Source of the DNA: Erwinia aphidicola
GTDB lineage: Bacteria; Pseudomonadota; Gammaproteobacteria; Enterobacterales; Enterobacteriaceae
Direction: 5' to 3'
NCBI RefSeq assembly: GCF_024169515.1
Contig: NZ_JAMKCQ010000001.1
Span: 4,402,001 to 4,466,000, forward strand
Length of the DNA stretch: 64,000 nt
Below the pieces are notes generated by a model, which saw only the letters and a program-made list of their open reading frames with translations, had not been told where the DNA came from and made no database searches. Both the position numbers and the translations under genes were made by a program. Shown here one piece after another: positions 1 to 64,000 of the stretch (position 1 is its first letter; every line of letters starts with the position of its first letter).

Positions 1-138
1 AGTGAGCTGTATGACGCCACTCTGCGCAGCGATCGTCCGCGCCCGCGCAGCAAAAATAATAAAAAAGTCTGCGTTGACGTGGGCGGACAGAGTAAAGCCT
101 GTCGCAATAATGATACGGCGACCTGGATCCTGGAATAG
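1..138 (+). CDS. C-terminal end of an unidentified protein (cut by window edge)
   Basis: The first 45 codons of the window are open in frame 1 and end at a TAG at 136-138. The visible tail is basic (RPRPRSKNNKK), then carries two cysteines (KKVCVDVGG and SKACRNND) and ends TWILE. It is 112 bp upstream of tssL on the same strand, so it probably belongs to the same T6SS-type locus, but the tail is too short to identify. Only the open frame and the stop are seen; that it is a gene is inferred from good codon usage and from tssL following without a promoter-sized gap. Confidence 0.5.
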   Translation, partial: SELYDATLRSDRPRPRSKNNKKVCVDVGGQSKACRNNDTATWILE

Positions 139-250
139 TCGCCCGGCGCGCTACAGCCTGCTGCCAGGGAGGGCAGCAACAGTCCCATCCACCCTCTGGT
201 GAAGCCCCTTTTTTTGCCAGCTGGCACACAGCCGAGACTAACAAATTCTG

Positions 251-1474
251 ATGACGTTGGAACTTCCCGCTGACCCAGCCACTCCGGTCAGCACAGACAA
301 TCCCCTGATTACAGCAGCGTCACCGCTGCTGAATGCCATCGTGCAAATCCGCCTGGCGGCCACGCATGACGACCCCGCCGGTCTGCGCCATCAGCTGATC
401 GACGAAATGCGCCAGTTCGAGAGCCGCTGCAAGCAGGCAGCCATGCCGTTCGAGATGATCATCGGCGCCCGCTACTGCCTGTGTGCGGTGCTGGATGAAG
501 CCGCGGCGCAAACGCCCTGGGGCAGCCGTGGCGTCTGGTCCGGCAGCGGCCTGCTGGTCACTTTCCATAATGAGAGCTGGGGCGGCGAGAAAGTTTTCCA
601 GCTGCTGGCGCGGATTTCGCAAAACCCGGCGCAGCATCTCTGGCTGCTTGAATTGATCCACTACTGCTTACTGCTGGGATACGAGGGGCGCTATCGCGGC
701 ATGGATAATGGTCGCCTGCAGCGTGATGCCGTTCGCACCCGGCTGGCGCAGCTGATCGCCGACGTGCGCGGCACCGCCCCGCTGCCACCGCTGCAGGTGG
801 CTGAGGGCGCGCAGCACAATGCGCTGTGGCGCCCGCCGGTGCCGCTGTGGGCCTGCACCACCATTGCGGCGTTTATCGCCTGCCTGATCTTCTCCGGTCT
901 TAACTGGCGGCTGGGTAACGCCGCCGAGCCGCTGCTGCGCGCTATCTGGCAGGTACCGCTGCCAAAAGTGGTGGCCGGTCAGCGCGGTGCCGCTCCGCAG
1001 GCGCTGATTGACCTGCGCCAGCGCCTGAGCGATCTGATTGCCGATCGCCAGCTCGACGTCACCGACAGCGCCAACGGCAGCAAAGTGATTATCGCCGCCG
1101 ATCGCCTGTTTAGCTCGCCTGCTACCGTCCTGTCGCCGGAAGGCCGGGCGCTGGTGGCCCGCGTCGCCACGGCGATGGAGTCAGGTAAAGGCACGATTGT
1201 CGTCAGCGTGTTCACCGACGATCGGCATATTCGCTCCAGCCGCTTCCCCTCAAACTACGAATACTCTACCGCCCAGGCTCGCGCCATCAGCACCATGATG
1301 GCGCAGATGATCGCCCAGCAGGGGATCAGCATACGTGCTCAGGGGCGCGGGGACAGCGGTGCGCTGCTGCCTAACGACAGCCCGGAAAATCGGGCGCAGA
1401 ACCGCCGTGTCGAAATCACCCTGTTTGCTGCTCCGGATAGCGATGACAGCAGCCCAACTACGGGGAAAAACTAA
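251..1474 (+). CDS. tssL: TssL (DotU/IcmH family) with C-terminal OmpA-like domain
   Basis: Inner-membrane component of the type VI secretion membrane complex. The 407-residue protein has the DotU domain at about residues 20-195 (cytoplasmic), one transmembrane helix near 198-218, and a periplasmic OmpA/MotB-type peptidoglycan-binding domain at about 270-395, recognisable from the NRRVEITL end. This is the long, evolved form of TssL, which can anchor the complex to the cell wall itself. The next gene, tssM, starts 2 bases after its stop, the usual tssL-tssM pairing. A start at 251 gives a normal DotU N-terminus. Family assignment is firm; whether the apparatus works depends on genes outside the window and on the shortened TssM. 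Confidence 0.9.
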   Translation: MTLELPADPATPVSTDNPLITAASPLLNAIVQIRLAATHDDPAGLRHQLIDEMRQFESRCKQAAMPFEMIIGARYCLCAVLDEAAAQTPWGSRGVWSGSGLLVTFHNESWGGEKVFQLLARISQNPAQHLWLLELIHYCLLLGYEGRYRGMDNGRLQRDAVRTRLAQLIADVRGTAPLPPLQVAEGAQHNALWRPPVPLWACTTIAAFIACLIFSGLNWRLGNAAEPLLRAIWQVPLPKVVAGQRGAAPQALIDLRQRLSDLIADRQLDVTDSANGSKVIIAADRLFSSPATVLSPEGRALVARVATAMESGKGTIVVSVFTDDRHIRSSRFPSNYEYSTAQARAISTMMAQMIAQQGISIRAQGRGDSGALLPNDSPENRAQNRRVEITLFAAPDSDDSSPTTGKN

Positions 1475-1475
1475 G

Positions 1476-3584
1476 TTGAAAACCTTTTTCTCATGGCTTT
1501 CCAGCCGCCTGCTATGGGGCCTGCTGGGGATTACCGCGCTTTCTGCCCTGATCTGGATGGTCGGCCCGCTGCTGACCTTTACCCGCTTCCAGGCGCTGGA
1601 AAGCCCGCTGAATCGCCAGCTGCTGATTGGCCTGTGCTATTTCCTTTGGGTGCTGTTCCAGCTGATCCCACAGCTCTACCGCGCCTGGTTCAACAGCAAG
1701 CTGCTGACCCGCCTGCAGCTCAGCAACAGCGACCATGCGGAGCTGCAGGCCACGGGCGAAATGCTTGATAACCGCTTTAGCGAAGCCGCGCTGCTGCTGA
1801 AGAAAACCCAGTTCGGCAAGCGCGATAAAGGGTTCCAGCGCTTCAGCGCCCAGTACCTTTATCAGCTCCCGTGGTATCTGATTGTCGGCGCACCCGGTGC
1901 CGGTAAGACCACCGCGCTGATCAACTCCGGGCTGGAGTTTCCCCTCAGCGACGCGCTGGGTAAAACCGCGCTGCGCGGCGTGGGCGGCACGCGCCACTGC
2001 GACTGGTGGTTTACCGACCGCGCCGTGCTGCTGGACACCGCCGGGCGCTACACCCTGCAGGAGAGCCAGCGCGTGCGCGATGCCAGCGAGTGGCAGACCT
2101 TTATCACCCTGCTGAAGCGCTACCGGCCGCGCCAGCCGATCAACGGCGTAATCATGACCATCAGCGTCGCCGACCTGTTGAGCGACTCGGCAGAGGTGCG
2201 TCACGCCCAGGCCAGCGCCCTGCGCAAGCGTATGGCGGAGCTGCATCAGCAAACCGGGATCCACTTCCCGGTGTATATCATGGTGACCAAAACCGACCTG
2301 CTGAAAGGCTTTATGAGCTACTTTGCGCGGCTGGAGAAGAGCCAGCGCGATCGCATCTGGGGCTTTACCTTCCCGTGGGAGGCCAGCCGCCAGAGCGAGC
2401 ACCGCCTGAATGCGCTTTTCGAACAGCAGTTCAGCCAGCTCAATGCGCGGCTGATGAGCGACCTGAGCGGCAAAATGGCGCAGGAAGGTGACCTGACGCT
2501 GCGCGCCGAATGCTTCCAGTTCCCGCAGGAGTTTCGCGCCCTGCGCCCGCTGCTGGCCGAATATCTCGATATCGTCTTTACCCCGGACAATGACGAGGTT
2601 CCCTGGTCGGCGCGCGGACTGTTCTTTACCAGCGGAACCCAGGAAGGCTTGCCGTTCGACCGCGTGATGGGCGAACTGTCGCGCAAGCTGCAGCTGCCGC
2701 AGGCTCAGGGCCAGTCGATTGCCAGCTGGGACAGCGTCAACCGCAGCGCGCCGATCCCGGCCAACAAGGGTCAGAGCTTCTTTATCCGCGGGCTGCTTAG
2801 CGATGTGGTATTTAAAGAGAGCCGCCTGGCCGGCAGCGACCGCCGCTGGGAGCACCGCAACCGCCTGCTGCACTGGACCGGCTACAGCACGCTGGCGGTT
2901 GCGCTGCTGGCCGCTTCGGCGCTCTGGCTGACCAGCTACTATAAGAACCAGCACTATTTGCAGGAAGTCGCCACCCGCCTGCCTGCCGTCAACCAAGCGG
3001 CCACGCGGCTGACGCAGGATAATCACGGGGATATGCTGGATCTGCTACCCTTCTTAAACAGCCTGGTCTCCCTGCCGCAGAGTCAGGCGTTCGCGCTGGA
3101 TAAGCCGCCGCTCACCCTGCGCGGTGGGCTGTATCGCGGCGACCAGATTAGCGATGCCGCATGGGGACTGTATCAGGGCGCGCTGAAGTCGCTGCTGTTA
3201 CCGCGTGTCGCCCAGACGATTACCCAGACGCTGCGCAGCGACAACGGCGAAGATGCCGAGTTCAGCCGTAATGCCCTGCGCGCTTATCAAATGCTCTACC
3301 AGCCGCGCAGCTATGACGGTAAGTTTTTACGCGGCTGGGTGATGCAGAATTTACAGCGCAGCCTGCCGCCCAGCGTCACCACGCGCCAGCTGCAGCAGCT
3401 GGACTGGCACCTCAGCCAGCTGCTTGACCGCCAGATCCTCAGTTCTCCTTATCTGCGCGACAATGCGCTGATGATGAAGAAGCTGTCGCTTAATCTGGAG
3501 AATGCCGGGCATCAGGGTGATGCTGACGAGCCGCTGGCGGTGCTGAAGCCCGTTAGCGGCCAAACTGCCGCATTGCACAAATAA
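1476..3584 (+). CDS. tssM: TssM (IcmF family), short form lacking most of the periplasmic domain
   Basis: Inner-membrane T6SS protein that partners TssL. I use the TTG at 1476, just behind the tssL stop and preceded by GGGGA; an ATG at 1335 would overlap tssL by 140 bases and adds unrelated residues. The 702-residue product has two N-terminal membrane helices (about 9-32 and 49-68), a cytoplasmic NTPase-like domain with Walker A GAPGAGKTT near 138-146 and LLDTAGRYT near 185, and a third helix near 469-488. Only about 215 residues follow the third helix, while typical TssM proteins have about 1,100-1,200 residues in total with a 600-plus-residue periplasmic part that docks to TssJ. The gene ends cleanly 10 bases before tagF. 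It is therefore a truncated or specialised TssM; a sequencing frameshift is less likely because tagF follows immediately. Confidence 0.85.
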   Translation: MKTFFSWLSSRLLWGLLGITALSALIWMVGPLLTFTRFQALESPLNRQLLIGLCYFLWVLFQLIPQLYRAWFNSKLLTRLQLSNSDHAELQATGEMLDNRFSEAALLLKKTQFGKRDKGFQRFSAQYLYQLPWYLIVGAPGAGKTTALINSGLEFPLSDALGKTALRGVGGTRHCDWWFTDRAVLLDTAGRYTLQESQRVRDASEWQTFITLLKRYRPRQPINGVIMTISVADLLSDSAEVRHAQASALRKRMAELHQQTGIHFPVYIMVTKTDLLKGFMSYFARLEKSQRDRIWGFTFPWEASRQSEHRLNALFEQQFSQLNARLMSDLSGKMAQEGDLTLRAECFQFPQEFRALRPLLAEYLDIVFTPDNDEVPWSARGLFFTSGTQEGLPFDRVMGELSRKLQLPQAQGQSIASWDSVNRSAPIPANKGQSFFIRGLLSDVVFKESRLAGSDRRWEHRNRLLHWTGYSTLAVALLAASALWLTSYYKNQHYLQEVATRLPAVNQAATRLTQDNHGDMLDLLPFLNSLVSLPQSQAFALDKPPLTLRGGLYRGDQISDAAWGLYQGALKSLLLPRVAQTITQTLRSDNGEDAEFSRNALRAYQMLYQPRSYDGKFLRGWVMQNLQRSLPPSVTTRQLQQLDWHLSQLLDRQILSSPYLRDNALMMKKLSLNLENAGHQGDADEPLAVLKPVSGQTAALHK

Positions 3585-3594
3585 GGTCATCACT

Positions 3595-4293
3595 ATGGCA
3601 GCCAATAATGACCTGGGATGGTATGGCAAATTGCCGACTGCTGGCGATTTTTTGCAGCACCGGATGCCGGAAGCAGTGATTAACAGCTGGTCCAACTGGT
3701 TTCAGCTCGGGCTGATCCACTGGCATCACCATCACGATGGTGCCAGCGATCTGTTCAGCCAGGCGCCGGTATGGAATTTTGCCCTGCCCGCCACGCTTGG
3801 GGTGCAGCGGGTGCAGCTGGGCTGCCTGATGCCGTCACGCGACCGCGTCGGGCGCGCCTGGCCGCTGCTGGTGTTGCAAAGCGTGCCGATGAAGTACTGG
3901 CACCCGGCACAGCTGGCGATCTCCGGTGACTGGTTTCAGGAAGTGGGCTCCACCATGGTTCAGGCGGTGCAGCAGCGGCATACTGCAGAGTGGCTGGAGC
4001 AGGCGCTGTGCGGCATTGCTCCGCTGTCGCTGCCTGACACCGGGCGCTCCGATATTATGGACGTGATTGGTTATCAGGATCTGCCCTGCACGCTGGACTG
4101 GCGCGAGGTGGCAACGCGCTTTGATCCGTTACAGTACACCAGCTACTGGTGGACCAATCAGAGCGACGGCTACCCTCTGGCCAGCCATAAACACAGCGGC
4201 AATCTGACCGCACAGCTCTTTTCACAACTCTTTCATCCGGCTGCCGCTGCGCAGCCGGGCCGTCATGGGCTCTATCCACCGATGTTTGAATAG
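3595..4293 (+). CDS. tagF: T6SS-associated protein TagF (ImpM family)
   Basis: TagF proteins are cytoplasmic post-translational regulators of type VI secretion, described as repressors that act together with or beside the threonine phosphorylation pathway through Fha. The 232-residue product starts with the family hallmark GWYGKLPTAGDFLQHR followed by a conserved tryptophan-rich helix (INSWSNWFQLGL), and its length is normal for the family. It begins 10 bases after the tssM stop, with a weak AAGG-type ribosome site, so it is in the same operon. tssM-tagF adjacency is common in T6SS clusters, which argues that tssM lost its 3' part without losing its neighbour. Confidence 0.88.
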   Translation: MAANNDLGWYGKLPTAGDFLQHRMPEAVINSWSNWFQLGLIHWHHHHDGASDLFSQAPVWNFALPATLGVQRVQLGCLMPSRDRVGRAWPLLVLQSVPMKYWHPAQLAISGDWFQEVGSTMVQAVQQRHTAEWLEQALCGIAPLSLPDTGRSDIMDVIGYQDLPCTLDWREVATRFDPLQYTSYWWTNQSDGYPLASHKHSGNLTAQLFSQLFHPAAAAQPGRHGLYPPMFE

Positions 4294-4331
4294 AGTCATT
4301 TGGCCCTGGGGCCTCAGTGCAGGAAACGCGC

Positions 4332-5507
4332 ATGCGATTGACCATTTTGCAGAATCAGGCTGAGGCTCCGGTAGCCACCTGTGATTTTGTGCCACCTGGC
4401 GGCACCATTGGCCGCAGCGTCGATAATGACCTGGTGTTGCCCGACCCCGATCGGGCGATTTCCCGCCTGCAGGCACTGGTCCATGTTGCCGCCAACGGCG
4501 ACTGTCGCCTGACCAATCAGGGCAGCGTGATCGCCGTGATCCACAACGGCAGCGAACTGACGCGCGGCAGCCAGGTGATGCTCGACCACGGCGATACGCT
4601 GTCGATTGGCTCATACCAGATTGGCGTCAGCGACCCGCTGCGCGCCGCTCAGCCGGACGCTACGCCGGCGTTTGATGACCCGCTGTCGCTGTTTGAGGAT
4701 GATGGCGCGGGCAATGACCAACTGCTGGCGATGCAGCCGCTGGCCAGCAGCCCGCTGCCGGTGCAGGACGGACTGAGTGCCGAAGAGCAGGAGCTGCGCG
4801 CGCAGCGTCAGGCCGTGGGTCGCCTCGGCATTGACCCGGTGGCACACGACGCTCCGCCGGTGGAGTCAGGCGCAGCCGCGCAGGGCAACCGTGAGCAGCG
4901 CCTGATGGCCGCGCTGCTGGAGGGGATGGGGCTGGATACCACGCTGGATAAAACCCCGCTGACGGAAGATCAGATGCGCACCACCGGACGGATGCTGAGC
5001 CTGTTTTCCCAGGGCACGGTGGCGCTGCTCTCCTCCCGCTCGATCCTCAAACGCGGGGTGAAGGCGGAGATGACCATGATCCTCAACGAGGCCAATAACC
5101 CGTTTAAGATCCTGCCGTCCGGTAAAACCGTGCTGATGCAGATTTACCAGAGCCAGATGCCCGGCTTTATGCAGCCGGAACAGGCGGTGCGCGATGCGCT
5201 GGTCGACCTGCAGGCCCACCAGCTGGGGATGATTGCCGGGATCCGCGCCATCATCGCCGCCATGCTGCAGTCGTTTAATCCGCAGCGGCTGGAGGAGCAC
5301 GCCAGGCGCGACGGCGTGATGCCGCGTTTCGCCCTCAGCAGCGCAAAGAAGGCCCAGCTGTGGGACTACTTCATGCGCCACTATCAAAACACCTCGGGCG
5401 AAATTGAGGATGATTTCCACACCCTGTTTGGAGAAGCGTTCCTGCAGGCCTACGACATGGAAGTGAATCAGTACAAAGACTCACAAACCCGACCGGAAGA
5501 CGTATGA
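4332..5507 (+). CDS. tagH: T6SS FHA-domain protein (TagH/Fha)
   Basis: Cytoplasmic scaffold that binds phosphothreonine and switches on T6SS assembly once phosphorylated by the PpkA-type kinase. The N-terminal FHA domain lies at about residues 15-95, with the GGTIGRSVDNDLVLPD strand and conserved SRLQA serine; the C-terminal T6SS-specific domain spans about 190-385. Between them is an acidic, probably flexible linker. I chose ATG 4332 because AGGA lies 7 bases upstream; a GTG at 4317 would add five residues without a better ribosome site. The last four bases (ATGA) overlap the start of the phosphatase gene, so the two are translationally coupled. Confidence 0.88.
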   Translation: MRLTILQNQAEAPVATCDFVPPGGTIGRSVDNDLVLPDPDRAISRLQALVHVAANGDCRLTNQGSVIAVIHNGSELTRGSQVMLDHGDTLSIGSYQIGVSDPLRAAQPDATPAFDDPLSLFEDDGAGNDQLLAMQPLASSPLPVQDGLSAEEQELRAQRQAVGRLGIDPVAHDAPPVESGAAAQGNREQRLMAALLEGMGLDTTLDKTPLTEDQMRTTGRMLSLFSQGTVALLSSRSILKRGVKAEMTMILNEANNPFKILPSGKTVLMQIYQSQMPGFMQPEQAVRDALVDLQAHQLGMIAGIRAIIAAMLQSFNPQRLEEHARRDGVMPRFALSSAKKAQLWDYFMRHYQNTSGEIEDDFHTLFGEAFLQAYDMEVNQYKDSQTRPEDV

Positions 5508-6280
5508 ATATCAATTTTTCCAGCACCTCGCAGATCGGCGCGCGCGTGAGCAATCAGGACACCACGGGAGCCCTGTTAGGCGACCACCATGCCTGTTTTA
5601 TGGTCTGTGATGGCGTGGCGGGCAACACGGGCGGCGAGCTGGCGGCCCGCATCGCGCGCGACACGCTGCTGGCTCAGCTGGACGGCGACACGCCGCTTCA
5701 GCCACAAAATACCGCCACCCTGGTCGAAAATACCGAGCAGGCGATACGCGCGGCGCAGCGGAATAATCTGAATTACAGCCAGATGAGCACCACGCTGGCG
5801 GCGCTGTTTATCGACCGCGATGCGCTGCAGGCCTGGTGGGTACACGCCGGTGACAGCCGGGTTTATCACTTCCGCCGGGGTCTGATCCATGCCGTTACCC
5901 GTGACCATAGTCTGGCCCAGCAGCTGCAGGATGCTGGCTATGAAAATACCGGAATTAACAGTAATTTACTTTATAATGCGCTCGGCGCAGATGTCTCACA
6001 TCCCCACGGCTACAGCGAAGTGCTGCCGCTGGAAGATGGGGATGCATTTTTGGTCTGCACCGACGGTTTCTGGAGCAACCTCACGCCGGGTGAAATGGAG
6101 CAGGCGCTGCGCATGGTGAATTCACCGCAGGAGTGGCTGGCGCTGATGCAGAAAGCCATCGATCGCAGCGCAAAAACCGATAACCTGAGCGCCGTCGCCG
6201 TCTGGGTTGGCTCGCCGCAGGAAACCACATTACTCTTTTCGATGGCGGATTCGGCTCGTTTTCTCCCGCCACGCGATTAA
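5504..6280 (+). CDS. pppA: PP2C-family protein phosphatase of the T6SS phospho-switch (PppA-like)
   Basis: Metal-dependent Ser/Thr phosphatase that removes the activating phosphate placed by the downstream kinase. The 258-residue protein shows the PP2C metal-binding motifs in order: VCDGVAGN near residue 30, HAGDSRVYH near 115 and CTDGFWSN near 185, with TDNLSAVAV near the end. It overlaps the FHA gene by 4 bases and is followed 14 bases later by an exported protein and then the kinase. Fha, PppA and PpkA together form the classical threonine phosphorylation pathway of T6SS; the name is by family and context. Confidence 0.88.
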   Translation: MNINFSSTSQIGARVSNQDTTGALLGDHHACFMVCDGVAGNTGGELAARIARDTLLAQLDGDTPLQPQNTATLVENTEQAIRAAQRNNLNYSQMSTTLAALFIDRDALQAWWVHAGDSRVYHFRRGLIHAVTRDHSLAQQLQDAGYENTGINSNLLYNALGADVSHPHGYSEVLPLEDGDAFLVCTDGFWSNLTPGEMEQALRMVNSPQEWLALMQKAIDRSAKTDNLSAVAVWVGSPQETTLLFSMADSARFLPPRD

Positions 6281-6294
6281 TACCAAGGAATGCT

Positions 6295-7245
6295 ATGAAA
6301 TTTTGGTTGCCAGCTGCTGTGACACTGTTGTTAGCCGCCAATGTCCAGGCGGCAGATTATCGGGTGGTCTACTCCCCCAGCCTCGCGCTGGAAGTCTTTA
6401 TCGATAATGTTGCCAGCAACACGCCTGCGGCCTGGTGTCAGGAGACGCTCAACCTGCGTATCGTCTCAGGCAAGAGCACCGAATCCGGCGTGCTGACCAG
6501 CTTCCTGCCCCGCGTGGGCAACCTGCTGCAGAACCAGTGCGGTAAGCTGCTGGAGCTGCCGTGGCAGATGACCAATAACGACGGTACGGTGCTGGCCGCC
6601 GGCACCGCGGCCAAAGAACAGGGCTGGCGCCCGATTGTCACCGCCGACTCGACCGCCACCGCCACCGCCAGCAATGCCGCACCGCTCGACCTGTCACAGC
6701 CGGCAAATGGCGAGCCGTTGCAGCATTTTGATCTGCCCGGCGGCTGCCATTTTCGCACCTGGTGGGATGATAACGGCCAGTCGCTGTTTATCCCGGATGA
6801 GAAAAGTATGACCTGCTCCACCGAAGGCTGGCTGGAGGGCCACAGCACCCTGACGCTGGCACGCGACGGTAAGAGTGAGGCGCTGCAGGTTAATTTCTAC
6901 CAGGGATACCCGCTGCTGCATCTGCACCCAAAACCAGACGCTTTAGATGTCGTGGCGGTCAATAACCAGCGCCTGGTGGTGACGCGTGCCGATGCCGCCG
7001 ATAGCTGGCTGGTGCTGCCTTTCAATAACCCCCTGCACGCCTGGTCGTTTGACGGTGCGCTGCTGGTGAAAATGGACAGAGCGCAGGCCGGTGACAGCGC
7101 CGCGCTGAAAGCACGGGTGGATGCCGTGCGTAAAACCTGGTCCGACGTGATCGACACCGGGGTGAAAGTCAATGTGCTGTTGGTGGATGACCTGCACGCC
7201 GACCTGGCCGACCCGGCGATTGGCGCCTGGCGTACCGTTAATTAA
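6295..7245 (+). CDS. Exported protein of unknown function between T6SS phosphatase and kinase
   Basis: I do not recognise this family. The 316-residue product has a clear Sec signal peptide (MKFWLPAAVTLLLAANVQA, cleavage after residue 19), no further membrane helix and three or more cysteines spaced for disulphides (AWCQET, QCGKLL, GGCHFR, MTCSTE), so it should be periplasmic. The mature part is rich in beta-type sequence. It starts 14 bases after pppA and the kinase follows 34 bases downstream, so all three are one operon. By position it could be the periplasmic sensor or partner of the kinase, in the way TagQRST modulates PpkA in Pseudomonas, but I see no similarity to those proteins. Confidence 0.8.
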   Translation: MKFWLPAAVTLLLAANVQAADYRVVYSPSLALEVFIDNVASNTPAAWCQETLNLRIVSGKSTESGVLTSFLPRVGNLLQNQCGKLLELPWQMTNNDGTVLAAGTAAKEQGWRPIVTADSTATATASNAAPLDLSQPANGEPLQHFDLPGGCHFRTWWDDNGQSLFIPDEKSMTCSTEGWLEGHSTLTLARDGKSEALQVNFYQGYPLLHLHPKPDALDVVAVNNQRLVVTRADAADSWLVLPFNNPLHAWSFDGALLVKMDRAQAGDSAALKARVDAVRKTWSDVIDTGVKVNVLLVDDLHADLADPAIGAWRTVN

Positions 7246-7279
7246 CCTTAAGCCCAATATGCGCCAGGAGAGCTCGACG

Positions 7280-8704
7280 ATGTCGGCAAACGAACAGCAA
7301 AAAAACGTGCCCAATGCCCTTCCGGCTGGCTACCGGTTTAACGAGTTTGAAATTAAGGAAGTGATTGGCGGTGGGGGTTTTGGCATTGTCTATCGCGCCT
7401 GGGATCACCTGCTGGAGCGCACCATTGCCATCAAAGAGTATATGCCGATCTCACTGGCCAGCCGCAGCGACCAGCTGGCCATTACCCTGCGCGGTGAACG
7501 CTACCAGAAGCTGTTCAGCGCCGGGCTGAACAGCTTTATTCAGGAAGCTCGACTGCTGGCCCGCTTTAACCACCCTGGGCTGCTGCACGTGCTGCGCTTC
7601 TGGGAGGAGAACGGGACGGCCTATATGGGGACGCTGTTCTACAGCGGCATGACGCTGAAGGAGTGGCAGCAGACCAGCCCGCAGACGGTTAACGAAGCGT
7701 GGATCCGCCAGCTGTTACCGCCGCTGTTTGGCGCAATCAACACCATTCATCGCGCTGGCTACCTGCACCGCGATATCTCACTGGATAATATCCAGATCCA
7801 GGAGAACCAGCTGCCGGTGCTGCTGGACTTCGGATCGGCGCGTAAAGAGATTGGTAATCTTTCCGATGAAACCGAAATTATGCTCAAACCCGGCTATGCG
7901 CCGATTGAGCAGTACAGCGAAGAGGGCGACAGCGACCAGGGGCCGTGGACGGATATCTACGCGCTGGGCGCGGTACTGCATACCCTGGTGACCGGCAGCC
8001 CGCCGCCGGTGAGCGTGGTGCGCTGTATTGAAGATCATTACCAGCCGCTGAGCACGCTGTTACCGGAAGGTTTCTCACTGCCGCTGCTGCATGCCATTGA
8101 CCGTGCGCTGGCGATGGACCCACGGCAGCGCCCGCAGTCGATTGATGAACTCGCTGCGCTGATCGACCTGCCGGTGAGTGAAGTGGCGGAGCTGGTCAAC
8201 AACGTCGCCCAGCCGCTGGAAGAGCAGGAACCGCTGCCGGAGCCTGAACCGGTGGTGCTGGCGGTGAACCCCACTGCCGGAGCGGCGGTGCCGGTGATGA
8301 CGCCACGCGTGGCAAAGCGGCTGTCGCGCCCGCTGATGCTGCTGAGTTTACTGGCCGTGGTGGCCGTGGCGGCGCTGGTCTGGGGCCTCAACGCTAACGA
8401 TAGCACCCCGCAAAAGCAGCCGGCAGCGGCAGCCAGCAGCAGCCAGCCGCCCGTCAGCACGCCAGCCAACAACGCAGCGGCCAGCGCACCGGCGATGGCA
8501 ACGGTGTATCTCAAGCTCAACGCCGGGGAGTCGCTACTGCTGAATGGTAATGTGATGGAAGTGAAGCCGAATAACAGCGGCTATGCCTCGCTCAACCTCG
8601 CCGCCGGGGATTATCATCTGGAAGTGCGCAGCGCCAGCAGCGTGCACAGCCAGCGGCTGAAGATTGACCGCGCGGGAACCTGGCTGATTAATCCCGGCCA
8701 GTAA
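7280..8704 (+). CDS. ppkA: Membrane Ser/Thr protein kinase (PpkA/PknB-like) of the T6SS operon
   Basis: Hanks-type kinase expected to phosphorylate the FHA protein. The 474-residue protein has a glycine loop GGGGFGIVYRAW at about residues 30-41, the ATP-binding lysine in AIKEY near 52, catalytic loop HRDISLDN near 164 and DFGSAR near 184. A proline/glutamate-rich linker leads to a single transmembrane helix near 352-371, an alanine/serine linker and a small periplasmic C-terminal domain (about 405-474). I chose ATG 7280 because AGGAG lies 9 bases upstream; ATG 7259 and 7172 would add residues, the last inside the previous gene. Its 3' end, including the stop codon, is copied in the repeat that follows. 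It is the last gene of the T6SS block. The symbol is by role. Confidence 0.87.
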   Translation: MSANEQQKNVPNALPAGYRFNEFEIKEVIGGGGFGIVYRAWDHLLERTIAIKEYMPISLASRSDQLAITLRGERYQKLFSAGLNSFIQEARLLARFNHPGLLHVLRFWEENGTAYMGTLFYSGMTLKEWQQTSPQTVNEAWIRQLLPPLFGAINTIHRAGYLHRDISLDNIQIQENQLPVLLDFGSARKEIGNLSDETEIMLKPGYAPIEQYSEEGDSDQGPWTDIYALGAVLHTLVTGSPPPVSVVRCIEDHYQPLSTLLPEGFSLPLLHAIDRALAMDPRQRPQSIDELAALIDLPVSEVAELVNNVAQPLEEQEPLPEPEPVVLAVNPTAGAAVPVMTPRVAKRLSRPLMLLSLLAVVAVAALVWGLNANDSTPQKQPAAAASSSQPPVSTPANNAAASAPAMATVYLKLNAGESLLLNGNVMEVKPNNSGYASLNLAAGDYHLEVRSASSVHSQRLKIDRAGTWLINPGQ

Positions 8705-8945
8705 TGTCGTTTGCCGGGCGGACCGAAAAAGAGGGTCCGCCCCTACGCGATCACTCCGGCCTTTGTCGGGGTCGACCCGACATCCAGCCTTTGTAGGGGT
8801 CGACCGCGTTTCTGGTCGACCCGTCATGCCAATCCCGACCAGTAATGTCGTTTGCCGGGCGGACCGAAAAAGAGGGTCCGCCCCTACAAGACAGCTCCGG
8901 CCTTTAGCGGGGTCGACCGCTTTTCTGGTCGACCCGTCATGCGCT
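8690..8945 (+). repeat. Duplicated intergenic hairpin cluster behind the kinase gene
   Basis: A block starting AATCCCGGCCAGTAATGTCG at 8690 recurs with one mismatch at 8831, 141 bases later; the copied part includes the last codons and the stop of the kinase gene. Each copy contains two hairpins: GGGCGGACC/GGTCCGCCC (8716-8742 and 8857-8883) followed by CTAC, and GGGTCGACC/GGTCGACCC (8797-8822 and 8910-8935). The second copy has a shorter spacer. The same hairpin type occurs behind chaA and prs, so these are dispersed REP-like elements, probably also acting as terminators or mRNA stabilisers between the converging kinase and chaC genes. Confidence 0.8.
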
Positions 8946-8947
8946 AT

Positions 8948-9625
8948 TTATCCCACCATCCCGTTATGGCACTGCTGCAGCTCGCGCACGCGCTGCACCA
9001 GGTCGGTCAGACAATCGTCATACATCCCGCGCCGTTTCAGCTCCTGCTCAAGCGAGAACAGATACTGGGCATTGGTGCCGAGCGGTCCTTTGGCCTGCGC
9101 GATCAGCGGCGCGATAGTCTTCGGGCAGGAGTCGGCTTCGTACAGGGCGTGGCGCGGATCCATAACAAACACCAGCGCCGTCACGGTGCGGCCATCGTCC
9201 AGCGCCAGGTCACACCAGGTGGGCAGATAGCAGCCGGTGACCATCTCGCGCTTCCACAGCAGCTCGAGTTCCTCGTGCAGTTTGGCTTCGGGCAGGCAGA
9301 AAGCCAGCCCGGTGGTCTCGCCGCCCTCTTTCAGCGCCAGCATGCGTCCCGGCTGAACCGCTGTCCCGCGTCCGGCGGTCAGGCGCAGGCAGAACGCCCG
9401 GTGCCAGCCCTGCAGCGTGCCCGCAGCTACTTCATCCGCTTCAAACACCGGGTTCCACATGAGCGAGCCGTAGCCAAAAATCCACACCGGGCTGTGATCG
9501 GGACGACAGGCCAGCGTTGCCGCAAGGGACGCGGCACGCTGCTCACTGGTCCACAGCAGCGACTCCTCAATATCACCAAAGGCGGTTTTACAGTCTGCTT
9601 TTAATAAGAAATCTCTTGTTAACAT
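8948..9625 (-). CDS. chaC: Glutathione-specific gamma-glutamylcyclotransferase ChaC
   Basis: Cytosolic enzyme that releases 5-oxoproline and Cys-Gly from glutathione. The 225-residue product matches E. coli ChaC over its length and carries the substrate-binding loop VWIFGYGSLMWNP near residue 45, then WHRAFCLRLTAGRG and GPLGTNAQYLFSLEQEL. I start it at 9625 (MLTRDFLLKADCK, like the E. coli N-terminus), with GGAGG 5 bases upstream; an ATG at 9643 would add six residues with no better site. In E. coli it follows chaB beside chaA; here chaB is missing and chaA lies 7 kb away across the scr genes, still in divergent orientation. Confidence 0.92.
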   Translation of the reverse strand: MLTRDFLLKADCKTAFGDIEESLLWTSEQRAASLAATLACRPDHSPVWIFGYGSLMWNPVFEADEVAAGTLQGWHRAFCLRLTAGRGTAVQPGRMLALKEGGETTGLAFCLPEAKLHEELELLWKREMVTGCYLPTWCDLALDDGRTVTALVFVMDPRHALYEADSCPKTIAPLIAQAKGPLGTNAQYLFSLEQELKRRGMYDDCLTDLVQRVRELQQCHNGMVG

Positions 9626-9749
9626 TGCCACCTCCCACGCCACTGCCCTGAATCCGCGCTGTTATCACTGCTATCCCTGGAAAATGCGCGTTTTCAGCAA
9701 AAAAACTGAACGCTTTTAACGACCTTATGCATTTATGCGACTGCAATCA

Positions 9750-9769
9750 AGTTTGAACCTAATCACAAA
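9750..9769 (+). promoter_or_regulatory. Putative CRP (cAMP receptor protein) site of scrK
   Basis: GTTTGAACCTAATCACAAAA contains TTTGA-N6-TCACA, nine of ten conserved positions of the CRP consensus half-sites. It lies in the 292-bp chaC-scrK gap, about 105 bases upstream of the ScrR-like operator. Catabolite control of scr genes is established in other enterics; this site is a sequence match only. Confidence 0.6.
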
Positions 9770-9870
9770 AGAAAAAAAGTTTCACTTAAGCGATCGGCAG
9801 CAGGCCGGAAATATTTATGGTGAGCGGAAAAAAAGCGGCACGGGAAGTAAAAAGAACTTTTGATTTTTTT

Positions 9871-9886
9871 GCTAAACCAGTTTAGC
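9871..9886 (+). promoter_or_regulatory. Putative ScrR operator before scrK
   Basis: GCTAAACCAGTTTAGC is a near-perfect 16-bp palindrome of LacI-family type, 31 bases upstream of the scrK start. A related sequence with the same half-site (GGTTTAGC) lies before scrY. ScrR, encoded at the end of the regulon, is the expected binder. Confidence 0.8.
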
Positions 9887-9917
9887 TTTCAGTCGAAACC
9901 ATTTAAGGATAATCAAC

Positions 9918-10853
9918 ATGCAAAAAAGAGTCTGGGTTCTGGGTGATGCGGTCATTGACCTGCTGCCGGAAGAGGAAGGACGGCTGCTGCAGTGCCCCGG
10001 CGGCGCACCGGCGAATGTTGCCGTCGGTATCGCCCGTCTGGGTGGCAACAGCGCATTCATTGGCTGCGTGGGAGACGACCCATTCGGCACGTTCCTGCAG
10101 CAGACGCTGCGCGCGGAGGGGGTGGATGCGCAATATATGTACCCCGCTGCCGGGCAGCGCACATCAACGGTACTGGTTTCACTGGATGCAGAGGGTGAGC
10201 GCCACTTCACCTTTATGGTGCGCCCCGCTGCCGATCTGTTCCTGACCCCCGACCGGCTTCCCGTCTTTCAGGCGCATGAAGGTCTTCACCTGTGCTCCAT
10301 TGCGCTGAGCGCCGAACCGTCGCGCAGTGCCGCTTTACGGGCGATGCAGGCGGTGAAACAGGCCGGAGGCTGGGTCAGTTTTGACCCTAACCTGCGCAGC
10401 GATCTCTGGTCAGACGCCAATGAGATGAACGCCCTTCTGGCTCAGGCATTTGCTCTTGCGGATATCATCAAGCTGTCCGAGGATGAGTTATTTACGCTGA
10501 CCGGCTGCCGCGAGATTGAGCCTGGCATTAAGCAGTTTACTGCCGATTACCAGCCCGCGCTGCTGCTGGTAACGCGCGGTAGCGAGGGAGTCACGGTCTG
10601 GCAATCGCAGCGCCAGCAGCACTATCCCGCGCCGCACGTCAGCGTGGTCGATACCACCGGCGCAGGCGATGCCTTTGTCGCCGGACTGCTGGCTGCGCTT
10701 GCGCGTGAAGCCAATCCGCTGGCCCCCCAGCAGCTGGAGAAGGCCATTCAGCAGGCCCAGCATAGCGGTGCCGCCGCCACCACGGCTAAAGGTGCCATGA
10801 CCGCCCTGCCTTACGCAGACGAACTTCTCCGTTTCACCACCTTAGCAGGTTAA
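9918..10853 (+). CDS. scrK: Fructokinase ScrK
   Basis: PfkB-family sugar kinase that phosphorylates the free fructose released by ScrB to fructose-6-phosphate. The 311-residue product has the N-terminal signature GDAVIDLLPE, the GGAPANVAVG substrate loop at about 32-41 and the C-terminal ATP/anion-hole motif DTTGAGDAFVAG near 247-258 with the catalytic aspartate. AAGGA lies 10 bases before the ATG. First gene of the sucrose regulon; a hairpin and a second operator separate it from scrY, so scrK may be expressed separately as well as with the rest, as in other enteric scr systems. Confidence 0.93.
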   Translation: MQKRVWVLGDAVIDLLPEEEGRLLQCPGGAPANVAVGIARLGGNSAFIGCVGDDPFGTFLQQTLRAEGVDAQYMYPAAGQRTSTVLVSLDAEGERHFTFMVRPAADLFLTPDRLPVFQAHEGLHLCSIALSAEPSRSAALRAMQAVKQAGGWVSFDPNLRSDLWSDANEMNALLAQAFALADIIKLSEDELFTLTGCREIEPGIKQFTADYQPALLLVTRGSEGVTVWQSQRQQHYPAPHVSVVDTTGAGDAFVAGLLAALAREANPLAPQQLEKAIQQAQHSGAAATTAKGAMTALPYADELLRFTTLAG

Positions 10854-10859
10854 ATTGCC

Positions 10860-10890
10860 AACCCGGTCACACTTCCTAAACCGGGTTAGC
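10860..10890 (+). promoter_or_regulatory. Stem-loop and operator-like palindrome between scrK and scrY
   Basis: AACCCGGT (10860-10867) pairs with ACCGGGTT (10880-10887) to form an 8-bp stem directly behind scrK. Its right arm also forms CCTAAACCGGGTTAGC, which resembles the scrK and scrY operators. There is no T-tract, so it may be a processing or attenuation hairpin, an auxiliary ScrR site, or both. Confidence 0.5.
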
Positions 10891-10933
10891 AAATCTGATT
10901 GAACAGCCTGATTCATTTCGCTTACGCTTCGCA

Positions 10934-10949
10934 TCGAACCGGTTTAGCA
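10934..10949 (+). promoter_or_regulatory. Putative ScrR operator before scrY
   Basis: TCGAACCGGTTTAGCA is centred on AACCGGTT and shares GGTTTAGC with the scrK operator. It lies 34 bases upstream of the scrY start, a position suited to repression of a scrYAB promoter. Sequence match only. Confidence 0.75.
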
Positions 10950-10962
10950 AAATACAAAATAA

Positions 10963-12528
<1,566 letters not shown>

Positions 12529-12562
12529 TACACATAAAAAACGATAAGCAAAAGGTGAAAGA

Positions 12563-13936
12563 ATGGATATTGATAAAACAGCCAGGGCGCTCCTGCCGCT
12601 GCTTGGCGGACGGGAAAATATTGCCAGCGCAGCCCACTGCGCGACACGCCTGCGTCTGGTAATGGTCGATGACAATAAGGTACAGAAAGAGGACATTGAA
12701 GCCCTGGAAGGTGTCAAAGGCTGCTTCCGCAACGCCGGGCAGATGCAAATTATCTTCGGCAGCGGCCTGGTTAATAAAGTGCATGCCGCCTTCGTCCGTG
12801 AAGCAGGAATTAGCGAATCGAGCAAAAGCGAAGCGGCCGATATCGCCGCTAAAAAACTCAATCCGCTGCAGCGCATTGCACGGGTACTGTCGAATATCTT
12901 CGTGCCGATCATTCCGGCTATCGTCGCATCCGGCCTGCTGATGGGCCTGCTCGGCATGGTCAAGACCTACGGCTGGGTGAATCCCGACAGCGCGCTATTT
13001 ATCATGCTGGATATGTGCAGCTCTGCCGCCTTTATTATTCTGCCGATCCTGATCGGCTTTACCGCCGCGCGTGAATTTGGTGGCAATCCTTACCTTGGCG
13101 CCACGCTGGGTGGCATTCTCACCCACCCGGCGCTGACCAATGCCTGGGGCGTCGCCAGCGGTTTCCACACCATGAATTTCTTCGGTCTGGAGATTGCGAT
13201 GATCGGCTATCAGGGAACGGTGTTCCCGGTGCTGCTGGCGGTATGGTTTATGAGCCACTGCGAGAAACGCCTGCGGCGTGCGATCCCGGATGCGTTGGAT
13301 ATTATCCTCACCCCGTTCCTGACGGTGATTATTTCTGGCTTTGTCGCCCTGTTGATTATCGGCCCCGCCGGACGCGCGCTGGGTGATGGTATCTCGCTGG
13401 TGCTCAGCACGCTGATTGCCCACGCCGGCTGGCTGGCCGGACTGCTGTTTGGCGGATTGTATTCCGTGATTGTCATCACCGGCATCCATCACAGTTTCCA
13501 CGCGGTTGAAGCCGGTCTGTTGGGCAACCCCGCAATTGGCGTTAACTTCCTGCTGCCAATCTGGTCGATGGCCAATATTGCTCAGGGCGGTGCCTGCCTG
13601 GCTGTCTGGTTTAAAACCCGGGATGTTAAGGTGCGCAGCGTGGTGCTGCCCTCGGCGTTTTCCGCCATGCTGGGGATCACCGAAGCCGCTCTGTTTGGCG
13701 TAAATCTGCGCTACATTAAACCCTTTATCGCCGGGCTGGTGGGCGGTGCAATCGGTGGCGCCTGGGTGGTGACGATGCACGTCAATATGACCGCCGTCGG
13801 CCTGACGGCCCTGCCAGGCCTGGCGATTGTGCAGGCCAGCTCGATGCTCAATTATCTTATTGGTATGGCTATCGCATTTGGCACTGCGTTTGTGCTCTCA
13901 CTGCTGTTCAAAATTAAATTCGAGGCAAAAGCATGA
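12563..13936 (+). CDS. scrA: Sucrose-specific PTS transporter EIIBC, ScrA
   Basis: Inner-membrane permease that imports sucrose and phosphorylates it at the glucose C6. The 457-residue product has an N-terminal EIIB domain with the phospho-cysteine in SAAHCATRLR (about residue 23), then an EIIC domain of about ten membrane helices with the ITGIHHSFHAVEAG sugar-binding loop. No EIIA domain is present, so phosphate should come from the glucose EIIA (crr) elsewhere, as in other enteric ScrA proteins. Its last 4 bases (ATGA) overlap the start of scrB, implying translational coupling. Confidence 0.93.
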   Translation: MDIDKTARALLPLLGGRENIASAAHCATRLRLVMVDDNKVQKEDIEALEGVKGCFRNAGQMQIIFGSGLVNKVHAAFVREAGISESSKSEAADIAAKKLNPLQRIARVLSNIFVPIIPAIVASGLLMGLLGMVKTYGWVNPDSALFIMLDMCSSAAFIILPILIGFTAAREFGGNPYLGATLGGILTHPALTNAWGVASGFHTMNFFGLEIAMIGYQGTVFPVLLAVWFMSHCEKRLRRAIPDALDIILTPFLTVIISGFVALLIIGPAGRALGDGISLVLSTLIAHAGWLAGLLFGGLYSVIVITGIHHSFHAVEAGLLGNPAIGVNFLLPIWSMANIAQGGACLAVWFKTRDVKVRSVVLPSAFSAMLGITEAALFGVNLRYIKPFIAGLVGGAIGGAWVVTMHVNMTAVGLTALPGLAIVQASSMLNYLIGMAIAFGTAFVLSLLFKIKFEAKA

Positions 13937-15342
13937 GTGAAGCCCAGCGGGTAAAACAGGCCCTGCTGGCTGTCCTGCGCGGACAGCCTGGCGTCGCTGA
14001 AGACCCTCACCGCCCTGCCTGGCATCTTGCGCCACCGGTGGGGCTGATGAATGACCCCAACGGGTTTATTCAGTTCAACCAGCGCTATGTGCTCTGCTAC
14101 CAGTGGAACCCACTCGCCTGCGCGCACGGGGCCAAGTTCTGGGGCCAGTGGAGCTCGGCTGACCTGGTCAACTGGCGCCATGAACCCCTGGCGCTGGCGC
14201 CGTCGGAAGAGTATGAAAGTCACGGCTGCTATTCTGGCAGCGCGGTGGACAATCAGGGCGAACTGACCCTGATCTATACCGGCAACGTAAAGTTTGACGA
14301 CGGTCAACGTACGGCCTGGCAGTGTCTCGCTACCCGTAATGCAGCGGGTGACTATACCAAGCTGGGGCCGGTAGTTGCTTTGCCAGCCGGTTATACCGGC
14401 CACGTGCGCGACCCAAAAGTCTGGCAGCATGCTGAGCAGTGGTACATGGTTCTCGGCGCTCAGGACCTCAATCTACAGGGTAAGGTACTGCTGCTGCGCT
14501 CGCCGGACCTGCATCAGTGGACGCTGCTGGGTGAAATCGCCGGTAGCCAGCTCAACGGCCTTGGTGATTTTGGCTACATGTGGGAGTGCCCGGACCTGTT
14601 CACACTTGGTGAGCACAGCGTACTGCTGGTCTGCCCGCAGGGGCTGCCGGCGGCAGACGGGCGGTATCTGAATACCTTCCAGAGCGGCTATTTCTGCGGC
14701 ACGCTCGATTATGACCATCATCAGTTCAGCCACGGTGAGTTTCATGAGCTGGACCTGGGCTTTGAGTTTTATGCCCCTCAAACCTGCCTGAGTGACGACG
14801 GACGCCGCCTGCTGATCGGCTGGATGGGCATACCCGACGAGGATGAGTTTTACCAGCCGACCAAAGCCTACGGCTGGATGCACACCATGACCTGCCCACG
14901 TGAACTGACGCTGCGATCTGAGCGCATTTACCAGCAGCCAGCGCGCGAGCTGCAGCAGCTTCGCCAGCAGCAGGTAACGCTAAACGCCCGCGCTGACGAA
15001 CTTCCGCTGCTGGCGATCGACAGCGCAGAGCTGGAACTGACCTTTAACGGCAGCTTTAGGGCTAACTTCGCCGATACGCTGCAGCTGGTGGTTGAGCCAG
15101 GCGGCATCTGGCTGCACCGCAACAATCTGCGCAGCGGTGAAGCGGAGCAGCGGCAGTGGCTGGGCAGCGTCCACAGTCTGCGTATTCTTTGCGACCGCTC
15201 CAGCGTTGAGATCTTTATTAACCAAGGTGAAGCGGTGATGTCGGCTCGCTACTTTCCCGGCCCGCAGCCGCGGCTGCATTTTAGCGGCGGCGCGCAGATC
15301 GCCCTGCATCACTGGAGGTTACGGCAATGCGTGATAGAATAA
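13933..15342 (+). CDS. scrB: Sucrose-6-phosphate hydrolase ScrB (GH32)
   Basis: Cytoplasmic invertase that splits sucrose-6-phosphate into glucose-6-phosphate and fructose. The 469-residue protein shows all three GH32 catalytic motifs: LMNDPNGF near residue 37 with the nucleophile Asp, VRDPKVW near 158 (transition-state stabiliser) and WECPDLF near 218 with the acid/base Glu. The C-terminal beta-sandwich follows after about 330. There is no signal peptide, consistent with a phosphorylated internal substrate. It overlaps scrA by 4 bases and precedes scrR by 28. Confidence 0.94.
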   Translation: MSEAQRVKQALLAVLRGQPGVAEDPHRPAWHLAPPVGLMNDPNGFIQFNQRYVLCYQWNPLACAHGAKFWGQWSSADLVNWRHEPLALAPSEEYESHGCYSGSAVDNQGELTLIYTGNVKFDDGQRTAWQCLATRNAAGDYTKLGPVVALPAGYTGHVRDPKVWQHAEQWYMVLGAQDLNLQGKVLLLRSPDLHQWTLLGEIAGSQLNGLGDFGYMWECPDLFTLGEHSVLLVCPQGLPAADGRYLNTFQSGYFCGTLDYDHHQFSHGEFHELDLGFEFYAPQTCLSDDGRRLLIGWMGIPDEDEFYQPTKAYGWMHTMTCPRELTLRSERIYQQPARELQQLRQQQVTLNARADELPLLAIDSAELELTFNGSFRANFADTLQLVVEPGGIWLHRNNLRSGEAEQRQWLGSVHSLRILCDRSSVEIFINQGEAVMSARYFPGPQPRLHFSGGAQIALHHWRLRQCVIE

Positions 15343-15370
15343 GGCGATGAGCCATCACACCTAAGCCACT

Positions 15371-16387
15371 GTGAATAAAAACAAACGTATCACGATTAAC
15401 GATATTGCCCGGCTGGCAGGCGTGTCCAAATCTACTGCCAGCCTGGTTCTTAATGGCCGGGGAAAGGAGCTGCGCGTCGCGGAAGGAACCCGCAGCCGGG
15501 TGATGGAGATCGCCCGCCAGCAGCATTACCAGCCAAGCATCCATGCCCGCGCATTAAACTCCAGCCGCAGCCATACCCTCGGGCTGGTGGTGCCAGAAAT
15601 GACCAACCACGGCTTTGCCCGTTTCTCTCATGAACTGGAAATGCTGTGCCGCGATGCTGGCCTGCAGCTGCTTATCGCCTGCACCGCGGAAAATGCCAGC
15701 CAGGAGACGCTGGCGGTGAATAATTTGATCCAGCGCCAGGTTGACGGGCTGATTGTGGCTTCCAGCATGCTCAATGATGCTGAATATCAGAAGATTAATC
15801 AGCAGCTGCCCGTGGTGCTGTTTGACCGCCATCTTGGCGACTCCACCCTTCCTCTGGTGATCACCGATGCCACCGGCCCCACCGCCACGCTGGTCGAAGC
15901 CGTGGCGCGCGAAGGCTATGACGAACTCTATTTCTTTGGCGGACAGCCGCGAATTTCACCGACGCGCGATCGTCTGGCGGGCTACCGTCTCGGGCTGGAG
16001 CGTGCCGGGTTAACGCTAAATCCGCAGTGGATCATGCACGGTCACTATCACGCCAGCTCCGGCTATGAAATGTTTGCCGAGCTCTACGCGCGGCTTGGGC
16101 GGGTGCCGCAGGCGCTATTTTGCGCCGCCTGTGGCCTGCAGGAAGGTGTCCTGCGTTACCTCAGCCAGCACGGCCTGCTGAATACGCCGATGCACCTGTG
16201 CAGCTTTGACGACCACTATCTGTATGACGCGCTCTGCGTAAGCATTGATACCGTTGAGCAGGATGAACGCCTGCTGGCATGGAACTGCTTCGAGATGGTC
16301 ACCCGACTTGTCGATGAGCAGATACCGGAAGAGACTCAGCGCTGGTTACCCGCACGGTTAATCTGGCGCCGTGCGACAGCCAAGTAG
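15371..16387 (+). CDS. scrR: LacI-family sucrose operon repressor ScrR
   Basis: Transcriptional repressor of the scr regulon, normally released by fructose or fructose-1-phosphate. The 338-residue product has the LacI helix-turn-helix and hinge at residues 6-60 ([19 protein letters not shown]) and a periplasmic-binding-protein-like effector domain. It begins with GTG at 15371; no strong ribosome site precedes it, so low translation is likely. It is last in the regulon, 28 bases behind scrB, and is followed by a terminator. The palindromes before scrK and scrY are its expected targets. Confidence 0.92.
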
Positions 16388-16389
16388 CC

Positions 16390-16431
16390 CTTGGGGATGG
16401 CTGTAAAATAGAGCCACTCCCCAGACTTTTT
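16390..16431 (+). terminator. Rho-independent terminator of the scr regulon
   Basis: CTTGGGGATGGCT (16390-16402) pairs with AGCCACTCCCCAG (16412-16424) with one mismatch and is followed by a run of five T. It lies 2 bases behind the scrR stop. Confidence 0.85.
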
Positions 16432-16733
16432 ATCTGCAGCCTGCGTTTTTGCATCATAGCGCCATCATTTTCCGTCCATTATGGCTTAATTAATTACTTC
16501 CGGACAATAAAGACCCCAGTTTTTCATTAAGATAGCTACATAAGTGCAATAAATAGCTGTTATAGCCCGTTATTCATAAAACCCCGTAAAATAGCGTAAA
16601 TTTCTGCCAAAAGCGGCGAAAAAAGGTTACACTTTCGCCACTTGTCTTTCATATTGTCAGACTATGTTTAATGGGCCTGCGGTGTGGTTTGCCGATTTCA
16701 GGCCAACAGGATAAGGTTAAGGAGCGTTTGCCT
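16432..16733. other. Upstream region of chaA without a gene
   Basis: About 300 AT-rich bases between the scr terminator and chaA. I see no credible open frame. It should hold the chaA promoter; no clear operator stands out. The AT content contrasts with the GC-rich genes on both sides. Confidence 0.5.
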
Positions 16734-17825
16734 ATGAGTGCGCACGAGAGCAGTAAAACCCGTCACACCGAGTATTCCCTCATCTTTCCCATCGCCGCAC
16801 TGACCATTTTATGGTTTTGGGGCAACACCGCATCATTTCCTCTGGTCATTGGCATCAACCTGATTGCGCTGATCGCCATCCTCAGCAGCGCCTTCAGCGT
16901 GGTACGTCATGCCGACGTATTAGCCCACCGCCTGGGCGAGCCCTATGGTTCCCTGATCCTCAGCCTCTCCGTGGTGATCCTTGAAGTCAGCCTGATCTCC
17001 GCGCTGATGGCCACCGGCGACGCCGCGCCCGCGCTGATGCGCGACACGCTCTATTCGATCATTATGATTGTTACCTGCGGCCTGGTGGGCTTTGCGCTGC
17101 TGCTCGGCGGCAACAAGTTTGCCACCCAGTATGTCAATCTGGCGGGGGTTAAACAGTATCTGATTGCGATTTTCCCGCTGGGGATGATCGTGCTGGTACT
17201 GCCGAATGCCCTGCCCGGCGGCAACTTTACCATCGGTCAGGCGCTGCTGGTTTCGGCCATTTCTGCGGCGATGTACGGCGTGTTCCTGCTGATCCAGACC
17301 AAAACGCACCAGAGTCTGTTTGTCTATGAGCACGAAGATGACGGTGACGATCCGCACCACGGTAAGCCCTCGGCGCACTCCAGCCTCAGGCACACCCTAT
17401 GGCTGATTGTGCATCTGGTGGCGGTGATTGCCGTGACCAAAATGAATGCCAATACGCTGGAGTCACTGCTGACCGAGCTCAACGCACCGGAGCAGTTTAC
17501 CGGCTTCCTGGTGGCACTGTTGATCCTGTCTCCTGAAGGGTTGGGCGCGATTAAAGCGGTGCTGGCCAATCAGGTACAGCGCGCGATGAACCTGTTCTTC
17601 GGCTCCGTGCTGGCGACCATCTCACTGACGGTGCCGGCGGTGACGATTATCGCCACGCTGACCGGGCAGCAGCTGATCTTCGGGCTGGAGCCGCCGCAGA
17701 TGGTGGTGATGATTTCCGCCCTGCTGCTGTGCCAGATATCGTTCTCTACCGGGCGCACCAACGTGCTAAACGGCGCGGCGCATCTGGCCTTGTTTATCGC
17801 TTATCTGATGACGGTGATGCTGTAA
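16734..17825 (+). CDS. chaA: Calcium/sodium:proton antiporter ChaA
   Basis: Inner-membrane CaCA-family antiporter that exports Na+, K+ or Ca2+ in exchange for protons at alkaline pH. The 363-residue product is close to E. coli ChaA throughout: two repeats of membrane helices each with the conserved acidic motif (GEPYGSLILSLSVVILEVSL near residue 62 and LSPEGLGAIKAVLANQVQRA near 262), separated by a cytoplasmic acidic/histidine loop (EHEDDGDDPHHGK). ATG 16734 is preceded by AAGGAG at 9 bases and matches the E. coli N-terminus. chaB does not follow; scr genes lie between chaA and chaC. Confidence 0.94.
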   Translation: MSAHESSKTRHTEYSLIFPIAALTILWFWGNTASFPLVIGINLIALIAILSSAFSVVRHADVLAHRLGEPYGSLILSLSVVILEVSLISALMATGDAAPALMRDTLYSIIMIVTCGLVGFALLLGGNKFATQYVNLAGVKQYLIAIFPLGMIVLVLPNALPGGNFTIGQALLVSAISAAMYGVFLLIQTKTHQSLFVYEHEDDGDDPHHGKPSAHSSLRHTLWLIVHLVAVIAVTKMNANTLESLLTELNAPEQFTGFLVALLILSPEGLGAIKAVLANQVQRAMNLFFGSVLATISLTVPAVTIIATLTGQQLIFGLEPPQMVVMISALLLCQISFSTGRTNVLNGAAHLALFIAYLMTVML

Positions 17826-17826
17826 A

Positions 17827-17970
17827 ATCGGCACCGGGCGACCGGAAAAAATGGCCTTCATTACGATGGGTGCTAATCATCGGCACGGGGCGACCGGAAA
17901 AAATGGCCTTCATCACGATTAGTGCTAATCATCGGCACGGGGCGACCGGAAAAAATGGTCGCCCCCTACA
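17827..17970 (+). repeat. 52-bp tandem repeat ending in a complete hairpin, behind chaA
   Basis: A unit starting ATCGGCAC and containing GGGCGACCGGAAAAAATGG occurs three times (17827, 17879, 17931). The first two copies have only the left arm of the hairpin; the third continues into TGGTCGCCCCCTAC and forms the full GGGGCGACC/GGTCGCCCC stem-loop. The copies differ by only a few bases. It is the same hairpin type as behind the kinase and prs genes. Confidence 0.85.
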
Positions 17971-17974
17971 AGTA

Positions 17975-18006
17975 AAAGGGCTGACCATTTTTCGGGTCAG
18001 CCCTTT
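17975..18006. terminator. Strong hairpin between converging chaA and hslJ
   Basis: AAAGGGCTGACC (17975-17986) pairs perfectly with GGTCAGCCCTTT (17995-18006) around an 8-base loop. A-runs on one side and T-rich sequence on the other make it a plausible bidirectional terminator for chaA (plus) and the lipoprotein gene (minus). Confidence 0.75.
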
Positions 18007-18010
18007 GATT

Positions 18011-18424
18011 TTATTGCGCCTGATACTGCAAAGTATGGCCGCTGCCGGTCAGCGTCAGCGACTGCTCATCCACCTTCACCTCAGCGCCATTCATCAACAT
18101 CTGCGTCAGCGTCTGCTCCCACTTGTTCAGATCGGCATTGCTGCACAGCATGCGCGTGGAGGCCAGCTGCGGCACGCTCAGTCGTCCCTGCTCTACTTTG
18201 CCCTGACCGAAGAAACGGTTGCACATCACCCCGCTCACCTTCAGCCCTTCACTAAAACCGATCCCCGGCCGGATGCCCTCATGCGGCACGACAGCCTGGC
18301 CGTCCACCGCGCTGAGCACAAACTGACGATTCGCCAGCTGGCTGGCATCCGTCGGGCTGGTGTTGCTGTGGCTGCAGCCGCTCAGCGCGACAGCACCCAG
18401 TAACAGTAAAGTGACTTTTTTCAT
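18011..18424 (-). CDS. hslJ: HslJ-like META-domain lipoprotein
   Basis: Small outer-membrane-type lipoprotein. The 137-residue precursor has a lipoprotein signal peptide with lipobox ALSGC (Cys17) and one META domain, including the family's core SGVMCNRFFGQG and STRMLC with two cysteines. Length and pattern match E. coli HslJ (140 residues), a heat-inducible protein linked to novobiocin resistance. AAGGAG lies 5 bases before the ATG. In this position between chaA and kdsA it is not part of the E. coli order. It stands alone, with a terminator on each side. Confidence 0.82.
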   Translation of the reverse strand: MKKVTLLLLGAVALSGCSHSNTSPTDASQLANRQFVLSAVDGQAVVPHEGIRPGIGFSEGLKVSGVMCNRFFGQGKVEQGRLSVPQLASTRMLCSNADLNKWEQTLTQMLMNGAEVKVDEQSLTLTGSGHTLQYQAQ

Positions 18425-18499
18425 TATGACTCCTTAGATTGGCAATCCATGTTAACAACTGAGTAAGCAGGAAATAACGGCGCAGGGCGCGGATAAAGA

Positions 18500-18522
18500 G
18501 CGGGCCAGAATATCTGGCCCGC
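18500..18522 (-). terminator. Terminator hairpin of the hemA-kdsA operon
   Basis: GCGGGCCAGA and its exact complement TCTGGCCCGC form a 10-bp stem around a 3-base loop, 15 bases behind the kdsA stop. Only a weak T-rich stretch (TCTTTAT) follows on the minus strand. Confidence 0.7.
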
Positions 18523-18536
18523 AGGAGAAAGGAAGT

Positions 18537-20225
<1,689 letters not shown>

Positions 20226-20229
<4 letters not shown>

Positions 20230-20624
20230 ACAAACCCCAGCAATGGCATTTTAGTGGTGGCTAACTGAACGATGGCCACAAGGGCGATTAACGCCACAAT
20301 GAACGCTATCCAGCGTACTTTTTGCGCGCGCGGACGTCGTCCCAGGGCAATAGCGCCCAGCGCGATATAGATGATAACGCCAAACAGCTTCTCAGTCAGC
20401 CAGTTGCCCTGCGGTGTAAACGGGTAAAAGTGGGTAATAGTGACCAGCAGCACGCCAGAGAGCAGCAAAAGCGTGTCGTTGAGATGCGGCACAATACGCA
20501 CCCAGCGGCGCTGCAGCATGGCTGAACCGGTCTGCAACCAGTAAAAGCGCAGCAGAAACAGCGCGGCGGTGATGGCGACGGTCAACAGATGAAAATTTTT
20601 AAGTGGAAGGTACCATGCGGCCAT
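20226..20624 (-). CDS. sirB2: SirB2/YchQ family membrane protein
   Basis: A 132-residue inner-membrane protein with four predicted helices (starting near residues 10, 45, 75 and 105), matching E. coli YchQ in length and position. Function is not established. AAGGAG precedes the start, and the stop overlaps the sirB1 start. Confidence 0.9.
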
Positions 20625-20633
20625 AAAAGCTCC

Positions 20634-21470
20634 TTAATTACGCGTTATCTGCCCGAGCGTTACGCGGTCGTTGCCGCCATAATCCTGACAGGTTTCCACC
20701 TGACAGAAGCTGTTCTCACGCAGGATTTGCCGCACCGCTTCACCCTGCTGCCAGCCATGTTCCAGCAGCAGCCAGCCGTTATCCGCCAGATACTTCCCGG
20801 CGCAGCAGGCAATAATTTTGATATCGGCCAGGCCCTGATCGTCAGCCACCAGCGCGCTGGCGGGCTCAAAGCGCACATCGCCCTGCGACAGATGGTGGTC
20901 GGCGGCATCGATATAGGGGGGGTTACTGACGATCAGCTGGAAACGCTGAGCGTCCAGCGCTGAAAACCAGTCGCTTTGCAGGAAGCGGGCGTTAGGCAGA
21001 TTGAGTTTCGTGCCATTGTGCTTTGCCAGCGCCACTGCCGCCGCAATGCGGTCAACGCCGGTCACCTGGCAGTCAGCGCGTTCACTGGCCAGCGCCAGCG
21101 CAATCGCGCCGGTACCGGTGCCGAGGTCAAGAATGGCGCACGGGTCTGCAGGCAGGCGGCTTAGCGCCTGCTCAACCAGCACTTCGCTGTCCGGGCGCGG
21201 GATCAGGGTGTCGGGCGACACGCTGAGCGGCAGCGACCAGAATTCACGTTCACCGATAAGGTACGCCACCGGCTCCCCGGCGGCGCGGCGCGCCAGCAGC
21301 ATCTCCAGCGCGGCCAGCTGGCTGTCATCCAACTGCGCATCGTCAAAAGCGATCAGCCAGGCGCGGGATTTACCGCTCACCCATGCCAGCAGGATCTCCG
21401 CGTCGCGTTTCGGGCTTTCGCTGCTGCTGAGACGGGCTATCGCCGCTCGCAGCCAGACACGGATTTGCAC
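20634..21470 (-). CDS. prmC: Release factor glutamine methyltransferase PrmC
   Basis: Methylates the glutamine of the GGQ motif in release factors 1 and 2, using S-adenosylmethionine. The 278-residue product has the SAM motif ILDLGTGTGAIALAL and the catalytic NPPY motif (IVSNPPYIDA). It starts with GTG at 21470; the base is shared with the prfA stop (TAGTG), so translation is coupled to its own substrate's gene. The first residues (QIRVWLRAAIARL) align with the E. coli N-terminus, supporting this start. Confidence 0.95.
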   Translation of the reverse strand: MQIRVWLRAAIARLSSSESPKRDAEILLAWVSGKSRAWLIAFDDAQLDDSQLAALEMLLARRAAGEPVAYLIGEREFWSLPLSVSPDTLIPRPDSEVLVEQALSRLPADPCAILDLGTGTGAIALALASERADCQVTGVDRIAAAVALAKHNGTKLNLPNARFLQSDWFSALDAQRFQLIVSNPPYIDAADHHLSQGDVRFEPASALVADDQGLADIKIIACCAGKYLADNGWLLLEHGWQQGEAVRQILRENSFCQVETCQDYGGNDRVTLGQITRN

Positions 21471-22552
21471 TACTCGTTCCCGGCAAGCGCAGCCAGCTGA
21501 TCGGCCTGGTATTCCTGCACAATCGGCTCAATCAGCGCGTCCAGCTTGCCTTCCATCGCTTCATCCAGACGGTAAATCGTCAGGTTGATACGGTGATCGG
21601 TGACGCGGCCCTGCGGGAAGTTATAGGTGCGGTTACGGTCCGAACGGTCGCCGCTGCCGAGCAGGTTGCGACGGGTCGAGGACTCTTGCTCCTGCCGGCG
21701 CGCCATTTCGGCGGCGCGAATACGGGACCCGAGCACGCCGAGCGCTTTGGCTTTGTTTTTATGCTGGGAACGTTCGTCCTGGCACTCCACCACGATGCCG
21801 GTTGGCAGGTGGGTAATACGGATCGCCGAGTCGGTGGTGTTAACGTGCTGGCCACCCGCGCCCGATGAACGGAAGGTATCAATTTTCAGGTCGGACGGAT
21901 TAATCTCCGGCAGCTCCGCTTCCGGTACTTCCGGCAGCACCGCCACGGTACAGGCTGAGGTGTGGATACGCCCCTGAGATTCGGTTTCCGGCACGCGCTG
22001 CACGCGGTGACCGCCGGATTCAAACTTCAGGCGCCCGTAGGCACCCTCGCCAATCACTTTGGCAATCACCTCTTTGTAGCCGCCGTGCTCGCCTTCGTTG
22101 GCGCTCATCACTTCGACACGCCAGCGGCGCGATTCAGCGTAGCGGCTGTACATGCGGAACAGATCGCCGGCAAAGATCGCCGCTTCGTCACCGCCGGTTC
22201 CGGCACGAATTTCCAGATAACAGTTACGCTCATCATCCGGATCTTTCGGCAGCAGCAGCACCTGCAGCTGCTGCTCCAGCGCTTCGCTGGCGGCACGCGC
22301 CTCTTTTAGCTCTTCCTGTGCCATCTCACGCATTTCGGCGTCATCCAGCATCATTTCGGCGGTTTCAATGTCTTCCTGGGTTTGCTGCCACTGACGGAAG
22401 CACTGACTGACGTCGGTCAGCTGGGCGTATTCGCGGGATAAAGCGCGGAAACGCTCCTGATCGGCAATCACACCAGCATCGCCCAGCATCGCCTCAACTT
22501 CTTCGTGGCGCTCCTGCAAGGCTTCCAGCTTGGCAACAATAGAAGGCTTCAT
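21470..22552 (-). CDS. prfA: Peptide chain release factor 1, PrfA
   Basis: Recognises UAA and UAG stop codons and triggers peptide release. The 360-residue protein has the codon-recognition P-x-T motif ([10 protein letters not shown]) and the catalytic GGQ in [13 protein letters not shown], whose glutamine is the PrmC target. Length equals E. coli RF1. It lies 37 bases behind hemA and overlaps prmC by one base. Confidence 0.97.
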
Positions 22553-22589
22553 TCGTGTAGTTTTACCTTGTAAAATAGAGGTTTAAACG

Positions 22590-23846
22590 CTATTCCAGCC
22601 CGAGGCTGTCGCGTAAAATTTGCAGGCGTTCGCCATCGCCATCGCGGGCGGCCTGCTGAAGAGATTTGGTTGGAGCGTGGATCAGACGGTTGGTCAGTTT
22701 GTGGGCCAGGTCACGCATCACCGCTTCGGGGTCTGCACCCTGCTGCAGTGCGGCAAGCGCCCGCGCCTGCAACTCTTCCCTGACCTGCTCTGCCTGCGAA
22801 CGGTAGTCGCGGATGGTTTCAACGGCGCTCTGCGCGCGCAGCCAGGACATAAACTCGCTGCTTTCCTGTACCACGATGGTTTCAGCCTGCACCGCAGCCG
22901 CCTGGCGCTGAGCCATATTGCTTTCAATAATCGCCTGCAGGTCATCCACGCTGTACAGATAGGCGTTCGGCAGCTTGCCCACTTCCGGCTCCACGTCACG
23001 CGGTACGGCAATATCCACCAGCAGCATCGGCTGGTTGCGGCGCTGCTTCAGCGCACGCTCCACCATCCCTTTGCCGATGATCGGCAGCGGGCTGGCGGTT
23101 GAACTGATGATAATGTCGGCTTCTGCCAGCCGTGAATCGATCTCCGCCAGGCCTATCACCTCAGCCCCGACTTCATCCGCCAGCACCTGCGCACGCTCGC
23201 GGGTACGGTTAGCGATGATCAACTTCTTCACCTTGTGCTGATGCAGATGGCGCGCGGCCAGCTCGATAGTCTCGCCCGCCCCGACCATCAGCACGGTGAC
23301 GGTCGACAGCGATTCGAAGATCTGGCGCGCCAGGGTACAGGCGGCAAACGCGACCGATACCGCACTGGCACCGATTTCAGTTTCGGTGCGCACGCGTTTG
23401 GCGACGGAGAAGGTTTTCTGGAACATGCGCTCCAGTTCGCTGGAGAGCGAATGGCCGCGCTGGGAGTCGGCAAAGGCTTTTTTCACCTGGCCTAAAATCT
23501 GCGGTTCACCGAGCACCAGCGAATCCAGGCCACTGGCAACGCGCATCAGATGACTGACCGCTTCGTCACCCTGGTGCCAGTAGAGGCTTTTACGCACCTC
23601 TTCAACGCTCAGATGATGGTAATCACACAGCCACGACACCAGCTGCTCCTGCAGATTTTCCTGCTGCTCAACGCTCAGGTACAACTCGGTACGGTTACAG
23701 GTAGACAGCACAACGCCGCCCTGAACCAGCGGCTGTGCCAGCAGGCTGTTAAGCGCCTGATCCAGCGTGTCCGGCGAGAACGTAACGCGTTCGCGCAGAG
23801 CCACAGGTGCCGTTTTGTGATTGATGCCGAGTGCCAGTAACGTCAT
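22590..23846 (-). CDS. hemA: Glutamyl-tRNA reductase HemA
   Basis: First enzyme of C5 tetrapyrrole synthesis: reduces glutamyl-tRNA to glutamate-1-semialdehyde with NADPH. The 418-residue product has the nucleophilic cysteine in [14 protein letters not shown] near residue 50, the NADPH-binding [14 protein letters not shown] and the C-terminal dimerisation helices. I start at 23846 ([14 protein letters not shown]), identical to the E. coli N-terminus, not at an ATG 24 bases upstream. First gene of the operon; lolB diverges after 226 bases that must hold both promoters. Confidence 0.97.
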
Positions 23847-24072
23847 GGTGCGAGGTTGGGTTAATCCCACAGTTGTCAGGGTTTTGTGAGGCGCATTCTA
23901 CAAGATGAGCGAGATCAATAAAAGTGATGGTTCACCTATCCCTGTAACAAGTTATACCGACAACAGGTCAAATGAGACAATTTGAGCATTGACGCGGCCC
24001 GGTTAGCTGGTTAGCGTGAGCGGTTGATTGCGGCAAGTATGCCCGAACCCCGTCTGAGGAGCTGACCTGATT

Positions 24073-24699
24073 ATGCTATCGCCAAACCGCCGCCTGCTGC
24101 GGCTTATCCCCCTTGCCAGCCTGCTGTTAACCGCCTGCGTTACGCCCACCAAGCCACAGGGGCCGGGCAAGAGCGCCGATACGCCGCAGTGGCGTGAGCA
24201 TCAGCAGTCGGTGGAAAAGATCACCCAGTATCAGACTCGTGGCGCGTTCGCCTACCTCTCCGATCGGCAAAAAGTGTATGCGCGCTTTAACTGGCAGCAG
24301 ACCGCACCAGACCGCTATCGCCTGCTGTTAACCAATCCGCTCGGCAGCACCGAGCTGCAGCTGGACCAGCAGGGCCAGACCGCACAAATTGTTGATAATA
24401 AGGGCAAGCGCTACGTCAGTAACGATGCCGCGAAGATGATCTCCCAGCTGACCGGTATGAGCATTCCGCTGGATAACCTGCGTCAGTGGATGGTCGGCCT
24501 GCCGGGCGACGCCACCGATTATCAGCTTGACGACCAGTACCGCCTGCGCGAACTGAACTACAGCCAGGACGGCAAGCAGTGGCACGTGACCTACCAGGGT
24601 TATGACAGCAAGCTCAACCCACAGCTGCCATCCAATCTCGAACTGCGTGAAGGCAGCCAGCGCATCAAACTGAAGATGGACAGCTGGACGGTAAAATGA
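24073..24699 (+). CDS. lolB: Outer-membrane lipoprotein receptor LolB
   Basis: Accepts lipoproteins from LolA and inserts them into the outer membrane. The 208-residue precursor is itself a lipoprotein: signal peptide with lipobox LLTAC (Cys22). The [22 protein letters not shown] and [13 protein letters not shown] strands of the fold match E. coli LolB closely. It overlaps ispE by 4 bases and is divergent from hemA, the conserved order. Confidence 0.95.
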
Positions 24700-25559
24700 T
24701 CACAACCTGGCCTGCCCCGGCAAAGCTGAATTTATTTCTCTACATCACTGGCCGCCGCGCCGACGGCTACCATAATCTGCAAACGCTGTTTCAGTTTCTC
24801 GACTACGGCGACACGCTGACCATTGAAGTGGACGACAGCGGCGAGATTACGCTGCTGACGCCGGTGGCGGGCGTGCCGGATGCGCAGAACCTGATTGTGC
24901 GCGCCGCTGCGCTGCTGCGCGAGCGGGCGGCCGCTCTCGGCTCCCTGCCCGGTGCTGCCGGGGCGAAAATTGCCATTGAGAAGCGCTTACCGATGGGTGG
25001 CGGTTTGGGCGGCGGTTCCTCAAACGCCGCCACGGTGCTGGTGGCGCTTAACCACCTGTGGCAAACCGGGCTGAGCCTGGGGCAGCTGGCAGAGCTTGGC
25101 CTTCAGCTTGGCGCCGACGTGCCGGTGTTTGTTCACGGCTTCGCTGCCTTTGCCGAAGGTGTGGGTGAGCAGCTGACCCCGGTTAATCCGGCGGAGAAGT
25201 GGTATCTGGTGATGCACCCTGGGGTGAGCATTGCCACCCCGCTCGTTTTCAACGATCCGGAGCTGACCCGCGACACGCCAGCAAGGGAAATCAGCCAGTT
25301 ATTAAGCACCGAATTCCATAATGATTGTGAACCTGTCGTAAGAAATCGTTTTCGCGAGGTTGAACAGCTTGTTTCCTGGCTGCTAGAATACGCGCCGTCG
25401 CGCCTGACTGGAACGGGTGCTTGTGTGTTTGCAGAATTCGACACCGAGTCCGCCGCCCGCCAGGTGCTTGAGCTGGCCCCGAAAAATCTGCAGGGGTTTG
25501 TTGCGCGAGGTGTTAATATCTCGCCGCTACACCGCAGACTTTCAGGGCAATTGAGTTGA
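24696..25559 (+). CDS. ispE: 4-diphosphocytidyl-2-C-methyl-D-erythritol kinase IspE
   Basis: GHMP-family kinase of the non-mevalonate isoprenoid pathway, phosphorylating CDP-methylerythritol. The 287-residue product has the N-terminal [16 protein letters not shown] and the ATP-binding glycine loop [14 protein letters not shown] near residue 98. It starts inside the lolB stop (ATGA overlap). prs follows after 258 bases that include an ERIC element. Confidence 0.96.
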
Positions 25560-25604
25560 TGTGACAGTGTCACTCTGTTCCAGACGCTGCACGACTGCTC
25601 TTAT

Positions 25605-25730
25605 TTAACCCAAATAATTGGCGTTGTAGCAAGGCGGCAAGTGTTTGAGTTCCCGGGAGCTTACCCAGGTAAGTGACCGGGGCGATGACGCGCAGCCAAC
25701 GCCGCTACGGCGTCAAGAATGTAGGGTTAA
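25605..25730 (+). repeat. ERIC element in the prs leader
   Basis: A 126-bp imperfect palindrome. The central part (TTCCCGGGAGCTTACCCAGG, then TAAGTGACCGGGGCGA) matches the core of the enterobacterial repetitive intergenic consensus, and the ends TTAACCC (25605) and GGGTTAA (25730) with inner GTAGC/GCTAC are inverted. It lies between ispE and prs, where transcription from ispE would read through it into prs. Confidence 0.88.
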
Positions 25731-25751
25731 AACACCCGTATGAAAGCATAA

Positions 25752-26765
<1,014 letters not shown>

Positions 26766-26783
26766 TTCCGGCGTGCTACGGAT

Positions 26784-26845
26784 GGGCCGACCAGAAAAGC
26801 GGTCGGCCCCTACTGTAGGGGTTGACCTTCTTTTGCGGTCAACCC
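26784..26845 (+). repeat. Pair of REP-like hairpins behind prs
   Basis: GGGCCGACC/GGTCGGCCC (26784-26809) and GGGTTGACC/GGTCAACCC (26819-26845) are joined by CCTACTGTAGG, so the two hairpins are arranged as inverted partners. Arms, A-rich loop and CCCCTAC flank match the elements behind the kinase gene and chaA. Confidence 0.8.
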
Positions 26846-26849
26846 GAAC

Positions 26850-26882
26850 AAAAAGGGACAGAGGCTCATCTGTCCCTTTTTA
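26850..26882. terminator. Bidirectional terminator between prs and the LysR gene
   Basis: AAAAAGGGACAGA pairs perfectly with TCTGTCCCTTTTT around a 6-base loop, giving a T-run on both strands. It overlaps the stop codon of the converging LysR gene. Confidence 0.88.
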
Positions 26883-27779
26883 TTTGCGCAACGCAATGTG
26901 TTCCGCCAGGTAGTCAATCAATACTCGCAGCTTGGGCAGCAGGTGGCGATTGCCCGGCCACAAAAGAGAAAACTGCCCGCCATGGCCGATCTCCCCCTCC
27001 AGCACGCTCTGCAGCTCACCGCTCTCCAGATACTCCTGCACCGCAAAATCCGGGACGTAAATCAGCCCTAAACCGCGGCGCGTGGCGGAGATCTGCGCTT
27101 CCAGATTGTTAAACACCAGCGGGCCATGAAGCGACAGCGCCTGGGGATCGACGCCGTTAAACTGCCACGGCTGCAGCTGACCGCTGCCGGAGAAACGGTA
27201 CAGCAGGCAGGCGTGCTGGCTGAGATCCGCCACCGTCTGCGGCGTGCCGTGCTGCTGAAAATAGCCCGCCGAGCCAACCAGACGAAACTGAAAGCCGCCC
27301 AGCCGCCGCGCCTTGAGGCGCGAGTCGGCAAACTCGCCGCTGCGCAGCACCGCGTCATAGCCCTCACCAATCACGTCCACCAGGCGGTCATTGAAATCGA
27401 GGTCCAGTTCAATTTCGGGATAGCGGGCGGTGAACCCCGGCAGCAGCGGCAGCAGCAGGCGGTAGCCAATGGCCGGAAAGCTCAGGCGCAGCCGCCCGCG
27501 CGGGGCCGCCATCAGGCGGGAAAGCTCCTGCTGCGCCTCTTCCAGCTCCATCACTATGCGCTGGCTGCGTTCAAAGAACAGCGCGCCCTCTTCAGTCAGG
27601 CTCAGGCTGCGCGTGCTGCGGTTAAACAGGCTGACGCCGAGGCTGGCTTCCAGCCGCGCCACGCTTTTGCCGATAGCAGAGGCCGAAACCCCCAGCCTTT
27701 CGGCGGCGGCGACAAAGCTTCCCAGCTGCGCGGCTTTCACAAACGCGCTCAGCCCGCTTAAACTCTCCACGCTGCTCAT
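26880..27779 (-). CDS. LysR-family transcriptional regulator
   Basis: DNA-binding regulator of unknown effector. The 299-residue product has the N-terminal winged helix-turn-helix (AERLGVSASAIGKSVARLE near residues 25-43) and a standard substrate-binding domain. I start at 27779 (MSSVESLSGL), the usual LTTR length; an ATG at 27881 would add 34 basic residues and overlap the divergent gene's start. It is divergent from an MFS transporter with a 101-bp gap, the typical arrangement of a LysR protein with its target, so it probably controls that pump. Confidence 0.88.
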   Translation of the reverse strand: MSSVESLSGLSAFVKAAQLGSFVAAAERLGVSASAIGKSVARLEASLGVSLFNRSTRSLSLTEEGALFFERSQRIVMELEEAQQELSRLMAAPRGRLRLSFPAIGYRLLLPLLPGFTARYPEIELDLDFNDRLVDVIGEGYDAVLRSGEFADSRLKARRLGGFQFRLVGSAGYFQQHGTPQTVADLSQHACLLYRFSGSGQLQPWQFNGVDPQALSLHGPLVFNNLEAQISATRRGLGLIYVPDFAVQEYLESGELQSVLEGEIGHGGQFSLLWPGNRHLLPKLRVLIDYLAEHIALRK

Positions 27780-27880
27780 TCGCGACTTTTTGTCCTTTAT
27801 CTGCGGCCTTATGGCCTGTTTATCGTGGCATGACGCCAATTTATCCTGCTTTCTTTCCTGTTGAAAGCGGAGAGTCCACA

Positions 27881-29332
27881 ATGAGTTCCCTGATCCTCAC
27901 GGCACCAGGCAGCCGCTGGAGTGTTTTTGCCGTCTGCAGCGCCGCCCTGATGTTACCGCTCAGCTTCTCCGCCGGGGTGATTGCCACCCCGGCGATTGCC
28001 CAGCATCCCGGAGGGTCTGCCCTGGCCCTGAGCTGGATTACCAATGCCTTCCTGCTCAGTTTCGGCAGCCTGCTGATGGCCGCAGGCACGCTGGCGGACC
28101 GTTTTGGCCGCAAGCGGCTGTTTATCAGCGGCGTCAGCGCCTTTACCCTGCTGTCATTGCTCACCGCCTGGGTGCCTTCGGTGGTGTGGCTGGACGTGGT
28201 GCGCGCCCTTCAGGGTGCCGCCGCCGCCGCGGCACTGGCCGGGGGCGCCGCCGCGCTGGCCAATGCCTTTGAGGGACAACGGCGCGCCCGCGCCTTCAGC
28301 CTGCTCGGCACCAGCTTTGGCGTTGGCCTTGCCGCCGGACCGGTGATCGCCGGGATGCTGATGCAGATTGCCGGCTGGCACAGCGTTTTTCTCTGCTGCG
28401 CCCTGTTTGGCGTCGTGGCGCTGGTGACCGGCGGGCTGACGCTGCCGGAGTCGCGCAACCCGGATGTCGGCACGCTCGACTGGCCGGGGATTATCAGCTT
28501 CAGCACCACCCTGACGCTGTTTACCTGGGGCATGCTGCAGCTGGCCGACAGCGGCGGCGACCGCCTGTCGGCCGGGCTGCTGCTGGCCTCCGTGCTGGCG
28601 GGCGCGCTGTTTGTCGGGATTGAACGGCGCAGCGCGCGGCCGATGCTCGATCTGAGCCTGTTTCGCTACGGCCGTTTTGTCGGGGTGCAGCTGCTGCCGG
28701 TGGCCACCTGCTACTGCTTTGTAGTGCTGCTGGTGCTGCTGCCGCTGCGTTTTATGGGATTCTACGGCTACAGCGCGCTGACCACCGGGCTGCTGATGCT
28801 GGCGCTGTCGCTGCCGATGCTGATTGTGCCTTCTCTGGCGGTGGCGCTGACGCGCCGTTTCCATCCCGGCGCCGTCAGCGCGGCGGGCCTGCTGCTGGCC
28901 GCCGCAGGTATCGGCCTGCTGAGCCAGGTTTCTCCCACCGCTTCCCTGCCCGTCACGCTGCTGGCGATGGCGATGATTGGCTGCGGCACCGGGCTGCCCT
29001 GGGGGCTGATGGATAATCTGTCGGTCAGCGTGGTACCGCCGCAGCGTGCCGGAATGGCGACCGGCATCTTCAGCACCGTGCGCGTGGCGGGAGAAAGTGT
29101 CGCGCTGGCAAGCGTTGCCAGCCTGTTCAGCCAGCTGCTCGGCTGGCAGCTCACGGCGCATAACCAGCCGGCAGCGCTCGCCGGGCAGCTGGCGAGTTAT
29201 CATCTGGCAGATCCACGACTGTTGGGGCTGGCGGAGCGGGCTTTTCAGCAGTTATTGCTGGTCCTGATGGCGATCACGCTGCTGTGCGCGGCAGCCATCT
29301 GGCGCTGCCTGGTGACGCCGGACAGGAAGTGA
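27881..29332 (+). CDS. MFS drug efflux transporter (DHA2/EmrB-QacA type)
   Basis: Inner-membrane proton-driven exporter of unknown substrate. The 483-residue product has about 14 hydrophobic segments, the MFS loop motif GTLADRFGRKRLF near residues 67-79 and the exporter-specific motif in GTSFGVGLAAGPVIAG near 145-160. ATG 27881 has GGAGAG 6 bases upstream; an upstream ATG at 27830 lies in the shared promoter region. Divergent from the LysR gene. The pair occupies the prs-ychH interval, where E. coli has dauA. Confidence 0.88.
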   Translation: MSSLILTAPGSRWSVFAVCSAALMLPLSFSAGVIATPAIAQHPGGSALALSWITNAFLLSFGSLLMAAGTLADRFGRKRLFISGVSAFTLLSLLTAWVPSVVWLDVVRALQGAAAAAALAGGAAALANAFEGQRRARAFSLLGTSFGVGLAAGPVIAGMLMQIAGWHSVFLCCALFGVVALVTGGLTLPESRNPDVGTLDWPGIISFSTTLTLFTWGMLQLADSGGDRLSAGLLLASVLAGALFVGIERRSARPMLDLSLFRYGRFVGVQLLPVATCYCFVVLLVLLPLRFMGFYGYSALTTGLLMLALSLPMLIVPSLAVALTRRFHPGAVSAAGLLLAAAGIGLLSQVSPTASLPVTLLAMAMIGCGTGLPWGLMDNLSVSVVPPQRAGMATGIFSTVRVAGESVALASVASLFSQLLGWQLTAHNQPAALAGQLASYHLADPRLLGLAERAFQQLLLVLMAITLLCAAAIWRCLVTPDRK

Positions 29333-29349
29333 GGGAGCGGGCAAAAGGT

Positions 29350-29370
29350 AACGCCCGACTGGCGGGCGTT
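29350..29370. terminator. Hairpin between MFS gene and ychH
   Basis: AACGCCCG pairs with CGGGCGTT around a 5-base loop, 17 bases behind the MFS stop and before the converging ychH stop. There is no strong T-tract. Confidence 0.6.
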
Positions 29371-29404
29371 GATTGCGCTAAGAGGGTAACAGCAGCGCGG
29401 AAAT

Positions 29405-29692
29405 TTAAGACTGGCTATTGTGCTGGCTGCTGCCGTGGCGGCAGCGCTTGTCGCCGCAGTGGCGCACCCAGTAATAGCGGTCGGCGATTTTTTCCCGCCC
29501 GCTCACTCTGGCCCCCACCAGCCACAGCAACGCACCGATAAAGATGCTGAAAATCGCCCCATGCACCATATACTCAGGCAGATTAAGCTGAGGCAGCTGG
29601 TTAAGGACTGAGTAACCCACGCCGCCGACCATCACCACTAAACCGAGTACCATCAGGGCATTACCCATCACATGTGAATGTTTACGTTTCAT
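29405..29692 (-). CDS. ychH: YchH stress-induced inner-membrane protein
   Basis: A 95-residue protein with two membrane helices (about 10-30 and 45-62) and a basic, histidine/cysteine-containing tail (WVRHCGDKRCRHG), matching E. coli YchH in length and sequence. I start at 29692 (MKRKHSHVMGN), as in E. coli; an ATG at 29755 adds 21 unrelated residues. It is divergent from pth, the conserved order. Its role, linked to stress and biofilm formation in E. coli, is not defined at the biochemical level. Confidence 0.9.
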   Translation of the reverse strand: MKRKHSHVMGNALMVLGLVVMVGGVGYSVLNQLPQLNLPEYMVHGAIFSIFIGALLWLVGARVSGREKIADRYYWVRHCGDKRCRHGSSQHNSQS

Positions 29693-29966
29693 TGCGCACC
29701 TCCGGACAGTATTGAAAAGGCAAATTCCATTGCCAGATGCGCTTAGTGTAGGCAATCAACAGCTGCTCTGATGAGTTGGCGATCACATTTATTGCTTGTG
29801 CTTTGACAAAACTTTACGTCTAACAAGCTGTTTTTATATAGAAAATGTATTATCACGCCTCTCAACTATCGTGACATGGCTCACCTTTTTGCGCAGATCT
29901 TTGTGTTCTCGCAACGGCTTGCGTAAACTAGCCGCTTTCCCCCGTACGCTTCAGGAAACACCACAC

Positions 29967-30554
29967 GTGAGTAGCATCAAACTGATTGTTGGCCTGGCCA
30001 ATCCCGGCGCTGAATACGCCGCCACGCGCCATAATGCCGGAGCCTGGTACGTTGATTTGCTGGCTGAACGCCACAATCAGTCATTAAAGGAAGAGAGCAA
30101 GTTCTACGGCTACACTGCCCGGTTAAACATCGGGGGTGAGGATGTACGCTTGCTGGTGCCGACCACCTTTATGAATCTCAGCGGCAAAGCCGTGGCGGCG
30201 ATGGCGACGTTCTACCGCATTGCCCCGGAAGAGATCCTGGTTGCCCATGACGAGCTGGACCTGCCGCCCGGCGTGGCAAAGTTTAAGCAGGGCGGCGGCC
30301 ACGGCGGACATAACGGCCTGAAAGATATTATCAGCAAGCTGGGTAACAACCTGAACTTCCACCGCCTGCGCATCGGCATTGGTCACCCGGGCGATCGCAA
30401 CAAGGTGGTCGGTTTTGTACTGGGCAAGCCGCAGTCGGCAGAGCAGAAGTTGATTGATGATGCGGTCGATGAAGCGGCGCGCTGCACGGAAGTGTGGCTG
30501 AAGGAAGACCGCCTAAAAGCGATGAATCGCCTGCACAGCTTTAAGGCGGGCTAG
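29967..30554 (+). CDS. pth: Peptidyl-tRNA hydrolase Pth
   Basis: Cleaves peptidyl-tRNAs that fall off the ribosome. The 195-residue product begins with GTG at 29967 (then [16 protein letters not shown]) and matches E. coli Pth: the catalytic histidine in TRHNAGAW near 21, FMNLSGKAV, the DELDLPPG motif and [12 protein letters not shown]. An in-frame ATG at 29796 would add 57 residues not found in the family. In E. coli ychF follows directly; here an EAL gene and a SulP gene lie between. Confidence 0.95.
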
Positions 30555-30590
30555 GCCTGCGCATCCGCTGTGGCCGCAGCCGCAGCGGGG

Positions 30591-30736
30591 ATTACCCCTG
30601 AGGTATCCCCAGAAATCACTTCCATCGCTAAACGTCCGCAAACCGGTCTGAGCTCAGCCCTCCCTCCTGAAACCGGGCACCTGTCTTCCCGCCACAATAT
30701 TCAAATCAATTTTTGTGGGGATACCTCAGGGGATTA
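30591..30736 (+). mobile_element. MITE-like element with 16-bp inverted ends and ATTA target duplication
   Basis: CCCCTGAGGTATCCCC (30595-30610) and its exact reverse complement GGGGATACCTCAGGGG (30717-30732) bound a 138-bp non-coding body. Both ends are flanked by the direct repeat ATTA (30591-30594 and 30733-30736), as expected for a 4-bp target duplication. The right ATTA contains the stop codon of the minus-strand EAL gene. I do not recognise the parent insertion sequence. A structural hairpin is an alternative, but the flanking duplication favours transposition. Confidence 0.6.
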
Positions 30737-31417
30737 CCCCTTCTCGCACCGCTTCCCGTCGTCGCTACACTCCAGGCTATCCAGCGTCAGCTGCTGTGCA
30801 AAATAGCCCTGCACGCCCCAGATTTTACTGTTGCGCAGCGTCTCCAGCTGGCCGTCTCCGGCCACCCCTTCCACGATCACCCGGTTGGTATACTGGCGGA
30901 TATGGTTGATCAGCACCGAAAAGAACGGCTTATTGACGTTTTCCAGATAGAACTGGCGGTCAAGCTTCACCGCTTCAAACATATTTGACTGCAGCGCATG
31001 CAGATTGGCATCGCCGGCGCCCAGATCGTCGAGCCATAAGATATTCAGCTGTTCTATCAGGCTACGCAGCAGCGGGTTGTCCATACCGTCGTGCAGATTG
31101 GGAAAATCTTCCGACAGCTTCAGGCGCACAAAGGGCAGATGGCTGAGGATTTGCTGGATAAAAGACGACTCGGTCACGGCACGCGCCAGCTGAAAGTCGA
31201 TGGCCACGCTGCACAGCAGGCCGTGCTGGCGAAAGTAATCGGCGTACTCTTCGACGATCAGCAGCTGATGCAGTAGCCGATCCTCAGGCGATGCCAGCTG
31301 CCGCACAGCATCCACCGGGCCACCGACCGCAGCAGCATGCGGAAGGTAGCTCAGGTCGATGGCGATCATCTCACCGCTCAGGGTATGTACAGGAGTACAA
31401 AAAAAATCGTTTTTCAT
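30734..31417 (-). CDS. Degenerate EAL-domain protein (YdiV/RflP-like)
   Basis: A 227-residue stand-alone EAL domain that has lost the catalytic set: the EAL glutamate motif is replaced around VHTLSGEMIAID, and the DDFG loop reads LDDLGAGDAN, while KLDRQF and VIVEGV are retained. PFVRLKLSEDFPNLHDGMDN and LGAGDANLHAL resemble YdiV, the E. coli/Salmonella protein that does not cleave cyclic di-GMP but binds FlhD and represses motility. Assignment by resemblance. Start uncertain: ATG 31417 aligns with YdiV; ATG 31441 adds eight residues. Its stop lies in the repeat flanking the MITE-like element. Confidence 0.75.
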   Translation of the reverse strand: MKNDFFCTPVHTLSGEMIAIDLSYLPHAAAVGGPVDAVRQLASPEDRLLHQLLIVEEYADYFRQHGLLCSVAIDFQLARAVTESSFIQQILSHLPFVRLKLSEDFPNLHDGMDNPLLRSLIEQLNILWLDDLGAGDANLHALQSNMFEAVKLDRQFYLENVNKPFFSVLINHIRQYTNRVIVEGVAGDGQLETLRNSKIWGVQGYFAQQLTLDSLECSDDGKRCEKG

Positions 31418-31554
31418 GCCGCCGGGCCAGTTAACGGGCATCCTGCCAGTGAAATAAATCGTCGTACAGTTAAACTATAGAAGTAAATACTGTAATCGCC
31501 GGGGTGAAACGGCGATTTTTAGATTATCGGCAGGTCCAGCAGTAGCTTTATGGT

Positions 31555-33036
31555 TTATGCGTCATTGCTAGCAACTTTATAATCCGGATCATCCAGTTCA
31601 TGGCTGCAGAATGGCCCTGCCTGACGCAACAGGCTGATGCAATCCTCGCTCAGATGGCGCAGGCGCAGACTTTTACCGGCTTCCAGATAGCGCGCCGTCA
31701 GCTTATCGATCGCCTCCACGCCGCTGGAGTCCATCACCCGGGTGCGGGCGAAGTCGATCACCACACTCTCGGCATCCTGCTGCGGATTAAACAGCTCCTG
31801 AAAACTCGCGGTGGAGCCAAAGAACAGCGGCCCTTCCAGACGGTATGTTTTCTCCCCCTCTTTCTCGCTCTGCTCAATAATGGTGATGCGGGCATGCTGC
31901 CAGGCGAAGACCAGCGCCGAGATAATCACGCCGCAGATCACCGCCATCGCCAGGTCGGTGAAAATCGTGACCAGCGTCACCGCAATCATAATCACCGCAT
32001 CGGCTTTCGGCATGCGCTTCAGGCGCCTGATGGAACTCCACTCAAAGGTGTTGATGCACACCACAAACATAATGCCCGCCAGCGCCGCCACCGGCAGCAG
32101 CGCGATGTAATCCGACAGGCTAATCACGAACAGGATCAGCAGTAGCGCCCCGACCAGGTTGGAGATGCGACCGCGACCGCCGGAGGTGAAGTTGATAATT
32201 GACTGGCCGATCATCGCACAACCGGCAAAGCTGCCGAAGAAGCCGCAAATCGTGTTACCGATACCCTGCGCCACGCACTCCTGATTGCCCGCCCCTTTTT
32301 TACTGCCCATCTCATCCAGTACCGCCAGCGTCAGCAGCGACTCAATCAGCCCGACCAGCGCAATCACCACCGCATACGGCAGCACGATCTTCAGTGTTTC
32401 CCAGCTTAACGGCGCGGTCGGCAGATGGAACGACGGCAGCGTGCCGGAGATATCCGCCAGGTCGCCAACGCGTTTGGTATCCAGGCCAAAACCAATGGCA
32501 ATCGCACTGATGGCGAGCAGCGCCGCCAGCGAACCGGGGATCGCTTTGGTCAGCTTCGGGAACAGCCAGACGATCAGCATCGCCAGCGCCACCAGCGCAT
32601 ACATCACCGGCCCCTGCCCTTTAATCATCGGGAACTGCGCCAGCATAATCACAATCGCCAGCCCGTTAACGAAGCCGTAAATCGCCGGTTGCGGCACCAG
32701 GCGGATAAACTTACCGAGCCGCAGCACGCCAATCGCCAGCTGAATCAGCCCCGCGAGGATGGTCGCCAGCAGCACGTACTCGTAGCCGTGCTGGGTAATC
32801 AGGCTAATCAGCACCACAATAATCGACCCGGCCGCGCCGGAGATCATCCCCGGCTTGCCGCCGAAGAAGGCGGTGACCAGCCCGAGAATAAAGGCGGTGT
32901 GCAGACCAATGGTCGGCGACAGCCCGGCCAGCAGAGAAAAAGCCGTCGCTTCCGGGATCAGCGCAACGGACACCACGGCACCGGCCAGCACGTCATTTTT
33001 GACGTCACTCGCCCTGAAATTGCTCAGGTTAAACAT
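31555..33036 (-). CDS. SulP-family anion transporter with C-terminal STAS domain
   Basis: Inner-membrane transporter of the SLC26/SulP family, for sulfate, bicarbonate or dicarboxylates; the substrate cannot be read from sequence. The 493-residue product has about 11-12 membrane helices from residue 15 and a cytoplasmic STAS domain from about 385 (VVIDFARTRVMDSSGVEAID). It is shorter than E. coli DauA (about 550) and lies between pth and ychF rather than at the dauA site, so I do not call it dauA. ATG 33036 has GGA 7 bases upstream; an ATG at 33081 adds 15 polar residues. Confidence 0.88.
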   Translation of the reverse strand: MFNLSNFRASDVKNDVLAGAVVSVALIPEATAFSLLAGLSPTIGLHTAFILGLVTAFFGGKPGMISGAAGSIIVVLISLITQHGYEYVLLATILAGLIQLAIGVLRLGKFIRLVPQPAIYGFVNGLAIVIMLAQFPMIKGQGPVMYALVALAMLIVWLFPKLTKAIPGSLAALLAISAIAIGFGLDTKRVGDLADISGTLPSFHLPTAPLSWETLKIVLPYAVVIALVGLIESLLTLAVLDEMGSKKGAGNQECVAQGIGNTICGFFGSFAGCAMIGQSIINFTSGGRGRISNLVGALLLILFVISLSDYIALLPVAALAGIMFVVCINTFEWSSIRRLKRMPKADAVIMIAVTLVTIFTDLAMAVICGVIISALVFAWQHARITIIEQSEKEGEKTYRLEGPLFFGSTASFQELFNPQQDAESVVIDFARTRVMDSSGVEAIDKLTARYLEAGKSLRLRHLSEDCISLLRQAGPFCSHELDDPDYKVASNDA

Positions 33037-33390
33037 AAAATTTCCAGTTAATTTAAACGTGTTGGTTCTTCCGTGCCGCATTAATCGGGCACAGCTGGCT
33101 CGTCAGAGTGACGAGTGGCGGCAACGGGCGTTGCGCAGGCGGGAGGGTCTTAAGGTGGCGTAAGCAGCAAGCGATGCATCTGCGGAGTTCTCCAGGTTCT
33201 GTAAAGACACGTCAGTATGGGAAAATGTGAGCACGATCTCAAGAGATAACTTAACCTCCGCCTCAGAAATCAACCGCCTCCAGGCTAAAATTACGTGTAT
33301 AATGCGCGGAAACTTTTAAGACAACCGTCTGTGACACTATCAGGGCATGTAAAAGTGCGTTGATTATCAAGAAATTAAGGTGATTCAAAC
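33037..33390. promoter_or_regulatory. Divergent promoter region of the SulP gene and ychF
   Basis: A 354-bp gap without a credible gene. On the plus strand a perfect -10 hexamer TATAAT lies at 33298-33303, 88 bases before the ychF start; the -35 around 33275-33280 (CGCCTC or nearby) is poor. On the minus strand I see no clear promoter for the SulP gene. Confidence 0.5.
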
Positions 33391-34482
33391 ATGGGATTCA
33401 AATGCGGTATTGTGGGCCTGCCAAACGTCGGGAAATCCACCCTGTTCAATGCGTTAACCAAAGCGGGCATCGAAGCAGCTAACTTCCCGTTCTGTACCAT
33501 TGAGCCGAATACTGGCGTGGTGCCAATGCCTGATTCACGTCTTGATCAGCTGGCTGCCATCGTTAAGCCGCAGCGCATTCTGCCGACCACCATGGAATTC
33601 GTTGATATCGCTGGCCTGGTAAAAGGCGCCTCGAAAGGTGAAGGCCTGGGCAACCAGTTCCTGACCAATATCCGTGAAACCGAGGCTATCGGCCACGTGG
33701 TGCGCTGCTTTGAGAACGACAACATTATCCACGTGAATAATAAAGTTGACCCGGCTGACGATATTGAAACGATCAATACCGAGCTGGCGCTTTCTGACCT
33801 GGATACCTGTGAACGTGCCCTGCAGCGCGTGCAGAAGAAAGCCAAGGGCGGCGACAAAGACGCCAAAGCTGAACAGGCGGCGCTGGAAAAATGCCTGCCG
33901 CATCTGGAAAAAGCCGGCATGCTGCGCGCGCTGGATCTGACGGATGAAGATAAAGCGGCAATCCGCTACCTGAGCTTCCTGACGCTGAAGCCAACCATGT
34001 ATATCGCCAACGTTAACGAAGACGGTTTTGAAAATAACCCGTACCTCGATATCGTACGTGCGATTGCCGAGAAAGAGGGTTCCGTTGTGGTGCCGGTGTG
34101 CGCTGCCGTTGAGTCTGATATTGCCGAGCTGGAAGATGGCGACCGCGAAGAGTTTATGGCCGAGCTGGGCATTGAAGAGCCGGGCCTGAACCGCGTCATC
34201 CGCGCCGGTTACGCCCTGCTCAACCTGCAGACCTACTTCACCGCTGGCGTGAAGGAAGTGCGTGCATGGACTATCCCGGTTGGTGCGACCGCACCACAGG
34301 CCGCAGGTAAGATCCACACCGACTTCGAGAAAGGCTTTATCCGCGCTCAGACCATTGCTTTCGATGACTACATTGCCTGCAAGGGTGAACAAGGCGCGAA
34401 AGAAGCCGGTAAGATGCGTTCAGAAGGGAAAGACTACATCGTGAAAGATGGCGATGTAATGAACTTCCTGTTCAACGTCTAA
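33391..34482 (+). CDS. ychF: Redox-regulated ATPase YchF (Obg family)
   Basis: Universally conserved P-loop protein that binds ATP rather than GTP and associates with ribosomes. The 363-residue product has [14 protein letters not shown] (G1), [20 protein letters not shown] (G3) and NVNE in place of NKxD at G4, the change that gives ATP specificity, followed by a coiled-coil helical domain and a C-terminal TGS domain (about 275-360). Length equals E. coli YchF. A terminator follows 53 bases behind it. Confidence 0.96.
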
Positions 34483-34535
34483 ACCCTTCCGTCGTCTTAT
34501 GAGGTTTGATTGAATCTCCTAAGATTCGAAACGCG

Positions 34536-34567
34536 ATAAATCCACGCAGTTGCGTGGATTTTTTTTT
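34536..34567 (+). terminator. ychF terminator, left copy of a 29-bp direct repeat
   Basis: AAATCCACGC and GCGTGGATTT form a 10-bp stem around a 4-base loop, followed by nine T in all. The 29 bases 34536-34564 recur exactly at 38542-38570. The integrase remnant starts directly behind this copy. Confidence 0.85.
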
Positions 34568-34574
34568 AGCTCGC

Positions 34575-34951
34575 CAGTTAGAAAAACCCGCAAGGCCAGT
34601 GTCACTTCTCAAACCTTTAAGCCCGTCGCCACACGGTGGTTGCAGATGAAAGACTGGGCCGACATCACCAAAAAGCGGCGACTGGATATGCCTGAGCGTG
34701 TGGTTTTCCCCGCCATCAGCAAACTTCCTATCAGGGAAATCACACCGCACCACATTCTTAAAATTTTTCAGTAAACGGCTAAACGCGGCGCACCGACTGT
34801 TGCCGCTGACGCCCGCCGTACCATTTCATCGGTTTTCGAGTTGGCAGTCGCGACGCTTAGAGCTGATATGGCTGGCATGGTGAAAAGTAACGCAGTAAGC
34901 CCAGACTCTGGCATCAGTAACGCAGGTGCTCCAGGTCACCGATGGCACTGA
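34575..34951 (+). pseudogene. Remnant of a P4-type tyrosine integrase (middle part)
   Basis: In one frame, translation gives TFKPVATRWLQMKDWADITK, then RVVFPAISKLPIREITPHHI and LKIFQ, a TAA stop at 34772-34774, and then TAKRGAPTVAADARRTISSV, FELAVATLRADMAG in the same frame. This reproduces the core-binding domain of P4/CP4-type integrases (pattern tF..va..W, ..i.P.lG..pi..It...il..l, ..rGa...A...r..is.vF.yAi..g.a). The N-terminal arm-binding domain and the catalytic domain with the Tyr are missing. Homology fades after about 34883. It lies immediately behind the left 29-bp repeat. Confidence 0.72.
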
Positions 34952-35165
34952 GAAAACCATGTTCATCAGAATGCGTATGATCGCGCAGAATGCGTTAATC
35001 GCCTTTGTTTTTCGCTGTTATTTCCGCGAAATGATGATTAAATTCGTTCAGGAACATTATTCGCAGAGTCTGAGGCTCATCAGAGCGTGACTCGGATTGA
35101 TCGCAGGTAAGTACAGTCTTTAACTTCATCATCAAAGTCATACCGCAAACAGAGGCAGGGAAAGA
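34952..35165. other. Gap before the DUF2157 gene
   Basis: I see no gene I can support. A stretch at 34920-35090 is open on the plus strand (ending at TGA 35088) and may be further decayed island sequence, but it matches nothing I recognise. The promoter of the DUF2157 gene should lie here. Confidence 0.4.
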
Positions 35166-37373
35166 ATGAGGGAGCTTGTACCCGATGGCATCACCGGGAT
35201 GCCGTCACGGACGGCAGAGTATCTTTGTCGCCAGATCGCACGCCTGCTGAAAGGAGGAAGCCTGACCCCTGAGACCTGCGAGCGTATCTTTGCTTTCTGT
35301 GGAATCAGACCGTCAGATGCTCAGTGGCGTCAGTTTCTTATCCCGGTTCTTTCCTGTCTGGGATTACTGTCACTGGTTGCCGGAGCGGTGTTCTTTATTG
35401 CCTGGAACTGGGCCTGGCTGCCGAAAATGGCGAAATTTGCCCTGGCCGAGCTGTTTATCGTCGCGCTGGCGGTGATTGTCTGGTGGCGCTGGTACAGCAC
35501 GCTGGCACGCAAGGCATTACTGGCGACAGGGTTAAGCTTCGGTGCCCTGTTTGCGCTGTATGGACAGATTTATCAGACTGGTGCTGACAGCTGGGAGCTA
35601 TTCCGGGCCTGGTTATATGTTCTTCTGCCGCTGGCGCTGATTGCCCGGCAAAACAGCCTGTGGTTTTGCAGCTGGCTGGTCGCTAACCTGGCGTTCCAGC
35701 TCTATTTCAACACCCTGCCGTCGTCACTGCTGGATCTGGCCGCGTCTGACAGTTTAACCAGGCTCCCGACCACTGTGCTCTACGGATATCTGGCGTTGCT
35801 GGCAGCCTGCCTGATTGTCAGGGAAGCACTGGCCTGGCGCGCGATAACGCATCATCCCGAGAGCTGGCTGGCAAGCCGCTGGTTCTCGCGAGTCATGGCT
35901 GGATTTTTACTGCTTCAGCTAACCGCCATTGTGGCCGGGAACCTCTCTGACTGGGGCGGCGGTGACCACCTTCCTTATATCACGGGCGGTTGGGTGATCA
36001 CCCTGCTGGCAGGTTATTACCTGTACCGTTACCGCTATCAGGATCTCTGCATGCTGACACTGGGCATCGCCAGCCTGACCGTTGTCGGCTGTGCGCTTAT
36101 CATGCAGTTATTTCTTTTAGGCTATGATACGGGTGATCTGTTTTTGACCGGCGCCCTGATGGCATTCTGGGTAGCGGTAAATGGTGCAATTCTGCTGAAG
36201 TGGCAACGCAAACTGGTTGAAAAGGGGCCAATCGATCTGGTTCCGGCCAGGCTGACGTTACTGACAGACACTTTGCGTCAGCAGGGTTTGCTGAGCGCCT
36301 CGCAGGTTGAGGAAATTAAGCAACGCGGTCACGCATCCGACCTGCCCTGGTATCTGAGGCTGGCGCTAAGCGTCGGAGGCTGGGTGGCGGCGATCATCAT
36401 TCTGTTACTGATGATACTGGTGCTTTATGCCACTGAACTGCTCGAAGATCCGAATGCTGCCACCCTTATTATTCCTTCGCTGCTGCTTGCCGCCATTGCG
36501 CGTGGCCTGTTACGCAGTCAGCGTGACGGTAAACATCACCTCGGCCTGGCATGGGCGATTGCGGCAACGTGCGGACTGATAATCGGCGTTCTGCTGCAAA
36601 TCCAGAGCAATGACGCCAGTTTTCTTATGCTGAGTTCACTGACTGCCTTGCCGATCCTGGCCGCGATGGCGGTGGCTATGCCCGACCGCACTTATCGGTT
36701 TATGGCCATCACTGCCCTGACCTTTTTCCTGGTGCTGGCGGGCCATTCTATGGCCCGGCTTTACCTGTCTCCGATGGCTGCACGCCTTGCTGTGTCCGTA
36801 CTGGTGGCGGCGGTCATATGTTTGTGGATGTGGACAGTCAGTCATCAGTTGAGGTTACAGACTGGGCAGTGTGCTGAAGCGGTACATCCCCTGTTGTATG
36901 GCATACCTTGTGGTCTGGTGTTGCTGAGTTTCCTTGGGATTAACGCGGCTTATCTCACGGATTTCATCTGGTCAGCATCGCAATTTTCCACGCTTCAGTC
37001 TGCGACAGGCCCAGGGATCGCGGCTGGCTTAGTGCTGAGTGCGCTCAGTCAGAAAAGGCACAGCCAGCCGCTGTTTTCGAGCATTACGCTGCCCGCTGCG
37101 CTTATCTGTGGCGCTGCCGCCCTCTGTGCGCCGGGTATAGGGCTGGGATTGTGGTTAATTCTGATGGCACGTTATCAGGGAAGTCTGGGGTTACTGGTGG
37201 TCAGTGGCGGTTTCATGGTGCTGTATGTCACTGGCTGGTATTACTTTTTGGAGGTAATTTTGCTGCAGAAATCCCTGCTGCTGCTGGTCAGCGGACTGGT
37301 TTTACTGGGGCTGGCATGGGCAGTCAAAAAAGTATTACCCGTACAAATCGGAGGTGCCAGTGAAAATGTATAA
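35166..37373 (+). CDS. Polytopic membrane protein, DUF2157/DUF4401 type
   Basis: A 735-residue inner-membrane protein of unknown function. The soluble N-terminus (about 1-55, ending FAFCGIRPSDAQWRQ) and first helices (from residue 58) are typical of DUF2157, and the C-terminal half of DUF4401. I see about 18-20 hydrophobic segments with a cytosolic-looking basic stretch near residues 345-400. Codon use is less GC-rich than in the core genes. It overlaps the next gene by 14 bases; proteins of these two families regularly occur as neighbours, so they probably act together. Possibly acquired with the flanking 29-bp repeats. Confidence 0.85.
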   Translation: MRELVPDGITGMPSRTAEYLCRQIARLLKGGSLTPETCERIFAFCGIRPSDAQWRQFLIPVLSCLGLLSLVAGAVFFIAWNWAWLPKMAKFALAELFIVALAVIVWWRWYSTLARKALLATGLSFGALFALYGQIYQTGADSWELFRAWLYVLLPLALIARQNSLWFCSWLVANLAFQLYFNTLPSSLLDLAASDSLTRLPTTVLYGYLALLAACLIVREALAWRAITHHPESWLASRWFSRVMAGFLLLQLTAIVAGNLSDWGGGDHLPYITGGWVITLLAGYYLYRYRYQDLCMLTLGIASLTVVGCALIMQLFLLGYDTGDLFLTGALMAFWVAVNGAILLKWQRKLVEKGPIDLVPARLTLLTDTLRQQGLLSASQVEEIKQRGHASDLPWYLRLALSVGGWVAAIIILLLMILVLYATELLEDPNAATLIIPSLLLAAIARGLLRSQRDGKHHLGLAWAIAATCGLIIGVLLQIQSNDASFLMLSSLTALPILAAMAVAMPDRTYRFMAITALTFFLVLAGHSMARLYLSPMAARLAVSVLVAAVICLWMWTVSHQLRLQTGQCAEAVHPLLYGIPCGLVLLSFLGINAAYLTDFIWSASQFSTLQSATGPGIAAGLVLSALSQKRHSQPLFSSITLPAALICGAAALCAPGIGLGLWLILMARYQGSLGLLVVSGGFMVLYVTGWYYFLEVILLQKSLLLLVSGLVLLGLAWAVKKVLPVQIGGASENV

Positions 37374-37896
37374 ACCGTGCCGATGGCTGGCTGGCGCGGT
37401 GATAGCGCTGGCGTTGATAGCCGTTAATGTCAGCATCTGGCAAAAAGAGCAGTTGCTGAAGCAAGGCGCGGTGATGATTTTACCCCTTGCCCCGGTTGAC
37501 CCGCGATCCCTGATGCAGGGTGATTACATGGCGCTGAACTATGCCCTCACCCGTCCTCTGGAACTGACGTTGTATCAACAGGCTGAGTCCTGCGGCGCGA
37601 CCCTATCAGCGCCATGCCTGCCCACCAGCGGAACCCTGATTGTTGACCTCGATGCGCAGCGTCACGCGACTCAGGCCCGCTTTGATCAGGGTGAACCTCT
37701 GCAGCCGAATCAGCTACGGGTGAAGTACCATCAACATTACGGTTCGCTGACCGTAGGCACTAACGCCTGGTTCTTTCAGGAAGGTCATGCCGACAGATTC
37801 GCGCAGGCACGTTACGGGGCATTTCGGGTGGGAAGCGATGGCACGGCTCTCCTGACGGATCTGCTTAATGAGCAGGGTAAAGCGATTCAGCCTTGA
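37360..37896 (+). CDS. GDYXXLXY-family membrane-anchored protein
   Basis: The 178-residue product has one N-terminal membrane helix (about 10-26) and the family signature GDYMALNY at 54-61, in PVDPRSLMQGDYMALNY, with a further GAFRVGSDG near the end. The bulk should be periplasmic. Function is unknown. I use GTG 37360 because GGAGG lies 5 bases upstream; GTG 37354 and ATG 37366 are alternatives. It overlaps the DUF2157 gene, its common partner. Confidence 0.85.
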   Translation: MKMYKPCRWLAGAVIALALIAVNVSIWQKEQLLKQGAVMILPLAPVDPRSLMQGDYMALNYALTRPLELTLYQQAESCGATLSAPCLPTSGTLIVDLDAQRHATQARFDQGEPLQPNQLRVKYHQHYGSLTVGTNAWFFQEGHADRFAQARYGAFRVGSDGTALLTDLLNEQGKAIQP

Positions 37897-38086
37897 GGAT
37901 GCGAGACGCTCACTGGCCTGGCGCTAAATACCCTGACAGGCGGCCTTAATGTCCTTACTGCCCGGATGCCCGTCACAGGTCGACAAAAGGTTGCTGTGCC
38001 GGAAGCCTGTTTTGCGATTAAGCCTCGCGCCGAAAATTTAAGCGGGTACGCTGCATCAATCTAGCTATTCAGACATTGAGAAAATT

Positions 38087-38500
38087 ATGCCGAACATGAT
38101 TAACGACAAATGGATTAGGGCATCTGTGCTATCAGCAATATTTAGTAGTTTAGTGGGTTCATTACTGGTTTTAACCTATCTTTCCTGGGGAAAAAGCATT
38201 ACACCCGTAGTGGGTTTCATATTTAATTATTTTTTCATCGTTATGGTGAGTATTATTGGCACTACGATGGGATCAATGATAATCGGCATGCCATTAGCGA
38301 TGATTTCAAAGAGATTTTATCCTGACGCTGCCCTGAAGGGGTGCTTTTTTATCGTGTGCTCTGCACTCTTCATGTGGCTGGTTGTACTGGCATGGCCTGT
38401 TATCAGGATATGTGAAACGCCTTATTCGGATATTTTGCTTTTAAGCCCCTATGCTTTCTGTTCAGCTGCCGCACTTGCTTATCTGGTTTACTGGGATTGA
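38087..38500 (+). CDS. Small membrane protein of unknown function
   Basis: A 137-residue protein with four predicted helices (starting near residues 12, 40, 84 and 117) and a short basic loop (SKRFYPDAALKG). I do not recognise it. It is clearly more AT-rich than the genes around it, suggesting a separate origin. It is the last gene before the right copy of the 29-bp repeat and has no close operon partner; 190 bases separate it from the GDYXXLXY gene. Confidence 0.65.
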   Translation: MPNMINDKWIRASVLSAIFSSLVGSLLVLTYLSWGKSITPVVGFIFNYFFIVMVSIIGTTMGSMIIGMPLAMISKRFYPDAALKGCFFIVCSALFMWLVVLAWPVIRICETPYSDILLLSPYAFCSAAALAYLVYWD

Positions 38501-38541
38501 TGAGTATTATATCAATCAGGATCGGGGCAGAAGGACCGTTA

Positions 38542-38570
38542 ATAAATCCACGCAGTTGCGTGGATTTTTT
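38542..38570 (+). repeat. Right copy of the 29-bp terminator repeat
   Basis: Identical over 29 bases to 34536-34564, 4,006 bases away, with no further identity on either side (G versus A before it, T versus G after it). It again forms the AAATCCACGC/GCGTGGATTT hairpin followed by T residues, so it can terminate transcription from the small membrane protein gene. Confidence 0.85.
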
Positions 38571-38682
38571 GTTTTAAAGTGTCTCACCCCATCTCATCTA
38601 AGTGCAGCCATCAATTTACTTTCACTACTGCACACTCATAACCGCGGTTACGGGAGTGAAGTTTTCACCCTACTTCTATTAT

Positions 38683-39879
38683 TCAACGCTCACGCAATGC
38701 TTCGTTCATTTTATTCAGCGGCTTAAGCAGGTAATCGAGGATGCTTTTATTTCCGGTTTTGATGTCTACCGTGGCGATCATGCCGGGGAAAATATAAAAC
38801 TTCTCGTGGTGCTTATTTTCCAGGTAATTTGCACTGGTTTTGATCTTTACGCGGTAGTAGTAGACGTCGCGGCGCACATCATCCTGAATGGTGTCCGGTG
38901 AAATCGTCGTCACTTCGCCGTCTAAACTGCCGTAGATGGAGTAGTCGTAGGCGGTGATTTTGACTTTTGCTTTCTGTCCCGGATGAATAAACGCCACGTC
39001 GCGCGGGGAAATTTGCGCTTCCACCAGCATCTGGTCGTCAATCGGCACCAGCGTCATCAGCTTGCCGTTAGGCGGGATCACGCCACCGACGGTGTTGACC
39101 TCGATATTCTTGACAATGCCTTTCACCGGCGAGAAGAAGTCCAGTCGGTTGAGGGAATCCTTGCGGCCTAAAATCACCGAACGCTGAGTCTCGACCTCCG
39201 CATTGGCTTTCGCCAGCTCCTCGCCCGCGCGGACGTGATACTGCGTTTCCAGATCGGTCGCCTTGCTTTCCATTTCGTTGATCTGCCGTTGCAGCCGCAG
39301 CACTTCGACATCGCTCGCCGCGCCCTGTTTGACCAGCGGTTTGGTCATCGCAAGCTCGCGCCGGATCAGTGCTACCCCCTGTTTCAGGCCAGAAAGCTGC
39401 TTCTCAAGGCTGTTGCGGCTGGAGTTGTACAGCTCAGTTTCCGATTTCACCAGATCCGGCTCGTTGTCGAGCTCAGGTGGAAACACCAGCGGCGTATTGT
39501 TGATTTGAGCGGTCAGACGCGCCGCCGTCGCCAGCGCCGCGTGCAGACGGGACAGACTCTCCTGCACGCCGGACTCGGTTTTGGTGCGGTCCAGCTGCGC
39601 CAGACGCTGGCCGCGCTCCACCACTTCGCCTTCCTGCACGTCGATGCTGTGGACAATCCCGCCCTCCAGCGACTGCACGATTTGTTCGTGCGAAGAGGGA
39701 ATGACTTTGCCAGTGCCGGTGGTCACTTCGTCCAGCGTATAAAAGTTCGCCCACAGCACAAAACTCAGCAACATCAGCGCCAGGCTCCAGACCAGAATGG
39801 TCGAGCGCGGCAGGGATTTTTCCGCAAGTGGCCGGTGATGTTGTTTTTGTCCGTTTATCGGTTTTTTGCGTCCGATCAT
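38683..39879 (-). CDS. HlyD-family membrane fusion protein of the adhesin exporter
   Basis: Periplasmic adaptor linking the ABC exporter to the TolC-type channel. The 398-residue product has a cytosolic N-terminus, one helix near 28-47, a lipoyl-type half-motif QSLEGGIVHSIDVQEGEVVE near 88-107, a coiled-coil hairpin (about 120-260) and the returning barrel (FFSPVKGIVKNIEVNTVGGV near 268-287). It overlaps the ABC gene by 4 bases, so the two are coupled. In Salmonella terms this would be BapD/SiiD. Confidence 0.9.
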   Translation of the reverse strand: MIGRKKPINGQKQHHRPLAEKSLPRSTILVWSLALMLLSFVLWANFYTLDEVTTGTGKVIPSSHEQIVQSLEGGIVHSIDVQEGEVVERGQRLAQLDRTKTESGVQESLSRLHAALATAARLTAQINNTPLVFPPELDNEPDLVKSETELYNSSRNSLEKQLSGLKQGVALIRRELAMTKPLVKQGAASDVEVLRLQRQINEMESKATDLETQYHVRAGEELAKANAEVETQRSVILGRKDSLNRLDFFSPVKGIVKNIEVNTVGGVIPPNGKLMTLVPIDDQMLVEAQISPRDVAFIHPGQKAKVKITAYDYSIYGSLDGEVTTISPDTIQDDVRRDVYYYRVKIKTSANYLENKHHEKFYIFPGMIATVDIKTGNKSILDYLLKPLNKMNEALRER

Positions 39880-42119
39880 GATGCCATGTCCCTATTCGCT
39901 GGTTTAACGGCCTGAGCGGGCTGTCCTTTTGGCCTGAAATGTTTATTCAGGATCTCATCTTTGCTGCCATCGAGCGTGATACGGCCGTTATCCATCACGA
40001 CGATGCGATCGACCAGCTGCAACAGCGCCAGACGGTGCGTGGCGATCACCAGCGTTTTCTTTTTTCCCCATGCCGACAGGTGATGTATCAGGTTCGCCTC
40101 GGAGATCTCATCCAGCCAGGCGGTGGGTTCATCCAGCAGCAATACCTGCGGCTGCATGATGATATGCCGCGCCAGCAGCAGTGCCTGGCGCTGGCCGCCG
40201 GAAAGCCCGACGCCGCCTTCGTGGATAAGGAAGTTCAGACCGTTCTCTTTTTGCTGCACAAAGGGCAGCGCGCCGCTGATGATCAGCGCCTGATGGATCT
40301 CTTCATCGGTAGCCTGCGGGCGGCCCATGGTAATGTTGTCACGCACCGAGCCAAAGAACAGCCGGGCGTGCTGGTTATGCAGCGCCACGTCGCGGCGTAA
40401 ATCTGCCGGATCGATCTGTTTGATGTTGACGTTATCCAGCACCACCTGCCCTTGCTGAACCTGCTGCATCCCGGCCAGCACCTGCAACAGCGTGGATTTC
40501 CCCGCGCCGTTTTTGCCCAGTACGGCAATCTTCTCGCCCGGCGCGATTTTCAGGCGGGCGATGGCCAGATTGGCGACTTTCTCTTCTTCGTCGTAATAGA
40601 ACACCGCGTCATTGAGCTGATACTCACCGGCGATTTGTGCCTTGTGGACCATTTTCTGGCCATCTTCCCGATCGATAGGCCGTTGCATCAGTTCATCCAG
40701 CCCTTTACGGGCAACTTTGGCCTGCTGCCAGCGGGAAAGCACGCCGGAGATCTGCGCCAGCGGCGCGATAGTGCGCGAGGCCAGAATGGTGGTTCCGACC
40801 AGCGCACCGGTGGTCATGTCGCCGTTCATCACCAGATAACACCCCACCAGCAGCACGATGGCATACACAATCGACTGCACTTCCTGCGTCCAGGTCATTA
40901 GCAGGCTGGTGAGAAAACGCTGACGCATACTGATATCGGCGGAGACTTCGTTGCAGTGGTTCCACTGGTTCTGGAAACGCTGTTCGGCGCGCATCAGTTT
41001 GATGTCTTCAAGGGATTCCACCGCTTCCACCAGCGAGGCGTTTCGCACCGCGGATTCGCGCATCCCTTCGCTGGCAAGCTTCGCCAGGGGTTTTTGGATA
41101 AGCAGACCGGGGATCAGCAACAGCGGAATGGCCAGCAGCACCACAAACACCAGCGGACCGCCAATCATCCACAGAATGACCGTGAACAGCAGGAAAAACG
41201 GCAGATCGGAAATCACGCTGATGGTGGTGGAGGTGATTAACTCGCGCACCGATTCCAGTTCACGGATTTGCGAAATAAAGGAGCCGGTGGACTTGGAACG
41301 GGCGCTGTTTTTAATGCGCAGCGCGCGGCCAAACACCCGGTCGGATATGCGCAGATCGGCGCGTTTCCCTACCACATCAGAAATATGGACGCGGACCATG
41401 CGCATCACGAATTCGAAAACAATGGCGATCATCACACCGCCAAATAGCACCCACAGCGTGGGGATGGACTGCGACGGCACCACGCGGTCGTAAACCTGCA
41501 TGGAGAACAACATGCCCGCGAGCGCCAGCACGTTGGCGATCATCGCTGCCACCATGATGTCGCTGTAGCGGCGCCAGTCTTTCAGCGCCAGCTCCCAGAA
41601 CCAGTTTCTTTTGTAGGGCTTGATGTAGTTATCAACGCGCGCATCGGGAATGGTTTGCAGCGGTCGCAGCAGCGTGATGCTCTGCACCCGCGCCAACAGT
41701 TGTTCAGCCGTCAGCGGCGTTTCCAGCCCCTGATCTTCGGTAAATTGCACGGCGCATTGGCCGCTGGCGTCCAGATGCGTCACCACGCCCAGTCGGCCAT
41801 TATCCAGCGCAACGATAAACGGCACCGACATCGGGTCGAGATCCGCCGGATGAAAATCGCGGGTCACGCGTGCCAGTCCGAGCTTTTGCGCCATCTCATC
41901 GAGCACGCTCTCCTGCGGTGCGCCCATTTCCCAGGCGAGGGTGGCTTTCACATGCTCTTCTGAGTAATCCAGACGATAGTGCCGGGCAACATCCAGCATG
42001 GCGCTCAGCCACGCCGCATACCCCTTTTGTTTCTCCGCCTGCGCGGCGCGACCGTCGACGACCGCTGCGTCGGGTGCGGTACTGCTTTTATCTGACATGG
42101 TCTCTTTATTCATCTGCAT
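39876..42119 (-). CDS. Type I secretion ABC transporter with C39-like domain
   Basis: Inner-membrane ATPase that drives export of the adhesin. The 747-residue protein has an N-terminal C39-like domain (about 30-165) in which the catalytic cysteine is absent (HYRLDYSEEHVKATLAWEMG), so it binds but does not cleave its substrate; then six membrane helices (about 185-460); then an ATPase with Walker A GKNGAGKSTLL, signature GLSGGQRQALLL, Walker B QVLLLDEPTAWLDE and switch histidine ATHRLA. AGGGA lies 4 bases before ATG 42119; ATGs at 42113 and 42098 are alternatives. Inactive C39-like domains are usual for exporters of giant adhesins (LapB/BapC type). Confidence 0.92.
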   Translation of the reverse strand: MQMNKETMSDKSSTAPDAAVVDGRAAQAEKQKGYAAWLSAMLDVARHYRLDYSEEHVKATLAWEMGAPQESVLDEMAQKLGLARVTRDFHPADLDPMSVPFIVALDNGRLGVVTHLDASGQCAVQFTEDQGLETPLTAEQLLARVQSITLLRPLQTIPDARVDNYIKPYKRNWFWELALKDWRRYSDIMVAAMIANVLALAGMLFSMQVYDRVVPSQSIPTLWVLFGGVMIAIVFEFVMRMVRVHISDVVGKRADLRISDRVFGRALRIKNSARSKSTGSFISQIRELESVRELITSTTISVISDLPFFLLFTVILWMIGGPLVFVVLLAIPLLLIPGLLIQKPLAKLASEGMRESAVRNASLVEAVESLEDIKLMRAEQRFQNQWNHCNEVSADISMRQRFLTSLLMTWTQEVQSIVYAIVLLVGCYLVMNGDMTTGALVGTTILASRTIAPLAQISGVLSRWQQAKVARKGLDELMQRPIDREDGQKMVHKAQIAGEYQLNDAVFYYDEEEKVANLAIARLKIAPGEKIAVLGKNGAGKSTLLQVLAGMQQVQQGQVVLDNVNIKQIDPADLRRDVALHNQHARLFFGSVRDNITMGRPQATDEEIHQALIISGALPFVQQKENGLNFLIHEGGVGLSGGQRQALLLARHIIMQPQVLLLDEPTAWLDEISEANLIHHLSAWGKKKTLVIATHRLALLQLVDRIVVMDNGRITLDGSKDEILNKHFRPKGQPAQAVKPANRDMAS

Positions 42120-42229
42120 TGTTCCCTAATTCACTGTTCCTTCACGTTCATTCCAGAACATGATTATGGAGCGGGAGCAGCGGAGCAGAGACTGTGCCCT
42201 CTGCCCCGCCGCCTTCCATTTGCCGTTAA

Positions 42230-45200
42230 TTAGCCAACCACTAATTGATGGTTTGCCAGCAGCGTCGCCAGATCGGTGTGGACGTTGGTCAGCGTCGCGA
42301 TGGTCGTCATCGACTGCGCCGTGCCGCTGCCATCCAGATCAACCTTAATCACCGTGTTGTTACCTTCGGTGGTCACGCTCAGGTAATTCGCCAGATTGCC
42401 AACGCCTGAACCCAGCGTCGCGACGCCGTTAACGTAGCTGGCGTCCGCCGTACCGCTGTACCCGCTCGACTGCAACAGGTCACTCAGATCAAGACGGTCG
42501 GTATTCGCCGTCCCTTCCCAGGTCCCAACCTTGAAGCCGTTGATGGTGTCGACACCGTTGCCGCCGGTGGCATCGCTGCTGTCCAGCAACTTGTACAGCA
42601 GCGTGTCGTGCCCACCTTTACCCAGGTTGAAGGTGTCATTACCACCGCGTCCTTCGAACACGTTATTACCTGCACTGCCGGTGATAACATCGTCGTAATT
42701 CGACCCGGCAATCCCCTCGATATCCTTGAAGGTCGCCGTGTTGAATCCGGTGTTCTGTGCGCTGCTGCTGCTGAGATCTACCGTGACCCCGCTGGTGGCG
42801 TTTTTAAAATCGACGATATCCTGACCGCCGGTGGCGCTCCATGTCGCATGGTCTGACGAGCTGCTCCAGCCGCCGCCACCGTTGTAAACGTAGGTGCCGC
42901 TTTCAGCGATAAACGTGTCGTTATAGCCGGTGCCGGTGAGGGTGCCGCTGGTCCCGCCGTTCGCCGCGTCTGCGGTGAGCGAATAGCTGCTGGTGCCGTC
43001 GCCTGCGCTCAGGTCTGTCCAGGTGGCATTGGTGGACACGCCGTTGATGTTGCGCACCAGCACCGCCGAATACGTTTCATTCGGATCCAGACCGTAGAAG
43101 TTCACCAGCGCTGAGGAGTCGTTGACGCCTACGCCCGACTGGGCGTTGATGATCTGCGACGCCACCAGTTCACCGGCGGAGTTGTAGAGCTGCACGGTAT
43201 TGCCGTAGAACACGTTCATGCCTTCGCCGTCGAGAATGCGCAGGTGGAGAGCCGTGCCGTCCGCAATGCTGGCATTGTTGGCGATGTACACCACTTTGCC
43301 GTTTGCCTGCGACACCAGCAGATCCTGCGTACCGTTCCAGTCGTAATCGAGGGTCGCAATCCCCGTTACGTTGACCAGTGAGGAAGCAAGCGTACTGCTG
43401 CTCCAGCCTTTGCCGGTACCGTCGTTAACATACAGTTGGGCGGTCTGGCTGGCCGAATAGGTGCTGAACTTGATGATGTCCATGTCACCGTCGCCGTCCC
43501 AGTCCACGGCAGCTGACAGATAACCGGCGGACGCGGCATTGGTGGTCGATGTTTCGACAGCGGTTGGCGTGGTCAACAACGTTCCCTGCCCGCTGTTGTA
43601 GTAAATCGCACCGCCATAGTTGTAGCTGCCGTTAGGGTTCAGACCGGAAGAAATGTACAAATCCATCAGGCCGTCGCCGTTGAAATCCGCCCAGGTCATT
43701 GAGACGGCCGTGGTGGTGTTCGCGGCATTCGGCACAAAGACGTTGGCGATGTTCTGCGTTTCCGTCAGCGCACCTGTGCCACTGTTGTTGATCACCGTCA
43801 GCGCATAGGCACCGCTGCGGTTGGTATGCTGCACAATGTCGACCGTACCGTCATTGTTAATGTCCACGCCGGAAATTTCCCGGTAGGTGACCCCGGCAAG
43901 ACCGGCCGCTCCGTATGTACCATCTGGCGACAGCACCCCGTTGTTATTGACCAGATAGCTGCGGGAGTCGCCGCCTGCATCGCCGTATGCCATGTCCAGC
44001 CAGCCATCACCGGTTTTGTCATAAGCCATGATCCCGCCGTACCAGATGGTTGTGCCGATAGCCTGCTGACCGTAGGTATAAGTGCCATCCGTGTTCGCCG
44101 TCCATTTGCCCTGGATACTGCCGCCGTAGTTGGTTTCCGTCGCATAAATGTCTGAGGTGCCATTACGGTCGGTATCCGCCAGCGTATAACTCACCACGAT
44201 GTTGCCGCGGGAGTTGGTCAGCGTGGTGCCGCTATAGCTGTTCAGACCCGAGCTGGTGTAATCAGAGATACCGGTGACCACGTTCCACAAGCCACTGCTG
44301 TTCAGGCTGAATGCCATCGCATTGGTGGTGGTGGCCCCAGCGGTGCTCGCCCAGCTGGTGTCCACCGCCGTTTCGGCATAAACCACCAGAGAACCGTGGC
44401 TGATCCCCGCCTCGTTACCGTTGCCCGCGCTGCTTCTGACCTGTGCAGTCACATCATACGTCGCCAGTGCCAGTGAACCCGGCAGCTGCAAATACCAGGT
44501 GTTGTTGATCGGATCGACCACCACCGCACCGCCGGATTCCGAGGTATAGGTGACGCCGTTCACCACTACCTGTACATACATCCCCTCACCCAACGCTTCA
44601 GATAGCGTACCGCTGATGATCGGCGTCGTATCCTGGGTCGATTCACCGGTCACGGTGGCAATCGTGGTCGGAATCGAGGTATCGACCGTCAGGGTGAAGT
44701 CTGACGACGACGTGACGTTGCCCGCCAGATCCTGCGAGGTCGCGACGTAAATATAGGTCCCGTCAGCCAGCGCGGAATCCGAGAAGGTCCACGCCAGGCC
44801 CACCACCGTCGCGACGCCAACGTACACCCCGTTGCGGTAGATCTTCAGCACTTCGCCGTCGGCCAGCGCTTTGCTCAGCGTGCCGCTCAGCGTCGGCGCG
44901 GTTTCGTCGGTGTGGGTGCCGGAACCGAACGATCCCTGACGGTCCCCCTTATTGTCGGAATAGCTGGCGATAGTCGCCTGCGCTTCCGGGTTCAGCGTAT
45001 CAACCGTCACCCGCTGAGAACCGACCGCCCCGGTGTTACCCGCCAGATCGATCACCCGCACCTGCACGTTGTAAACGCCATCGCCGAGTACGGTACCGGT
45101 AGCGTCATAGCTCCAGGTGCGTCCGCGGGTGACGACGTCAATCCATGTCTGACCGCCATCGAGGCTGATCTGCGCCCATTCATCGCTCGCAAGCGTTGCA

Positions 45201-48200
45201 CTCAGGTTGCCGGAGAACGTCAGCGTGGTATCGCTGGTGATGAAATCATGGCTGTTATCACCGGTATCGGTGCTGATCGCGCCAATGGTGATGGCTTGCG
45301 ATGGCGCAGTGGTGTCAATCGTCACCACCTGCTGCGCGGTTTGGCCGACGTTACCGGCCTGATCGACCACGCGTACCTGATACAGCGTTTGCCCGTCGGT
45401 CAGCGTGCGACCATCGCTATAGCTCCACTTCAGGCCGGAGAGCGCAACGGTCGTCCAGCTCGCGCCGTTATCAATACTGATCTGCACCACTTCGCCCGCG
45501 CCCAGCGCCTGTCCGATAGAACCGGTCACGGTCAGCGAGGTATCACTGGTGATGAAATCGCTGGCAGACACACCGGTGTCGGTGGCGATGCTGTCGATGG
45601 TCACAGTTTTGCTGCTGTCCGGCGCCACGGTATCCACGGTGACAACCTGACTGGAGATGCTGCCCACGTTACCGGCGGCATCTACCACGCGAACATAGTA
45701 GGTGTAATCCCCGTCGGTCAGCGTGCGGTCATCAACGTACCTCCAGCGCGTGCCGATGGTGGTCGTATTGAGCCACGTCACCCCCCCATCAAGGCTGATC
45801 TGCGCATATTCATCCGCCGCCAGCGTCGCGCCGAGCGTGCCGCTCACGGTCAGCGAAGTGTCGCTGGTGACGAAATCGCTGCTGCTCAGACCGGTGTCGT
45901 TGCTGACAGCATCAATGCTGATGGTTTTACTGCTGTCCGGGGCGACGGTGTCGATGGTCACCACCTGACTGGCGGTTGCGCCGACGTTACCGGCCAGATC
46001 TACCACGCGCATCTGATAGTTGTAGTCGCCATCGGCCAGCGTACGGCTGTCGATGTAGGTCCACGTCAGGCCACTGATATTGACATCTTTCCAGGTGGTG
46101 CCGCCGTCGATGCTGATCTGCGCATATTCATCCGCATTCAGCGCCGCGCCCAGCGTGCCGCGCAGGTTGATGGTGTTATCGCTGGTGATGAAATCAGTAC
46201 TGCTCAGGCCGGTATCCTGCGAAACCGCATCGATAGTGATCGACTGGCTGGCCGTTGGCGCTACGGTGTCAATAACCACCGTTTTCGTCGCCGTCGAACC
46301 AACGTTCCCCGCCGCATCAATCACCCGGACGTTATAGGTGTATGACCCGTCCGCCAGCGCGCTGCCCGGGGCATAACTCCACGTGGTGCCCACCACGGTG
46401 AGCGTCTGCCAGCTGATGCCGCCGTCGAGGCTGATTTGCGCCGACTCGGCATTGCCCAGCGCCGCACTCAGCCCGCCTTTCAGCGTGATGGTGTTATCGC
46501 TGGTGACAAAGTCCGTATTGCTGCGCCCGGTATCTTCACTCAGCGAATCAATGGTGATGGTCATCGACGGCGCCGTGGTATCCACGGAAATCTCGTGGAT
46601 GTCGCTGCCGGTGTTGCCGATGCTGTTGGTGACGGAAGCGGTGATTGCGTAGTTATTGCCATCCGCCAGCGCTGACACCGCGTTGGCGCTGAGGTTGAGC
46701 GTCCAGCTCAGATCCGCCGCGACCGAAGTGGTGTACGTCTGCCCGTTGAGCGTCACGGTGACGAGGCTGTTCGCCGGTGCGGTGGTGGTGCCGCTGATAG
46801 CGAGCGAAGTGCCGTGCTCGGCGGCGTTCACCACGTCGTCCTGCGCGAAGGTGTTGATGCTTATGGTTGGCATCTCACCGCTCAGGGTAACGGACGATGC
46901 TGCCGACACCGGGTTGCCCGCCACATCACTGACGGATGCGCTGACGGTATAGCTGCCGTCCGCCGCGCCGAGGAAATCCGCCGCCGGAACGGTCACACTC
47001 CAGGTGCCGTCAGAGGCCACCGTGGCGTGATACTCACGGTGATTAAATGTGACGGTCACCGTCTGACCGGCTTCTGCGCTGGTTGTCCCGCCGATCGCCT
47101 GACCGGCATGCTGCTCGGCGGAGTTGATGATGTCATCACCGGCAATGGTGTTGATGGTCAGGGTCGGCGCGAGGGTATCGACAATCACCGACGCATTCGC
47201 CGACGCCGGGTTCCCGGCCACGTCGCTGGTGCTGGCGGTGACCGTCAGCGTGCCGTCCTGCAGGGCCGCAACGTCATTTTGCGGAACCTGCACCGACCAT
47301 AGGCCGTCGGCGCTCACCTGCGTGGTATAAGTGACGCCGTTCAGCGTCACGTGCACCGTTTGCCCCGCCTGCGCCGTCGTGGTGCCGCTCAGGGTTAACG
47401 CCTGGCCCAGCTCCGCTGCATTCAGGATCCCGTCCGCGGCGATCGGATTGATCAGCAGCGCCGGTGCGGTGGTATCAACCGTCACGTCATGCGTGGCGCT
47501 GACCGGGTTGCCTGCAGTATCGCTGGCGCTGGCTGTTACGGTGTAATTACCGTCAGTCAGTTTCGCCACATCGGTCGCCGGTATGCTTAGCGTCCAGTCA
47601 CCTTTGACATCCACCTGCACAGTGTAGGTTTTGCCGTTCAGCACGACGGCCACCTCTGTTCCGGACACCAGTTTTTCGCTGCTGCCGGACAGCGTCAGGC
47701 TGTTACCCTGTTCCGCCGCATTGATAATGTCGTCCTGCGCAATGGTATCGATGCTCAGGCTGAGGGCATCAGTAATGACGGTGATCAGATGGTCAGTGCT
47801 GCCGGTGTTGCCCGCGTTATCGGTAATGCTGACCGTAAATGTCGTATCACCGGAAGCCAATGCGCTAATGGCGTTGGCCGGAACGCCGATGCTCCAGTTA
47901 CCGCGGGCGTCAACCACGGTGGTGTAGGTATGGCCGTCGATCACCAGCGTCACCAGATTGCCTGCCTGCGTGCCGGTGCTGCCACCGGTGATCACCTGCG
48001 CCTGCGCATGTTCGGCGGTATTCAGCACATCGTCACCGGCGACGGTGTTGATGGTTACCACCGGCGCGGTCACGTCAACCAGCAATGAGCCGGTGGCGCG
48101 GCTGCTGTTACCGGCGATATCGCTGACGCTGGCGCTCACGGTGTAAGTCCCGTCAGCCAGCGCGCCTGCACTGGCCGCCGGTAGCGTGGTGCTCCACGTC

Positions 48201-51200
48201 CCGTCTGCCGCCACGTTCGCCGTGTAGGTCTGGCCGTTAAGCGTCAGGGTGACCTGCTGGCCGGCTTCGGCGGTGGAGGTTCCGCCGATCGCCACGTCCG
48301 CCCCCGCTTCCGCGCCGTTGAGCACGTTATCACCGGCGATGGTGTTGATGGTCAGGGTTGGCGCTGTCGCATCCACCTGCGCCGTATTTGCCGCCGTGGC
48401 GCCGTTGCCCGCCGCGTTGCTCACGCTCACGGACACCGTTGCGTCACCGTCTTTCAGTGCCTTCATGTCCGCTGCCGCCACGGTGATGCTCCAGCTGCCG
48501 TCGGCCTGCACGCGGGTGGTGTACTGATGACCGGCAAAGTTTACGCTGACATCGCGACCGGCTTCGACGTTCTGCGTGGTGCCGCTCAGGGTCAGATCCG
48601 CCGCTTTCTCCGCCGCGTTAATGATGCCGTCGCTGGCAATGGTATCGACGCCGATCGCCACGCTGCTCAGATCAACGGTGATGTTTTGCGTGATGGTCAC
48701 CGGGTTACCGGAGGCATCCGCGCCGCTGACGACGATCGCCAGCTGACCCGCAGGCCACTTCGCCACGTCTGCCGCCGGAACCGCCGCCGACCAGCTGCCG
48801 TTCGCGCCGACCGTGGCAGCATAATCAGTGCCGTTGACGGTCACGGTGACGCTGCTGCCCGCGGCGATATCAGAGCTGGTGCCGCTGATGATCTGGTTTT
48901 GATTAATCTCGATGCTGTTGACGATATCGTCACCGGCAACCGTATTGATGCGCAGGCCCGGCAATCCGGCGTCGATGCCGATCTGGCGATCGCCGCTGCC
49001 GGTATTGCCGTGTTGGTTGGTGACGCTCGCGCTGACGGTCAGGTCGCCGTCGCCCAGCGCCTGCAAATCGGCCGCCGGAACGCTGACGCTCCAGCTCAGA
49101 TCCGCCTGCACTTCGGCCTGGTAGGTGTGACCGCCGAGCGTAACGGTGACGGTGTCACCGGCCGCCGCGTTGCTCACGCGCCCGCTCAGGGTCTGGTCTG
49201 CCGCCGCTTCGGCGGCGTTGATGATGTTATCACCCGCCACAGCATTAATGATGACGGAAGGCAGCGAGGTATCAACCAGCAGGTTAGCGCTTTCGGTGAT
49301 GGCGTTGCCGACATCGCTGTTGGCGCTGGCTGTTACGCTGTAGTTGGCTTCCCCAAGCGCTGCCAGTGCGCTGGCCGGAACGGTCAGGCTCCAGACGCCC
49401 GCGGCAATTTGCGCGCTGTAAGTGACGCCGTTCAGCGTGACGCTGACCTGAGTGCCGTCACTCAGGTTGCTGCCGGTGCCGGAAATCGTTAGATCTGCAC
49501 CTTTTTCAACGGCGTTGAGTACGTTGTCCTGCGCGATAGCGTCAATGCTGATGCCCGGCAGGCCGGTATCTACGGTCACATTGTGCGTCTGCGAACCGGT
49601 ATTACCGGCGCTGTCAGTGATGCTGACGCTCACGGTGTAAGTGCCGTCAGAGATCCCGCCGATCGCGCTGGCCGGTACGCCGACGCTCCAGTTGCCGCTG
49701 GCATCCACCACGGTGTTATAGGTATGGCCGTCGATCACCACGCTCACGCTGTTACCGCTGACCGTACCCGTACTGCTGCCGCTGATCACCTGCGCCTGCG
49801 CGTGTTCGGTGCGGTTAATGACGTCGTCACCGGCGATGGTGTTGATGGTCACCACCGGCGCGGTCGCGTCAACCAGCAACGCGCTGGTCACCCCGGTGCG
49901 GTTACCGGCGATATCGCTGACGCTGGCGCTCACGGTATAGGTTCCGTCAGCCAGCGCGCCTGCACTCGCCGCCGGTAGCGTGGTGCTCCACGTCCCGTCT
50001 GCCGCCACGCTCGCCGTGAAGGTCTGACCGTTAAGCGTCAGGGTGACCTGCTGACCAGCTTCGGCGGTGGAGGTTCCGCCGATCGCCACGTCCGCCCCCG
50101 CTTCCGCGCCGTTGAGCACGTTATCACCGGCGATGGTGTTGATGGTCAGCGTTGGCGCAGCGGTATCCACTTGCGCCGTATTTGCCGCCGTGGCGCCGTT
50201 GCCCGCCGCGTTGCTCACGCTCACGGACACCGTTGCGTCGCCCTCTTTCAGCGCCGCCATGTCCGCTGCCGGGACGGTAACGCTCCAGCTGCCGTCGGCC
50301 TGCACGCGGGTGGTGTACTGATGACCGGCAAAGTTAACGCTCACATCGCGACCGGCTCCGACATTCAGCGTGGTGCCGCTCAGGGTCAGATCCGCCGCTT
50401 TCTCCGCCGCGTTAATGATGCCGTCGCTGGCGATGGTATCGACGCTGATTGCCACACTGGCGAGATCGACGTTGATATCGTTTGAAATCGTGACGCTGTT
50501 TCCGGCTGAACTGGTGCCGGTAACGGATACCGTCAGCGCGCCCGCAGGCCAGCTGGCAACGTCCGCTGCCGGAACCGCCGCTGACCAGCTGCCGTTGGCG
50601 GTCACGCTCGCGTGGTACTCAACGCCGTTAACCGTGACGGTGACGCTGCTGCCCGCGGTCAGGCCGGTGCTGGTGCCGCTGATGATCTGATTTTGATTAA
50701 TCTCGATGCTGTTGACGATGTCGTCACCGGCAACGGTATTGATGCGCAGGCCCGGCAAACCGGCGTCGATGACGATCTGGCGATCGCCGCTGCCGGTATT
50801 GCCGTGCTGGTTGGTGACGCTCGCGCTGACGGTCAGGTCGCCGTCGCCCAGCGCCTGCAAATCGGCCGCCGGAACGCTGACGCTCCAGCTCAGATCCGCC
50901 TGCACTTTGGCTTCGTAAGTGTGGCCGCCGAGCGTAACGGTGACGGTGTCCCCGGCCGCCGCGTTGCTCACGCGCCCGCTCAGGGTCTGATCGGCCACCA
51001 CTTCGGCTGCGTTGATGATGTCATCGCCCGCAATCATGCTGAGGGTCACCGACGGCAGCGCGCTGTCGACCAGTACGCCGTGCGTCGTGCTGCCGGTGTT
51101 GCCTGCGGCATCGACGGTGGAGGCGGTCAGGCTGTAATTCGCCTCGCCGAGCTGAGCCACATCCGCCGCCGGAACGTTCAGCGTCCACGCGCCGCCGCTG

Positions 51201-54200
51201 ACGCTGGCAGAGTAGTCCTTGCCGTTCAGGTTCAGCGTCACGGTGGAACCGTCCGCGCCGCTGCTGGTGCCGCTCACCGTCAGGGCTTCGCCTTTCTCGA
51301 TGGCGTTGATCACGTCGTCAGCCGCCACGGTACTGATGGTCAGCACCGGCGCGGCGGTGTCTACGGTCACCACGTGCGAGGCTGAGCCCGGATTGCCCGC
51401 CGCATCGGCGACAGTGGCGGTAATGGTGTAGCTTTTGTCAGCCAGACCGCTGACCACGGCGGCAGGCACGCCGACGCTCCAGTTGCCGCTGGCATCCACC
51501 GCAGCGGTGTAGCGGCTGCCGTCGATGACCACGGTGACCAGGCCGCCCGCCGGAACGCCGGTAGATGAACCGCTGATGATAAGGTTCTGCTGGTGTTCAT
51601 GGGCGTTGACAATGTCGTCTGCAGAAACGGTGTTGATGGCAAGCGTTGGCGCGGTCACGTCCACCAGTAACGCGCTGGTCACGCCGGTGCGGTTACCGGC
51701 GATATCGCTGACGCTGGCGCTCACGGTGTAAGTCCCGTCAGCCAGCCCTGCCGCATCTGCCGCCGGAACCGCCGTGCTCCAGGTGCCGTCCGCCGCCACG
51801 CTCGCCGTGTAGGTCTGGCCGTTAAGCGTCAGGGTGACCTGCTGACCGGCTTCGGCGGTGGAGGTTCCGCCGATCGCCACGTCCGCCCCCGCTTCCGCGC
51901 CGTTAAGCACGTTATCACCGGCGATGGTGTTGATGGTCAGGGTTGGCGCAGCGGTATCCACTTCCACGGTATTCGCTGCCGTGGCGCCGTTGCCCGCCGC
52001 GTTAGTCACGCTCACGGACACCGTTGCGTCGCCGTCTTTCAGCGCCGCCATGTCCGCTGCCGGAACGGTGACGCTCCAGCTGCCGTCCGTTTCTACCTGC
52101 GCGGTATAGCTATGACCGGCGAAAATCACCGTGACCTTCTGACCGGCTTCGACATTCAGCGTGGTGCCGCTCAGGGTCAGGTCCGCCGCTTTCTCCGCCG
52201 CGTTAATGATGTCATCGGCCGCGACAGTGTCGATAGCAATCGCCACACTGGTGAGATCCACGGTGATATCGTTTGAAATCGTGACGCTGTTACCGGCTGA
52301 ACTGGTGCCGGTAACGGATACCGTCAGCGCGCCCGCAGGCCAGCTGGCAACGTCCGCTGCCGGAACCGCCGCTGACCAGCTGCCGTTGGCGGTCACGGTC
52401 GCGTGGTACTCAACGCTGTTAACCGTGACGGTGACGCTGCTGCCTGCGGTCAGGCCGGTGCTAGTGCCGCTGATGATCTGATTCTGATTGATCTCGATGC
52501 TGTTGACGATGTCGTCACCGGCAACGGTATTGATGCGCAGGCCGGGGATCGCGGCGTCAATAGCAATGTCGCGCTCACCGGATCCGGTGTTGCCGCTGAT
52601 ATTGGTCACCGTTGCGGAGACTTTCAGCGCGCCGTCGCCCATGGCAGCGAGATCGGCGGCAGGGATCGTCAGGCTCCACGTAAAATCATCTTCGACGGTG
52701 GCGTAATACGTTTTTCCACCCACGGTGACGGTCACCTGCTGTCCCGCTTCCGCATGGATAACGGTGCCGCCGATCGCCTGATCGGCCTTCACTTCGGTGG
52801 CGTTGATGATGTCATCACCGGCCACCACGTTGATGGTCACCGCCGGGCTGTCGGAGGAAGTTTGCAGCCCTTTGCTCACTGACCCGCTGTTGCCGACATC
52901 ATCGGTGCCGCGCACGCTAACCTGATACAACGCCTGGCCCAGATTCGCCAGATCGCTGGCCGGAATGTCCGCGCTCCATGCGCCGTCGGCCACGGTGCCC
53001 TGATACTCCAGACCGTTAAGGGTAACGATAACCGTCACGCCATCCATCAGACCGGTCACAGTGCCGGTGATGGTCAGCGTTGAAAGCGCTTCGGTGGCGT
53101 TAAGAATGTTGTCGCCGCCTGCCATGTCGTTGATGGTAAAGACCGGCGCGGCAGTATTGACCACCACGTTTTGCCCGGCCGAACCGACGTTACCGGCGGT
53201 GTCTGCCGCGCTGGCGGTGACCTTATAGCTGCCGTCCGCGAGGCCGCTGATGATGCTGGCCGGTACGCCGACGCTCCAGTTGCCGCTGGCATCCACCACG
53301 GTGTTATAGCTATGGCCGTCGATCACCACGTTCACGATGTTACCGCTCACCGTACCCGTGCTGCTGCCGCTGATCACCAGCGCCTGCGCGTGTTCGGTAC
53401 TGTTAATGACGTCGTCACCGGCGATGGTGTTGATGGTCACTTCCGGCGCGGTCGCGTCAACCTGCAATGAGCCGCTGGCGCGGCTGCTGTTACCGGCGAT
53501 ATCGCTGACGCTGGCGCTCACGGTGTAAGTCCCGTCAGCCAGCCCTGCCGCATCTGCCGCCGGTAGCGTGGTGCTCCACGTCCCGTCCGCCGCCACGCTC
53601 GCCGTGTAGGTCTGGCCGTTAAGCGTCAGGGTGACCTGCTGACCGGCTTCGGCGGTGGACGTTCCGCCGATCGCCACGTCCGCCCCCGCTTCCGCGCCGT
53701 TAAGCACGTTGTCACCGGCGATGGTGTTGATGGTCAGCGTTGGCGCTGTCGCATCCACCAGCGCCGTATTTGCCGCCGTGGCGCCGTTGCCCGCCGCGTT
53801 GCTCACGCTCACGGACACCGTTGCGTCGCCCTCTTTCAGCGCCGCCATGTCCGCTGCCGGGACGGTAACGCTCCAGCTGCCGTCGGCCTGCACGCGGGTG
53901 GTGTACTGATGACCGGCAAAGTTAACGCTCACATCGCGACCGGCTCCGACATTCAGCGTGGTGCCGCTCAGGGTCAGATCCGCCGCTTTCTCCGCCGCGT
54001 TAATGATGCCGTCGCTGGCGATGGTATCGACGCTGATTGCCACACTGGCGAGATCGACGTTGATATCGTTTGAAATCGTGACGCTGTTTCCGGCTGAACT
54101 GGTGCCGGTAACGGATACCGTCAGCGCGCCCGCAGGCCAGCTGGCAACGTCCGCTGCCGGAACCGCCGCTGACCAGCTGCCGTTGGCGGTCACGCTCGCG

Positions 54201-57200
54201 TGGTACTCAACGCCGTTAACCGTGACGGTGACGCTGCTGCCCGCGGTCAGGCCGGTGCTGGTGCCGCTGATGATCTGATTTTGATTAATCTCGATGCTGT
54301 TGACGATGTCGTCACCGGCAACGGTATTGATGCGCAGGCCCGGCAAACCGGCGTCGATGACGATCTGGCGATCGCCGCTGCCGGTATTGCCGTGCTGGTT
54401 GGTGACGCTCGCGCTGACGGTCAGGTCGCCGTCGCCCAGCGCCTGCAAATCGGCCGCCGGAACGCTGACGCTCCAGCTCAGATCCGCCTGCACTTTGGCT
54501 TCGTAAGTGTGGCCGCCGAGCGTAACGGTGACGGTGTCCCCGGCCGCCGCGTTGCTCACGCGCCCGCTCAGGGTCTGATCGGCCACCACTTCGGCTGCGT
54601 TGATGATGTCATCGCCCGCAATCATGCTGAGGGTCACCGACGGCAGCGCGCTGTCGACCAGTACGCCGTGCGTCGTGCTGCCGGTGTTGCCTGCGGCATC
54701 GACGGTGGAGGCGGTCAGGCTGTAATTCGCCTCGCCGAGCTGAGCCACATCCGCCGCCGGAACGTTCAGCGTCCACGCGCCGCCGCTGACGCTGGCAGAG
54801 TAGTCCTTGCCGTTCAGGTTCAGCGTCACGGTGGAACCGTCCGCGCCGCTGCTGGTGCCGCTCACCGTCAGGGCTTCGCCTTTCTCGATGGCGTTGATCA
54901 CGTCGTCAGCCGCCACGGTACTGATGGTCAGCACCGGCGCGGCGGTGTCTACGGTCACCACGTGCGAGGCTGAGCCCGGATTGCCCGCCGCATCGGCGAC
55001 AGTGGCGGTAATGGTGTAGCTTTTGTCAGCCAGACCGCTGACCACGGCGGCAGGCACGCCGACGCTCCAGTTGCCGCTGGCATCCACCGCAGCGGTGTAG
55101 CGGCTGCCGTCGATGACCACGGTGACCAGGCCGCCCGCCGGAACGCCGGTAGATGAACCGCTGATGATAAGGTTCTGCTGGTGTTCATGGGCGTTGACAA
55201 TGTCGTCTGCAGAAACGGTGTTGATGGCAAGCGTTGGCGCGGTCACGTCCACCAGTAACGCGCTGGTCACGCCGGTGCGGTTACCGGCGATATCGCTGAC
55301 GCTGGCGCTCAGGGTATAGGTTCCGTCGGTCAGCCCTGCCGCATCTGCCGCCGGAACCGCCGTGCTCCAGGTGCCGTCCGCCGCCACGCTCGCCGTGTAG
55401 GTCTGGCCGTTAAGCGTCAGGGTGACCTGCTGACCGGCTTCGGCGGTGGAGGTTCCGCCGATCGCCACGTCCGCCCCCGCTTCCGCGCCGTTAAGCACGT
55501 TATCACCGGCGATGGTATTGATGGTCAGCGTTGGCGCAGCGGTATCCACTTGCGCCGTGTTTGCCGCCGTGGCGCCGTTGCCCGCCGCGTTGCTCACGCT
55601 CACGGACACCGTTGCGTCGCCCTCTTTCAGCGCCGCCATGTCCGCTGCCGGAACGGTGACGCTCCAGCTGCCGTCGGCCTGCACGCGGGTGGTGTACTGA
55701 TGACCGGCAAAGTTTACGCTCACATCGCGACCGGCTTCGACATTCAGCGTGGTGCCGCTCAGGGTCAGATCCGCCGCTTTCTCCGCCGCGTTAATGATGT
55801 CGTCGCTGGCAATGCTATCGACGCTGACCGCTACGCTGCTCAGATCGACGGTGATGTTTTGCGTGATGGTCACCGGGTTACCGGAGGCATCCGCGCCGCT
55901 GACGACGATCGCCAGCTGACCCGCAGGCCACTTCGCCACGTCTGCCGCCGGAACCGCCGCCGACCAGCTGCCGTTGGCGCCGACCGTGGCAGCATAATCG
56001 GTGCTGTTAACGGTCACGGTGACGCTGCTGCCCGCGGCGATATCAGTGCTGGTGCCGCTGATGATCTGGTTTTGATTAATCTCGATGCTGTTGACGATAT
56101 CGTCACCGGCAACCGTATTGATGCGCAGGCCCGGTAAACCGGCGTCGATGACGATCTGGCGATCGCCGCTGCCGGTATTGCCGTGCTGGTTGGTGACGCT
56201 CGCGCTGACGGTTAAATCGCCGTCGCCCAGCGCCTGCAAATCGGCCGCCGGAACGTTGACGCTCCAGCTCAGATCCGCCTGTACTTTAGCCTGGTAGGTG
56301 TGGCCGCCGAGCGTAACGGTGACGGTGTCCCCGGCCGCCGCGTTGCTCACGCGCCCGCTCAGGGTCTGATCGGCCGCCACTTCGGCTGCGTTGATGATGT
56401 CATCGCCCGCGACCATGCTGATGTACACCGAGGGCAGCGCGCTGTCGACCAGTACGCCGTGCGTCGTGCTGCCGGTGTTGCCTGCGGCATCAACGGTGGA
56501 GGCGGTCAGGCTGTAATTCGCTTCGCCGAGCTGAGCCACATCCGCCGCCGGAACGTTCAGCGTCCACGCGCCGCCGCTGACGCTGGCAGAGTAGTCTTTG
56601 CCGTTCAGGTTTAGCGTCACGGTGGAACCGTCCGCGCCGCTGCTGGTGCCGCTCACCGTCAGGGCTTCGCCTTTCTCGATGGCGTTGATCACGTCGTCAG
56701 CCGCCACGGTACTGATGGTCAGCACCGGCGCGGCGGTCTCTACGGTCACCACGTGCGAGGCTGACCCCGGATTGCCCGCCGCATCGGCGCCAGTGGCGGT
56801 AATGGTGTAGCTTTTGTCAGCCAGACCGCTGACCACGGCGGCAGGCACGCCGACGCCCCAGTTGCCGCTGGCATCCACCGCAGCGGTGTAGCGGCTGCCG
56901 TCGATGACCACGGTGACCAGGCCGCCCGCCGGAACGCCAATAGATGAACCGCTGATGATGAGGTTCTGCTGGTGTTCATGCGCGTTAATAATGTCGTCGG
57001 CAGAAACGGTGTTGATGACCAGCGTTGGCGCAGTAAAGTCCACCAGTAACGCGCTGGTCACGCCGGTGCGGTTACCGGCGATATCGCTGACGCTGGCGCT
57101 GACGGTATAGATGCCGTCGCTCAGCCCTGCCGCATCTGCCGCCGGAACCGCCGTGCTCCAGGTGCCGTCCGCCGCCACGCTCGCCGTGTAGGTCTGGCCG

Positions 57201-60200
57201 TTAAGCGTCAGGGTGACCCGCTGGCCGGCTTCGGCGGTGGAGGTTCCGCCGATCGCCACGTCCGCCCCCGCTTCCGCGCCGTTGAGCACGTTATCACCGG
57301 CGATAGTGTTGATGGTCAGCGTTGGCGCAGCGGTATCCACGGTGACATCCTGCACGGCGCTGGCGTTGTTGCCCGCCACGTTGGTCACGCTGACACTCAC
57401 CGTGGTGTCGCCGTCTTTCAGATTGCGGATATCTGCCGCCGGAACGATGACGCTCCAGCTGCCGTCGGCCTGCACGCTGGCGTGATAAGTGCCATTCGCG
57501 AAATTAATCGTCACGCTCTGGCCAGCCTCCACGCCCTGCGTGGTACCGCTAAGTGTGACATCCGCCGCTTTTTCAGCCGCATTTAGCACGTTATCCAGCG
57601 CAACGCTATCAATGGCAATCGCCACGCTGCTCAGATCCACGTTAATAATATTGGCAATGCTGACGCTGTTGCCCGACGTGTCGGAGCCGGTGACGCTAAC
57701 GCTTAGCGCGCCCGCAGGCCAGCTGGCGACGTCCGATGCCGGAATCGCCGCAGACCAGCTGCCGTTCGCGCCGACCGTAGCATGATAATCGATGCCGTTT
57801 ACGTTGACGGTGACGCTGCTGCCTGCGGCGATATCAGAGCTGGTGCCGCTGATGATCTGGTTCTGACTGATTTCGATGCTGTTGACAATGTCGTCGCCCG
57901 CAATGGTATCGATGCGCAGGCCCGGCAAACCGGCGTCGATGATAATCTCGCGATCGCCGCGACCGGTGTTGCCGTGCTGATTGGTGACGCTCGCGCTGAC
58001 GGTTAAATCGCCGTCGCCTAGCGCCTGCAAATCAGCCGCCGGAACGCTGACGCTCCAGCTCAGGTCGTCCTGCACGGTGGCCTGGTAGGTGTTGCCACCC
58101 AGCGTCACGATCACGGTATCGCCCGCCGCCGCATGGGTCACTCTGCCGCTCAGAGCCTGGTCAGCGGTGATTTCAGTGGCATTGATGATGTCATCGCCTG
58201 CGGTCACGTTAACCGTGACGACAGGCAGCACGGAATCCACCTGCACCTGATGCGTCGCAGTGCCGGTATTGCCCTCGGCGTCTGTGCTGACTGCCGTCAG
58301 GGTGTAATGGGCTTCGCCGAGCTTTGCGACGTCGCTGGCCGGAATGCTGACCGACCAGTTGCCGCCGCCGACGACGGTGGTGGTGTACTCCACGCCGTTA
58401 AGGGTCAGAGCGATCTGCGTACCCTCAGCACTGTTGCTGGTCCCGGTCACCTCCAGCGCCTGGCCTTTGGCTTCGGCGTTAACCACGTTCTCAAAGGCGA
58501 CGGTATCAATCGTCAGTTGCGGCAGTTCGGACGACAGCACCACGGTCGCGTTCTGACTGCCGGTGTTACCCGCTTTATCAGTGATGCTGACGTTCACATC
58601 ATAGCTGCCGTCGGCCAGCGCGCTGAAAACGGATGCCGGTAAACCGATGCTCCATGTGCCGTCGGCGGCAAGCGTCGTGGTGTAAGTCTGGCCGTTGATG
58701 CTCAGCGTGACAGTATCGCCCGCTTCGCCGCCGGTGCTGCTTCCGCTGACCATCTGCGCCTGAGCCTGTTCGAGGCTGTTAAGGATGTTGTCACCGGCGA
58801 TGGTGTCGATGGTCACGACCGGCACGGTGGTGTCAACGCGCAGATCGTGCGTGATAGATGTGCGGTTCCCCGCCGCATCGCTGACGGAGGCGCTCAGCGT
58901 GACAGTGCCGTCTGCCAGCGCGCCCGCCTGTGCAGCCGGAACGTTCACTGACCAGTTACCGTTTGCCTCAACGCTTGCGGTATAGGTCACTCCGTTGAGC
59001 ACCAGCGTCACTACCTGCCCGGCTTCGGCATTTGAGGTGCCGCTGACGGTCAGATCGTGCCCCGCTTCGGCGGCATTCAGAATATCGTCGCCCGCCAGCG
59101 TGGCAATAGTCAGCGTAGGTGCCTGCGTATCCACTGACAGCGTAGATGCGGAGGTGATGGTGTTGCCAGCGCTGTCTACACCGCTGACCTGAACGGTGTG
59201 GACACCGTCCGCCAGCGTCTGCGCGTCTGCGGCAGGCACAGTGATTGTCCAGCTGCCATCCGCCGCAACGGTGGTCTGCCAGGCCTTACCGTTAAGGGAA
59301 ACGGTGACGGTGGTACCCGCCGCCAGATTGGCGCTCTGGCCGGAAATGGCAACGTCCGCGCCGGCTTCGGCCGCGTTCAGCACGTTGTCCCCCGCCACGG
59401 TGTCGAGGGTAAGGGAAGCCTGCGCGGTAACAATGTTCAGAGTGATCGACCCGGCGCTGGTGGTCGAGCCGTTGCTCTCCTGCACCACGACCCAGGTGTG
59501 CGCACCGGCGCTCTGCGCGGCGAGCTGCGCTGTCCACTGGCCGTTGGTGCCGACGATGGCTGTGGCAATTACATGGCCGCTGGTATCGACAATCGAAATC
59601 TCCGCGCCCGGATAGCCGGTACCGCTGAAGGTGGGTCGGGTATCGTCAGTCACGGCCTGATTAGCAAGAATACCCTGACTGTCGCCCTGAGTGTCGGTCA
59701 CGAGGAAAGTCGGTTTTGCGACCTCCACCGCCTGAGTGTTATCAATGACTTCGGTTTTTCCGTCACTGCCGCCGCCGTGGCCGAGCAGGGCTCCGGCCGC
59801 GCCTGCGCCCAGCACACCGGCCAGCAGATACGGCCACTCCACGGTGACTTCGGCGGTGCTGAGCAGCAGCGGATCAATGCCCGGCAGTGGGGTTTCCACC
59901 GCCGTCAGCGCAAACGCCGGGGTATCATGAGGCGCAGTGGCGTCGGTGAAATTCACCTCCGTCATCTGCTGGTTTTCATCCTGAAAGACCAGTTTATTCT
60001 CGTCTTTCTCACCAATATTCTCGAAATATCCTACGCAGCGAATGACCGATCCATCCTGCATATGAATAATCAGATCGTTGCCACTGCGCTCGTAGCTGGC
60101 GACATTCTTCACTGCGTCGTGAATAACGACAATGCCGGATTCATTCATCGCAACAGCGGTATTACCTTCTGCAGTGAAAGTATTTTTAAGCGACGTTTTA

Positions 60201-60229
60201 CGAGAGATAATATCCATGGTTCTGCTCAT
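42230..60229 (-). CDS. Giant BapA/SiiE-like type I secreted adhesin, 5,999 residues
   Basis: Predicted cell-surface adhesin for biofilm or host attachment. Order: BapA-type prefix (1-130, SLKNTFTAEGNTAVAMNESG region); Gly/Ala-rich segment (137-155); a first Ig-like domain (165-270); 43 Ig-like repeats of about 100 residues, each opening with a D-[DNG]-[IV]-[LIV]-N motif (270-4554); five repeats of about 105 residues with SxDTG..DFITSD (4555-5080); two further repeats (to about 5297); an FG-GAP-like region with six DxDxDG-type calcium motifs, such as DINNDGTVD and DWDGDGDMD (about 5300-5740); then RTX motifs GSNYDDVITG and GGNDTFNLG and a C-terminal secretion region ending HQLVVG. No Sec signal, as expected for type I export. 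ATG 60229 has AAGGA upstream; ATG 60217 is the alternative. The frame is unbroken over 18 kb. Confidence 0.93.
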   Translation of the reverse strand: MSRTMDIISRKTSLKNTFTAEGNTAVAMNESGIVVIHDAVKNVASYERSGNDLIIHMQDGSVIRCVGYFENIGEKDENKLVFQDENQQMTEVNFTDATAPHDTPAFALTAVETPLPGIDPLLLSTAEVTVEWPYLLAGVLGAGAAGALLGHGGGSDGKTEVIDNTQAVEVAKPTFLVTDTQGDSQGILANQAVTDDTRPTFSGTGYPGAEISIVDTSGHVIATAIVGTNGQWTAQLAAQSAGAHTWVVVQESNGSTTSAGSITLNIVTAQASLTLDTVAGDNVLNAAEAGADVAISGQSANLAAGTTVTVSLNGKAWQTTVAADGSWTITVPAADAQTLADGVHTVQVSGVDSAGNTITSASTLSVDTQAPTLTIATLAGDDILNAAEAGHDLTVSGTSNAEAGQVVTLVLNGVTYTASVEANGNWSVNVPAAQAGALADGTVTLSASVSDAAGNRTSITHDLRVDTTVPVVTIDTIAGDNILNSLEQAQAQMVSGSSTGGEAGDTVTLSINGQTYTTTLAADGTWSIGLPASVFSALADGSYDVNVSITDKAGNTGSQNATVVLSSELPQLTIDTVAFENVVNAEAKGQALEVTGTSNSAEGTQIALTLNGVEYTTTVVGGGNWSVSIPASDVAKLGEAHYTLTAVSTDAEGNTGTATHQVQVDSVLPVVTVNVTAGDDIINATEITADQALSGRVTHAAAGDTVIVTLGGNTYQATVQDDLSWSVSVPAADLQALGDGDLTVSASVTNQHGNTGRGDREIIIDAGLPGLRIDTIAGDDIVNSIEISQNQIISGTSSDIAAGSSVTVNVNGIDYHATVGANGSWSAAIPASDVASWPAGALSVSVTGSDTSGNSVSIANIINVDLSSVAIAIDSVALDNVLNAAEKAADVTLSGTTQGVEAGQSVTINFANGTYHASVQADGSWSVIVPAADIRNLKDGDTTVSVSVTNVAGNNASAVQDVTVDTAAPTLTINTIAGDNVLNGAEAGADVAIGGTSTAEAGQRVTLTLNGQTYTASVAADGTWSTAVPAADAAGLSDGIYTVSASVSDIAGNRTGVTSALLVDFTAPTLVINTVSADDIINAHEHQQNLIISGSSIGVPAGGLVTVVIDGSRYTAAVDASGNWGVGVPAAVVSGLADKSYTITATGADAAGNPGSASHVVTVETAAPVLTISTVAADDVINAIEKGEALTVSGTSSGADGSTVTLNLNGKDYSASVSGGAWTLNVPAADVAQLGEANYSLTASTVDAAGNTGSTTHGVLVDSALPSVYISMVAGDDIINAAEVAADQTLSGRVSNAAAGDTVTVTLGGHTYQAKVQADLSWSVNVPAADLQALGDGDLTVSASVTNQHGNTGSGDRQIVIDAGLPGLRINTVAGDDIVNSIEINQNQIISGTSTDIAAGSSVTVTVNSTDYAATVGANGSWSAAVPAADVAKWPAGQLAIVVSGADASGNPVTITQNITVDLSSVAVSVDSIASDDIINAAEKAADLTLSGTTLNVEAGRDVSVNFAGHQYTTRVQADGSWSVTVPAADMAALKEGDATVSVSVSNAAGNGATAANTAQVDTAAPTLTINTIAGDNVLNGAEAGADVAIGGTSTAEAGQQVTLTLNGQTYTASVAADGTWSTAVPAADAAGLTDGTYTLSASVSDIAGNRTGVTSALLVDVTAPTLAINTVSADDIVNAHEHQQNLIISGSSTGVPAGGLVTVVIDGSRYTAAVDASGNWSVGVPAAVVSGLADKSYTITATVADAAGNPGSASHVVTVDTAAPVLTISTVAADDVINAIEKGEALTVSGTSSGADGSTVTLNLNGKDYSASVSGGAWTLNVPAADVAQLGEANYSLTASTVDAAGNTGSTTHGVLVDSALPSVTLSMIAGDDIINAAEVVADQTLSGRVSNAAAGDTVTVTLGGHTYEAKVQADLSWSVSVPAADLQALGDGDLTVSASVTNQHGNTGSGDRQIVIDAGLPGLRINTVAGDDIVNSIEINQNQIISGTSTGLTAGSSVTVTVNGVEYHASVTANGSWSAAVPAADVASWPAGALTVSVTGTSSAGNSVTISNDINVDLASVAISVDTIASDGIINAAEKAADLTLSGTTLNVGAGRDVSVNFAGHQYTTRVQADGSWSVTVPAADMAALKEGDATVSVSVSNAAGNGATAANTALVDATAPTLTINTIAGDNVLNGAEAGADVAIGGTSTAEAGQQVTLTLNGQTYTASVAADGTWSTTLPAADAAGLADGTYTVSASVSDIAGNSSRASGSLQVDATAPEVTINTIAGDDVINSTEHAQALVISGSSTGTVSGNIVNVVIDGHSYNTVVDASGNWSVGVPASIISGLADGSYKVTASAADTAGNVGSAGQNVVVNTAAPVFTINDMAGGDNILNATEALSTLTITGTVTGLMDGVTVIVTLNGLEYQGTVADGAWSADIPASDLANLGQALYQVSVRGTDDVGNSGSVSKGLQTSSDSPAVTINVVAGDDIINATEVKADQAIGGTVIHAEAGQQVTVTVGGKTYYATVEDDFTWSLTIPAADLAAMGDGALKVSATVTNISGNTGSGERDIAIDAAIPGLRINTVAGDDIVNSIEINQNQIISGTSTGLTAGSSVTVTVNSVEYHATVTANGSWSAAVPAADVASWPAGALTVSVTGTSSAGNSVTISNDITVDLTSVAIAIDTVAADDIINAAEKAADLTLSGTTLNVEAGQKVTVIFAGHSYTAQVETDGSWSVTVPAADMAALKDGDATVSVSVTNAAGNGATAANTVEVDTAAPTLTINTIAGDNVLNGAEAGADVAIGGTSTAEAGQQVTLTLNGQTYTASVAADGTWSTAVPAADAAGLADGTYTVSASVSDIAGNRTGVTSALLVDVTAPTLAINTVSADDIVNAHEHQQNLIISGSSTGVPAGGLVTVVIDGSRYTAAVDASGNWSVGVPAAVVSGLADKSYTITATVADAAGNPGSASHVVTVDTAAPVLTISTVAADDVINAIEKGEALTVSGTSSGADGSTVTLNLNGKDYSASVSGGAWTLNVPAADVAQLGEANYSLTASTVDAAGNTGSTTHGVLVDSALPSVTLSMIAGDDIINAAEVVADQTLSGRVSNAAAGDTVTVTLGGHTYEAKVQADLSWSVSVPAADLQALGDGDLTVSASVTNQHGNTGSGDRQIVIDAGLPGLRINTVAGDDIVNSIEINQNQIISGTSTGLTAGSSVTVTVNGVEYHASVTANGSWSAAVPAADVASWPAGALTVSVTGTSSAGNSVTISNDINVDLASVAISVDTIASDGIINAAEKAADLTLSGTTLNVGAGRDVSVNFAGHQYTTRVQADGSWSVTVPAADMAALKEGDATVSVSVSNAAGNGATAANTAQVDTAAPTLTINTIAGDNVLNGAEAGADVAIGGTSTAEAGQQVTLTLNGQTFTASVAADGTWSTTLPAASAGALADGTYTVSASVSDIAGNRTGVTSALLVDATAPVVTINTIAGDDVINRTEHAQAQVISGSSTGTVSGNSVSVVIDGHTYNTVVDASGNWSVGVPASAIGGISDGTYTVSVSITDSAGNTGSQTHNVTVDTGLPGISIDAIAQDNVLNAVEKGADLTISGTGSNLSDGTQVSVTLNGVTYSAQIAAGVWSLTVPASALAALGEANYSVTASANSDVGNAITESANLLVDTSLPSVIINAVAGDNIINAAEAAADQTLSGRVSNAAAGDTVTVTLGGHTYQAEVQADLSWSVSVPAADLQALGDGDLTVSASVTNQHGNTGSGDRQIGIDAGLPGLRINTVAGDDIVNSIEINQNQIISGTSSDIAAGSSVTVTVNGTDYAATVGANGSWSAAVPAADVAKWPAGQLAIVVSGADASGNPVTITQNITVDLSSVAIGVDTIASDGIINAAEKAADLTLSGTTQNVEAGRDVSVNFAGHQYTTRVQADGSWSITVAAADMKALKDGDATVSVSVSNAAGNGATAANTAQVDATAPTLTINTIAGDNVLNGAEAGADVAIGGTSTAEAGQQVTLTLNGQTYTANVAADGTWSTTLPAASAGALADGTYTVSASVSDIAGNSSRATGSLLVDVTAPVVTINTVAGDDVLNTAEHAQAQVITGGSTGTQAGNLVTLVIDGHTYTTVVDARGNWSIGVPANAISALASGDTTFTVSITDNAGNTGSTDHLITVITDALSLSIDTIAQDDIINAAEQGNSLTLSGSSEKLVSGTEVAVVLNGKTYTVQVDVKGDWTLSIPATDVAKLTDGNYTVTASASDTAGNPVSATHDVTVDTTAPALLINPIAADGILNAAELGQALTLSGTTTAQAGQTVHVTLNGVTYTTQVSADGLWSVQVPQNDVAALQDGTLTVTASTSDVAGNPASANASVIVDTLAPTLTINTIAGDDIINSAEQHAGQAIGGTTSAEAGQTVTVTFNHREYHATVASDGTWSVTVPAADFLGAADGSYTVSASVSDVAGNPVSAASSVTLSGEMPTISINTFAQDDVVNAAEHGTSLAISGTTTAPANSLVTVTLNGQTYTTSVAADLSWTLNLSANAVSALADGNNYAITASVTNSIGNTGSDIHEISVDTTAPSMTITIDSLSEDTGRSNTDFVTSDNTITLKGGLSAALGNAESAQISLDGGISWQTLTVVGTTWSYAPGSALADGSYTYNVRVIDAAGNVGSTATKTVVIDTVAPTASQSITIDAVSQDTGLSSTDFITSDNTINLRGTLGAALNADEYAQISIDGGTTWKDVNISGLTWTYIDSRTLADGDYNYQMRVVDLAGNVGATASQVVTIDTVAPDSSKTISIDAVSNDTGLSSSDFVTSDTSLTVSGTLGATLAADEYAQISLDGGVTWLNTTTIGTRWRYVDDRTLTDGDYTYYVRVVDAAGNVGSISSQVVTVDTVAPDSSKTVTIDSIATDTGVSASDFITSDTSLTVTGSIGQALGAGEVVQISIDNGASWTTVALSGLKWSYSDGRTLTDGQTLYQVRVVDQAGNVGQTAQQVVTIDTTAPSQAITIGAISTDTGDNSHDFITSDTTLTFSGNLSATLASDEWAQISLDGGQTWIDVVTRGRTWSYDATGTVLGDGVYNVQVRVIDLAGNTGAVGSQRVTVDTLNPEAQATIASYSDNKGDRQGSFGSGTHTDETAPTLSGTLSKALADGEVLKIYRNGVYVGVATVVGLAWTFSDSALADGTYIYVATSQDLAGNVTSSSDFTLTVDTSIPTTIATVTGESTQDTTPIISGTLSEALGEGMYVQVVVNGVTYTSESGGAVVVDPINNTWYLQLPGSLALATYDVTAQVRSSAGNGNEAGISHGSLVVYAETAVDTSWASTAGATTTNAMAFSLNSSGLWNVVTGISDYTSSGLNSYSGTTLTNSRGNIVVSYTLADTDRNGTSDIYATETNYGGSIQGKWTANTDGTYTYGQQAIGTTIWYGGIMAYDKTGDGWLDMAYGDAGGDSRSYLVNNNGVLSPDGTYGAAGLAGVTYREISGVDINNDGTVDIVQHTNRSGAYALTVINNSGTGALTETQNIANVFVPNAANTTTAVSMTWADFNGDGLMDLYISSGLNPNGSYNYGGAIYYNSGQGTLLTTPTAVETSTTNAASAGYLSAAVDWDGDGDMDIIKFSTYSASQTAQLYVNDGTGKGWSSSTLASSLVNVTGIATLDYDWNGTQDLLVSQANGKVVYIANNASIADGTALHLRILDGEGMNVFYGNTVQLYNSAGELVASQIINAQSGVGVNDSSALVNFYGLDPNETYSAVLVRNINGVSTNATWTDLSAGDGTSSYSLTADAANGGTSGTLTGTGYNDTFIAESGTYVYNGGGGWSSSSDHATWSATGGQDIVDFKNATSGVTVDLSSSSAQNTGFNTATFKDIEGIAGSNYDDVITGSAGNNVFEGRGGNDTFNLGKGGHDTLLYKLLDSSDATGGNGVDTINGFKVGTWEGTANTDRLDLSDLLQSSGYSGTADASYVNGVATLGSGVGNLANYLSVTTEGNNTVIKVDLDGSGTAQSMTTIATLTNVHTDLATLLANHQLVVG
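50173..51723 (-). repeat. 1,551-bp repeat block in the adhesin, copy 1
   Basis: Matches 53761-55311 base for base at every place compared (offset exactly 3,588 bp, two six-domain cassettes). The match starts with GCGCCGTATTTGCCGCCG and stops where GGCGCTCACGG meets GGCGCTCAGGG. The intermediate cassette is more divergent. Confidence 0.85.
53761..55311 (-). repeat. 1,551-bp repeat block in the adhesin, copy 2
   Basis: Partner of 50173-51723. It covers about five Ig-like domains. Identity this long inside a diverged array points to recent recombination or gene conversion between cassettes. Confidence 0.85.
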
Positions 60230-60314
60230 GATATCGTGTCCATTCCTTGTATATCTGACTGGTGTTATAACAATACCGGCAAAAAGGGTATTGAATTTGC
60301 GTGCATAACTGACT

Positions 60315-61682
60315 TTATTTCAAATCAGGCAGTGTCTGATTCACACTCTGATCAACACCAAGCTGAGTTAATAAGTCATTAACAGCCGTGGCGTAACTTA
60401 TCACTGAATACCAGCTGTCATATTTCGCACTGATTTGCGAAAACTGCGCCTGAAATACCTCCTGCTCGACGCTAAGCAGATCGTTCAGCGTGCGCTGATT
60501 GAGCTTATATTCGCTCTTGTACACATCGCGCGAGCGGACAGAATCCTGTAGCTGTTCAGCACTGGCCTGCGCCTGCCCTTCAGCGCCAGCCCAGTTGGCA
60601 TAAGCCACTGAAGCTTTTTGCATCACATCGAGCTTGGCCTGATCGACCAGAGTGGCGGCAATATTTTTATGCCCTTCAGCCTGACTGACGCGAGCCGACA
60701 CCGCACCGCCCTGATAAAGCGGCGCATTCACGTGTAACTGAATCTGATTATTCCAGTACGGATTGTTCGTGGTTTCGTAACGCGTTCGACTCGCCTGTAA
60801 ACTCAGGGTAGGCAAATAATCCGCCTTCGCCTTATTGACTTCAAATGACGCCGATTCCTGTTGCGCCTGCGCGTACAGTACCGAGGGCACTTTGGAATAA
60901 TCGATATTATCCGGCAGCACTGGAGTATCGAGATTCACCGCGGCAATGGACTGATAATGGCTGGCTCGCACACCCGTCAGCGAGGCGAGTTGCGCTTTCG
61001 CCGCTGACAGGCTGGCCTGATATTGTTTAAGCGTCGAGCGCATTCCGGAAATACGCGACTGCGCCTGCAGCACATCTGAGCGAGTGCTTAATCCGGCATC
61101 GGCGCGTAATGACGACATGCGGCGGACATCTTCCAGCGCCGTAATGTTATCCTCCACCGCTTTGGTCAGATCCTGATATTTCAGCACATCCAGGTAAGCC
61201 GTCGCCGTTTGCTCAGCGACGTCAGACAGTGTCGCCAGCAATTTGTAGCGATAACTTTCCTGCGCAGATTTCTGCTGGTTAATGCTGGCGTTGGTTTTAC
61301 CGAAGTCGTAGACAAGCTGCGACAGCGTCAGGCCGTAGGCAGCGGCATTATTCATATTGTTGAAGGTATCCTGCTGGGTCGAATTGCCGGTATTGGCGGT
61401 CAGACCGACCTGCGGAAACCACGCACTTTGCGCTTCGCGGATCTGCGCCTGGCCGATCCCCATTTGGTACGCCTGTTGCGTAACCGACGGACTGCGTGAA
61501 AACGCCTGCAAAATAGCGGTTTTCAGATCCACCGACGCCATACTTTTCATCGATGGCGGATTGGCCCACCGATCTGCGTGCCCTGACACCACGGCATTGG
61601 CGATAAACGGGAACGTCAAGAAAACAATTAAAATACAGATTTTTTGTAAGCTGTTATTAAATAATTTTACAATCCATATCAT
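60315..61682 (-). CDS. TolC-family outer membrane channel protein
   Basis: Outer-membrane exit duct for the adhesin. The 455-residue precursor has a signal peptide (hydrophobic core CILIVFLTFPFIANA, cleavage near residue 30) and the two-fold repeat of TolC proteins: long alpha-barrel helices rich in Ala/Gln/Ser and two strands pairs, with typical LSQLVYDFGKTNASI and VNAPLYQGGAVSARV motifs. It lies 85 bases upstream of the adhesin and is first in the presumed operon; in the Salmonella bap locus the adhesin gene comes first. The gap to the adhesin holds a short stem-loop (CAATACC/GGTATTG, 60271-60293). Confidence 0.92.
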   Translation of the reverse strand: MIWIVKLFNNSLQKICILIVFLTFPFIANAVVSGHADRWANPPSMKSMASVDLKTAILQAFSRSPSVTQQAYQMGIGQAQIREAQSAWFPQVGLTANTGNSTQQDTFNNMNNAAAYGLTLSQLVYDFGKTNASINQQKSAQESYRYKLLATLSDVAEQTATAYLDVLKYQDLTKAVEDNITALEDVRRMSSLRADAGLSTRSDVLQAQSRISGMRSTLKQYQASLSAAKAQLASLTGVRASHYQSIAAVNLDTPVLPDNIDYSKVPSVLYAQAQQESASFEVNKAKADYLPTLSLQASRTRYETTNNPYWNNQIQLHVNAPLYQGGAVSARVSQAEGHKNIAATLVDQAKLDVMQKASVAYANWAGAEGQAQASAEQLQDSVRSRDVYKSEYKLNQRTLNDLLSVEQEVFQAQFSQISAKYDSWYSVISYATAVNDLLTQLGVDQSVNQTLPDLK

Positions 61683-62409
61683 TGAATAAAGAGATCCATC
61701 TTATTAATTTACAGGGTCGGGTGTTCTTTATCCTACCCCACTTAAGACAAATCTTAAACTCTTTTTTTTGGGGACAAAAAAGGGCACAAGAATATTGTTT
61801 TAGTTTCATAACGTTATTACTGATGGAAATACTTTATGCCTTGCCAATCATCAGGCTGTAAATTCGATTAGGAAGAAATAAAAAAAAGCATGGCGTTTAT
61901 TATTATCCCTGTGAGTCTAGTACATGATATCGCCTAACGCCACTCTGTTTATGTTAAACACCATGACGCTATAGTTAAATAATTGTTGGCTACTTGTAAT
62001 AACTCCTTGCCCTGTCTGAATCAGAAAATTATTCCCAGCCGCACCTTTAATATCTCAATATATCAGGCACTCCGGAATGATAAGGTCTTCTCGATATTAT
62101 TTTTACGCGTTGAGTTTTAAGGAAAGTTGTTGCGGCAGACTAAATTTGACCATCTTAATAGTGATGCATCATCGGTTATTAATTTAAAACAGCTGCTATA
62201 TGACCGGGCGTAGTTCAGCGTTAACATCGCTGAAAAAACCTATCACAACGATTGCGCAAAGCGATGGTGACTCTCATTCGCATATTTCATTACTTTCCTT
62301 TTATCGGCGTAATCAACCCAATTCGCCTTGCCATGACCGGTCCAAGTATTGAACACAACGCCCAGTGGGTCATAGCCGATCCTGGCCCGCAACCCTGATG
62401 TAATTGTGT
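61683..62409. other. Long AT-rich region between the adhesin operon and the ATPase gene
   Basis: About 730 bases, markedly more AT-rich than the surroundings, with no intact gene. It contains the RcsAB-like box, T- and A-runs around 61760-61790 and, at its right end, a possible gene remnant (62243-62413). Such AT-rich leaders are typical targets of H-NS-type silencing of adhesin operons; no specific site can be assigned. Confidence 0.5.
61743..61756 (-). promoter_or_regulatory. Putative RcsAB box upstream of the adhesin operon
   Basis: TAAGACAAATCTTA is a perfect inverted repeat (TAAGA-N4-TCTTA) and matches the conserved flanks of the RcsAB consensus TAAGAATATTCCTA at 10 of 14 positions. It lies 61 bases before the start codon of the TolC-type gene. 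RcsAB controls exopolysaccharide genes in Erwinia; binding here is inferred from sequence only. Confidence 0.5.
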
Positions 62410-62413
62410 TTAG
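62243..62413 (-). pseudogene. Possible 3' remnant of an unidentified gene
   Basis: On the minus strand, an open stretch of 56 codons reads RIGYDPLGVVFNTWTGHGKA, NWVDYADKRKVMKYANES, HHRFAQSL and ends at TGA 62243. It looks like the end of a real protein but has no start codon before a late Met and runs into the ATPase gene end in another frame. I do not recognise the family. It could also be chance. Confidence 0.35.
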
Positions 62414-62916
62414 CCGTACTCAATAACAGTAAACCCTTCGTCATCTGTTGGTGCGGAGAAATAGCGCGTTATGATTTCGAATTGTTGATCGGTCGCGCTA
62501 AAGTCGTGTACACCCTCTGCGTTTCGGGCATGCAATCGGGCTTTACAGACCTCATCAGAGACTTTCAGATAGTGCAGACGATGACTGGCACCTGACTCCT
62601 TAACGATACTCATCATCCATTCACGATTTGTAGGTGTGTTGGCCGGAAAATCCAGAACGACGGATAAACCCGCTCTGAGTAACGATACGAGGTGGGGCTT
62701 GATGGCGCTGCGGAGCTTCGAGGAACACTGCAAATAATCGGCTACTGAATGGATTTCATTGGCATAGAGCACCGCCAGCCACCGATCCTCACTGACGAGC
62801 ACGGTGGCTGGCGAGGCAGCTAATTTCACGGATAGCGTGGATTTACCTGATGCAATTTTTCCACACAGCAGGTGCAGCGTGGGTTTTCCTGCTGTGGTGA
62901 CCGTATTGCTATCCAT
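62410..62916 (-). CDS. Small P-loop ATPase/kinase-like protein
   Basis: The 168-residue product has Walker A CGKIASGKSTLS at residues 18-29, a following VLVSEDRW, and SVVLDFPANT as a probable Walker B, then a basic arginine-rich helix (CKARLHARNAEG). This is the AAA_33/zeta-like small kinase pattern; the phosphorylated substrate is unknown. I prefer ATG 62916, with GAGG 6 bases upstream; ATG 62919 directly before it is equally possible. It is not obviously linked to the adhesin system. Confidence 0.75.
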   Translation of the reverse strand: MDSNTVTTAGKPTLHLLCGKIASGKSTLSVKLAASPATVLVSEDRWLAVLYANEIHSVADYLQCSSKLRSAIKPHLVSLLRAGLSVVLDFPANTPTNREWMMSIVKESGASHRLHYLKVSDEVCKARLHARNAEGVHDFSATDQQFEIITRYFSAPTDDEGFTVIEYG

Positions 62917-62962
62917 CATTTACCTCACTAACAATTAATAGTAAGGCCCTCCTTACTGTCGC

Positions 62963-64000
62963 TTAACACTCACTGCATGGCTGCACGCTTCCCGCCTGCC
63001 AGACGGTACAGGCATACACCACCAGTCCGGTAACGCCCAGAATCACGCCCACATAGGCGGTCGCGATCCAGCCGTAGCCTAAAGAAACCGCCATGCCGCC
63101 CAGATAGGCGCCCATCGCGTTGGCAATATTCAGCGCGGAGTGATTCATTGCGGCAGCTAACGTCTGTGACTCTTTCGCCACGTCCATCAGGCGTATCTGC
63201 AGTGACGGCAGTAAAACCGACGAGGTGCCAATCAGGAAAGTCGCCAGCATCCCACCCGCGACCTGCGTTGCCAGCAGCGGGAAGACGATCATAATGCAAA
63301 TATTCCACAGCAGCGTCCAGCCTATCACCTTCAGCACGGTTTTATCCGCCAGCCGGCCACCCACCAGATTCCCGACAATCATCCCCAGGCCAAACGCGGC
63401 CATGGCCCACGGAATAAGCCGGGTGGACATGCCCGCCACGTGCATCAGGGTGGGTGCAATGTAGCTGAACACCGCAAACATCCCGCCAAAGCCGATCGCC
63501 CCCACCAGTAGGGTCAGCAGCACCTGGCTGTTTTTCAGCGCGCCCAGTTCACGCAACGGATGAGCATCGCTGTCTGCCGGTGTGGCAGGTACAAAGCGCA
63601 ATATCAGCATGCAGGTGACTAAGCCAATCACCCCGACAAACCCGAATACCACATGCCAGTTAAAGACTTGCCCTACCCACGATCCCAGCGGGACGCCAAT
63701 CAGCGTGGCGATGGTTAACCCCAGCATCAGGGCACTGAGCGCCCTGCCGCGCTTTCCTGCCGGAACCAGAGAAGCGGCCACCAGCGACGCTACGCCAAAA
63801 TAGGCACCGTGCGGTAAGCCCGTCAGGAAGCGGGCGATAATCAGGCCGTGATAGCTTCCCACCAGCGCACTGCCAACGTTGCCAATAAAAAACAGCGCCA
63901 TTAATGCCAGCAGCAGGTGTTTTCTCACCATCCGCGCCGCAATCACCGCAATAACCGGTGCGCCCACCACCACCCCAAGCGCATAGCTGGCAATCGCATT
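62963..64000 (-). CDS. MFS transporter (AraJ/YdhP-like), 5' end outside the window
   Basis: 345 residues are visible and the frame stays open through 64000 (AIASYALGVVVGAP), so the N-terminal first helix or two lies outside. About 10-11 hydrophobic segments are seen with GLPHGAYFGVASLVAASLVP near the fourth helix, the family pattern of AraJ/YdhP sugar or purine exporters of the DHA1 group. Substrate unknown. The ATPase gene starts 46 bases behind it. Confidence 0.85.
   Translation of the reverse strand, partial: NAIASYALGVVVGAPVIAVIAARMVRKHLLLALMALFFIGNVGSALVGSYHGLIIARFLTGLPHGAYFGVASLVAASLVPAGKRGRALSALMLGLTIATLIGVPLGSWVGQVFNWHVVFGFVGVIGLVTCMLILRFVPATPADSDAHPLRELGALKNSQVLLTLLVGAIGFGGMFAVFSYIAPTLMHVAGMSTRLIPWAMAAFGLGMIVGNLVGGRLADKTVLKVIGWTLLWNICIMIVFPLLATQVAGGMLATFLIGTSSVLLPSLQIRLMDVAKESQTLAAAMNHSALNIANAMGAYLGGMAVSLGYGWIATAYVGVILGVTGLVVYACTVWQAGSVQPCSEC

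Follow-up and report, generated by a model that had tools for sequence, protein, structure and literature searches.

The adhesin locus

The window, that is, the whole 64,000-nucleotide stretch of DNA analysed, contained a gene for a BapA-type adhesin of 5,999 aa on the minus strand, flanked by type I secretion genes (Table 1). Forty-three Ig-like domains of 98-100 amino acids each occupied 59413-46565 of this open reading frame. Matches of the three flanking genes to TIGR01844, TIGR03375, and TIGR01843 were all above the cut-off, and the same gene order was found at E. coli loci, where records name the orthologue siiEA, "BapA-related adhesin SiiEA". The adhesin is a BapA/SiiEA-family stalk, predicted from its neighbour genes to be type I secreted. 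It resembles the SiiEA/BapA-related adhesins and Salmonella SiiE in the BapA_N prefix, the long Ig-like stalk, and the tolC-adhesin-ABC-HlyD order. An E. coli operon of like make-up (OI-28) is reported to mediate Ca2+-dependent adherence (PMC12758282). With regard to LapA/LapG-type proteolytic release, a Pfam scan of six nearby open reading frames for lapG and lapD revealed no LapG and one EAL-domain gene (30734-31441).

Table 1. Features of the adhesin locus in the window. PF19077 matches come from a scan of one Ig-like domain and the C-terminal stretch.
Feature	Position	Strand	Evidence or remark
Giant BapA/SiiEA-type adhesin, 5,999 aa	42230..60229	-	ORF; PF22783 BapA_N at N-terminus; PF19077 Big_13, FG-GAP, RTX repeat at C-terminus
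BapA_N prefix-like domain, aa 5-132	59834..60217	-	PF22783, 1.4e-22, 80.1 bits (cut-off 27)
D01, cap domain "n", outside six-fold order	59117..59413	-	best matches not at multiples of six; outside type clades
Cassette C1, D02-D07 = A-F, divergent end cassette	57320..59116	-	1797 bp; 0.61-0.65 mean identity vs other cassettes
Cassette C2, D08-D13	55529..57319	-	1791 bp
Cassette C3, D14-D19	53738..55528	-	1791 bp
Cassette C4, D20-D25, B/C/D domains divergent	51941..53737	-	1797 bp
Cassette C5, D26-D31	50150..51940	-	1791 bp; 99% protein identity to C3
Cassette C6, D32-D37	48356..50149	-	1794 bp
Partial cassette AB, D38-D39	47759..48355	-	AB-like pair at same place in most orthologues
D40-D43, cap domains "1234", outside six-fold order	46565..47758	-	domains 3 and 4 of the tail identifiable in most orthologues
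Donor tract in C3, 1,551 bp	53761..55311	-	exact repeat at lag 3588 bp
Recipient tract in C5, 1,551 bp identical to C3	50173..51723	-	exact repeat; D30 replaced relative to Erwinia aphidicola orthologue
Further Big_13 Ig-like domains	44501..46564	-	PF19077 in 6 stretches
C-terminal FG-GAP repeats and RTX nonapeptide repeat	42233..44500	-	PF13517, PF00353
Type I secretion ABC transporter, LssB family	39876..42119	-	TIGR03375, 3.1e-250
HlyD-type periplasmic adaptor	38683..39879	-	TIGR01843, 1.2e-101
TolC-type outer membrane channel	60315..61682	-	TIGR01844, 3.2e-98

Six-fold domain order in the window

Domains D02-D39 were arranged as (ABCDEF)x6-AB in cassettes of 1,791-1,797 bp, which confirmed an earlier sequence-only reading that types A-F recur in fixed order, at this spacing, in about six copies. 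Mean protein identity was 0.748, 0.750, and 0.762 at lags of 6, 12, and 18 domains, compared with 0.411-0.422 at all remaining lags up to 17. Pairs separated by multiples of six had a mean identity of 0.736, whereas 5,000 permutations of the domain order gave a mean of 0.461 and a maximum of 0.515. In a maximum-likelihood tree of the domains, each type formed one clade, as that reading implied, and neighbours were not grouped together; support was weaker for A (84/68) and C (76/91), and the tree comes with the caution that two long rows, D22 and D34, are joined in it. None of 200 label shuffles equalled the clade result. Long identical DNA runs were common to same-type domains: all 74 exact maximal repeats of at least 40 bp lay at multiples of six domains, and no exact repeat of at least 30 bp was found in the window gene at any other lag. 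The homology unit in the adhesin DNA is the six-domain cassette. Tandem Repeats Finder reported no repeat in the window, because the longest period searched (500 bp) was below the cassette period.

A three-domain origin of the cassette was not supported by these sequence comparisons. Identity at lag 3 in the window protein was 0.419, against 0.412-0.422 at neighbouring lags, and lags 3 and 9 were slightly raised over all 59 proteins analysed (0.426 and 0.430 vs 0.406-0.418).

The newest change seen in the window was the in-register replacement of part of C5 by C3, with length unchanged. Cassette protein identity was 0.99 for C3-C5 and 0.92 for the adjacent C2-C3. A 12-domain super-order, in which C3C4 was duplicated as C5C6, was rejected; replacement fits better because C4 and C6 were only 0.71 identical. 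The expectation that the adhesin had grown by duplication of six-domain blocks held for the unit, but the newest event was length-neutral, and assembly of the array was not confined to this lineage, since the cassette order is common to several genera. The window gene and its Erwinia aphidicola orthologue both had 43 domains, a counter-case to strain variation in length.

Length series among orthologues

Orthologues were collected from 35 of the 44 loci of a first locus list, which were carried into further searches. In one search, 29 of 35 matches were examined, 23 of them new to the set, the other six having open frames shorter than 3,500 aa; in another, 11 of 21 were taken, the lengths of the remaining ten open frames being 603 to 3,107 aa and one of these containing a stop. 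G072 (L101, near a contig edge) was left out. Because short-frame matches were left out, the 59 proteins analysed lean towards long open frames. Six without an intact C-terminus in frame (G468, G017, G066, G477, G070, and G486) were excluded from the counts and the tree of flanks. Array ends were trimmed by a "34" tail rule (R. bonaserana, 50 to 49 domains; Rosenbergiella, 29 to 28); Edaphovirga had 98 domains by rule and 97 by eye, and 97 was used on the flank tree.

Among the 53 orthologues with an intact C-terminus, 44 had 6k+7 domains (31, 37, 43, 49, 55 or 67). The domain type predicted from position was matched in 1,515 of 1,624 domains tested, including 257/257 for each of types D and F, and the cap domains at both array ends were mostly kept. 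On the tree of flanks, at least 22 changes of domain number were counted, and at least 6 of its class modulo 6. The sequence-only reading had predicted steps of about 600 residues, and these were found in comparisons across species, among E. coli alleles, and for two strains named Rahnella victoriana (37 vs 49 domains), but other steps were present in E. coli, Rosenbergiella, and Pluralibacter.

In E. coli, six of eight loci entered the analysis; of the other two, L156 has an internal stop and L162 a frameshift. The sample includes no record titled O157:H7. Alleles carried 46, 51 or 52 domains. Two nearly identical alleles of 46 and 52 domains differed by one clean 1,800-bp deletion; a recent duplication was rejected in favour of deletion, since in the longer allele the two sites were only 79% alike. 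The 46-domain junction occurred at ≥99% identity in 86 records. The 52-domain length was also common, with 29 of the 31 full-span rows among 60 listed measuring 20,801-20,805 bp. Relative to Escherichia sp. E1V33, three domains were missing from all six E. coli genes analysed, and a further one from two of these genes (steps of -3 and -1). Comparison of GPEC1337 with KE47 (6,026 mismatches) and MS1718 (1,121 mismatches) did not yield a clean junction, and the evidence for the one-domain loss in GPEC1337 is therefore the domain alignment. The G515/G516 pair was rejected as one clean event, since a single 1,797-bp deletion still left 450 mismatches.

Out-of-register arrays were found in Pluralibacter (94 domains by rule) and Rosenbergiella (28), both with half cassettes. 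In Escherichia sp. E1V33, two of ten exact repeats of at least 30 bp were out of register. Among the proteins analysed, pairs above 70% identity occurred at lags 5, 9, and 11 (n = 2, 4, and 4), the listed examples being E. coli GPEC1337 and Rosenbergiella. Cedecea and one kind of Pseudocitrobacter had almost no long exact repeats and kept the six-type order, which indicates that descent or selection also holds the order.

A proposed recombination register and its alternatives

The rod forms a higher-order repeat with the layout n-(ABCDEF)k-AB-1234, and the explanation that we consider highly probable is homologous recombination for which long stretches of identity are available only at spacings of six domains or multiples of six. 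RecA-type recombination, whether by unequal crossover, deletion or gene conversion, would then find partners almost only at these spacings, so that gains, losses, and overwritings would keep register. Such exchange would in turn keep the six-domain homology alive, giving a self-maintaining register, and changes in length would thereby come in increments of about 600 residues. Deletions at short homologies could break the register in places where the DNA is no longer alike.

Alternatively, the cassette may be a functional or structural unit, such as a superhelix turn or a spaced ligand or calcium pattern, with selection removing non-multiples of six. The distinctness of types A-F across genera, the complete register of D and F, the retention of the caps, and the order persisting where long DNA repeats are gone are consistent with this explanation, which we regard as possible but rather unlikely: there are intact open frames of 52, 51, 46, 94, and 28 domains, many E. 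coli genes have the 52-domain length, and a stalk of the same kind in the same genus has no period at all.

Somewhat more doubtful is an origin of the period as a side effect of keeping similar domains apart: identical adjacent Ig domains would misfold, multi-domain duplication would be favoured, and six would be a historical accident. No adjacent pair exceeded 70% identity among 2,608 in the 59 proteins (highest, 0.60). Selection against aggregation is said possibly to favour duplications of several domains (PMC1553488), and low identity between modules is argued to limit misfolding and size change by slippage (PMC4647330). However, neighbours were only marginally less alike than other unlike-type pairs (mean identity over the 59 proteins, 0.406 at lag 1 and 0.409-0.426 at lags 2-5), a second giant adhesin of the same genome, with no period, had neighbouring domains up to 93% identical, and region II of MpAFP is described as about 120 identical neighbours (PMC4083281). 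It is very improbable that collapsed or duplicated repeats in the assemblies account in part for the near-identical cassettes and the stepped lengths. Many orthologues come from draft assemblies, where repeats can collapse, and in Erwinia aphidicola JCM 21238 two contigs each have the transporter at 99% identity. The window, however, belongs to a genome of three contigs and sits on one of 4.74 Mb, chromosome-size contigs supplied many of the stepped lengths, the 46- and 52-domain E. coli alleles come from records titled complete genome, and the 46-domain junction recurs across the 86 records.

The recombination proposed for this rod can be compared with the behaviour of periscope proteins (SasG, Rib, CdrA, and Sgo_0707), whose length variation by repeat number is put down to DNA repeats of high identity recombining within the gene (PMC8201768, PMC9704523). 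Stalk length varies by repeat number here as well, and differed between related strains of E. coli and R. victoriana. The periscope repeats named are one domain type (or a G5/E pair) in highly identical tandem, whereas the present adhesin has six unlike domains and no highly identical adjacent ones; adjacent cassettes C2 and C3 are nevertheless alike, so the fit depends on what counts as the repeat. Titin, whose central super-repeats are described as most prototypical and end ones as most diverged (PMC10665226), and nebulin, with seven-module repeats (PMC1553488), are eukaryotic muscle proteins; the titin A-band super-repeats and nebulin share with the adhesin ordered domain types duplicated as blocks.

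The closest solved structure by sequence was the MpAFP region II extender of Marinomonas (4p99, 1.6e-51), reported as a Ca2+-stiffened rod, which differs in its identical single-domain repeats. By analogy with its 190 Å per four domains, each cassette would lengthen a calcium-stiffened rod by about 28 nm, and the distance between the cell and the C-terminal part is probably governed by k. Neither a six-domain cassette nor a 6k+7 rule was found in the available literature text on SiiEA, BapA, and SiiE, the comparison with SiiE being one of published descriptions, nor a fixed six-type period across genera in that on Acinetobacter BAP modules A-G. The adhesin can be described as a SiiE/BapA-like stalk with titin-like super-repeats. 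With about even confidence, we read these arrays more broadly as titin-like bacterial super-repeats in which divergence of the six types locks the recombination register. In several genera, stalk length would then be nearly digital (6k+7, with k starting at 4 and reaching at least 10, probably 15), and near-identical domains would never be neighbours; the register would last while recombination keeps same-type domains alike, and otherwise decay into single-domain loss.

Accounts of stalk adhesins that change in length usually have them gain or lose copies of a single repeat. The step size here is nearly fixed, and the relatives of this adhesin mostly grew or shrank by whole six-domain blocks. 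A prediction from one sequence was borne out in most orthologues counted, and one step was caught between near-identical E. coli alleles. Within the family, natural versions of one adhesin range from 31 to about 97 domains, a series on which any effect of stalk length could be tested. The family also lends itself cleanly to the question of what determines the unit by which repeat proteins grow, recombination or selection.

Order of domain types in the adhesin array

The window (G000:C1:4402001-4466000, in a genome of 3 contigs) encodes a giant adhesin that opens with a BapA_N domain; its C-terminal part holds additional Big_13 domains together with FG-GAP repeats and an RTX repeat. Judged by the adhesin's transporter, the closest named relative was Erwinia aphidicola JCM 21238 (99% identity). 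A second zone of Big_13 Ig-like stretches was found outside the 43-domain array. An EAL-domain gene was located about 7 kb off the secretion genes, and c-di-GMP control of the adhesin through it is conceivable. Two genes without assigned function, next to each other, were also present.

Features of the adhesin locus and its surroundings in the window
Feature	Position	Strand	Remark
Giant adhesin, 5,999 aa	42230-60229	minus	ORF
Ig-like domain array, 43 domains	59413 down to 46565
Second Big_13 Ig-like zone	44501-46564		6 stretches
TolC	60315-61682		type I secretion gene beside adhesin
ABC transporter	39876-42119		type I secretion gene beside adhesin
HlyD adaptor	38683-39879		type I secretion gene beside adhesin
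DUF2157/DUF4401 protein gene, then GDYXXLXY protein gene	35166-37896		adjoining pair
EAL-domain gene	30734-31441

Six domain types (A-F) followed one another in fixed order from the second to the 39th domain (D02-D39). Mean protein identity was 0.748, 0.750, and 0.762 between domains 6, 12, and 18 positions apart, and 0.411-0.422 at the remaining distances from 1 to 17; when the domain order was permuted 5,000 times, identity at multiples of six reached at most 0.515 versus 0.736 observed. The sequence-only reading had proposed growth by blocks of six domains, and neighbouring domains, whose grouping would have spoken against it, did not group together in the domain tree: each of the types A-F formed one clade (A and C more weakly), and none of 200 shuffles was equally good. 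All 74 exact maximal repeats of at least 40 bp in the adhesin DNA were in register, that is, at multiples of six domains, as were 116/116 at 30 bp or more, 158/166 at 25 bp, and 213/226 at 20 bp in the window's gene.

Among the six cassettes (C1-C6), C1 was divergent (0.61-0.65 to every other cassette), as was C4 in mid-array (0.61-0.72). In titin super-repeats, the central copies are described as the most prototypical (PMC10665226); the divergent end cassette C1 resembles this arrangement, whereas the divergence of C4 does not. Duplication of blocks of several domains has been reported, including the seven-domain units of nebulin (PMC1553488). Searches of an open-access library turned up no account of a six-domain cassette, or of the length rule described below, in SiiE/BapA-type adhesins.

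Domain numbers across the family

A total of 59 family proteins were analysed, of which 53 retained a complete C-terminus in frame; the sample leans to long open frames, which were favoured in choosing, and many of the assemblies are drafts. Proteins with 43 domains were the most frequent (23), followed by those with 37 (8), 55 (5), 49 (4), 52 (3), 51, 67, and 31 (2 each), and 98, 94, 46, and 28 (1 each). The predicted length steps of six domains held in 44 of the 53 orthologues, which had 6k+7 domains. The nine exceptions were six proteins of E. coli (52, 52, 52, 51, 51, and 46 domains) and those of Edaphovirga (98), Pluralibacter (94), and Rosenbergiella (28); the Edaphovirga array had 98 domains by the counting rule and 97 by eye, which would fit 6k+7.

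In-register proteins were organised as n-(ABCDEF)k-AB-1234, although individual positions could be of another type: the type predicted from position was matched by 1,515 of 1,624 domains in 41 such proteins. The tail was frequently typed AA34 instead of 1234. Deviation was greatest in the two Pseudocitrobacter proteins with 67 domains. A tree built from the sequence outside the array required a minimum of 22 changes of domain number and a minimum of 6 changes of its class modulo 6. With step sizes random modulo 6, 16 or more in-register changes among 22 would have P = 9.5e-9, a value that is only approximate because both counts are minima under parsimony, the tree was made by a quick method, and Edaphovirga sits on a very long branch.

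Spread of the family and a second giant adhesin

Relatives were sought with the N-terminal 272 aa of the adhesin. Matches were found in 15/15 and 20/20 genomes picked from 44 transporter loci, in 35/61 genomes of one genus (including named Enterobacter and Lelliottia records), in 7/14 of the genus of Rahnella victoriana, and, at E <= 1e-40, in 7/394 genomes sampled evenly across the order. In the window's genus, 35 other genomes yielded a single protein with a close N-terminus (in G017, 48% identity); its 34-domain array ends within a frame of 3,727 aa.

Rahnella orthologues were 80-87% identical to the window's adhesin at the N-terminus, and a flank tree placed the window and E. aphidicola among Rahnella proteins. 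With a distribution this patchy, horizontal transfer of the adhesin is likely. In R. victoriana JZ-GX1 (NZ_CP089920.1, locus L157), the adhesin and secretion genes were on a 723-kb plasmid. The transporter occurred at 99% identity on two contigs of E. aphidicola JCM 21238 (L004, L005), through either assembly redundancy or real duplication. One E. coli locus (L158) was on NZ_CP141089.1, a 4.94-Mb record filed as a plasmid that is probably a mislabelled chromosome. Two of the E. coli siiEA genes retrieved (L156 and L162) had an annotated internal stop or frameshift, so some E. coli strains may have lost the adhesin. The E. coli OI-28 operon is described with genes of the kinds seen at the adhesin locus and likewise with Ig-like repeats (PMC12758282); we infer that OI-28 and siiEA are one locus.

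The window's genome also encodes a second giant BapA_N-like adhesin (L150, within G000:C1:125000-143700) of 6,062 aa with 56 Ig-like domains. Used as a control, this protein had no period, nor did its homologues in other genomes of the genus (five proteins with 56 to 58 domains); the best partner lay at a multiple of six for only 4 to 9 domains per protein. Adjacent pairs exceeded 70% identity in 5/335 cases in these six proteins (maximum 0.93) and in 0/2,608 in the cassette family (maximum 0.60), whereas pairs six apart did so in 0/305 and 877/2,313 cases, respectively. The six-domain habit is therefore a trait of the cassette family, not a general rule of Ig stalks.

Probable overwriting, proposed recombination, and estimated reach

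The non-adjacent cassettes C3 and C5 had 1,551 identical bases in common. In the comparison with E. aphidicola (gene ends 98-99% identical), the window's D30, in C5, was 77% identical to D30 and 98.7% to D18, in C3. Because D30 matches D18, and D30 of the outgroup Rahnella rivi is the E. aphidicola kind of allele (0.83 vs 0.74), C5 was most likely partly replaced by C3 in the window's lineage, in register and with length unchanged. The newest event in the window was thus most likely overwriting, not addition, with the reservation that the E. aphidicola sequence comes from a scaffold-level assembly. Third-codon-position identity between same-type domains was higher inside the window's protein than against R. 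rivi for 6/6 types, as expected under concerted evolution.

Recombination between near-identical tandem repeats has been proposed to vary stalk length in periscope proteins (PMC8201768; PMC9704523). In the window's gene, homology of recombination length lies almost only between same-type domains, and because of this, recombination would add, remove, or overwrite in whole-cassette register, which in turn would keep same-type domains alike. Long repeats were lost in Cedecea and the 67-domain Pseudocitrobacter kind, yet the six-type order was kept; descent or selection may hold it in such arrays. In E. coli, identity between sites was low and single-domain loss occurred alongside whole-cassette loss. 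The idea that similar neighbours are avoided is plausible, but neighbours in the cassette family were just marginally less alike than other unlike-type pairs, and identical neighbours are tolerated in MpAFP (PMC4083281).

Region II of MpAFP is the closest solved structure by sequence, and four of its domains measure about 190 A (PMC4083281). By arithmetic on this relative, the gain per cassette would be about 28 nm, and array length would run from about 150 nm at 31 domains to about 460 nm at 97.
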